Both the position numbers and the translations under genes were made by a program. From NCBI GenBank assembly GCA_030650495.1, contig JAUSEB010000212.1, positions 1-32,395 of the forward strand: a stretch of DNA of 32,395 nucleotides. Reading direction: 5' to 3'. The notes below the pieces were generated by a model that saw only the letters and a list, made by a program, of their open reading frames with translations, was not told where the DNA came from and did no database searches. Source of the DNA: Armatimonadota bacterium (GTDB lineage Bacteria > Armatimonadota > UBA5829 > JAUSEB01). Shown here one piece after another: positions 1-32,395 of this stretch. Position 1 is the first letter of the stretch; each line of letters starts with the position of its first letter.

Positions 1-145
1 TGGTTGATAGTTGTCGGTTATGGAGTGTGGGCTTGACGCCGCTTTTCCCTCGACTCTTACGACTCACTTATCTGCGTTCTGAGATTTTCGTGTTTTCTAA
101 AATTTCGTGCTTTCGTGATTAGTACAAAGCTGGACGGATAAACGA
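1..145. other. Upstream region of the Hdr operon with degenerate short repeats
   Basis: This leader has no convincing gene. Positions 3-23 show a degenerate 7-bp period (GTTGATA, GTTGTCG, GTTATGG). TTTCGTG occurs three times, at 86-92, 103-109 and 111-117. A weak ribosome binding site (GGACGGA, about 132-138) precedes the ATG at 146. I see no strong sigma-70 promoter, and the true operon promoter may lie here or before the window. Confidence 0.4.
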
Positions 146-2746
146 ATGAGTGATTTTGCAAATAGAATAATTGATAGCAGAAGATGGATGCTGGATGGAT
201 GGGACGGCCTTCCGCCTCAGCATACCGACGAGGAAGGCGGCTGCGGCGTCACCGGATTTGCGTGCAGTATCCCGGTTAGCGGCCGGCATATCTATGAGCC
301 TTCTTACCAAATGCACAATCGTGGCAACGGCAAGGGTGGCGGGATTGCCTCAGTCGGGTTTGACCCGGCGCAGCTTGGCGTATCAAGGGAAATTCTTAAC
401 GACGACTATATGCTCCACATCGCGCTGCTGAATCATAAGGCGCGGAATCGGGTCGAGGCCGATTTCATTACTCCGATGTTCGATATTCACCACGCCGAAG
501 CGCTCGATCATATCGAAGACTTCCGTGACGTTGAGGGGTTGAAGGTTCGACCGCCGGACGTGCAGCGGTATTACGTGCGGGTGAAGCCGGATGTATTGAG
601 CAAATTCGCCGCTGAGCGCGGGTTGGAATTACTTCCTCAACGTGACATAGAAGACGAATTTATTTATCAAAACACATTTCAGCTTAACTCTAAGTATTAC
701 GCCTCCCTGGGTGAAAAGCAGGCGTTCGTGCTCTCCCATGGCCGCGACCAGATGATACTGAAGATCGTCGGTTACGCCGAGCAGATAGTCAATTACTACA
801 AATTGGAAGATTTCAAAGGGCACGTCTGGATTGCGCACCAGAGATATCCGACCAGGGGCCGCGTGTGGCATCCCGGCGGCGCGCACCCATTCTGTGGATT
901 GAACGAAGCGCTTGTGCATAACGGCGATTTTGCGAATTACTATTCCGTGAGTGAGTATTTAGCGCAAAGAAACGTCAAGCCGTTGTTCCTGACGGACACC
1001 GAGGTCTCGATTCTCGTATTCGACCTTTGGAACCGCGTTTATAAGTATCCGCTGGAGTATATAATCGAAGGACTTGCCCCGACCACGGAGCGCGACTTCG
1101 ATATGCTGCCTAAGGATAAGCAGGCGATATACAGAAAGATTCAGGCAAGCCACATACATGCGTCGCCTGACGGACCGTGGTTCTTCATCATCGCCAGAAA
1201 CGACATCGCGAATGACTCATTCCAACTGCTCGGAATCACTGATACAGCCATGCTCAGGCCGCAGGTGTTCGCGCTGCAAGACGGCGAAGTGCAAATCGGC
1301 TTAGTGTGCTCCGAGAAGCAGGCCATCGACGCTACCCTTCACAGCCTTGCCAAGGAAGACAGCCGCTTCTGCCCGATTGCCGATGATTATTGGAACGCGC
1401 GCGGCGGCAGCTACACCGACGGCGGGGCGTTCATCTTCAACGTAAAGCGCAACGACGATGGGACGCGTACGCTTAGCTGCCAGGACAAGTTTGGGCAATT
1501 GCGAAGCGTTAAACCAGGCAAGCGGGTTGATCTTTCTACTCCGATAGAGGTTTCGGGAACAAGTTCCCGAAACACCGACATCCTCACCGATGAGACCGGT
1601 TTTGCGCTGTTTGAAGCCGGTAAAAAAGCCGCTTTGAGCGAGAACCTTGCCGAGTTAAGGGCGATGTGCTCGGAGATTCCAGCCAAGGCTCAATCCGACA
1701 CCGAGCGGACGGCGGCTATCAATGGGCTAACTCTGCTGATCGACCGCAAGTATCCGGCGGGTGAGTATAAGCGATCTTCGGTTCTCCAAATATTGAGTGA
1801 TTGCTTAACCAGCGTGTTCGAGGCGATTCCACCAATTACCAATGAGCCATCCGGCAAGTACGCCAGGGTCGATTGGGAGACCAGAGACTCGATTCGAGCG
1901 CCCGCTGGTAATGAAGAAGTCCTGGTCGTCAACGCACACGATTTCCCGCCGGAGGATGACGATTGCGACTCGCGCTTGGTAGTTAAGGCTTATGGGCTTG
2001 GCTGGCGTAGGTTCATCTGCTATGGCTATGTCGGACAGAGATTTTTGGGCTGCGGATTCGGCGCTGAAACAGACGACGTTGTGATAGACGCTTACGGCAG
2101 TTCCGGTGACTATCTGGCTTCAGGGTTGGACGGAGCGACGGTTATCGTCCACGGCAACGCACAGGATCAGGTCGCGCAAATTCTCAAGCAAGGGATGCTC
2201 ATTGTTCATGGCGATGTCGGCCAGACCTTTATGTATGGCGCAAAAGGCGGCAGCGTGTTTATAAGAGGCAACGCCGCCGGGCGTCCGCTTATCAACGCCG
2301 TGGGGCGGCCAAAGGCCGTCATCAACGGCACATGCCTGGACTTTTTGGCAGAGTCGTTTATGGCAGGTGATCCTCTGAACGGAGGCGGATTTGTCATTCT
2401 GAACGGTATCCGGCAGGACGACGACGGCAACTGCATCGATCTTGAAACGCCGTATTCGGGATCGAATCTTTTCTCCCTTGCTTCAGGCGGCGCTATTTAT
2501 GTCCGCGATCCGCACAAACAGCTTGACAATGAGCAGCTTAACGGCGGCGCATTCTATGAGCTTTCCGAAGCCGACTGGCGGATCATTAAGCCATATCTTG
2601 AGGAAAACGAGAAGATGTTCGACATTCCGATTTCCCGGCTATTGACGGTGGACGGCAATCTCCGCGAGCCGGCGCAAGTCTACCGAAAAGTTGCCCCGGC
2701 AAAAAAGATTGCCACGATGGTAGCGGACGATGACGCGAACGACTGA
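146..2746 (+). CDS. Glutamate-synthase-like protein: class II glutamine amidotransferase fused to GXGXG domain, no FMN synthase domain
   Basis: This 866-residue protein joins the first and last domains of the glutamate synthase large subunit. Cys33 after Gly-Gly is the expected N-terminal nucleophile of a class II (Ntn) amidotransferase, with a 32-residue propeptide removed. The matching active-site segments are HQRYPTRG with AHPF near residue 230, HNGD near 256 and TDTE near 282. Residues about 610-765 form a GXGXG beta-helix with repeated Gly-rich turns. The central FMN/3Fe-4S synthase domain is absent; a linker of roughly 450-600 joins the halves. The likely activity is glutamine hydrolysis to glutamate and ammonia. 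It is the first gene of the operon, 10 bp before hdrC, so it probably works with the GltD-like part of HdrA. A palindrome at 1550-1573 codes for part of the linker. The domain call is firm; the role is inferred. Confidence 0.85.
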   Translation: MSDFANRIIDSRRWMLDGWDGLPPQHTDEEGGCGVTGFACSIPVSGRHIYEPSYQMHNRGNGKGGGIASVGFDPAQLGVSREILNDDYMLHIALLNHKARNRVEADFITPMFDIHHAEALDHIEDFRDVEGLKVRPPDVQRYYVRVKPDVLSKFAAERGLELLPQRDIEDEFIYQNTFQLNSKYYASLGEKQAFVLSHGRDQMILKIVGYAEQIVNYYKLEDFKGHVWIAHQRYPTRGRVWHPGGAHPFCGLNEALVHNGDFANYYSVSEYLAQRNVKPLFLTDTEVSILVFDLWNRVYKYPLEYIIEGLAPTTERDFDMLPKDKQAIYRKIQASHIHASPDGPWFFIIARNDIANDSFQLLGITDTAMLRPQVFALQDGEVQIGLVCSEKQAIDATLHSLAKEDSRFCPIADDYWNARGGSYTDGGAFIFNVKRNDDGTRTLSCQDKFGQLRSVKPGKRVDLSTPIEVSGTSSRNTDILTDETGFALFEAGKKAALSENLAELRAMCSEIPAKAQSDTERTAAINGLTLLIDRKYPAGEYKRSSVLQILSDCLTSVFEAIPPITNEPSGKYARVDWETRDSIRAPAGNEEVLVVNAHDFPPEDDDCDSRLVVKAYGLGWRRFICYGYVGQRFLGCGFGAETDDVVIDAYGSSGDYLASGLDGATVIVHGNAQDQVAQILKQGMLIVHGDVGQTFMYGAKGGSVFIRGNAAGRPLINAVGRPKAVINGTCLDFLAESFMAGDPLNGGGFVILNGIRQDDDGNCIDLETPYSGSNLFSLASGGAIYVRDPHKQLDNEQLNGGAFYELSEADWRIIKPYLEENEKMFDIPISRLLTVDGNLREPAQVYRKVAPAKKIATMVADDDAND
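1550..1573. repeat. 11-bp-arm palindrome inside a coding region
   Basis: GTTTCGGGAAC at 1550-1560 is followed, after two A residues, by its exact reverse complement at 1563-1573. It is read in frame as part of the linker between the amidotransferase and GXGXG domains, near residues 469-476. A repeat landing in a tolerant linker is the simplest reading. Confidence 0.7.
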
Positions 2747-2756
2747 GAGGACTTAG

Positions 2757-3317
2757 ATGAGTAACACAGCCCTTATAGATACAATTAACCGCGATCTTCT
2801 TATCGAGATCGACCCGGATGGGAAGCTGAATTTGACCGCTTGCCTGCAATGCGGCAGGTGCTCGTCGGGCTGCACGATGCGCCTTGAGACCGACATCCTT
2901 CCGCATCAACTCAATCGGATGGTCGCGCTTGGGATGAAGGATCAGCTTCTGGCAAGTAAGGCGATTTGGACCTGCGTCTCGTGCCAAACCTGCGTATCAC
3001 GCTGCCCGATGAATGTCGATACACCGGCTTTGATTGACAGGTTACGCGAAATAGCGAATTCGGCTCCCGGCGATCTTAATAAAGTAAAGATTTTCAACGA
3101 GACGTTCCTTGCTTCCGTCCGTCGATATGGGCGGGCGCATGAGTTCGGTCTGATGGCCGCATATAAGATGAAGACGCGGGACTTCTTTACGGATCTTGCC
3201 AAATTCCCGGCAATGCTCCTTAAAGGCAAGATGAAGATTCTCCCGCCCTTCACCAAAGGCCGGGCGGCGGTCGCCAAGATATTTGATAAAACGCTCCAGC
3301 AACGGGGGCCAAAGTGA
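2757..3317 (+). CDS. hdrC: Heterodisulfide reductase subunit C-like ferredoxin (HdrC)
   Basis: This 186-residue soluble protein has two four-Cys [4Fe-4S] motifs: Cys29/32/35/39 and Cys73/76/79/83, the second with the usual Pro after the last Cys. This is the HdrC pattern and length. HdrC passes electrons between the flavin subunit HdrA and the catalytic subunit HdrB. A good ribosome binding site (GAGAGGA) lies 6 bp before the ATG. The stop overlaps the start region of hdrB, which suggests translational coupling. The family assignment is secure; the electron partner here is unknown. Confidence 0.9.
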   Translation: MSNTALIDTINRDLLIEIDPDGKLNLTACLQCGRCSSGCTMRLETDILPHQLNRMVALGMKDQLLASKAIWTCVSCQTCVSRCPMNVDTPALIDRLREIANSAPGDLNKVKIFNETFLASVRRYGRAHEFGLMAAYKMKTRDFFTDLAKFPAMLLKGKMKILPPFTKGRAAVAKIFDKTLQQRGPK

Positions 3318-4174
3318 TGAAGTATTCGTTTTTCCCTGGATGCTCGTTGGAGTCCACGGCGCAGGATTTTCGCATGTCGACTTTTGCGGTCGCTGAGGCG
3401 CTGGGCGTTCAAATGGAAGAGTTACCCGATTGGACTTGCTGCGGCTCGTCCCCTGCTCACTCGACGGATGAAGTTCTTGCCGCCGCTCTTCCCGCGCGCA
3501 ACCTAGCGATTGCAAAAAGCCTGGAGCGGGATATGGTCGTCTGCTGCGCCGCTTGTTACAGCAGGCTGGCGAGCGCAAATCAGGCCTTGGCGGAGAATGA
3601 GAACCTGCGAATCGAAGTGGCGAAAGTCATCGGCCATGGATATGGCGGGTCGGTTAGAGTCCGGCACTTCCTTCAAGTCCTCCGTGATGATGTCGGACTG
3701 GCGGAAATAAAAGACCGGGTTACAAAAAGTTTAAGCGGCCTCAAGGTGGCTTGCTATTACGGCTGTCTGCTTACAAGGCCGAAAGAGTTAAGTATACTAG
3801 ACGACCCTGAAGACCCGCAAATGATGGAAGAACTGTTGATTGCAGCGGGAGCGGATCCCGTCGAATGGCCGTATAAGACCGAGTGCTGCGGCGCGAGCTT
3901 TTCCATAACGCGCACTGAAACAGTCAAGCGGCTTAGCGGCGAGATACTGCGTATGGCGAAGCAGAGCGGCGCGGAGTGTATCGCGGTAGCTTGTCCATTA
4001 TGCCAGACAAATCTTGATTTACGCCAGGCGGAAATCGAACAGGCATCCGGTGAGAAGTTCGAACTCCCAGTCTTTTATTTCACCCAGCTCCTTGGTCGAG
4101 CGATGGGACTATCCGATAACGCGCTTGGCATCGGCAAGCTGATGACCGACCCGGCGCGGGTTTTGGCGAGGTAG
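3317..4174 (+). CDS. hdrB: Heterodisulfide reductase subunit B-like protein (HdrB), CCG domains
   Basis: This protein of about 285 residues carries two CCG (Cys-rich) domains. The first has Cys-Cys-Gly near residue 42 and CCAAC near 76. The second has Cys-Cys-Gly near 192 and CPLC near 230. In HdrB these bind the noncubane [4Fe-4S] clusters that reduce a disulfide. The N-terminus KYSFFPGC is typical. I chose ATG 3317 over GTG 3314 because it lies 8 bp after a GGGGG ribosome binding site and gives the usual first residues. It shares the TGATG junction with hdrC. The substrate need not be CoM-S-S-CoB: bacteria with this subunit use other acceptors that are mostly undefined. Confidence 0.9.
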   Translation: MKYSFFPGCSLESTAQDFRMSTFAVAEALGVQMEELPDWTCCGSSPAHSTDEVLAAALPARNLAIAKSLERDMVVCCAACYSRLASANQALAENENLRIEVAKVIGHGYGGSVRVRHFLQVLRDDVGLAEIKDRVTKSLSGLKVACYYGCLLTRPKELSILDDPEDPQMMEELLIAAGADPVEWPYKTECCGASFSITRTETVKRLSGEILRMAKQSGAECIAVACPLCQTNLDLRQAEIEQASGEKFELPVFYFTQLLGRAMGLSDNALGIGKLMTDPARVLAR

Positions 4175-4180
4175 GCGGAA

Positions 4181-7100
4181 ATGAGCGTCAATAACGAACA
4201 AACGAATAATCCGATTGGAGCGGCGCTGGTGTGCGGCGGCGGTATCGCGGGCATACAGTCCGCGCTCGACCTCGCCAATTCCGGCTACAAGGTCTATCTA
4301 ATCGAGAAGTCGGCGTCCATCGGCGGCAAGATGGCGCAATTGGATAAGACTTTCCCGACCGGCGACTGCGCCACGTGTATCATCTCGCCTAAACTCGTCG
4401 AGTGCGTCCGCAATCTGAATATAGAGATTCTTACTCAATCACAGATCGAAGATATGACCGGCGAGCCTGGAAACTTCAAGGTGAAGATCAGGCAGAAGGC
4501 AAGATTTGTCGACATCGGCAAATGCAACTCCTGCGGCGACTGCGTAAAGGTCTGCCCCGTGCAAACACCTGACGTTTTCAACCGCGGCTTATCGACCACG
4601 ACGGCCATACATAAGGTTTCGGCGCAGGCTGCTCCGAACGCTTATGTCATCGCTAAGAAAGAACGCCCACCCTGCGTCTCGGCCTGTCCGATGGGCCAGA
4701 ACGCGCAGGCTTACGTCGCTCTTATAGCAAAAGGCAAATATGCCGAAGCTGCTGAGATAATCCGGCAGGACAATCCCCTGCCCCTCATCTGCGGCTATGT
4801 CTGCCACCGGCCTTGCGAAAGCGAATGCCAGCAGGGAAGATACGGCGAATCGGTGTCTATAAGAGATCTGAAGCGATTCGCCATTGAGAACGAACCAACT
4901 GCGCCAAAGACAGAGATGGCTGCGAAGCGTGAGGAGAAGGTCGCGATTATCGGCTCCGGTCCGGCGGGCCTCGGCGCGGCGGACTATCTTGCGCGAAAAG
5001 GCTACGGCGTTACGATGTTCGAAGCCTCGCCTGTTCCCGGCGGAATGATGCGGGCGGGAATACCAGATTTCCGGCTTCCACGCGAAGTTATTGACAACGA
5101 GATACAGCAAATCTTGGATTTGGGAGTTGAACTGAAAACCAGCTCCCCTATCGGTTCGTTTCTTACGCTCGACTGGCTGCTGCAAAACGGCTACAGCGCA
5201 GTGTTCGCCGCGGTCGGAGCGCAAAAAAGCTCCAGCCTGGGGATTGACGGGGAGAATCTCGACGGCGTTCGCCCCGGCATTGAGTTCATACGCAAGGTGA
5301 ACCTCGGCGAGCACGTTCAAATTGGCGCGAGAGTGGCCGTGATTGGCGCGGGCAACGCCGCAATGGATATAGCCCGCACGGCGATTCGGCTCGGCGCGAA
5401 GGAAGTCACCATCGTATATCGACGCACGAAAAAGGAAATGCCCGCCGATCCGGTGGAGGTCGAAGACGCCCTAGCCGAAGGCGTTAAATTCGTTTTTCTT
5501 ACCAATCCCAAACGGTTTGTCGGCAAGAACGGCAAACTCACGGGAATCGAGTGCCTGCGGATGAAGCTCTCTGACGATGTTGACGCATCGGGCCGAAGGC
5601 GGCCAGCGCCGGTCGAGAAGTCAGAGCATATTATCGAATGCGACGAAGCGATACTAGCCACCGGTCAGACTCCCGATATGGGATTTGCGACTGGGGCAAA
5701 TATCAGCGTCAACAAGTGGGGACTGTTAAAAGTCGATCCGGTCACTCTGGCAACCAACAAGCCCGGAGTGTTCGCTGGCGGCGATGTCGTCGCGGGAGCG
5801 GGAACTTTGAGCGAGGCAGTCGCGGCTGGCAAAAGAGCGGCTGAATCCATCGACAGGTTTATCAACGGCGAGAATTTAGCCGATGGCAGGTCAGCCGACC
5901 CGCGCGTTTGGACCGAAGAACAGCATCAGGAGTTAGAAAAGGTTCATTGGCGGGAGAAACGTCAGCGGAGCGCAAGAATCAAAGCAGAGCACGGCGCTAC
6001 TTACACCACAGAGCAGGCAGTAGCGGAAGCTGAGAGATGTCTTGCTTGCGGGATTTGCTGCGAATGTATGGAATGCGTGAAGGCTTGCCAGCCAAAGGCG
6101 ATTTTCCATGATATGCAGGACCAGACGCGCGAGCTTGAGGTCGGCGCGGTCATTCTTGCTCCCGGTTATGAGGAGTTCGACGCCCGGCTGCGCGGTGAAT
6201 TTGGCTTTGGCCGTTATCCGAACGTGGTCACAAACGTGCAATTTGAGAGGATGCTTTCGGCAAGCGGTCCGTTCGGAGGACATGTGCAGCGTCCGGCGGA
6301 CGGCGGCGAGCCAAAGAAGATCGCGTTCATCCAGTGTGTAGGCTCGCGCGACACGACAAATGGTAATCCGTATTGCTCGTCAGTCTGCTGCATGGCGGCA
6401 ATCAAGGAAGCTGTCATCGCCAAGGAGCACACGCCCGGTCTGGAAGCAACCATTTTTTACACCGATATACGCGCATTTGGAAAAGATTTCGACCGTTACT
6501 ATGAACGCGCAAAGGCCGGCGGCGTGAACTTCACCCGCAGCATGGTCTCCCGCGTTGTCGAGATGCCGGGGTCTAAGAATTTGCGGCTTTCTTATATCAA
6601 GGATGGCAAGCCTTTTGACGAAGAGTTTGACATAGTTGTGCTTTCCACCGGAATCCGTCCGAGTAAAGAAGCCATACGGACTGCCAAGGCGGTTGGCGTT
6701 GAATTGAGCGACTGCGGGTTCTGCAAGACGGACGAATTTGCGACAGTATCGGCGTCTCGTAATGGAGTATTCGTCGCGGGCGCGTTCCAAGAGCCAAAAG
6801 ACATCCCTGAAACCATTACTCAAGCCAGCGCGGCGGCGGCAATGGCAATGGAATTGCTTGCGCCCGCGCGAGGATCTCTTGCTGCTGAGAAGGTCTATCC
6901 TAAGGAACATGATTTCACCGATGCGCCGCCGAGGATTGGCGTGTTCGTCTGCCACTGTGGGATCAACATATCCTCAGTCGTGTATGTTGACCAGGTTGTC
7001 GAGGCCGCCAAAACTATGCCGGGTGTGGCCTTTGCTGAAAACCAGATTTACGCCTGCGCTGACAACACCCAAGAACGGTTGAAAGAGATCATCAAGGAGC

Positions 7101-8608
7101 ATAATCTGAACCGCCTTATCGTCGCTTCATGCTCTCCAAGAACTCACGAAGCGTTATTCAGAGAAACCGCGCGGGAGTGTGGGCTGAATCCCTATTTAGT
7201 CGATATGGCAAATATACGCGATCAATGCTCGTGGGTGCACTCGAACAACCGCGAAGCCGCTACGGAGAAGGCGATTGACCTCGTGCGGATGGCGGTAGGC
7301 AGGACTGCAAGATTGGCTTCATTGACGACCGAAGAGCTTCCCGTCGCGCAGTCAGCGTTGATACTAGGCGGAGGCCCCAGCGGGATTGCGGCGGCGTTGT
7401 CGCTTGCGAACCAGGGTTATCGAACACATTTGGTCGAAAAGGCAGCGCAATTGGGCGGACGGCTGAGCGCCGGAACGCTTCGAGATAAGATGACGGCTGA
7501 TGTGACTAACCACCCGCTGATCTCGGTCTATCTCTCTTCACAGCTTGCGGCGCTACAAGGGCACGTCGGCAACTTCACAAGTGAGATCAAGACTACTGCC
7601 GGAACTAAGACCGTGACTCATGGAGCGATTGTGATCGCAACCGGCGGCGTCGAGCATAAGCCGAACGAATATCTATATGGCCAGGATTCGCGTGTAATGA
7701 CTCAGCGTGAATTAGAAGCCAAATTCGCGGCAGATTCGGTTGACTTGCCTAAGAACGCGGTCGTTGCAATGATTCAGTGCGTCGGCTCGCGGAACGAAGA
7801 AAGGCCTTTCTGCTCACGCTCTTGCTGTACGGACGCGGTGAAGAACGCAATTCGTGTTAAAGAACTGCGCCCTGATGCGAACGTGGTCGTGCTATACCGC
7901 GATATGCGGACCTACGGGACTAACGAGCTTTATTATCAGAAAGCGCGTGAGCTTGGCGTGATGTTCTTCAGATATGAGCAGGAGGAACCGCCACAAGTTA
8001 TCGGCGGCGAGTCTCCGACGCTAAAGTTTTTCGATCATGACCTCGGCCTGCAAATGGAGTTGAAGCCGGACTTGCTGGTCCTATCAACGGGAACATCGCC
8101 TGCGTTGGATAATCAGGCTGTTTCCGAACTGGCGAAGATACCATTGAACAACGACGGCTTCTTCTTGGAAGCGCATGTGAAGCTCAGGCCGGTGGATTTC
8201 GCCTCGGAAGGCATTTTCCTTTGCGGAAGCGCTCACTCGCCCAAGGGAACCGCTGAGAATATTCAGCAGGGCCGGGCGGCGGCTGGCCGGGCGGCCACCA
8301 TTTTGAGCAAAAAGAGTATGATCGTCGGCGGGCAGGTGAGCAAGGTGGACATTCGCAAATGCGTGTCTTGTCTTACCTGCGTGAAGGTCTGCCCTTACGG
8401 CGCTCCTGAGATTAGTCCGAATAACGGCAAGAACCGGGTGGAGATTCAGGCGGCGAAGTGCATGGGCTGCGGAAGCTGCGCGGCGGAATGCCCGGCGAAG
8501 GCAATTCAATTGCAGCATTTCATGGACGCGCAGGTTGCAGCTGCAATCGAAGCTTTGTTGGAAGATATAACTGTCAGCTGTCAGCTGACAGCTGACAGTT
8601 TGGAGTAA
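4181..8608 (+). CDS. hdrA: Giant HdrA: two HdrA flavoprotein units with an inserted GltD/NfnB-like NAD(P)H oxidoreductase module
   Basis: This protein has 1475 residues, far longer than ordinary HdrA. Residues 15-43 are an FAD dinucleotide-binding fold. Cys63/66 and nearby residues match the HdrA Cys-rich motif, and 115-125 begins a ferredoxin motif. Residues about 160-608 are a GltD-like insertion: Cys165, 169, 204, 208, 212 and 216, FAD site GSGPAG near 258-263, and a second nucleotide site GAGNAA near 389-394 for NAD(P)H. HdrA sequence resumes with a Cys cluster at 620-636. Residues 916-1385 form a second HdrA copy, starting with the CHCG motif and with another FAD site at 1062-1068. Two [4Fe-4S] motifs close the protein (Cys1394-1404 and 1427-1437). 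I infer that NAD(P)H electrons enter the Hdr complex through the insertion, with flavin-based bifurcation possible. The last 12 or so residues are encoded by a palindromic repeat. Confidence 0.9.
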   Translation: MSVNNEQTNNPIGAALVCGGGIAGIQSALDLANSGYKVYLIEKSASIGGKMAQLDKTFPTGDCATCIISPKLVECVRNLNIEILTQSQIEDMTGEPGNFKVKIRQKARFVDIGKCNSCGDCVKVCPVQTPDVFNRGLSTTTAIHKVSAQAAPNAYVIAKKERPPCVSACPMGQNAQAYVALIAKGKYAEAAEIIRQDNPLPLICGYVCHRPCESECQQGRYGESVSIRDLKRFAIENEPTAPKTEMAAKREEKVAIIGSGPAGLGAADYLARKGYGVTMFEASPVPGGMMRAGIPDFRLPREVIDNEIQQILDLGVELKTSSPIGSFLTLDWLLQNGYSAVFAAVGAQKSSSLGIDGENLDGVRPGIEFIRKVNLGEHVQIGARVAVIGAGNAAMDIARTAIRLGAKEVTIVYRRTKKEMPADPVEVEDALAEGVKFVFLTNPKRFVGKNGKLTGIECLRMKLSDDVDASGRRRPAPVEKSEHIIECDEAILATGQTPDMGFATGANISVNKWGLLKVDPVTLATNKPGVFAGGDVVAGAGTLSEAVAAGKRAAESIDRFINGENLADGRSADPRVWTEEQHQELEKVHWREKRQRSARIKAEHGATYTTEQAVAEAERCLACGICCECMECVKACQPKAIFHDMQDQTRELEVGAVILAPGYEEFDARLRGEFGFGRYPNVVTNVQFERMLSASGPFGGHVQRPADGGEPKKIAFIQCVGSRDTTNGNPYCSSVCCMAAIKEAVIAKEHTPGLEATIFYTDIRAFGKDFDRYYERAKAGGVNFTRSMVSRVVEMPGSKNLRLSYIKDGKPFDEEFDIVVLSTGIRPSKEAIRTAKAVGVELSDCGFCKTDEFATVSASRNGVFVAGAFQEPKDIPETITQASAAAAMAMELLAPARGSLAAEKVYPKEHDFTDAPPRIGVFVCHCGINISSVVYVDQVVEAAKTMPGVAFAENQIYACADNTQERLKEIIKEHNLNRLIVASCSPRTHEALFRETARECGLNPYLVDMANIRDQCSWVHSNNREAATEKAIDLVRMAVGRTARLASLTTEELPVAQSALILGGGPSGIAAALSLANQGYRTHLVEKAAQLGGRLSAGTLRDKMTADVTNHPLISVYLSSQLAALQGHVGNFTSEIKTTAGTKTVTHGAIVIATGGVEHKPNEYLYGQDSRVMTQRELEAKFAADSVDLPKNAVVAMIQCVGSRNEERPFCSRSCCTDAVKNAIRVKELRPDANVVVLYRDMRTYGTNELYYQKARELGVMFFRYEQEEPPQVIGGESPTLKFFDHDLGLQMELKPDLLVLSTGTSPALDNQAVSELAKIPLNNDGFFLEAHVKLRPVDFASEGIFLCGSAHSPKGTAENIQQGRAAAGRAATILSKKSMIVGGQVSKVDIRKCVSCLTCVKVCPYGAPEISPNNGKNRVEIQAAKCMGCGSCAAECPAKAIQLQHFMDAQVAAAIEALLEDITVSCQLTADSLE
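8569..8600. repeat. 32-bp perfect palindrome with 7-bp period, coding for the HdrA C-terminus
   Basis: The sequence is its own reverse complement over 32 bp and steps in heptamers (TCAGCTG, TCAGCTG, ACAGCTG). It is translated as the last residues of HdrA and ends 2 bp before the GGAG ribosome binding site of the mvhD-like gene. A near-identical 34-bp copy lies at 28236-28269. It could form an RNA hairpin next to that site. Confidence 0.9.
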
Positions 8609-8613
8609 ATACG

Positions 8614-9054
8614 ATGACATTCGAACCTAAAATACTCGCGCTGTGCTGCCATTATTGCGCTTACGCCGCTGCCGACTTGGCGGGATCAATGCGGCTGCAA
8701 TATCCGCCGAATATCCGCGTACTGCGATTGCCCTGCACCGGCAAGGTTGACACGGGTTACATCCTACGCGCTTTTGAGAAGGGCATAGACGGAGTAATTG
8801 TCGCCGGATGTCTGGAAGGCGGATGCCATTTCCAGGAAGGCAATTTGCGCGCGAAGAAGCGCGTGACGCTGGTCCGCGAGCTAATGTCCGAGGCCGGCGT
8901 CGAGCAGGAACGGCTTGAGATGTTCAACCTGTCATCGGCGCAGGGGCAGACGTTCTCGGATATAGTCGAGATGATGACCAAGAGAATTAAAGAACTCGGA
9001 CCCAGCCCATTGCGGAAAGAAGTTAAGAGGGTCCCGGAGGAGATAGCAAGATGA
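8614..9054 (+). CDS. mvhD: MvhD-like hydrogenase iron-sulfur (delta) subunit
   Basis: This 146-residue protein matches the MvhD/FrhD-type family that binds a [2Fe-2S] cluster and links HdrA to its electron donor. Visible Cys residues sit in LCCHYCAY near the start, in LPCTGKVD near residue 37, and in GCLEGGCHF near 65. Family members sit on HdrA and receive electrons from a hydrogenase, formate dehydrogenase or other partner. No hydrogenase gene is in the window. The ATG follows GGAG by 8 bp, and the end overlaps metV by four bases (ATGA). Short length and cysteine spacing make the call reliable; the donor is unknown. Confidence 0.88.
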   Translation: MTFEPKILALCCHYCAYAAADLAGSMRLQYPPNIRVLRLPCTGKVDTGYILRAFEKGIDGVIVAGCLEGGCHFQEGNLRAKKRVTLVRELMSEAGVEQERLEMFNLSSAQGQTFSDIVEMMTKRIKELGPSPLRKEVKRVPEEIAR

Positions 9055-9737
9055 TAGTCGCTCATCGCAAGAACATACAGGATTTGAAGTCGGCCCTGGC
9101 CGAATATAAGAAAATACTCGTGCTCGGTTGCGGAACGTGCATGACCGTTTGCCTGGCTGGTGGCGAGCGGGAGGTCGGGATGATAAGCTCCGCGCTGCGC
9201 ATCGCCTATCGGGTGGACGGGCAGGAGCATGAACTTATCGAAGCGACCATCGAACGCCAGTGCGAGAACCAGTTTATGGAGGACATCCTGCCGCTGGTTC
9301 AGGAAGCCGATGCGATTCTTTCGCTTGGTTGCGGCGCGGGTGTTCAGGCGATGGCTGAGCGATATCCGAACAAGCCTATCTATCCCGGCGTTGACACCAA
9401 GTTCATCGGTATTCTACAGGAACAGGGCATTTGGACCGAAAAGTGCGCCGCATGCGGCAAATGCATCATCGGCGCTTATGGGACCGTCTGCCCGATAACT
9501 AGATGCTCCAAGCAACTAACCGAAGGTCCATGCGGCGGCGCGCGCGACGGTAAGTGCGAAGTCTCCCCCGAAATCGAATGCGGCTGGCAGCTTATCTACA
9601 ACCGGCTAAAGGCTTTAGGTCAGCTTGACCTCTTGCTGGAACCGGCCCCGCTGACCGACTGGTCAAAAAGCCACGAAGGCGGCTGTAGAAAGATCGTGCG
9701 AGAAGATCAGAGGATAAGGAACCCGGCTGGGGGATAG
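9051..9737 (+). CDS. metV: MetV-like protein (methylenetetrahydrofolate reductase C-terminal / zinc-FeS domain)
   Basis: This 228-residue protein matches the MTHFR_C family. It has an N-terminal Cys27/30/34 motif and a Cys-rich C-terminal part with CAACGKC near 135-141 and the GPCGGARDGKC signature near 165-175. In acetogens MetV pairs with the flavoprotein MetF to form methylene-tetrahydrofolate reductase, and with HdrABC-MvhD a larger complex. Here metF is absent from the window, so MetV may act as an iron-sulfur adaptor or pair with a distant MetF. GGAGGAG lies 8 bp before the ATG. The TAG stop is the first codon-sized unit of a heptamer array (9735-9769), so the true end may have been changed by the repeat. 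Confidence 0.85.
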   Translation: MIVAHRKNIQDLKSALAEYKKILVLGCGTCMTVCLAGGEREVGMISSALRIAYRVDGQEHELIEATIERQCENQFMEDILPLVQEADAILSLGCGAGVQAMAERYPNKPIYPGVDTKFIGILQEQGIWTEKCAACGKCIIGAYGTVCPITRCSKQLTEGPCGGARDGKCEVSPEIECGWQLIYNRLKALGQLDLLLEPAPLTDWSKSHEGGCRKIVREDQRIRNPAGG

Positions 9738-9769
9738 TCGGTAGTCGATAGTCGTTAGTCGATAGTAGA
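9735..9769. repeat. Heptamer tandem array, unit TAGTCGN, about five copies
   Basis: The units are TAGTCGG, TAGTCGA, TAGTCGT, TAGTCGA and TAGTAGA. The array contains the stop codon of metV (9735-9737, + strand) and the stop codon of the convergent membrane-protein gene (9757-9755, - strand), plus the final Ile-Asp codons of the latter. Confidence 0.85.
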
Positions 9770-10189
9770 TTTGAGACGCGACATACGCTTACCTATTAAC
9801 CCAGCAAGAGCTACTAAAATAATATCTGCTAGCAACAACGGCCACGCCGACAACGCTAAAAACCATTGAGTGTACGTCAATACAATACCCCATACACAAG
9901 CAACCACAAAGCCATACTCACCACCGAGCATCCGCATTTGATATTTCTTAGCTCCCCAGCATCGAAACCAAGCCGCTGCTACTCCCGCGGCAAGCGAACT
10001 TAGACCGATTATAGCGTGAATCCATACTCCAAGTTTCAGTAATACCAACGAATCAGCAAAAGACGGAAGCATCCTCAACATAAGACCAAGTATTAGGCAC
10101 ATAGTCGCCCCGCCTACGCCAATCCCAAATACAGGAGAGAACACTACTATATACAGGCGTTGGGATCGCATTTTGTTCGCCTCAATCAT
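9755..10189 (-). CDS. Small integral membrane protein of unknown function
   Basis: I do not recognise this 144-residue protein. It has about four hydrophobic segments separated by short Arg/Lys loops: near residues 10-35, 50-75, 90-110 and 112-130. It has no Cys pairs or heme motifs. An in-frame TTG at 10222 would add 11 residues, but the ATG at 10189 has GGGAGA 5 bp upstream and is preferred. The gene converges on metV and ends in the shared heptamer array. It looks monocistronic, divergent from the OsmC gene. It could be an electron-transport accessory or a stand-alone membrane protein; nothing in the sequence decides. Confidence 0.65.
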   Translation of the reverse strand: MIEANKMRSQRLYIVVFSPVFGIGVGGATMCLILGLMLRMLPSFADSLVLLKLGVWIHAIIGLSSLAAGVAAAWFRCWGAKKYQMRMLGGEYGFVVACVWGIVLTYTQWFLALSAWPLLLADIILVALAGLIGKRMSRLKSTID

Positions 10190-10248
10190 ATAAATCTCCC
10201 TATTCTTCGGATCTCTCGCCAAAGCATACTAAGTAGATGTACATTAAA

Positions 10249-10277
10249 GAACCGGGCAGTTATTTCCTACCCGGTTC
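10249..10277. terminator. Intergenic hairpin, 8-bp stem
   Basis: GAACCGGG (10249-10256) pairs with CCCGGTTC (10270-10277) across a 13-base loop. On the minus strand it is followed by TTTAAT, so it could be a weak terminator reading leftward. It lies between two divergent genes, so a leader or attenuator role is equally possible. Confidence 0.35.
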
Positions 10278-10339
10278 GTATCTTCATTTTGGGTTGTTAA
10301 AATCTATCTATCCTTATAGGCGTGAAACGTTGCTATAGT

Positions 10340-10348
10340 TGGTATAAT
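10340..10348 (+). promoter_or_regulatory. Extended -10 promoter for the OsmC gene
   Basis: TGGTATAAT is a consensus extended -10 element (TG-n-TATAAT) lying 35 bp before the ATG at 10384. No good -35 box is present at 16-18 bp spacing, which extended -10 promoters tolerate. Confidence 0.55.
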
Positions 10349-10383
10349 AGCCAAACGTAATGATGCTTACAATAGGAGGAATT

Positions 10384-10815
10384 ATGGCAATACGAAACGC
10401 GGAAGCCCGGTGGAACGGCAATTTGCGCGAGGGCAGCGGAACAGTAAGGCTAGGGAGCGGAGCTTTTGAAGGCCAATATTCATTTGCTTCACGATTTGAA
10501 TCGGGAACAGGAACTAACCCCGAAGAGCTAATCGGCGCGGCTCATGCCGGTTGCTTTAGTATGGCTCTTTCGGCGGGACTTGCGGCCGCCGGTCACACAT
10601 CAAAGAGCGTTCACACAACCGCCAAGGTGCATTTCGAGCCGGTTGATGGCGGATTCGGAATCACGAAGATTGAATTGGAAACCGAAGCGGATATTCCAGG
10701 GATCGACGAATCGACATTCATGAAATACGCGGAAGACGCGAAGAAGAACTGCCCTGTCTCTAAAGCTCTAGCCGCCGTGCCGGAAATTATACTAAATGCG
10801 AAGCTCGTTTATTGA
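10384..10815 (+). CDS. osmC: OsmC-family peroxiredoxin (organic hydroperoxide reductase)
   Basis: This 143-residue protein belongs to the OsmC/Ohr family. The two catalytic thiols are in HAGCFSM near residue 56 and KKNCPVSK near 125, the standard pair. It reduces organic peroxides in the cytoplasm using dithiol reductants. The annotated start is ATG 10384 with AGGAGGA upstream; an upstream ATG at 10360 lacks a site. It has its own extended -10 promoter and stands alone, convergent with the copper ATPase gene, with only 18 bp between them and no clear terminator. Presence of OsmC fits oxygen exposure in an organism that also carries oxygen-sensitive Hdr clusters. Confidence 0.92.
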   Translation: MAIRNAEARWNGNLREGSGTVRLGSGAFEGQYSFASRFESGTGTNPEELIGAAHAGCFSMALSAGLAAAGHTSKSVHTTAKVHFEPVDGGFGITKIELETEADIPGIDESTFMKYAEDAKKNCPVSKALAAVPEIILNAKLVY

Positions 10816-10833
10816 GGTTCGCTAAAATATATC

Positions 10834-12984
10834 TCAGCGCAGGAGCCGCGTTGAATTGGCAATTACGCAAAGGCTGCTTATGAACATCGCTGTAGCCGCT
10901 ATAAGCGGATGTACGAATCCAAAGAACGCAAGAGCGACGGCGATTGAATTATAGCCGAACGCCCACCACAAGTTCTGCTTGATTATCCGATAGGTCAGCT
11001 TCGATAAGTCCAACACCCACGGGATGCGGGACAGGTCATCGCCAAGCAGTATCACATCGCTCGATTCCCGCGCGAGATCGGAGCCACCGCCAATTGCGAT
11101 CCCGACGGAAGCCTCCGCAAGAGCAGCCGCGTCGTTAATGCCGTCACCCACCATTGCCACGGCGGTTCCATTAGACTCGCGCGCCTTTTTGACCACGGCG
11201 GCTTTCTCATCGGGTGCACATTCGGCAAATACATCATCAATATTCAGTTCGCGAGCTAATCGGTATGTGGGTCCCTTTAGATCTCCCGACAAAACAGCCG
11301 GTTTTACGCCGGCTGCCGTCAGCAATTCGATGGCAGCAATAGCTTCCGGGCGGATACTGTCTTGCAGTGAAATAGCGGCCTTGACGGCGCCGTCCCATCC
11401 AATATATATTACCGATAATGGGTCGGATTCTTCAGCGACAGTAAACGATTCCGGCGCTGAATGTCCCTCAGATAATAGTTTTAGCGAACCCACTGCGACC
11501 TGCTTTGTTTCCCCATTTATTGCGACTGTCCCTATTACTCCCTGGCCGGGAATAGCGCGGAAGCCGGTGACATTTCCTATTGGAAGACCGAGCGCTCGAG
11601 CTTCAGCCACAATGGCGTTTGCTATTGCGTGCTCACTTCCGGCTTCGACAGCCGCCGCCCATGCAATGGCTTCGTCTGCGGTAATGTCGTCTGAGGCCAG
11701 CATAACTTTTGCTATTGTCAAGCGATTGTCGGTGAGGGAGCCGGTCTTGTCGAAGAATATTCTTTTGATTGCGGGCAGGCGTTCGAGTATCTCTCCAGAA
11801 CGGATTAACACGCCGGAATGTGCGGCCTTTCCTATTGCGAGACATGTCGCCATTGGCGTTGCCAGACCAAGAGCGCATGGGCACGAAACCACCAGCACGG
11901 CCAAAGCGCATAGGCCGGCCCGCTCCCAGTTGCCAATAATACCGCCCCAATATACCGCCGCTCCCGCGGATAGAAGCCAGACCAGCGGTACAAATACGGA
12001 TGCGACACGCCCCGCCAGTCTCTCGATTGGAGCGTAGTTCTCCTGCGCTTGAAGAACCATTTTCCGTATCTGCTCGACCATTGAGTCAGCGCCTACAGCC
12101 GCTGCCTCTACAGTGATATAGCCGTCGCAGTTCACGCTGGAGCCATAGACCCTGTCGCCGGGAGAGCATGAACGCGGCCTGGATTCTCCGGTAAAAGAGG
12201 ATTCCTCGACAAGACAACTGCCGGATATAATCAGGCCATCAGCGGGGATGCGCTCACCGGGTTTCACAATCAGTAGGTCGCCTATGCGCACATCTTGAGA
12301 TGAAATATCTTCTTCTCGCCCGTCACGAAGAACCCGCGCCATATCAGGGGTCAATTCGATCATCTCACGGATTGCCTTGGATGTCCGGTTTTTGGAAATT
12401 GCTTCCAGAAGCCGTCCAAGAGTCACTATGAAAAGAAGCATAGTGGCGGTGTCAAAATACACATGACCAGAGCCATATAACACGTTCGCGGCGCTTACGA
12501 AAAACGCCGCGAATGAGCCGGTCACTATGAGCGCGTCCGTGCTTATCCTGCCATACCGCAACTCCCTGGCCGCTGCCACGAGAAATGAGAATCCCAAGAT
12601 GATCATTGCCGGAGTGGACAGCGCAAGCATAGCCCACCTCATAGCGTGAATCGCGGATGCGCCAAGAGCGCCGGGCGATTGCGTGTATAAGATAATGCTA
12701 ATCATCATAACGTTCATGGATAGAAACGCGCCGACACCGAGCCTGAGCGTTATCCATGCGGCAACTCCGTCTCCACCTTGAGAGCCGATGATTTGCTGGA
12801 CGAGATAGCAGCCATAACAGCAGAAGCGGCGCTCGTCGTCCGGGGAGTAGCCTTTGCCGGTGAAAATCAATCCGCAATAGTCGCAGGAGTGATGAGTGCT
12901 GAGCGCTGAGAGATGAGTGCTGAGTGATGAGTGCTGAGCGCTGAGTGATGAGTGCTGAGTGATGAGTGATGAGTGATGAGTCAT
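10834..12984 (-). CDS. ccoI: Copper-translocating P-type ATPase, CcoI/FixI-like, with a repeat-encoded N-terminus
   Basis: This 716-residue P1B-type ATPase has the Cys-rich N-terminal domain of CcoI/FixI proteins (CDYCG at 34 and CCYGC near 54) but no HMA domain. CPC in the membrane lies near residue 366, the phosphorylated Asp in DKTGS near 409 (Ser where Thr is usual), and GDGIND near 611. CcoI-type pumps export copper for insertion into cbb3 oxidase, which is encoded nearby. Residues 1-33 ([14 protein letters not shown] and similar heptads) are translated from a 13-unit 7-bp repeat array, and the only usable start codon (12984) lies at its edge. Start and upstream stop overlap as ATGA. AGGA about 4 bp before the ATG is a weak site. 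Confidence 0.9.
12891..12981. repeat. Heptamer array, 13 units of GATGAGT/GCTGAGT type
   Basis: Exactly thirteen consecutive 7-bp units fill 91 bp, mostly GATGAGT, GCTGAGT and GCTGAGC. Because 7 is not a multiple of 3, the reading frame repeats every 21 bp, giving a seven-residue repeat in the ATPase. It contains the stop region of the four-helix-bundle gene and abuts the ATPase start. Confidence 0.95.
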
Positions 12985-13358
12985 GGCTTCCTGAGTTTCT
13001 TCTCTATAGATATTCTTAGTCCACCAAGTATGCGACCAACTTCTTCCGCTTGAGCCAAAAGCTTCTCAGTAGTAGACTTATCAAGATAGCCTACATCCAT
13101 AGCGATGTAAATCTGTGCACGTACTTCTGCGCAAGAGCTTTTCGCGATTGAGATGAATTGGTGGAATTCGCCTGGTCTCATGCGTTCAAATCCTTCAGCG
13201 ATGTTGGACATAATCGACACAGAAGCTCGTTGTAACTGCCCAGACAACCCAAAATCCCTTGCAAACGCGCCTATACGGGTTACTCTATAAATTTCGCGTG
13301 TCAACTCCCTAGCCTTCTGCCAGGCGATCAAGTCTTCAAATCTCTCAATTCTGCTCAA
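12981..13358 (-). CDS. Four-helix-bundle protein (23S rRNA intervening-sequence / TIGR02436 family)
   Basis: This 125-residue all-helical protein has the family signature: [18 protein letters not shown] near the start, then [23 protein letters not shown] near residues 38-60. It is related to proteins encoded in 23S rRNA intervening sequences and to the Avd accessory protein; the function of most members is unknown. The start is TTG 13358 with AAGGAG 8 bp upstream, and that site is partly made by a heptamer unit. The stop overlaps the ATPase start (ATGA). The gene is flanked on both sides by inverted heptamer arrays and separates two genes that suit a copper/oxidase operon, so it looks like an inserted cassette. 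Confidence 0.88.
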
Positions 13359-13370
13359 TCTCTTTTCTCC

Positions 13371-13433
13371 TTACTCAGCGCTCCTTACTCAGCGCTCGTT
13401 ACTCAGCACTCGTTACTCAGCACTCGTTACTCA
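13371..13433. repeat. Heptamer array, 9 units (14-bp dimer repeat), inverse of the array at 12891
   Basis: The units alternate TTACTCA with GCGCTCC, GCGCTCG or GCACTCG, 63 bp in all. Read on the minus strand it gives TGAGTAA and CGAGTGC, related to the TGAGTGC units of the other array in opposite orientation. The stop codon of the safE-like gene (13433-13431) is in the last unit, and the ribosome binding site of the four-helix-bundle gene is in the first. Confidence 0.95.
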
Positions 13434-14147
13434 TCGCTGTTCTTCCCCACAACACGATGGTACGCAGCGATTGACGTTGTGGGGCGTTAGCATTACCCCT
13501 GTTACACGTCCTATAGTTAGAAGTCCAATTGCAACAACAACAATCCCTGCTGCGCGCATTCCCATCTTTGCGAACTTACGGTCTAAACCGACGCCGAATA
13601 GTCCCAACGCGAGCAATCCTGGAGCCGTGCCTAAGCCAACCCCTGCCATCAGAGCCATTCCTTGCGGCGCATTATGCGAAGCGGCTGAAATGGCGAGCAT
13701 TCCCATTGGAAGCGGACAGGGAAGAAATCCAACTCCAAGTCCAAGAAGGAACGCGGCAATTGGACCAGGCTCGGTTAGCAACCCGCCTAATATATTCCTA
13801 ATCAGTCCGGCTTCGGAGATTCCCTGGAGCGGTTTGAAAGACGGCAGCCTAATTCCCAACATAACAAGACCGAATATAACCGTGATGAATCCGGCGGCAA
13901 ATCTAAGGACGGGCGCTCCTAGAGCAAAGGCGGTGTTTTTGAATAGTATCGCGCCAAGGGCTGAGACAAGTGTTCCGAGAAATATGTAAGTGAAGGTCTT
14001 GCCGATTACAAAGAGAATTTGGCGCAAAATGACCGATCCCCGATTCGATGACTTTGCAAGATGCAGTGGAAATCCGCCGCACATGCCAAGGCAGTGGGGC
14101 GTCGCGGCGAAACCTGCGATTAATCCCATCAGGAACATAGACCACAT
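13431..14147 (-). CDS. SafE/TauE-like (DsbD_2, COG2836) membrane protein, cbb3 oxidase maturation context
   Basis: This 238-residue protein has about six membrane segments. It opens with the family motif HCLGMCGG (residues 18-25) in the first helix and ends with a Cys-rich tail (CVPSCCG). COG2836 proteins are commonly encoded beside ccoI or other cbb3 genes and are thought to help transport metal or thiol reductant. I infer a role in copper handling for the oxidase encoded 7 kb away. ATG 14147 follows GGGTGAG at good spacing. The stop is in a heptamer array, so the tail could have been altered by it. It is probably the first gene of the safE, four-helix, ccoI unit. Confidence 0.82.
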   Translation of the reverse strand: MWSMFLMGLIAGFAATPHCLGMCGGFPLHLAKSSNRGSVILRQILFVIGKTFTYIFLGTLVSALGAILFKNTAFALGAPVLRFAAGFITVIFGLVMLGIRLPSFKPLQGISEAGLIRNILGGLLTEPGPIAAFLLGLGVGFLPCPLPMGMLAISAASHNAPQGMALMAGVGLGTAPGLLALGLFGVGLDRKFAKMGMRAAGIVVVAIGLLTIGRVTGVMLTPHNVNRCVPSCCGEEQR

Positions 14148-14164
14148 ATTCTCACCCTTTATAG

Positions 14165-14217
14165 AGCTATCAGTTATCAGCCGTCAGCTTTCAGCTGACG
14201 GCTGATAACTGATAGCT
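14165..14217. repeat. Long hairpin, 25-bp perfect arms and 3-base loop, 7-bp period
   Basis: The left arm 14165-14189 and right arm 14193-14217 are exact reverse complements separated by TTC. TCAG recurs every 7 bp in the left arm and CTGA every 7 bp in the right, as in the palindromes at 8569 and 28236. It lies in the leader of the safE-like gene, about 18 bp before its ATG, so it could influence its translation. Confidence 0.92.
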
Positions 14218-14276
14218 ATTCGCAAAAGCAGATTTCTCGACTCCGCTCGAAATGACGTAAGTTTTCACCTTAACTG

Positions 14277-14304
14277 TTGAACTTGTTACCTAACTGGGTA
14301 TATA
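14277..14304 (+). promoter_or_regulatory. Candidate sigma-70 promoter for the act-cco operon
   Basis: TTGAAC (14277-14282) and TATATA (14299-14304) are separated by 16 bp, about 180 bp before the actB GTG. It is the best -35/-10 pair I can see in this gap, but AT-rich sequence makes chance matches likely. Confidence 0.35.
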
Positions 14305-14395
14305 CCAGCCTATGGATGAGTTTACCCCAAAAAGTCATTCTGTTAAAGGTGTAGGAAATAAACAACCGGCATAGAATACTATAACAAGCAGACAA

Positions 14396-14466
14396 GTAGG
14401 GGCGAAGCATCTGCCCCACGACACCACTCGCAGTATGAGATATAAACGCAGATGCTTCGCCCCTAC
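14396..14466. repeat. MITE-like element with 19-bp perfect terminal inverted repeats
   Basis: The arm at 14396-14414 (GTAGGGGCGAAGCATCTGC) and its exact reverse complement at 14448-14466 flank 33 bp. It ends 5 bp before the actB ribosome binding site, so transcripts of the operon leader would carry a large hairpin. No transposase is nearby. Confidence 0.85.
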
Positions 14467-14486
14467 ATTTTAAAGGACATAAAATA

Positions 14487-17381
14487 GTGCGTCTCACCCG
14501 TCGAGAGTTCCTGCAAGGTATGGGGATCACGGTCAGTGGATTCGGCATAATGTCGCTGGGCTATGACCGCCTGGTTCCCTTTATTCACCAACCTGATGAT
14601 TTGATCCCCGGCGTTTCGACCTGGTACGCCACGAGCTGCCGCGAATGCCCCGCCGGATGCGCGATGGTCGTGCGTAATCGGGAAGCGCATGTAGTAAAGT
14701 GTGAAGGCAACCCCAAACATCCAGTAAGCCGTGGGACTCTCTGCGCCAGGGGACAGGCCGCTTTGCACGGTTTGTACGACCCCGACCGGATCAAGGGGCC
14801 GCTTCGAAAGAACAATTCCGGTGAATTCGACTCGGTGAAGTGGGAAGACGCCTTGGACGCCGTTGGAAAGCTCCTTGCAAAGCAACCTCGTATAGCGATT
14901 ATATCCGATCTTCAGACAGGCTCTCTCGATGCGTTGATGCGGACATGGCTTGGCGCATTTGGGTCAAATCGGCTGGTTGTTTATGAACCGATCAATTATG
15001 AGAAAGTTAAGCACGCTTCTGGTGGGATCGTTCCATCTTTCAATATAGCCGAAAGCGATTATCTGATCTCATTTGCGGCGGATTTTCTTGAGACGTGGAT
15101 ATCCCCTATCGAGTTCGCCCATCAGTTCGCCGCGATGCGCGAGATTAAGAATGGAAAACGCGCCCGGTTCGTGTATGTTGGGCCGAGAGTTTCGATGACC
15201 GCCGCAAATGCCGACGAGCGGATTATTGTCCCGCTGGACGCTGTGGCTGATATTGCTCAAACCATTGCGTCATTGAACGGTATGGCAACTGCGGCCCCTT
15301 CTAAACCCATAGAATCAGTTGCCCGCAAATACAACATCAGTGTTGATGACACTCATCGTATTGCGAATAGAGCGGCCGAGGCCCACACGCTTGTGTTGCC
15401 GGGGACAGATGAGCGGATCGCTGCCGCTGCAATGTCGATCAATGTGAACCGAAAAATATCTATGGTGGATTATTCTCGTCCGCATGCCGTGACAAACATC
15501 GCTTCTAAAATCGAAATGGTGAACCTGATAGCTGACCTCGATAACGGCAAGATTGATATTCTAATCATACATGGCGCAAACCCTGTATATGCGCTCCCAG
15601 AATCCGCACGGTTTGTTGAGGCGCTCAAGAAGGTCAAAACGGTCATTAGTCTTTCAAGCTATATGGACGAGACAACTGCTCTTGCAGACTTTGTATTGCC
15701 GTCCAATACGCCGTTGGAATCCTGGGGAGACTATCAGCCATATCCCGATGTAGCTAATTTGATGCAGCCGACGATGGGGACGTTGTTCGACACAAGGCAG
15801 ACCGGCGATATTCTTATAGAATTGGCAAGACGCACCGAACAAGATTCAAAGACCATTTTCAAAGCGGAGAATTTCTATGATTATCTGAGGCTTAGGTGGG
15901 GCGCGCCGGTGTCGGAGAAAGATGACGCTGCGGCGGCTCAATGGGAAGCAATGCTGCGTATTGGCGGCAAATGGCCCGGTTCCGAATCCGCAGGAACCGC
16001 CACGCCGTCCACAGGGTATCAGGTCGGATTTGAACAAGCGCCCACAGTGAAAGCTGCCGCTGTTCCCGCGAAAACGCCTGTTGTCGCTGAAACAGCAATG
16101 CTTCCAATCAAGACTTTGGATATTGCGCGTCCTGAACAAAAGGATGAGATCCGACTTTGGGCATATCCCAGCCTTTATTTATTTGACGGTCGTGGCGCGA
16201 ATCGCCGATGGCTTCAAGAAATGCCGGAGCCAATCGTTAAGGGAGCGTGGGATTCCTGGGCCGAGATAAATCCTATTACCGCGAAGAAGTTGGGAATCGA
16301 AACGAACGATGTCATCGAAGTATCCCATAATGGCGCAAGTATTCGCGTGTCCGCGTTCGTGTGGGAGGGCATAGCCCCGGACACAATCGGGATTCCAATG
16401 GGACAAGGACACACGCATTATGGCCGATACGCGGAAGGCATCGGCGTAAACGTACTGCCATTATTGAGTGTTGATAATCCCAATATCAAAGTCAGAAAAA
16501 CGGGTGAGAAAAAGCGAATAACGCGATGGAAGGGCGATGACGGGCAATATGGCCGCGAGATTGTGAAGACTGCCGCGCTTGGCGGTATGGCTGCTCATCG
16601 GGAAGTCACACTTCCCCTACCCCAGGGCTACAAATTCAACGATTTCTATCCAGGCCATGAGCACAAGAGTCCAGGAGAAAAGCTCGATGACTACCGCTGG
16701 GCGATGGTTATTGACGAGAACCGCTGCATTGGCTGCCATGCCTGCTCGGTGGCATGTTACGCTGAGAACAACATCGGAATCGTAGGCGCGGATGGAATTC
16801 GGCGAAACCGCGAAATGGCTTGGCTGAGAATTGACCGTTATATCGATTGGAAAGAATCTTCCGCGCCGATACTATTCCAGCCGATGCTCTGCCAGCATTG
16901 CGATTCGGCTCCATGCGAGTCAGTGTGCCCGGTTTATGCGTCTTATCACACCGAAGACGGATTAAACGCGCAAATCTATAACCGCTGCGTCGGTACTCGC
17001 TATTGCTCGAACAACTGCCCGTATAAAGTGCGCCGTTTCAATTGGTTCGATTATAAATGGCCGGAGCCGCTTAATTATCAGTTAAACCCGGATGTGACGG
17101 TCCGCGGCCGAGGCGTGATGGAGAAATGCACTCTCTGCGTCCAGCGGATTCGCCAGGCGAGAATCGTTGCGCGCAGGGAAGGCCGGCGAATACGAGACGG
17201 CGAGATCATGCCCGCGTGCGCTCAGACTTGCCCGACCGGGGTGTTTACTTTCGGCGATTTGAAAGACCCGGAGTCGCGGGTTTCAAAGCTGATACGCAAT
17301 GATCCGAGAGCGTATCAGGTTTTGCATGAGCTAAATACAAAACCGGCTGTGATATATCTTAGGCGTGTTATAGAAAGGTAA
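14487..17381 (+). CDS. actB: ActB: molybdopterin-oxidoreductase-like / iron-sulfur fusion subunit of Alternative Complex III
   Basis: This 964-residue protein has a twin-Arg-like N-terminus (TRREFLQ, residues 4-10) with a hydrophobic stretch, consistent with Tat export. Cys51/54/58/86 would bind the first [4Fe-4S] cluster of the molybdopterin-oxidoreductase fold, spanning to about 710. A disordered Ala/Pro-rich linker lies near 500-545. Residues about 742-915 are a PsrB/NrfC-type ferredoxin with four Cys groups (CIGCHAC, CQHCDSAPC, CVGTRYC, CTLC). ActB relatives in ACIII carry iron-sulfur clusters but no molybdenum cofactor. GTG 14487 follows AAAGGA by 9 bp. ACIII oxidises menaquinol and reduces c-type cytochromes. 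The neighbours ActC, ActD, ActF and ActA make the complex assignment strong. Confidence 0.9.
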   Translation: MRLTRREFLQGMGITVSGFGIMSLGYDRLVPFIHQPDDLIPGVSTWYATSCRECPAGCAMVVRNREAHVVKCEGNPKHPVSRGTLCARGQAALHGLYDPDRIKGPLRKNNSGEFDSVKWEDALDAVGKLLAKQPRIAIISDLQTGSLDALMRTWLGAFGSNRLVVYEPINYEKVKHASGGIVPSFNIAESDYLISFAADFLETWISPIEFAHQFAAMREIKNGKRARFVYVGPRVSMTAANADERIIVPLDAVADIAQTIASLNGMATAAPSKPIESVARKYNISVDDTHRIANRAAEAHTLVLPGTDERIAAAAMSINVNRKISMVDYSRPHAVTNIASKIEMVNLIADLDNGKIDILIIHGANPVYALPESARFVEALKKVKTVISLSSYMDETTALADFVLPSNTPLESWGDYQPYPDVANLMQPTMGTLFDTRQTGDILIELARRTEQDSKTIFKAENFYDYLRLRWGAPVSEKDDAAAAQWEAMLRIGGKWPGSESAGTATPSTGYQVGFEQAPTVKAAAVPAKTPVVAETAMLPIKTLDIARPEQKDEIRLWAYPSLYLFDGRGANRRWLQEMPEPIVKGAWDSWAEINPITAKKLGIETNDVIEVSHNGASIRVSAFVWEGIAPDTIGIPMGQGHTHYGRYAEGIGVNVLPLLSVDNPNIKVRKTGEKKRITRWKGDDGQYGREIVKTAALGGMAAHREVTLPLPQGYKFNDFYPGHEHKSPGEKLDDYRWAMVIDENRCIGCHACSVACYAENNIGIVGADGIRRNREMAWLRIDRYIDWKESSAPILFQPMLCQHCDSAPCESVCPVYASYHTEDGLNAQIYNRCVGTRYCSNNCPYKVRRFNWFDYKWPEPLNYQLNPDVTVRGRGVMEKCTLCVQRIRQARIVARREGRRIRDGEIMPACAQTCPTGVFTFGDLKDPESRVSKLIRNDPRAYQVLHELNTKPAVIYLRRVIER

Positions 17382-17419
17382 CTGTTCAGGGATGCGGAGA
17401 TTATTCACCCTCACCCTAA

Positions 17420-17487
17420 CCCTCTCCCGTCAAGGGAGAGGGAGTTTGGCGCCTTCGGCGCCAGCTTCGGCAGCAGGCTACCGAAGC
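17420..17487. repeat. Three consecutive hairpins between actB and actC (REP-like)
   Basis: CCCTCTCCC/GGGAGAGGG (17420-17442, 5-base loop) is followed by GGCGCC-TTC-GGCGCC (17448-17462) and GCTTCGG/CCGAAGC (17464-17487, 10-base loop). They fill the 166-bp gap inside the operon without a T-tract. They are more likely REP-type mRNA-stabilising or differential-expression elements than a full terminator. Confidence 0.85.
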
Positions 17488-17547
17488 AACAGACCTGGCG
17501 TGATGTATACAAGGCGGATTGTGGAGAAGCCCTGACGAGGAGAAGCC

Positions 17548-18867
17548 TTGCCGAATAAGACGTTCAGAGATATAGACAATCAGGTTCTGGCTTCGCTTGG
17601 TAGGCCCTCTCGCGGCTATCTAGCGATACTTGGGATTTGCCTGCTGCTTGTTTTAGCTGGCGTCACGGCGTACGGCTTCATCTACTTCATAGGTTTTGGC
17701 GTAACCGGGCTGAATGTGCCTGTATCATGGGCGGTTTTGATAACAAATTTCGTGTTCTGGATCGGAATAGCGCACTCCGGCACTTTAATTTCCGCAATTC
17801 TCTTTCTCTTCCGCACGAGATGGAGAAACGGCATCAACAGAGCCGCCGAAGCGATGACGATTTTCGCGATTATGACCGCCGGTATGTTTCCATTGGCGCA
17901 TTTGGGACGGCTGTGGGTGGCCTACTGGCTGCTGCCGTATCCGAACTACCGCCATTTGTGGCCGAACTTCAAATCGCCGCTTGTTTGGGATGTGGTTGCG
18001 GTCACGACGTATTTCACGGTCAGCTTGCTTTTCTTCTATTTGGGATTGATTCCAGATCTGGCTACCGCAAGGGATAAGACCGAAGGCCGGCGCAAGAGGC
18101 TGTACTCAGTGTTGTCCCTTGGTTGGACAGGCAGGTATGAGCAATGGCGGCATTACGCGCGGGGATACTTAGCATTGGCTGCGCTTGCGACGCCGCTGGT
18201 CATCTCCGTGCACAGCGTCGTGTCGTGGGATTTCGCAATGTCGATCCTGCCGGGATGGCACACGACCATCTTCGCGCCATACTTTGTTGCAGGAGCGATT
18301 CACTCCGGGCTTGCGATGGTAATTACGCTTCTCATTCCGCTGCGAAAGGCGCTGCGTTTAGAACGAATACTTACCCCCTATTACTTCGAGCAAATGGCGC
18401 TTCTGTTGATACTGACAGGCTCGATAGTGGGGTACGCCTACGTTGTCGAAGGTTTTATGTCCTGGTACAGCGCGGACAAGTTCGAGCGGCAGTTTGTGTC
18501 ATGGCGGGTATTTGGCAGTTACTCCGTATTTTTCTGGCTTATGGTTGTCTGCAACGTCGTCACTCCAATGACGTTCTTTTTCAAGAGGCTGAGAACCAGT
18601 TTTACGTGGCTAATGATCGCGGCTATTTTGATAAACATCGGCATGTGGTTCGAGCGATTCGTTATCATAGTTACCTCGCTGTCTCACGGATTTCTACCGT
18701 CAACCTGGGGGCTGTACGCGCCGAGGCTTGTCGAAATTCTGATAACGCTGATGGCGTTCGGCTTTTTCTTCTTCCTGTTCCTCTGTTTTGTCAAGCTTTT
18801 CCCGTCCATCCCGATGAGCGAGCTTAAGGAACAGACGCTGCCCCGCATGGAGGAAACCGATGCCTGA
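17548..18867 (+). CDS. actC: ActC: NrfD-like polytopic quinol-oxidising subunit of Alternative Complex III
   Basis: This 439-residue protein has about ten membrane helices of the NrfD/PsrC family. Characteristic segments include HSGTLISAILFLFR near residue 75, HLGRLWVAYWLLPYPN near 120 and MSWYSADKFE near 307. In ACIII ActC binds menaquinol beside the ActB clusters. The start is TTG 17548 with GAGGAG 5 bp upstream; no better ATG is near. It overlaps actD by 8 bp, so the two are coupled. The gene is separated from actB only by the triple hairpin. Confidence 0.9.
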   Translation: MPNKTFRDIDNQVLASLGRPSRGYLAILGICLLLVLAGVTAYGFIYFIGFGVTGLNVPVSWAVLITNFVFWIGIAHSGTLISAILFLFRTRWRNGINRAAEAMTIFAIMTAGMFPLAHLGRLWVAYWLLPYPNYRHLWPNFKSPLVWDVVAVTTYFTVSLLFFYLGLIPDLATARDKTEGRRKRLYSVLSLGWTGRYEQWRHYARGYLALAALATPLVISVHSVVSWDFAMSILPGWHTTIFAPYFVAGAIHSGLAMVITLLIPLRKALRLERILTPYYFEQMALLLILTGSIVGYAYVVEGFMSWYSADKFERQFVSWRVFGSYSVFFWLMVVCNVVTPMTFFFKRLRTSFTWLMIAAILINIGMWFERFVIIVTSLSHGFLPSTWGLYAPRLVEILITLMAFGFFFFLFLCFVKLFPSIPMSELKEQTLPRMEETDA

Positions 18868-19378
18868 GACGCTGACAGTCCGGGCGCAATTGGATAGATA
18901 CGAGGATTTGGAGCGGGTTCTGCGAGCGCTGAAAGAATCGACTTTTAACCGATATGAAGCCTACGGTCCGACAAATCTCGTGGAGTTGGAAGACCTTATG
19001 CCGGAAGAAGGAAGCTGGGTTCGCGGCTGGTCGACTTCCTGGGCTATAGTCGGGCTGGTGTCGTTCTGGCTCATGTGCGTCCTGTCGGCTCTCATCTACA
19101 ATCTGATAGTGGGCGGCAAACCGCCATGGTCGAATATCCCCTTTGTGATTCCGGCTTATGAAGGAACTATTTTGATTGGTTCGATTGCCGCTTTTCTTGC
19201 CACTATAGGCTATGCCCGGCTTGGGAGACGCAGAAGCGAGGAAGATCGGAATAAAACTTACACCGGGGACAGCTATGGCGTGGTGGTCAAGTGCGATCCG
19301 AGCAATAGGGATGAGGTTATCGATTTGCTGACGAACGCAGGGGCAGCGGATATACAAGAGGAGCGTCGGGAGCTATGA
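18860..19378 (+). CDS. actD: ActD: DUF3341 membrane subunit of Alternative Complex III
   Basis: This 172-residue protein has the DUF3341 pattern: a cytoplasmic N-terminal domain ending in YEAYGPTNLVELEDLMPEEG-like sequence near residue 40, two membrane helices (about 60-85 and 95-118) and a soluble C-terminal tail that folds back into a ferredoxin-like half. DUF3341 is a good marker for ACIII as opposed to Psr or Qrc complexes. It overlaps actC by 8 bp and actF by 4 bp (ATGA). No signal peptide is seen. Confidence 0.9.
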   Translation: MPETLTVRAQLDRYEDLERVLRALKESTFNRYEAYGPTNLVELEDLMPEEGSWVRGWSTSWAIVGLVSFWLMCVLSALIYNLIVGGKPPWSNIPFVIPAYEGTILIGSIAAFLATIGYARLGRRRSEEDRNKTYTGDSYGVVVKCDPSNRDEVIDLLTNAGAADIQEERREL

Positions 19379-20565
19379 CAAGACTACCGGAGCTTACTGC
19401 ACAACCTTTATCCTTCCGGCTGCGCCTGGCTGCCGTAATTATGCTTGTCATTGGAGTGGCGGGGCTGGCAATAGGGTTCACAACCGGCCAGATGGTCGAA
19501 GCATGGCTATGGCTGAACATACTTTTCGTAGTGTTCTTAGGCATCGCTCAGGCAATGATTGTTTGGGCGGCTGTATTTCGCGTGGCGCAGGCGCGTTGGA
19601 CACCGGCGGTTAACCGAATCGGCCACTCCGTCATAGGATTCATGCCCATTATGTATATCGTCCTCATCATTTTAGTTGTGGGAATTAAGGAATTTGCGCC
19701 ATGGGCTACACACCCGGTCACTGGAAAGGCCGAATGGCTGAATGTGCCGTTTATGGCGGCGCGGAATCTGATTGGCGTGGCGGTATTATTCTTACTAGAC
19801 TACCTGATGGTCCGATTCTCATTGCTTGCGGACGCTAAGGTCAGACGTGGAGAAGATGTCACGGACGACGACCAGCACAGGCTGAATGTGATCTCACTTA
19901 TCGTGATCTTCGCGTATGCGGCGGTAGGCTCCGTAATCGCTTACGATTTCATAATGGCGCTGTCGCCCGAATGGGTCAGCACGATGTTCGCGCCATACTT
20001 CTGGATCAGCAATCTCTATGCGGCGATGGGCGTAATGATAATCCTGTCTGGAGCGCTGCGCAAATCTTTACGGATGGAGCAATATCTTGGCAAATCGCAA
20101 TTCCAGGATATGGGGAATTTGATGCTGGCGTTCGGATTCTTCTCGATGGGCCTGTTTTTCGCGCAATATTTGACCATCTGGTATGGGAATTTGCCTTGGG
20201 AGACGCGGTTCTTGATCGTGCGATACTATAAAGGCCCCTGGCCTTATCTTGGTTGGACGGCTTTTATTTTGCAATACATAATCCCATTCGTGTTGCTTCA
20301 AAGCCGTATTATCAAACGGAATCCAAAATTCAGCATTCCCGTAGCGGTTATTGCGCTTATTGGATTCATTTTGGAGAGATATGTTCTGATAGTCCCTTCG
20401 TTGGCGCCTGGCTCACTGCTAATATCTCCTGTTTCAGCTATCGGTTTCCTGGCGTTCCTTGGCGCTTTCGTTTTGGTGATAGCCGTGTTCTTCAGCAGAT
20501 ACTCACCAATATCCGCGGCGCAGGCGGCGCTTCCTGAGTTGGAGCCGCTGGAGGTATCGCCGTGA
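19375..20565 (+). CDS. actF: ActF: second NrfD-like polytopic subunit of Alternative Complex III
   Basis: This 396-residue protein has about ten membrane segments resembling ActC, but is shorter. GHSVIGFMPIMYIVLI near residue 82 and LSPEWVSTMFAPYFWISNLYA near 200 correspond to the NrfD fold, and FFAQYLTIWYGNLPWE near 260 is typical of ActF. In ACIII, ActF packs against ActC and may carry a proton half-channel. The start ATG overlaps the actD stop (ATGA), and the stop overlaps the actA start (GTGA). The usual actE cytochrome between D and F is missing here and may be the lipoprotein at 24355. Confidence 0.85.
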   Translation: MTRLPELTAQPLSFRLRLAAVIMLVIGVAGLAIGFTTGQMVEAWLWLNILFVVFLGIAQAMIVWAAVFRVAQARWTPAVNRIGHSVIGFMPIMYIVLIILVVGIKEFAPWATHPVTGKAEWLNVPFMAARNLIGVAVLFLLDYLMVRFSLLADAKVRRGEDVTDDDQHRLNVISLIVIFAYAAVGSVIAYDFIMALSPEWVSTMFAPYFWISNLYAAMGVMIILSGALRKSLRMEQYLGKSQFQDMGNLMLAFGFFSMGLFFAQYLTIWYGNLPWETRFLIVRYYKGPWPYLGWTAFILQYIIPFVLLQSRIIKRNPKFSIPVAVIALIGFILERYVLIVPSLAPGSLLISPVSAIGFLAFLGAFVLVIAVFFSRYSPISAAQAALPELEPLEVSP

Positions 20566-21089
20566 GGATTCCGGCCATAAAATCCTCTTTACCCGGCAGG
20601 CCGGCGGCTATATTGAGCGCTGTTGCCTTGCTGCTTGCTATGGGCTTGGGTCTTTATCTGCAATCGCTTAGAGCAGGCCCCGCGCAGCCGATACCTTTCA
20701 GCCATAACTTGCATGTGACCAGCAAGAAGCTGAACTGCTTCTTTTGCCATCCTTACGCAACTGAATCATCAAATGCAGGGATGCCGCCGGTGGAAAAGTG
20801 CCTGCTGTGCCATAATGTCATTGCGGCGCAGTGGGAACCGATTGCCAAAATCCATAAATACAAACGCATGGGAAAGGGAATTCCGTGGGTTCGGGTGAAT
20901 AAGGTTCCAGACTTCACTCATTTCAGCCACCAGGCTCATCTTGCCCGCGAGTTCGACTGCGGCGTATGCCATGGTAATGTGGCGGAAATGGACCGCGTTT
21001 ACCAGGCCAATAAGTTCACGATGGGTTTCTGTGTTGATTGCCATAAGGAAAATAACGCGTCGATAGACTGTTATACGTGTCATTATTGA
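20562..21089 (+). CDS. actA: ActA: pentaheme cytochrome c of Alternative Complex III, at an unusual downstream position
   Basis: This 175-residue protein has an N-terminal hydrophobic anchor (residues 14-35) and five CxxCH heme sites, at 59-63, 80-84, 133-137, 157-161 and 170-174, with the last two residues from the end. The five-heme count, small size and membrane anchor match ActA, which collects electrons from ActB. In most ACIII operons actA is first; here it follows actF. GTG 20562 with GGAGG 7 bp upstream is the start, overlapping the actF stop as GTGA. The last bases are 11 bp before ccoN. A Qrc-type multiheme is a less likely alternative because DUF3341 is present. Confidence 0.87.
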   Translation: MRIPAIKSSLPGRPAAILSAVALLLAMGLGLYLQSLRAGPAQPIPFSHNLHVTSKKLNCFFCHPYATESSNAGMPPVEKCLLCHNVIAAQWEPIAKIHKYKRMGKGIPWVRVNKVPDFTHFSHQAHLAREFDCGVCHGNVAEMDRVYQANKFTMGFCVDCHKENNASIDCYTCHY

Positions 21090-21100
21090 TCGAGGTAACA

Positions 21101-22477
21101 ATGCCAAGAGAAAGTCTGATTAAGAGAGCGGGTAACGAACACAGCGGGGCTAAGTGTTTCCTGATTAGCGGATCAATTTGGTTCGCGTTGGGAACGCTTG
21201 CGGGCCTCGGCAGCGCTATTCATCTGGTCGCTCCCGATTTCTTCGCCAATATCTCCTGGCTGGAGTTTGGTCGAATCAGGCAGGTTCACGTAAACACTGT
21301 TCTCTTTGGCTTTGTCGTCTCTATGCTCATCGGCTGCGCTTTGTATATATTACCGCGCGTTCTTGCTACAAAGTTATACAGCGAGCGCATGGCCGTCCTC
21401 GCATCAATTGCGCTCAATCTGGCTATCACAATAGGCGATATTGGCCTTATGATGGGACTCACCCAGGGTCGCGAATACGCCGAGTATATATTTCCGTCCG
21501 ACGTTCTTGTCGTGCTTGCGTTCGCGCTTCTTGGCATTTGCTTTATTATGACCATAGTGCGGAGAACCGAGCCGCTCCTTTATGTCTCCTCATGGTACTT
21601 TGTCGGCGCTATCTTGTGGACGATTGTTATGTACCCGCTCGGCAACGTTATGTGGCATCCGGCGACCGGCGCGGAATCGGGCGTTATCGACGCTATTTTC
21701 CTCTGGTTTTATGGACACAATATCTTCGGCCTGCTTGTCACTCCGCTGGCGGTCGGAATCGCGTATTATATGTTTCCGAGGATAGCCGGCGCGCCGCTCT
21801 ACAGCCAAATTTTATCCATCATTGGCTTCTGGTCACTGCTGCTCTTTTACACGCATATCGGAGCGCATCATCTTATACAGGCGCCGATTCCGACATGGCT
21901 CAAGACGGTTTCAATTATAGACAGCTATGCGATGATGCTGCCGGTCGCGACGGTCTTGATAAACCAGTGGTACACCGCAAGGGGCAGGTTTAATAAGTTT
22001 CTGGTCAACCCCGCAGCCAAATTGATGTTTATTGGCACGATCTGGTACGCAATTGTCTGCGTTCAAGGACCGCTGCAGTCGCTTGCATCGGTCCAGCGGG
22101 TCACACACTTCAACAACTGGGTTATCGGCCACGCGCATATTGCTGTACTTGGATTCACCGGTTTCATTGCGCTCGGCGGAATGTACTACGTGCTGCCATA
22201 CATATCCGGTCGTAAGATTTACAGCGAGAAACTGATAAACGTACAGTATTGGCTCCTGCTGCTCGGCCTTGTCGACTTCTTCATAGTTCTTACAGCCGCG
22301 GGGTTGATACAGGGCCAGGACTGGCTGCACGGCGCAACTGTTTATCGCACGGTTCCGATGATGAAGCCCTATATGACGCTTAGGCTTATGGGTGGTTTGT
22401 TGATAATATCGGGAGCTTTTATCGGATTATATAATGTGATTATGACTTTTCACAGGGGGGAGCAAATCCAACTGTGA
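21101..22477 (+). CDS. ccoN: cbb3-type cytochrome c oxidase subunit I (CcoN)
   Basis: This 458-residue protein has about twelve membrane helices. Expected heme and CuB ligands are in RQVHVNTVLFG near residue 62, FYGHNIFG near 205, GAHHLIQAP near 254 and GHAHIAVLG near 345; this HH pair with low-spin and high-spin heme His is the cbb3 pattern. It reduces oxygen at the membrane, normally with high affinity. The GTG 21077 frame start would overlap actA; ATG 21101 with GAGG 5 bp upstream is better. The stop overlaps the next gene (GTGA). Adjacent act genes suggest that ACIII and the oxidase are co-expressed and may associate. Confidence 0.93.
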   Translation: MPRESLIKRAGNEHSGAKCFLISGSIWFALGTLAGLGSAIHLVAPDFFANISWLEFGRIRQVHVNTVLFGFVVSMLIGCALYILPRVLATKLYSERMAVLASIALNLAITIGDIGLMMGLTQGREYAEYIFPSDVLVVLAFALLGICFIMTIVRRTEPLLYVSSWYFVGAILWTIVMYPLGNVMWHPATGAESGVIDAIFLWFYGHNIFGLLVTPLAVGIAYYMFPRIAGAPLYSQILSIIGFWSLLLFYTHIGAHHLIQAPIPTWLKTVSIIDSYAMMLPVATVLINQWYTARGRFNKFLVNPAAKLMFIGTIWYAIVCVQGPLQSLASVQRVTHFNNWVIGHAHIAVLGFTGFIALGGMYYVLPYISGRKIYSEKLINVQYWLLLLGLVDFFIVLTAAGLIQGQDWLHGATVYRTVPMMKPYMTLRLMGGLLIISGAFIGLYNVIMTFHRGEQIQL

Positions 22478-23511
22478 GAGCGATACTGTCCAAAATCGCG
22501 GCGGCTTTCAGGTCGTCCGAAGGGATAATTGTATTCGGCAGCCTGCTTGTGGTCTTTGCCGCCACCCTGGCGACCGTCTACTGGCCTGTTTTGACAATTA
22601 AGGACACACCTTCTAATCAGTGGCGGCCTCTTACCAAGTTGGAACTGGAAGGAAGGCGCAGGTATGTAGCCAACGGCTGCACCTACTGCCATTCACAATA
22701 CGTCAGGCCGCAGGACTGGGGAATTGGAGCGGAGCGCATCGCAAAGACAGGCGATTATTATCGTCAATCGCCGCATTTGCTGGGATCAGAACGAACAGGC
22801 CCCGACCTTTCACAGGAAGGCGGCGAGCATTCGGATGATTGGCATATCGCTCATTTCATTAATCCGCGTTGGACACGACCGAGGTCGTTGATGCCAAGAT
22901 TTGAATTCGAAGGCGACCGGAATATCAAGGCTCTTGTGGCATATATGCAGAGCCTCGGCGATAAGAATGCTGACGAGCGTATGGAGATTCAAAAACGCTT
23001 CCATAAGGAGGCAATTGCCGCGTATAAGAAAGGGCCGGATGAGAATATCCGCTGGCTTCATGCGCGCGTGCCTAAGACGTGGCGTGCCATGCCGACCGAG
23101 AGTCCGGTGACTAATTCTTCCGTTGCTCGCGGGGAGAAGATTTATCAGGATTATTGTATCGGATGCCACGGGCCTGTCGGAGACGGCAATGGTCCGGCGG
23201 CGAAGTATCTTGAGCCTCGCCCTGTCAACTTCACCACTTTGAAGCGGCATTTGGTGGAAGGCAAATACATAGGCGGAATTCTTTATTATCAGATTATGAA
23301 CGGTATCACAGGGACGGCGATGCCGTATTTCAAGAAGGATTTGGAGTCGGCAAAGATTTGGGATGTGGGTAATTACATCGAGAAGAACTTCATCAATCAT
23401 ACTGACGACAAGTATATTACGGAAGGCATTCCTGCGTCTTATGAGGGAAAACATGCCGGGCCGGTCACAAAGAAACCGACGCCAGAGTCCAGCCGGGGAG
23501 AAGCGCGATGA
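22474..23511 (+). CDS. ccoO: CcoO monoheme cytochrome c fused to a second cytochrome c domain
   Basis: This 345-residue protein begins with a CcoO-like part: one membrane helix (about 14-38), then CTYCH near residue 69 followed by SQYVRPQDW and a Met ligand in LMPRF near 140. Residues about 210-315 form a second cytochrome c with CIGCH near 229 and AMPYF as Met ligand. Standard CcoO ends near 200 residues and CcoP is a separate diheme protein, so this looks like CcoO carrying one CcoP-type domain. The start is GTG 22474, overlapping ccoN by four bases, and the stop overlaps the next gene (ATGA). It should relay electrons from periplasmic cytochrome c to CcoN. Confidence 0.87.
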   Translation: MRAILSKIAAAFRSSEGIIVFGSLLVVFAATLATVYWPVLTIKDTPSNQWRPLTKLELEGRRRYVANGCTYCHSQYVRPQDWGIGAERIAKTGDYYRQSPHLLGSERTGPDLSQEGGEHSDDWHIAHFINPRWTRPRSLMPRFEFEGDRNIKALVAYMQSLGDKNADERMEIQKRFHKEAIAAYKKGPDENIRWLHARVPKTWRAMPTESPVTNSSVARGEKIYQDYCIGCHGPVGDGNGPAAKYLEPRPVNFTTLKRHLVEGKYIGGILYYQIMNGITGTAMPYFKKDLESAKIWDVGNYIEKNFINHTDDKYITEGIPASYEGKHAGPVTKKPTPESSRGEAR

Positions 23512-23768
23512 CATTTGTCGATGTGTGGATAGGATACGCGATATTCGGCGCTTTTGTGTTTTCCGCGGTTTTTGTCTGGGCGGTGCGTTCGCGGCAGTTT
23601 ACGGAATTGGACCGACAGCGTTACATTGCGCTTAGGGCCGAGAAGCCGCTGGAGCATGATAGCGCCGTGCGGCCCAGCCGGGTCGATCGATATACATGCG
23701 CGGCGCTGCTCTTGTTGACTTGCGGAGTCATATCCATAGCGCTGTGGCTTGGACTTAGGAATCAATAG
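23508..23768 (+). CDS. CcoS-like small membrane protein with an extra C-terminal helix
   Basis: The first 35 or so residues match CcoS: a membrane helix followed by FVWAVRSRQFTELD, close to the conserved WAVRSGQFDDLD segment. CcoS is needed for assembling active cbb3 oxidase. The remaining part adds a basic linker and a second helix near residues 62-83, which ordinary CcoS (about 50-70 residues) lacks. ATG overlaps the ccoO stop (ATGA). The position between structural genes, rather than with ccoGHI, is unusual. An alternative is a CcoQ-like subunit. Confidence 0.68.
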   Translation: MTFVDVWIGYAIFGAFVFSAVFVWAVRSRQFTELDRQRYIALRAEKPLEHDSAVRPSRVDRYTCAALLLLTCGVISIALWLGLRNQ

Positions 23769-23778
23769 GGAGAGGTAG

Positions 23779-24045
23779 ATGGACTATTTTCCGCTGCTTG
23801 CGAACTTGTTGGCGGTTATCGCAATTGTAACCGGCCTTGCAATCGGCGCATGGTGGATAATAGGGCTTTATTCGCTCCACACAAGACGCGAGGAGAAGGA
23901 ACTGCCCGAAGTGGAACTACCGGCGAACTTGCATGAAGTATTTACTGGAATACCCGCCGTTCTGTGGATATTCTATGCGTTCATCGCAATCTCATCCATT
24001 GCTTACGTTTTGTATATCTGGTTGGTGAGAGGAGTAAGCTATTGA
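23779..24045 (+). CDS. Small membrane protein resembling the N-terminal membrane part of CcoP
   Basis: This 88-residue protein has two helices (about 5-28 and 55-80) joined by an acidic loop ending in NLHEVFTGIPAVLWIFYAF. The GIP-x-x-LW-x-FY pattern recalls the membrane segment of CcoP, which precedes its two heme domains, but no CxxCH is present here. With the second cytochrome domain fused to CcoO and the lipoprotein cytochrome c downstream, I infer that CcoP has been split. A strong site (AGGGAGAGG) precedes ATG 23779. Its stop overlaps the next TTG start. Confidence 0.6.
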   Translation: MDYFPLLANLLAVIAIVTGLAIGAWWIIGLYSLHTRREEKELPEVELPANLHEVFTGIPAVLWIFYAFIAISSIAYVLYIWLVRGVSY

Positions 24046-24368
24046 GTTCACATCCTCCTGAGCACGAGCATCCTGAAGTCCCAAAAGACATTCACCCGGA
24101 GATACCTGAGTCTCACGAGGACCCAATATTTCGCAAATGGTGGGTAGGCGGCTGGCTTAGTCCGATATTTGTCGCCGCAGGCACTCTCATTTGGTGTTTG
24201 CTGATCTATTTTCTTATTAAGGATAGACCTAGGGACTGGCAATACGGCGTGGTTCCGTATATCCCGGCTGAGTCGGCGATAACGTCGAAGACCGGCCCGG
24301 CGGGACCTTCACCGAAACAAGTGCAATTGCCGAAACGTAGTCAAGAGGGTAAGAATGAGAAGCGCTAA
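24042..24368 (+). CDS. Small single-pass membrane protein of the oxidase operon
   Basis: I do not recognise this 108-residue protein. It starts with a His/Pro/Glu-rich segment (residues 2-30), has a membrane helix near 38-60, and ends with a Pro/Lys-rich tail. The start is TTG 24042, overlapping the previous stop (TTGA) with GAGAGGAG 7 bp upstream; a longer frame from 23964 would overlap the upstream gene by 82 bp. Six His or charged residues at the N-terminus could bind metal, but that is speculation. Position suggests an oxidase accessory or small subunit (CcoH-like or CcoQ-like role). It overlaps the next gene by 14 bp. Confidence 0.6.
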   Translation: MSSHPPEHEHPEVPKDIHPEIPESHEDPIFRKWWVGGWLSPIFVAAGTLIWCLLIYFLIKDRPRDWQYGVVPYIPAESAITSKTGPAGPSPKQVQLPKRSQEGKNEKR

Positions 24369-24855
24369 CCTGACAGTCAAAATGATCGCGGTCTGCATCT
24401 TGGCGCTTTCCTGCGTGTCTTGTGGGCCGCGAATGAATATCCAGCCGTCCGTGCAGCCGTTCGAGAAGCAAATGCCTGTGATGCCAAGTAAATCTACGCC
24501 AACCACGGGCAGCTTTAAGATTATAGCGAAACAACAGGCAAAGCTGACTTCCAACCCGCTGCCAAAGACGAAAACTAATTTGCGGAACGGGGAAATATAC
24601 TATGGTTATTATTGCTTGATGTGCCACGGAGCGAAAGGTGATGGAAACGGCCCTGTGGGAGAAAGCTATGTTCCAAAACCGGCGGATCTATCCTCCCCTA
24701 ATCTTGCCCGGCTCAATGATGGCCAACTTTACTGGAAAATGTTATACGGAGTTGGACATGCGCCGGTCATGGAACAGACCGTGCTGCTGGAACACAGATG
24801 GCCTCTTGTGATGTATGTCAGGACGTTTGCAAAGCCGAAGAATGTGAATCCTTAA
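24355..24855 (+). CDS. Lipoprotein monoheme cytochrome c (ActE-like, or split CcoP heme domain)
   Basis: This 166-residue protein has a short signal with Cys20 or Cys23 as the likely lipidated residue (ALSC/VSC), then an extended linker and a cytochrome c domain with CLMCH at 87-91 and a Met ligand near 137. ActE of ACIII is a lipoprotein monoheme cytochrome c, and actE is otherwise missing from the act genes upstream. A CcoP-derived cytochrome is the alternative. ATG 24355 follows AGAGGG by 6 bp and overlaps the previous gene by 14 bp. It is the last gene of the operon. Acting outside the cytoplasmic membrane, it could carry electrons from ActA to CcoO. Confidence 0.75.
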   Translation: MRSANLTVKMIAVCILALSCVSCGPRMNIQPSVQPFEKQMPVMPSKSTPTTGSFKIIAKQQAKLTSNPLPKTKTNLRNGEIYYGYYCLMCHGAKGDGNGPVGESYVPKPADLSSPNLARLNDGQLYWKMLYGVGHAPVMEQTVLLEHRWPLVMYVRTFAKPKNVNP

Positions 24856-24858
24856 TTG

Positions 24859-24913
24859 CTGCGGGAACTACCTTTCCTAGTGCAAAGCTTTGCTAAATAC
24901 ACCGTTCCCGCAG
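24859..24913. terminator. Bidirectional hairpin between convergent operons
   Basis: CTGCGGGAAC (24859-24868) pairs with GTTCCCGCAG (24904-24913), and a nested 12-bp palindrome GCAAAGCTTTGC lies at 24882-24893. It separates the convergent act-cco and Gfo/Idh operons. There is no strong T-run on either side, so its efficiency is uncertain. Confidence 0.6.
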
Positions 24914-24922
24914 TATAGATAA

Positions 24923-25939
24923 CTACTCTACCGTTACAATCAGGCCTGTTTCCAAAGATTCAATTGCGGCGGCTATGACCTTTTGCGCGGCAAGGCCGTC
25001 AGCTCCTGATCCGTCTATGTCCTCCGGGGCTGCGCCTTCGGTTACTTCCTTTAAGAAACAATGGAGGCGGTCTCTAAATGTATCCTCAAAACCGGTATAA
25101 CCGCCAAATACGGGGTTGGTGTAAACGGATTTGACCGAATCCCCGGCGGGATATAGAGTGACTTCCCGCCACATGTCTTCGAGCACAAAACGGCCGTTCA
25201 CGCCAGCGACTTCGCAGCGTTCCATCGGGTGTCCGCGTTGGATGTCATAGCTGCTGGTCAGATGCCCAACCGCGCCGTTGCTGAACTGCATGTTGAATGA
25301 GGCGGTCGACCAGATCGTCCTACCTGGGGCCTTTGTGGCAAAACACTGCACTTTCGCTATATCGCCGCAGTAGTGACGCATAATATCTATCGAGTGCGGA
25401 TTAAGAGCCTTCAGGTGGAAATAAGGCGGATCGGTATCCTGTGGGCGGCCAATCCAAAGCGCCATATTGACGAAAAGCAGGCTGCCAAGGCGTCCTTCAT
25501 CTAGCCAGGACTTGGCAAGCCGCGCCGCCGGGGTGAAACGATGATTCAGGTCTACACCGAAACATAGCCCTTTTTCGCGGGCTACCCGGACCATCTCTTC
25601 AGCTTTATCTATCTCGTTGCAGATGGGCTTTTCGCACAAGACGTGGCAGCCGGCATTAAGCGCCTGAATAGTCGGCTCGTAGTGATCGCTGCCATACTCG
25701 TAACCGCCGGTCGCGACGCTGCAGACATCCGGCGAAAGGGCCGCAAGCATATCCTCCGCGCTTGTGAACCACGGTATTCCAAGACGCTCTCCGGCTGTTT
25801 TTACGCGATCTTCGATAATATCGCATACGCCGGCGAGTTCAACAAGCTCATCGGCCTTGTATATATCGGCATGTCTGTTGCCAATCGGCCCCATGCCGAT
25901 CACGCAAACGCGCAGTTTGTCGCTCTTAAATTCCCTCAC
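24923..25939 (-). CDS. Gfo/Idh/MocA-family NAD(P)-dependent oxidoreductase (copy 1)
   Basis: This 338-residue protein has an N-terminal Rossmann fold (VIGMGPIGNRHADIY, residues 13-27), the EKP motif near residue 103 and DLNHRF near 129, and NPHSIDIMRHY near 184 with the presumed catalytic His. Family members oxidise or epimerise sugars and inositols using NAD(P). It is a paralog of the gene at 28285-29274 (shared DLNHRFTPAA and GRFVLED segments). The start is GTG 25939, overlapping the sulfatase-like stop. It is the last gene of a four-gene minus-strand operon. The substrate is unknown. Confidence 0.88.
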   Translation of the reverse strand: MREFKSDKLRVCVIGMGPIGNRHADIYKADELVELAGVCDIIEDRVKTAGERLGIPWFTSAEDMLAALSPDVCSVATGGYEYGSDHYEPTIQALNAGCHVLCEKPICNEIDKAEEMVRVAREKGLCFGVDLNHRFTPAARLAKSWLDEGRLGSLLFVNMALWIGRPQDTDPPYFHLKALNPHSIDIMRHYCGDIAKVQCFATKAPGRTIWSTASFNMQFSNGAVGHLTSSYDIQRGHPMERCEVAGVNGRFVLEDMWREVTLYPAGDSVKSVYTNPVFGGYTGFEDTFRDRLHCFLKEVTEGAAPEDIDGSGADGLAAQKVIAAAIESLETGLIVTVE

Positions 25940-27411
25940 AGTTCATCCTGCCCGCGTTGGGTTTTCAGCTCTTTAGCCTGAAGGTCCTTAGCCGTTATCG
26001 GTGAGCCAATATATAAAGTATCGTAGGCTTCTTGCGAGCTTTCGAAAGGCTTCCCATGACCGTTCCAGTTTAGATTTGTATACATCGGATTTGTCCGACC
26101 GGTCTCACTTTCGCGTTTTGCGATGTGAGCCTGCATCTTCGCTTCCAGTTCCGCAACTACATCAGGACGCTTTTCAGCCAGATTGTTATACTCCTCAGGA
26201 TCGTCGATTAGATTATACAATTCCACCTCAGGCTTGAAATGGAAATCCGGCTCAAGCGCATGAATCAGCTTCCATTCGGGAGTCCGCCAGCCGTGTTTCC
26301 GCATCCATGTCGCTTCAGTGATGTAGAATTCTTCCTCCGGCGGGAGCTGCGCGCCACGCATTGACGGCGCCAGTCTCAGCCCCCTCCACAGCCTTCTTAG
26401 CAAGCCCGGCGGAAGCTGCGCGCCGCGCATTAACGGAACCAGGCTGCGGCCGTCGAATTTAATTCCCGTATCGATTCCCATAAGATCAAGAATTGTAGGC
26501 GTAACGTCTTTGACCTGGCAGTAGTCGGATACTCGCGTTCCTGCGGGGACTTTGCCGGGCTGATGGAAAATCAACGGCACGTGTAAAGTAGGATCATAAA
26601 TGCTGTGGTGGTCGAAATAGCAGTCGTGATCGTATAGGGTCTCTCCGTGGTCGGAGTTTATGACAATAAGCGTGTCATCTTCCAGGCCAAGCGTTTTGAT
26701 GGTCGCAAAGATGTTGGCGATGCAGGCGTCCATATACGCCAAGGCGCCGTCATATTGCGCGATGATGTAATCTTTATCCGTGCAGCCCGGCGGAAACCAG
26801 CTTCGGAAATAGTTGGCGAAAGGCGCGAAATCGTAAACCGGGTCGAGAGAGCGGTTGTTTTCATCCAACTCGTTACCACCGTAGAACATTCGCTCGAACG
26901 GCAGCGGCGGCAGATACGGCGAATGCGGGTCCATGTGGCGCATAAACAGGAAGAACGGCGCATCCTGTTCGGCAAGCCGCTTGAGTTCGGGGATTGTGAT
27001 ATCGTTCAGGTTCTCGGCCTTGTGGCTGCGGCCTTCCTCCCACGACCCCCATCCGCTGAAGCTGAGATAATTCTCGAAGCCTTTCGACGCGGGATTTCCG
27101 CCAAAACCGACACAGGTATTATTGTAACCGCGTTCGGCAAGTATTTCCGCAAGCGTCTTAACGTGGTCGGCAAGCGGCCCCTCATGCCGAAGGGCAACGA
27201 CGTCGGTCCCGAAGCAGTCCATCCCGGTGAACATATTGGAATAGCCGGGGGTCGTTGGAATATGCGGACTGAACGCCTTTTCAAACGACGCCCCGCCAGC
27301 CGCGAGTTTGTCCATATGCGGCGTTGTCAGTCTGTGATAACCATACAGGCTCATGTGGTCGGCTCGAAGGCTATCGATGCCGAAAAAGATTAGGTTAGGT
27401 TGTTTCTTCAC
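25936..27411 (-). CDS. Sulfatase-superfamily hydrolase with Thr at the formylglycine position
   Basis: This 491-residue protein has the alkaline-phosphatase/sulfatase fold: metal ligand Asp13 in GIDSLRADH, the TTP-x-Y-x5-TG segment at 53-63, and SDHGET with DHHSIYDP near residues 255-270. At the position of the Cys (or Ser) converted to formylglycine lies Thr53, and the Arg four residues later is Tyr57. It therefore cannot be activated as a classical sulfatase; phosphodiesterase, phosphotransferase or other Thr-nucleophile chemistry is more likely. An in-frame 69-bp duplication is present near 26337-26436. No signal peptide is visible, so it is cytoplasmic. GTG start 27411 is 5 bp after GGAG, and the stop overlaps copy-1 dehydrogenase. 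It may act on a sugar derivative. Confidence 0.82.
   Translation of the reverse strand: MKKQPNLIFFGIDSLRADHMSLYGYHRLTTPHMDKLAAGGASFEKAFSPHIPTTPGYSNMFTGMDCFGTDVVALRHEGPLADHVKTLAEILAERGYNNTCVGFGGNPASKGFENYLSFSGWGSWEEGRSHKAENLNDITIPELKRLAEQDAPFFLFMRHMDPHSPYLPPLPFERMFYGGNELDENNRSLDPVYDFAPFANYFRSWFPPGCTDKDYIIAQYDGALAYMDACIANIFATIKTLGLEDDTLIVINSDHGETLYDHDCYFDHHSIYDPTLHVPLIFHQPGKVPAGTRVSDYCQVKDVTPTILDLMGIDTGIKFDGRSLVPLMRGAQLPPGLLRRLWRGLRLAPSMRGAQLPPEEEFYITEATWMRKHGWRTPEWKLIHALEPDFHFKPEVELYNLIDDPEEYNNLAEKRPDVVAELEAKMQAHIAKRESETGRTNPMYTNLNWNGHGKPFESSQEAYDTLYIGSPITAKDLQAKELKTQRGQDEL
26337..26436. repeat. 31-bp direct repeat, two copies 69 bp apart, inside the sulfatase-like gene
   Basis: Copies at 26337-26367 and 26406-26436 differ at three positions. 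Their spacing of 69 bp (23 codons) keeps the frame, so the protein has MRGAQLPP twice with a Leu/Arg-rich segment between. It could be a tandem duplication that diverged or a small inserted repeat. Confidence 0.8.
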
Positions 27412-27412
27412 T

Positions 27413-28216
27413 TTAACTCCTTGCTCCTAGCGACTTCAAACATGCGTTCAGGTACCCGTAGCTTTCCGCTGCGATTACGACAACATCCGGCAGTTCCATT
27501 TTTCCTGCTCCGATGACTTCCAGGCAGACTGGGCCGGAATAGCCGCCGTCTACCATTACTTTGCAATACGCGAAAAGGTCGATGTCCCCTCGCCCGCAAG
27601 CTTGATCTGGTGGCGCGCCGGGAGATGGGCCGGGGCCTTTGCAGTCGCGGATGTGAATGTGCTTTGTCCGTGACAGAACCGGCTTGAGCGCGTCCGCCGG
27701 ATTTTCGCCTGCGCGATAAACGTGGCTGGGGTCCATATCAATGCCAAAAGCCGGTGATTTTATTTTCTCTATCGCCCGAAGCGTTGTCGACGTGCTGTAG
27801 ATTGAACCGCCAACGTGCGCCTTGACACACAATGTCACCCCATACGACTCCGCCTTTTCAGACATTTTGGCCATCAAATCCGTCTGACGCTGGAAATCCT
27901 CTTCAACATCAGCCTTACCGCCGGGGCCGATATTGATAACGGGAATTCCGATCTCGGCGCCGGCCTCGAACGCTTTAATCAGCCTGTCTTCATCCAGAGC
28001 CGCTTCTTCCATGGATAGGAACTCAAGACCGTTGTCGGAGACGATTTGTTTTAGTTCCGAAGCCTGTGCGCGCCAATTATCCAAATCCAAATGCTCGCAC
28101 ATTCCCTTAATCGCCGAAATCTCCACGCCATCGTAACCGGCGGCTTTTATATATTTGCACGCGGTGGCGAAATCGAAAGCGCCGAATAGAACGGAATTAA
28201 CGCCAAGTTTGATCAT
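27413..28216 (-). CDS. Xylose-isomerase-like TIM-barrel sugar isomerase/epimerase
   Basis: This 267-residue protein matches the AP_endonuc_2/sugar-phosphate isomerase family. It opens with IKLGVNSVLFG, has GYDGVEISAIKG near residue 27, GIDMDPSHVYRAG near 171 (metal-binding Asp and His) and VCLEVIGAG near 240 (metal-binding Glu). Such enzymes interconvert ketoses, inositols or sugar acids. ATG 28216 follows AAAGGAG by 5 bp. The stop is 1 bp from the sulfatase-like start, indicating coupling. With the two dehydrogenases it suggests an oxidation-isomerisation pathway for an inositol-like or sugar substrate, but that is inference from neighbours. Confidence 0.87.
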   Translation of the reverse strand: MIKLGVNSVLFGAFDFATACKYIKAAGYDGVEISAIKGMCEHLDLDNWRAQASELKQIVSDNGLEFLSMEEAALDEDRLIKAFEAGAEIGIPVINIGPGGKADVEEDFQRQTDLMAKMSEKAESYGVTLCVKAHVGGSIYSTSTTLRAIEKIKSPAFGIDMDPSHVYRAGENPADALKPVLSRTKHIHIRDCKGPGPSPGAPPDQACGRGDIDLFAYCKVMVDGGYSGPVCLEVIGAGKMELPDVVVIAAESYGYLNACLKSLGARS

Positions 28217-28235
28217 AACACTCCTTTCAGTATAT

Positions 28236-28269
28236 AAGCTGTCAGCTGTCAGCTGACAGCTGACAGCTT
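28236..28269. repeat. 34-bp perfect palindrome with 7-bp period
   Basis: The sequence equals its own reverse complement and has the same heptamer core (GTCAGCT, TGACAGC) as the palindrome at 8569. It fills the space between the two minus-strand genes, 20 bp before the ATG of the sugar-isomerase gene, where a hairpin could affect its expression. Confidence 0.92.
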
Positions 28270-28284
28270 TTGCCTTCTCGAAAC

Positions 28285-29274
28285 TTACAAATCAATGATA
28301 TTATGCGTTTCCCACGACTCAATCGCCGCTTCGATGATGCGCTGCACTTTGAGAGCGTCTTCGCCGGAGGCGTCTATTTCGTCATACGCCGCGCCAGCTT
28401 CGATCTGATCAACCCACGCGCCGATGCGGCTTTTGAATGTCTCGCCAAAGGAACGCATTCCGCCAAGATAGCTATAGCTTTCCACTTCGATGCTGTTTCG
28501 CGGGTAGAAGCCAAGCTGCTCGCAGGCGTCTTCCAGAACAAATCGTCCTTTGGAACCCACCACTTCGCAGCGTTCCAGGCCGTAGCTGCCTCCGGCGTCA
28601 TAACTGCCGGTCAGATTGCCGACCACGCCGTTTTCAAAGTGAAGTAGAATCTGGCAGTTGGACCAAATCGCCCGGCCTTCGCCTTTCATCATAAACGCCG
28701 CCACGCTCTTGACGTCGCCGCAGAAGTAACGCATTACATCGAATGAATGAGGATGCAGCGCCCGCAGATGGAACCACGGTGAAGTTTCGACCGGATTGTT
28801 GATCCACATACGCATATTTATAATTGCCAATTTGCCAAGCCGTCCGCTGTCCACCCATTCCTTGGCCCTGAGCGCGGCGGGTGTGAAACGATGGTTAAGG
28901 TCAACGGCGTAAGGAACCTTCTTACTCTTTGCGAGCGCAACCATCTGCTCCGCTTCGTGTATACGATTGGAAATCGGTTTTTCACCCAACGTCGGGATGC
29001 CCGCTTCCAATAGTTCCATAGTAGGCGTGAAATGGTCGCCCCCGTTTTCCTCACCTTTTGTACACATACTGCAAGCGTCGAGTTTGATACCGCTTGCAAG
29101 CATCTCCTTAATACTGTAAAAAGCCGCGCCTCCGAACTTCTCCGCTGCGGCATCGGCTTTCGCTTTTATAATGTCGCACATCGCGACGACTTCCACTTTT
29201 GGATTATCTTTATAAACCTGAGCGTGAATGCTTCCGATATTTCCTACACCAACAACGCCGATTTTTAATGCCAT
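28285..29274 (-). CDS. Gfo/Idh/MocA-family NAD(P)-dependent oxidoreductase (copy 2)
   Basis: This 329-residue protein has a Rossmann motif VGVGNIGSIHAQVY (residues 8-21), EKPISN near residue 98, DLNHRFTP near 125 and HPHSFDVMRYF near 174. It is a clear paralog of the gene at 24923-25939: both share EKP, DLNHRFTPAA and CEVxGxxGRFVLED segments and they flank the operon. ATG 29274 is preceded by GGGGGGA. It is the first gene of the operon and is separated from the isomerase gene by the palindrome at 28236-28269. The two copies may act on related but different substrates or steps. Confidence 0.88.
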   Translation of the reverse strand: MALKIGVVGVGNIGSIHAQVYKDNPKVEVVAMCDIIKAKADAAAEKFGGAAFYSIKEMLASGIKLDACSMCTKGEENGGDHFTPTMELLEAGIPTLGEKPISNRIHEAEQMVALAKSKKVPYAVDLNHRFTPAALRAKEWVDSGRLGKLAIINMRMWINNPVETSPWFHLRALHPHSFDVMRYFCGDVKSVAAFMMKGEGRAIWSNCQILLHFENGVVGNLTGSYDAGGSYGLERCEVVGSKGRFVLEDACEQLGFYPRNSIEVESYSYLGGMRSFGETFKSRIGAWVDQIEAGAAYDEIDASGEDALKVQRIIEAAIESWETHNIIDL

Positions 29275-29541
29275 GATTATGAATCCCCCCTATCTATTTC
29301 CCTCACGCAGACGAGCAATTCCTTCGTTTTTATTACAAAATTGGGATAGCTGTTGCGTTGGAGGAGAGGTGTATTGGTAGCAAGCTTCGGGGCGAAGAGC
29401 GTGTCCCGAAGGATATAAGGATAGAAACATAGAAGTAATAAAACAATCAAAATGCTTCCTAACCATAAGGGTACATGGTATGATATTTGTCGTTATTACA
29501 TCATTGCCTACAGAATATACACGAGGGGGCCGCAAAGACCT
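29275..29541. other. Divergent intergenic region before the restriction-modification genes
   Basis: This stretch is richer in A and T than its surroundings. It holds a hairpin (CTTCGGG 29385-29391 with CCCGAAG 29405-29411) and a possible extended -10 (TGGTATGAT near 29475-29483). The minus-strand open frame 29290-29589 has no recognisable domain and is not called. Confidence 0.45.
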
Positions 29542-31197
29542 ATGCCGACGCTGAACTTCAAGGGCAAGACAGCCATAGAGAGTTACCATCTAGTTGTGCC
29601 TCACCACATTCTCGACTTCGACGAGAAACTTTCCCTGACCGACTCGCCCTGCTTGGACGGCAACCTTATCATCGAAGGCGACAATCTCCTGGCCCTCAAA
29701 GCCCTCCTTCCGACCCATGCGGGCAAAGTCAAGTGTATTTATATCGACCCGCCTTACAACACCGGCAACGAGGGCTGGATATACAACGATAACCTTACGC
29801 AACCGCAGTTCAAGGAGTGGATCGGCCAGGTTGTCGGCAAGGAAGGAGAAGATGCCTGCCGTCATGAGAAATGGTGCTGCATGATGTATCCCCGACTGCA
29901 GCTTCTTAAGGAGTTACTCTCGGACGATGGAGTGATCTTCGTTAGCATTGATGAACGGGAAATAGCCCACTTACTCATGCTGATGGATGAGGTATTTCTT
30001 GGGAATCAGCTTGCTGTATTTGTATGGTCTGGGCGAAGCGGTAAAGGAGCCACAACCAGCAATGTGGAGATGACTCATGAGTACGTGTTAGCATACGCCA
30101 AGAACTTGAAGCAGGTTTCGATTAAGCCGGTAGAGACCCTACGCGAGGGAGGAGTTTACGAGGATAGCAGAGGCAGGTACGACAGGGAACACTTGAGGCA
30201 ATGGGGGCAAGGGGACCGTAGAGAAGATCGTCCATCCATGCACTATCCGATCCCGGCTCCTGACGGTTCTGAGGTGTACCCAAAACGTCCCGATGGTTCA
30301 GAAGGTCGCTGGAGGTGCAGTGAGTCGAGTGCTCTTGATCTCCTAACAGATGGTGGCTTGGATTTTGTACAAGAGGAGACGGGTGACTGGATCGTTTACC
30401 GAAAGATACGGGAGGGAACGAAGACAATCTCAGCAACTGATAGCATGCTTCTAGACGTCGGTAGTGCCTCTACCGGCACCATCGAGATAAAGCGAATATT
30501 TGGCGGTGAGAAGGTTTTTCCTACTGTGAAGCCCACCGCACTGATAAAAAGGCTTATCGATCTCGTCTGCTTCGATGATCCCAACGCTGTGATATTGGAT
30601 TCATTCGCTGGCAGCGGCACGACCGGCCACGCTGTACTAGAACTAAACAAACAACAGGGCACAAATCACCGTTTCGTTATTGTACAAATGCCACAGGAAT
30701 CGAGCGAACAGCAATCATCTGGCTACAACCTTTGCGTCAGCGTGACTGCAGAACGCATCCGCAGAGTGGTTGATGGGTACATTTACAACACGCGAAAGCG
30801 TGAGGTAAGTGTAGAAGGCCTCGGTGGCGGTTTCACCTACTGCCGCGTAGGAAAGATGCTCTTCGACAGATTCCGCAACTTTCCGAAAGGCGAATACCCG
30901 TCGTATGAGGAGCTTGCTAAGTACATATTTTACACGGAGACCAGCCGCGCTCTCGATGTGGCCGGTATAAACTATGACACCGGACTGATCGGCGAGAACG
31001 CCGGTCGAAGTTACTACCTGTTGTACACTCCTGACGGGAACGCAGACCGGGCGCTCACCATGGATTGGCTGGCGAAGACATCCGGGCGCGATCCACAGCC
31101 AAAGGTGGTATACTGCGAGAAGATTCACGTTCACCGGCGCGACCTCGCCGGGTATGGCAACGTCCGGGCAATGCAGGTACCGTTCAATTTGAAGTGA
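29542..31197 (+). CDS. mod: Type III restriction-modification methyltransferase (Mod)
   Basis: This 551-residue protein has the catalytic motif DPPYNTGNEGW near residue 70 and the AdoMet-binding motif FAGSGTTGHAV near 357. DPPY before FxGxG is the beta-class order, with the target-recognition region (about 170-330) between them. It should methylate adenine N6 (or cytosine N4) at an unknown asymmetric site. ATG 29542 follows GAGGGGG by 12 bp. A start at 29452 would add 30 residues without a ribosome site or homologous sequence. The next gene is res, 6 bp downstream, so this is a two-gene operon. The flanking AT-rich gap and position next to an unrelated operon fit horizontal acquisition. Confidence 0.9.
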   Translation: MPTLNFKGKTAIESYHLVVPHHILDFDEKLSLTDSPCLDGNLIIEGDNLLALKALLPTHAGKVKCIYIDPPYNTGNEGWIYNDNLTQPQFKEWIGQVVGKEGEDACRHEKWCCMMYPRLQLLKELLSDDGVIFVSIDEREIAHLLMLMDEVFLGNQLAVFVWSGRSGKGATTSNVEMTHEYVLAYAKNLKQVSIKPVETLREGGVYEDSRGRYDREHLRQWGQGDRREDRPSMHYPIPAPDGSEVYPKRPDGSEGRWRCSESSALDLLTDGGLDFVQEETGDWIVYRKIREGTKTISATDSMLLDVGSASTGTIEIKRIFGGEKVFPTVKPTALIKRLIDLVCFDDPNAVILDSFAGSGTTGHAVLELNKQQGTNHRFVIVQMPQESSEQQSSGYNLCVSVTAERIRRVVDGYIYNTRKREVSVEGLGGGFTYCRVGKMLFDRFRNFPKGEYPSYEELAKYIFYTETSRALDVAGINYDTGLIGENAGRSYYLLYTPDGNADRALTMDWLAKTSGRDPQPKVVYCEKIHVHRRDLAGYGNVRAMQVPFNLK

Positions 31198-31203
31198 TGC
31201 GAT

Positions 31204-32395
31204 ATGGCGCTGAAGGAATACCAAGAAAGAGTCATAAGTGAGGTAGAAGCGTTCCTGCGCGCTCTGGCGCAGGAAGAAGGCGAGTACGCGCCATATATGG
31301 CGTGGAGGAAGTCGGCATCGGGCCTCAGCCTGCTGCCAAACTACCAACCGCGTATGGGCGGGAATGGGCGCGATATCCCGAGCTTCTGCCTCAAGGTTCC
31401 GACCGGCGGCGGAAAGACGCTCCTTGCCACGCAGGTTCTTGGTTCCATTTATGACACCATCCTGCAAGACCGGAACGGCTCCGGGCTGGCGCTCTGGATA
31501 GTCCCCAGCGACCAGATATATAAAGATACCCTCAAGGCCCTCCGCGACCGCAGCCACTTCTACCGGGAGAGCTTAGAGTTCGCTGTGAAGCGACCCATCG
31601 AAGTGTGGGAGAAGCACGAGATCACGCGGCTTACGCCCGCCCAGTTGGCGGGCAAACTGAATATACTCTTGCTCATCCTCTCATCGGCGAACAGAGAGGA
31701 CCGCGAAACTCTCAAGATGTTCAGGGACAGCGGGGGGAACATAGCGCTGCATTTCCCGCCCGAGGAGGATGAGGAAGCCCACCGCGAGCTGCGGCGGAAG
31801 TGGCCGAACCTTGAGATAATCGAAGGCACGGACTTGGTCAAAACATCTGTCGGGAACCTCCTCCGCATGCACGAGCCTCCCGTCATACTGGACGAAGGCC
31901 ACCGTGCTTACAGCGACCTGGCGCAGAGGACGCTCAACGGCTTCAACCCTTCCATCATTGTCGAGTTGTCTGCCACACCCCACCGGAACTCAAACATTCT
32001 GTGCAAAGTGAGCGGCAAGGAACTGCTTAGGGAAGAGATGATAAAGCTGCCAATCAACATCGCGGCGGCGAACCTTTCGGATTGGCGCGACTGCCTGAAC
32101 CGCGCGGTGCAACGGCGCGACGAGTTGGAGAAACTGGCCGCCGATCTGTACCCCAAGACCGAGCGTTTTATCCGCCCGATAGTCTTGGTCCAGGTTGAGC
32201 GCACTGGCAGGGACCAGCGCGGCGGGCGGCTAATACACAGTGAGGATGTGCGGGAATATCTTATTGAGCAATGCGGCCTGCCAATCACTCAGATCGCTGT
32301 AAAAAGTTCGAGCACGGACGACATCAAGGACATAGATGATCTGATGGATGAGGGTTGCCCGGTGCGCTATATTATTACCAAGAGCGCACTGGAGG
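31204..32395 (+). CDS. res: Type III restriction endonuclease/helicase subunit (Res), truncated by the window edge
   Basis: The frame opens at ATG 31204 and runs to the window end without a stop (397 codons visible). It has Walker A PTGGGKT near residue 66, DEGH (a DEAD-box-type motif II variant) near 230, and SATPHRNS near 257 (motif III). These are the superfamily-2 helicase motifs of type III Res subunits. The C-terminal nuclease domain would lie outside. An overlapping ATG at 31197 is in another frame. It follows mod by 6 bp, and Mod and Res would form the complex that cuts unmodified DNA. Confidence 0.85.
   Translation, partial: MALKEYQERVISEVEAFLRALAQEEGEYAPYMAWRKSASGLSLLPNYQPRMGGNGRDIPSFCLKVPTGGGKTLLATQVLGSIYDTILQDRNGSGLALWIVPSDQIYKDTLKALRDRSHFYRESLEFAVKRPIEVWEKHEITRLTPAQLAGKLNILLLILSSANREDRETLKMFRDSGGNIALHFPPEEDEEAHRELRRKWPNLEIIEGTDLVKTSVGNLLRMHEPPVILDEGHRAYSDLAQRTLNGFNPSIIVELSATPHRNSNILCKVSGKELLREEMIKLPINIAAANLSDWRDCLNRAVQRRDELEKLAADLYPKTERFIRPIVLVQVERTGRDQRGGRLIHSEDVREYLIEQCGLPITQIAVKSSSTDDIKDIDDLMDEGCPVRYIITKSALE

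Follow-up and report, generated by a model that had tools for sequence, protein, structure and literature searches.

What is the function of an operon in which a glutamine amidotransferase is encoded beside Hdr, MvhD and MetV subunits? The question is raised by contig JAUSEB010000212.1 of an Armatimonadota bacterium (JAUSEB01; assembly GCA_030650495.1), positions 1-32,395 of which, read on the forward strand, constitute the window, i.e. the whole stretch of 32,395 nucleotides that was analyzed. A first-pass annotation had described a six-gene operon in the window, with GltB and GltD likeness, and had suggested that NAD(P)H input and glutamine-derived ammonia could be brought together in one assembly. 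Six intact co-directional ORFs were confirmed, separated by +10, -4, +6, +5 and -4 bp, and profile matches agreed with the family proposed for each. The relevant features are as follows.

1-145, + strand: leader between gltB2 (on contig C154) and ORF1, at the contig edge; mvhD2, metF, gltX and gltB2 lie outside the window
146-2746, + strand: ORF1, 866 aa, class-II glutamine amidotransferase plus GXGXG beta-helix domain (profile matches, motifs, AlphaFold2 model)
242-244, + strand: Cys33 codon, candidate N-terminal nucleophile, invariant in two alignments
2757-3317, + strand: HdrC-like subunit with two four-cysteine [4Fe-4S] motifs
3314-4174, + strand: HdrB-like subunit with two complete CCG (non-cubane cluster) motifs (TIGR03288, E = 2e-61)
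4181-8608, + strand: HdrA of the Moorella type or type III, 1475 aa (profile matches, motifs)
4616-6010, + strand: GltD-like insert in HdrA with Fe-S cysteines, FAD motif GSGPAG and NAD(P)H motif GAGNAA
8614-9054, + strand: MvhD/FlpD [2Fe-2S] electron-transfer subunit (E = 1e-48)
9051-9737, + strand: MetV-like subunit (DUF5981, Cys-rich; MetV C-terminal family, E = 2e-34)

Position 146 is not the beginning of the operon; rather, the contig begins just before it, and four more genes (mvhD2, metF, gltX and gltB2) could be placed upstream from another contig in the MAG, C154, and from nine relatives in the same phylum. C154 overlaps positions 1 to ~350 of the window at ~95% identity and carries, on its minus strand, gltB2 (433-2016), gltX (1965-3347) and a truncated metF (3351-4073). 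The ~5% difference within the overlap marks a strain variant, and for this genome the join is thus strongly supported by the relatives rather than proven. One relative carries the ten-gene operon free of gaps. In all nine of these the order of the gene block was kept, with HdrC and HdrB homologues downstream and ORF1 identities of 59-81%, and the block is therefore far beyond chance. Judged by sequence, the six window genes form the back half of a conserved operon, mvhD2-metF-gltX-gltB2-ORF1-hdrC-hdrB-hdrA(gltD)-mvhD-metV. The six-gene description was thus sound as to co-occurrence but incomplete at its upstream end.

The fold of the ORF1 model gave glutamate synthase large chains as the top PDB matches, and resembled GlmS and PurF besides GltB. 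Its GXGXG domain matched PF01493 (E = 9e-14), and its class-II amidotransferase domain fell just under the Pfam GATase_6 cut-off (26.5 versus 27 bits); a variable linker of ~170 residues separates the two. Alignment of 28 ORF1-family sequences revealed conservation of Cys33 and of the motifs NRGNGKGGG, HQR-PT, HNGDFAN and LTDTE, and Cys33 is predicted to act as the N-terminal nucleophile once a leader of ~32 residues has been removed. ORF1 is accordingly the glutaminase and GXGXG portion of a split glutamate synthase. Kinship of the GXGXG domain with FwdC of formylmethanofuran dehydrogenase was considered and rejected, since the whole-protein fold is that of glutamate synthase and an FMN synthase subunit adjoins. 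No relatives were detected when a viral collection was scanned with the ORF1 alignment.

That FMN synthase subunit, not visible in the window and so missing from the first-pass picture of glutamine-derived ammonia, is predicted to be GltB2. In C154 and the relatives GltB2 matched PF01645 at ~2e-91, and over an alignment of ~310 residues with Azospirillum GltB it retained KPGxGG, SPxPxHxxYSxED, GGTGAxP and the Fe-S cysteines. GltX, by comparison with GltB2, retained the FMN-type barrel and most of the Fe-S cysteines but lacked the block forming the 2-oxoglutarate site. It is assigned as a degenerate FMN-synthase paralogue and treated as putatively non-catalytic; a role as a second active synthase was rejected on this ground. 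Every part of glutamate synthase is present, namely glutaminase, FMN/2-oxoglutarate synthase domain, GXGXG domain and GltD-type input, and GltX, GltB2 and ORF1 together are assigned as a complete split enzyme of predicted activity. A family search found no further glutamate synthase in the window genome, and no other strong Glu_synthase gene was found in 8 of 10 genomes tested.

The remaining window genes encode HdrC, HdrB, HdrA(GltD), MvhD and MetV in one operon, the set known from the Moorella type. In HdrA, the two HdrA halves surround the GltD insert and are joined by a second thioredoxin-reductase-like domain and a C-terminal dicluster ferredoxin domain. The insert (NF009410, 528 bits) spans residues of about 146-650, or ~146-610 by another delimitation, and its NAD(P)H motif is consistent with the input that had been proposed. 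At three loci HdrA lacked the insert and a NuoF-type NADH subunit was encoded nearby, which implies that NAD(P)H input is retained there through a substitute subunit. When the NADP motif was surveyed by regular expression in distant HdrA inserts, the pattern proved too strict to be informative beyond the window's clade. The flavin domains of HdrA and the two non-cubane cluster motifs of HdrB resemble those of electron-bifurcating Hdr complexes. Bifurcation by the assembly is possible.

The operon family was encoded by at least 524 stretches in one genome collection. All 54 loci that allowed a test, drawn from about ten bacterial phyla, had the gltX-gltB2-ORF1 core unchanged. By contrast, what accompanies the core differs by lineage: HdrCBA(GltD)-MvhD-MetV, Hdr with NuoF, MetVF-MvhD, or a GlcD-like flavoprotein. 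In the first-pass annotation, the joint role had been made to depend on the amidotransferase gene not being usually elsewhere in close homologues. Linkage to Hdr was indeed complete in the window's phylum (9/9), but among loci with enough downstream sequence Hdr lay next to ORF1 in only 14 of 42, so that elsewhere the core functions in the absence of Hdr. Recurrent neighbors of the core belong to nitrogen assimilation: glnA was found nearby in 14 loci (~1 expected), and amtB, glnK, carAB and purF were also observed.

MetF provides a further indication of function. In the MetF encoded on C154, Arg replaces Asp120 and His replaces Gln183 (E. coli numbering), the N-terminus, including position 28, being cut off; the intact partner of the Moorella type (Glu28, Asp120, Gln183) was thus not observed here. 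Asp120 was lost in 18 of 20 MetF proteins without an adjacent MetV, whereas all 20 that had one retained it (Fisher p = 3e-9, a value that overstates independence, the residue states being phylogenetically clustered). An Asp120Asn substitution leaves 0.3% of kcat (PMC11094777). Two other MetF proteins in the window genome have Asp120 intact. The MetF of the operon in this lineage is therefore unlikely still to be a folate enzyme, and may serve as a structural or electron-carrying part. An acetogenic methyl branch for this genome was rejected, because a search of it for acetyl-CoA synthase was negative and Asp120 of MetF is lost.

In view of the loss of the folate-binding Asp, we read the assembly as a putative NAD(P)H-driven glutamate synthase rather than a methylene-THF reductase, and consider it likely that the operon encodes a glutamate synthase in which the usual GltD reductase is replaced by a Moorella-type Hdr/MvhD/MetV module. 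The presence of an ELFV-family (glutamate) dehydrogenase in all ten genomes tested counts against this reading. The sequences themselves show a conserved gene set, glutaminase and synthase domains whose motifs are intact, a module for NAD(P)H and altered residues in MetF; from these we infer the physical assembly, the direction of electron flow, any bifurcation and the supply of GltB2 by the GltD insert. Hydride from NAD(P)H would enter at the FAD of the GltD domain within HdrA, and electrons would pass from HdrA via MvhD to the Fe-S clusters of GltX/GltB2 and on to the FMN of GltB2. Glutamine would be hydrolyzed by ORF1 and the ammonia channeled to GltB2, where it would combine with 2-oxoglutarate prior to reduction to glutamate. 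HdrB/HdrC and the second HdrA flavin would leave room for a second acceptor, either disulfide or ferredoxin. A flavin-based electron-bifurcating glutamate synthase, in which exergonic glutamate formation is the high-potential branch, HdrA reduces ferredoxin or disulfide from NAD(P)H, and the same core is coupled to methyl-THF oxidation in MetV-retaining relatives, is a rather doubtful elaboration; if true, nitrogen assimilation would help conserve energy.

A Moorella-type methylene-THF reductase (MetVF-HdrABC-MvhD) for one-carbon metabolism, with the glutamate synthase genes merely co-operonic, would account for the full subunit set, upstream MetF included, for the catalytic residues kept by MetF in MetV-adjacent loci and for the second, intact MetVF encoded behind Hdr at loci L084 and L116. 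We regard it as unlikely: the MetF here bears the Arg and His substitutions, acetyl-CoA synthase was not found in the window genome, and it is glutamate synthase that stays constant across loci, whereas Hdr and MetF do not. Methyl-THF could instead be the donor in MetV-retaining lineages, with MetVF oxidizing it and MvhD passing electrons to GltX/GltB2, the window's lineage having switched to NAD(P)H via HdrA(GltD). This proposal extends the preferred one to relatives, and both can hold together. Potentials of about -0.20 V for methyl-THF and about -0.12 V for glutamate would allow it; in many loci MvhD-MetV-MetF lies directly upstream of gltX and the MetF residues are unaltered, and the GlcD-like flavoprotein that takes the place of MetF in another clade would be expected of an interchangeable donor. 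It concerns the relatives rather than the window, however, its direction is not readable from sequence, and we hold it only tentatively.

The three-domain set is common to glutamate synthase and N-methylglutamate synthase, and the amidotransferase-FMN pair might make a product other than glutamate, such as N-methylglutamate. This is very improbable, as the recurrent annotated neighbors include glnA, amtB and glnK, with no methylamine-pathway genes seen among them, and the operon encodes the sole glutamate synthase found in the window genome.

Ammonia enters biomass mainly through glutamate synthase, which usually draws electrons from NAD(P)H via GltD, or from ferredoxin. The operon family described here combines a constant glutamate-synthase core with an exchangeable electron-input module; should these components assemble into a single enzyme, many uncultured anaerobes would have their nitrogen assimilation wired to one-carbon metabolism or electron bifurcation. 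Since the window genome has the module and acetyl-CoA synthase was not detected in it, acetogenesis should not be deduced from MetF, MetV and Hdr genes in genomes of this kind.

The Hdr half is already known. In Moorella thermoacetica, the HdrCBA-MvhD-MetVF methylene-THF reductase is encoded in one operon, its HdrA having an inserted GltD and an extra thioredoxin-reductase-like domain (PMC9430772). HdrC, HdrB, the HdrA(GltD) domain plan, MvhD and MetV are the same here; MetF, by contrast, is encoded apart from them, upstream, and in this lineage no longer has the folate-binding Asp, and a complete glutamate synthase is added. Fusion of HdrA to a GltD-type module is also described, in the portions of the sources consulted, for type III HdrA of archaea (PMC12054007) and for HdrL of Desulfobacterium autotrophicum, which adjoins MvhD (PMC2702500), but those portions describe no amidotransferase or FMN synthase subunit alongside. 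As a combination the operon is apparently undescribed, no paper on it having been found in the open-licence literature, in keeping with its initial description as an unfamiliar mix. The chemistry predicted is that of NADPH-dependent GltBD (Azospirillum 1ea0/6s6s, B. subtilis 7mfm), whose large chain is matched by ORF1 plus GltB2 in fold and active-site motifs; GltBD, however, consists of one large chain and GltD, without Hdr, MvhD or Met subunits. In the split, archaeal-type enzyme (GltB1/GltB2/GltB3 plus GltD), glutaminase, FMN synthase and GXGXG parts are likewise not in one large chain, the FMN subunit also has a ferredoxin-like domain, and a GltD-type reductase is available. Here, by contrast, glutaminase and GXGXG are fused (866 aa), a degenerate GltX invariably accompanies them, GltD is embedded within HdrA, and MetF, MetV, two MvhD and HdrBC are encoded in the operon.

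The row of six genes proposed by the first-pass annotation at window positions 146-9737 was borne out: six intact open reading frames run in one direction with spacings of +10, -4, +6, +5 and -4 bp, and the families named from sequence were each confirmed by Pfam and NCBIfam as GXGXG (ORF1), HdrC, HdrB, HdrA with a GltD-like insert, FlpD/MvhD and a MetV-type domain. The class-II amidotransferase match of ORF1, in the same protein as GXGXG, was weak in these databases. HdrB retains both non-cubane cluster cysteine motifs. The nearest solved structures were methanogen HdrA chains for HdrA and NfnA/GltD-type chains for its insert, in which an FAD motif and the NAD(P)H motif GAGNAA are present.

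ORF1 starts 145 bp into the contig, and the window holds only part of the operon. A second contig of the same assembly, C154, matches the first ~350 bases of the window at ~95% identity and carries, upstream, gltB2 (encoding an FMN synthase subunit with an N-terminal ferredoxin domain), gltX (encoding a shorter, degenerate paralogue) and a truncated metF. Because the overlap differs by ~5%, C154 was regarded as a strain variant. Such identity between this contig (locus L062) and window 1-350 suggests that two strains were binned in one MAG, for which 5.8% contamination is listed. The metF-gltX-gltB2 order recurs in nine relatives from the same phylum, mostly after a second mvhD-like gene, with the operon running off the contig or fetched stretch in some. 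Among the matches listed, the closest relative with a name is an Armatimonadota MAG, whose ORF1 is 81% identical.

In the PDB, the AlphaFold2 model of ORF1 (pLDDT 80) matched glutamate synthase large chains best, and the nucleophile Cys33 and accompanying amidotransferase motifs are conserved in 28 sequences. GltB2 aligned over ~310 residues with the Azospirillum glutamate synthase large chain and retains the substrate, FMN and Fe-S motifs, most of them invariant in 21 diverse sequences. Therefore, ORF1 and GltB2 contain between them every catalytic part of a glutamate synthase large chain. The window genome yielded no further strong glutamate synthase gene. The GltX model (pLDDT 77, poor in the N-terminal third) retains an FMN-type barrel and lacks the 2-oxoglutarate-site block; its cysteines suggest a role in electron transfer.

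A scan with the ORF1 alignment returned at least 524 encoding stretches. The best 80 loci, as labelled in their records, came from Desulfobacterota and Syntrophales, Planctomycetes, Chloroflexi, Nitrospirae, Acidobacteria, Actinobacteria and others. Both gltB2 and gltX were present wherever upstream sequence sufficed (54/54). Of the 47 loci whose upstream sequence reached farther, 41 had an MvhD-like gene, 29 MetF, 21 MetV and 6 a GlcD-like FAD/Fe-S protein; Hdr was found in 14 of the 42 loci with enough downstream sequence. In 14 loci (~1 expected) the fetched flanks included glutamine synthetase, and amtB, glnK, carAB and purF also recurred. In the GlcD-type loci, which form one group in the ORF1 tree, the place of MvhD/MetV/MetF before the glutamate synthase core is taken by a GlcD-like FAD-linked dehydrogenase that also has a ferredoxin domain (L106:5037-6884; similarly L071, L076, L130, L131 and L139). 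Loci with MetF and no MetV occupy at least two places in the tree. L084 and L116 (Syntrophorhabdaceae/Deltaproteobacteria) each carry two MetV-MetF pairs, one before the glutamate synthase core and one after Hdr, an arrangement resembling two fused operons.

In three loci HdrA lacks the GltD insert, and a gene for a NuoF-type NADH-binding protein lies near it, adjoining HdrA in L039 and L087:

L039:12294-14042, NuoF-type protein
L087:15082-16995, NuoF-type protein
L121:3-1934, NuoF-type protein

That the NAD(P)H module has apparently been replaced here speaks for NAD(P)H as the donor of electrons to the Hdr-bearing form.

On alignment with E. coli MetF, Asp120 was retained in 20/20 operon MetFs with adjoining MetV and lost (to Arg, Lys, Tyr, His, Thr or Ala) in 18/20 without it; the counts are not independent, given the clustering of these labels in the tree. 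In the operon MetF of the window genome, positions 120 and 183 are Arg and His; of the published MetF variants, Asp120Asn retains 0.3% and Gln183Ala 13% of kcat (PMC11094777). Two further MetF genes in this genome have intact Glu28, Asp120 and Gln183. The genome also encodes one formyl-THF synthetase and an ELFV-family dehydrogenase, and acetyl-CoA synthase was not detected in it.

Elsewhere the window carries the following:

10834-12984 (-), 13431-14147 (-) and 14487-24855 (+), copper-type P-ATPase and DsbD-like genes beside genes for a molybdopterin/Fe-S protein, NrfD, COX1 and FixO/cytochrome c
12981-13358 (-), PF05635 (23S rRNA intervening sequence protein family), with no relation to the operon
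25936-29274 (-) and 29452-31197 (+), sulfatase and GFO/IDH/MocA-type oxidoreductase genes, then a DNA methylase gene

The P-ATPase-to-FixO region looks like an alternative complex III with a terminal oxidase, which makes it probable that the organism is able to respire; by this NrfD/molybdopterin-type and COX1/FixO respiratory cluster it differs from a strict acetogen.

The gene set and motifs of the operon are established, and they read best as a glutamate synthase with a Moorella-type Hdr module (HdrCBA(GltD)-MvhD-MetV) as its reductase; physical assembly, the direction of electron flow and any bifurcation are inferred, and bifurcation, if demonstrated, would amount to a novel form of energy coupling. 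In the parts of the open-access literature searched, neither an amidotransferase nor an FMN synthase subunit was described as joined to such a module. The constituent systems are known, and what appears to be new is the combination of glutamate synthase with the Moorella-type Hdr module.

Follow-up and report, generated by a model that had tools for sequence, protein, structure and literature searches.

An S23-family gene framed by inverted heptamer arrays where safE meets ccoI: a probable one-gene mobile element

The window, i.e. the whole analysed stretch of 32,395 nt from an Armatimonadota bacterium (GCA_030650495.1, JAUSEB010000212.1:1-32395), contains on its minus strand a small gene (12981-13358) with a TTG start and a product of 125 aa. 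It is located between safE (13431-14147, minus strand) as the upstream neighbour, which codes for a SafE-like membrane protein (DsbD_2, PF13386) according to its profile match, and a gene for a ccoI-type heavy-metal P-type ATPase (10834-12984, minus strand) as the downstream neighbour. The small gene encodes a full-length member of the S23 family, as indicated by profile matches to TIGR02436 (111.5 bits, cut-off 24) and PF05635 (122.8 bits, cut-off 33.8), which carry the names “four helix bundle” and 23S-rRNA intervening-sequence protein. Two solved structures of the family, PDB 2GSC for the Xanthomonas campestris protein XCC0516 and PDB 2RLD, match a profile built from 16 S23 relatives. A structure model of the S23 protein from the single sequence is all-helical at low confidence (pLDDT 65), and the match of the protein to the bAvd profile is weak and below the cut-off.

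The S23 gene is framed by two tandem arrays which together with it constitute an element at 12887-13438 (minus strand). In the sense of the gene, the 5′ arm (13367-13438) is G-rich and composed of about ten heptamers, AGTAACG and AGTGCTG alternating, and the 3′ arm (12887-12981) is C-rich with 13.5 heptamers of the types ACTCATC and ACTCAGC. Tandem Repeats Finder delineated the left array at 12887-12985 with a 7-bp period and 14.1 copies, and the right array at 13367-13438 with a 14-bp period and 5.1 copies, corresponding to about ten heptamers alternating between CTCAGCR and CTCSTTA. The period scores of 55.5 (left, period 7) and 48 (right, period 14) compare with best values of 11 and 12 over the whole window in 100 dinucleotide-model shuffles. 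The arrays are inverted relative to each other because the left one scores 54 against the reverse complement of the right one and 13 in direct orientation. Both the positions (12891-12981 and 13371-13433) and the inverse orientation claimed in a previous sequence-only reading therefore hold, the former within a few bases. The same reading had located the stop of one neighbour and the start of the other in or at the arrays, and this is correct as well: the safE stop codon (13431-13433) lies inside the right array, i.e. in the 5′ arm, and the stop codon of S23 and the ATG of ccoI (12982-12984) overlap as ATGA. The 5′ arm also contains AAGGAG just upstream of the S23 start as a possible ribosome site.

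A protein search with SafE revealed five relatives, all with ccoI adjoining safE and none with an S23 gene in between. At four loci (L153, L154, L155 and L157) safE and ccoI are joined directly without any period-7 array at the junction, and their ccoI is homologous to the window ORF from its residue 34 onward, residues 1-33 of that ORF being encoded in frame by the 3′ arm. The sequence-only reading had supposed that the S23 gene interrupts a safE-ccoI operon and had suggested a search for such empty sites; they are present in these four relatives and bear out the interruption. Compared with the empty junction of L153, CAGC-ATTGACCAAACGGCAG-TCCTGC, the element in the window takes the place of some 16 bp. 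In G001, a genome of the same family as the window genome, the identical safE-ccoI junction carries a gene-less ACTCAGA array of 4.5 copies (L156, 2205-2236, G001:C48). It could be left over from a previous insertion, or the array may have preceded the gene. The L156 array encodes the ccoI N-terminus MTQNSELRTQNS, much like the array in the window.

Direct comparisons of filled and empty sites were also possible on plasmids. Two Nostoc plasmids, NZ_CP046706 (L035) and NZ_CP040276 (L038), share a common operon with 92.5-99.7% identity and are reciprocal in that each contains an S23 cassette at a junction which is empty in the other. The first site (A) reads AGGTTCTAGGTTATGC when empty and AGGTTCTA-AATCAGGAGTC...GGATTCTGAT-TATGC when filled, the second (B) GGTAATGGG when empty and GGTAATG-TTAGGGGAAAA...GTGAATT-ATGGG when filled. 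A further site between nrdA and nrdB is filled in Nostoc edaphicum (L041), where S23 runs opposite to the operon, and empty in a Calothrix plasmid (L288). Moreover, an element of ca. 416 bp with 77-82% identity resides in three unrelated plasmid contexts (L038/L290, L039/L291 and L292), and in all three the similarity ends at the outer array edges. What was inserted, at sites which relatives have empty, comprises the S23 gene and both arrays, and the arrays delimit the mobile unit, because the similarity stops at their outer edges. The notion of a mobile cassette, originally put forward for the window alone, is thereby supported by the empty sites and by the recurrence of one element in three unrelated contexts. 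A target-site duplication was found neither at the window site (compared with L153) nor at Nostoc site A and the nrd site; at Nostoc site B a 3-bp ATG repeat is a possible one.

The arrangement at the window locus is widespread. The window genome harbours four more PF05635 matches, two of which (L001 and L004) have inverted heptamer arms whose units, TGGGTGT and AGTTAGG, differ from those of the window. The S23 cassette of L004 (1287-1699, G000:C119), with its AGTTAGG arms, is broken, and inside its S23 gene lies an unrelated stretch resembling another dispersed repeat. L003 (G000:C179), L005 (G000:C16) and L034 are divergent PF05635 members without detectable arms and possibly represent other S23 subfamilies. 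PF05635 is present in 38 of 61 genomes of the phylum, and matching inverted arms accompany most of the 34 S23 loci inspected in this set. A scan of named genomes provided 80 S23 loci from many phyla; an array with a score of at least 9 occurs in both 250-bp flanks of 66% of the 77 testable ones, while of 1093 control windows taken from these loci 9% attain it, counted on one side. Since these windows consist largely of coding sequence, Y1_Tnp genes from the phylum offer a fairer control, and none of 20 is bordered by arrays on both sides (Fisher 2e-8). Altogether, 82 of 111 S23 loci, drawn from this phylum, from named genomes belonging to many phyla and from plasmids, conform to a strict layout rule, and a detectable arm pair is missing in about a quarter. 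Phage records gave no S23 match. Genes of this kind between inverted heptamer arrays, for which the sequence-only reading had advised to look elsewhere, thus recur at many loci, both within the phylum and in named genomes from many others, and plasmids carry them as well.

Within a locus, the arms belong to each other. Among 50 loci selected by array strength alone they always share the period (42 pairs at 7, 8 at 8), and the inverse score with the own partner averages 42.1 versus 10.8 with permuted partners (maximum 18.5 in 2000 permutations); in six of these loci the direct match is better than the inverse one. An ordinary conserved gene with slippage-grown repeats on either side is highly improbable in the light of these data: tandem repeats can grow by slippage, but such growth does not agree with the inverse matching of the arms, with the control windows and Y1_Tnp genes, or with the empty sites. 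A period of 8 on both sides was observed at L007, L012, L053, L062, L073, L077, L103, L106 and L110; strong arm pairs of period 6 or 9 were not seen among the S23 loci. Selection for stop codons in all frames of the 5′ arm was considered for the period-7 arrays and rejected, since 39 of 82 have them versus 37 expected. By eye, L045, L068, L081 and L082 appear to possess additional inverted arms, so that one flank or both resemble complete hairpins, and they are perhaps nested or composite insertions.

The heptamer units vary widely among loci. They are shared in 8 of 10 close S23 protein pairs (relative score above 0.7) and in about 5% of the less similar pairs; the overall correlation between protein and heptamer similarity is weak and driven by the close pairs (Mantel rho 0.09, p 0.04). 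Despite this variation a common unit motif, RNTMRGG, emerges on the strand that is G-rich toward the gene, and its strength exceeds that in any of 30 sets of shuffled units.

Arrays of the same kind also occur without a gene. The window itself contains a near-perfect inverted hairpin, AGCTATCAGTTATCAG.../...CTGATAACTGATAGCT, at or near an ORF junction (14165-14217) and three gene-less arrays at ORF junctions (8571-8598, 9733-9770 and 28237-28268), all detected by Tandem Repeats Finder, the first of which encodes the C-terminal end of a 1475-aa ORF (4181-8608). The window genome yields more than 200 matches to one heptamer pattern (at most 3 mismatches, overlapping matches within an array being counted separately) versus 34 for the reversed pattern. 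At twenty such places arrays of several unit families are found, frequently side by side. Three families fit the S23 copies with arms, likewise three, that were found in this genome, and for the families GTTGAGG, GCTGACA and TAGTGGT none of the S23 copies found is a match. An inverted partner within 150 bp accompanies 12 of 52 strong gene-less arrays, a direct partner none. In 20-kb samples, 22 gene-less arrays (one of them a C-rich low-complexity stretch) were counted in 689 kb of S23-rich genomes versus none in 782 kb of S23-free genomes, corresponding to 7 of 10 versus 0 of 10 genomes with such arrays (p 0.003, the genomes being not phylogenetically independent).

Arrays occurring equally often at loci lacking the gene had been named in advance as an argument against a mobile cassette. 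Gene-less arrays are indeed common and far outnumber the S23 cassettes in the window genome, but among the sampled genomes they are confined to those bearing S23. Because of this confinement, and because their partners are inverted and never direct, we do not regard them as a refutation; they look like gene-less derivatives or relics of S23 elements. The converse relationship, in which the arrays are independent host repeats (formed by STRR-like slippage or belonging to another element) and S23 inserts into them or is retained beside them, would be compatible with the many arrays lacking a gene and with the gene-less array of G001 at the exact window junction. We nevertheless consider it quite unlikely, as the empty sites of L153, L154, L155, L157, L035/L038 and L288 are devoid of arrays, the arms match their own partner inversely and not the arms of other loci, the element retains its arms in three contexts and the sampled S23-free genomes have no such arrays.

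S23 copies are mostly situated between the stop and the start of co-directional genes and in sense with them. This applies to 38 of the 57 loci with ORFs on both sides, compared with 3 in antisense orientation (p about 1e-8; 21 versus 3 in the strict-arm subset, p 3e-4); the remaining loci are located downstream of one gene facing another (11) or between divergent genes (5). The median distance from the upstream stop to the beginning of the 5′ arm is 3.5 bp, and the 3′ arm ends 12.5 bp ahead of the next start. The sense bias could be due to selection rather than to the mechanism. In three Flavobacterium species (L057, L059 and L110) the S23 gene lies between ORFs of ca. 179 and 352-361 aa, which suggests that it either has long been retained at a single site or has entered there more than once.

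The nearest known counterpart is the intervening sequence (IVS) of 23S rRNA. The IVS of Coxiella burnetii, ca. 0.43 kb in size, contains an S23 ORF between complementary ends that form a stem, and GACAGAT repeats, also heptameric, immediately precede the ORF; RNase III cleaves this IVS, which has been proposed to be the remnant of a mobile element (PMC4990558). The window element resembles it in its S23 protein, its similar size and the position of the ORF between complementary ends. In contrast, an IVS resides in helices of 23S rRNA, whereas the S23 elements described here occupy junctions of protein genes on chromosomes and plasmids, end in tandem arrays on both sides and are accompanied by a population of gene-less arrays. 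Rfam families, including rRNA, were detected neither in the window nor around the 20 S23 loci tested, and a location of these loci inside rRNA was rejected on this basis, the window flanks being protein genes. Since it lies outside rRNA, the window element does not fall under the customary definition of an IVS; the best reading is that S23 elements are related to the S23-bearing IVS of 23S rRNA, yet not tied to rRNA.

In the predicted fold of the sense RNA from the window element the arms are paired, at a minimum free energy of -190, versus -163 +/- 7 for shuffles (z -4.0). In an explanation centred on the RNA level, S23 would act like TRAP, as a ring protein with a repeated RG motif, and bind the heptamers of the transcript that encodes it, the arms together with RNase III would serve excision or regulation, and movement would be rare and passive. 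The sense bias in operons, the stem between the arms, the conserved RG-containing unit and the RNase III-cut Coxiella IVS with its S23 ORF and heptamers (PMC4990558) are in line with this explanation. However, taken alone it leaves unexplained the spread across phyla, the repeated movement between contexts and the gene-less arrays, hairpins included, at many loci, and we judge it to be somewhat unlikely.

Alternatively, the cassette might be passive like a MITE and be moved in trans by a Y1/HUH transposase or a reverse transcriptase. Avd of diversity-generating retroelements has a related four-helix fold. Such relatives of S23 work with a reverse transcriptase, and the absence of a recognised transposase from the unit as well as of a clear target duplication would likewise fit a passive cassette. 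Against it, PF00078 reverse transcriptases were not found in the window genome, G001, G002, G011 and G019, nor Y1_Tnp in G008, G010, G013, G019, G028 and G059, all S23-bearing genomes and in part incomplete drafts. An obligatory partner of either type was therefore rejected as improbable in view of these genomes, and we rate trans-mobilization of this kind as unlikely. The window genome, with no PF00078 match found, also differs in this respect from systems with Avd and a diversity-generating retroelement. Compared with IS elements and MITEs relying on a DDE transposase, the S23 arms are likewise inverted and terminate the element but consist of tandem arrays.

We therefore favour a one-gene mobile element of ca. 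0.4-0.55 kb in which an S23-family gene lies between two ends formed by inverted arrays of 7-bp (sometimes 8-bp) units, and assign to this reading a probability of about 0.78. We hold that this S23-heptamer unit, defined by the inverted arrays and the single S23 gene, is a widespread mobile unit; a description of it was not found in the open-access literature on the S23/IVS protein with repeats. S23 likely recognises its own heptamers, because unit and protein lineage travel together, because the common RG-containing motif recurs every 7 nt and because the S23 protein of X. campestris is a ring-shaped pentamer, as cited in PMC4990558. As a ring-forming four-helix protein, S23 might bind the RG-containing heptamers of its own element in a DNA hairpin or in RNA and promote their spread, with gene-less arrays as further targets in trans, a role comparable to that of REP-associated transposases for REP sequences. 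Pairing of the arms in the transcript would give a long stem which RNase III could cut, as in the S23-bearing IVS of 23S rRNA, and such a cut would make the insertion cheap for the host operon.

REP/REPIN sequences and their RAYT (Y1) transposase combine one short gene with many dispersed, inverted or palindromic, gene-less intergenic repeats. Many dispersed gene-less inverted repeats are likewise present in the genome of the S23 element. In contrast, the sole gene of the S23 element is not of the HUH/Y1 type, Y1_Tnp was not found in several S23 genomes, and the S23 repeats are tandem heptamers with a sequence varying by lineage. We know of no nuclease or transposase motif in the four-helix S23 fold. 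A new class of autonomous elements, in which the small non-transposase ring protein S23 and the tandem-heptamer inverted ends would be the whole machinery and the source of the heptamers dispersed in many bacterial genomes, with the 23S rRNA IVS as its special case in rRNA, is conceivable but has, in our view, a little less than an even chance. The link to a known kind is given because the S23-bearing IVS is nearest, and a new class would require that S23 itself acts on the arms.

S23 proteins occur in many phyla with an unexplained function, and the element ties this family to heptamer repeats scattered among bacteria. If the arrays are the ends or offspring of S23 elements, the unexplained excess of heptamers and the origin of the S23-bearing 23S IVS would join here. 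If true, a mobile element enters operons almost seamlessly; in the window, the insertion gives safE its stop codon and ccoI a new start together with a repeat-coded N-terminus. The heptameric repeats GGGAATC of Xanthomonas and GGGGA(T/C)T of Nostoc, described in the accessible text of PMC4692102, are intergenic tandem heptamers with one G-rich strand, those of Xanthomonas forming 70-75 inverted pairs per genome; that text presents them as simple sequence repeats or G-quadruplex formers and contains no link to S23 or mobility. The window arrays resemble heptameric simple sequence repeats and cyanobacterial STRRs in being intergenic tandem heptamers as well. By analogy, the repeats of Xanthomonas and Nostoc are probably gene-less arrays of the S23 type. 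X. campestris is the species both of the strain studied for its heptamers and of the solved S23 protein XCC0516 (2GSC).
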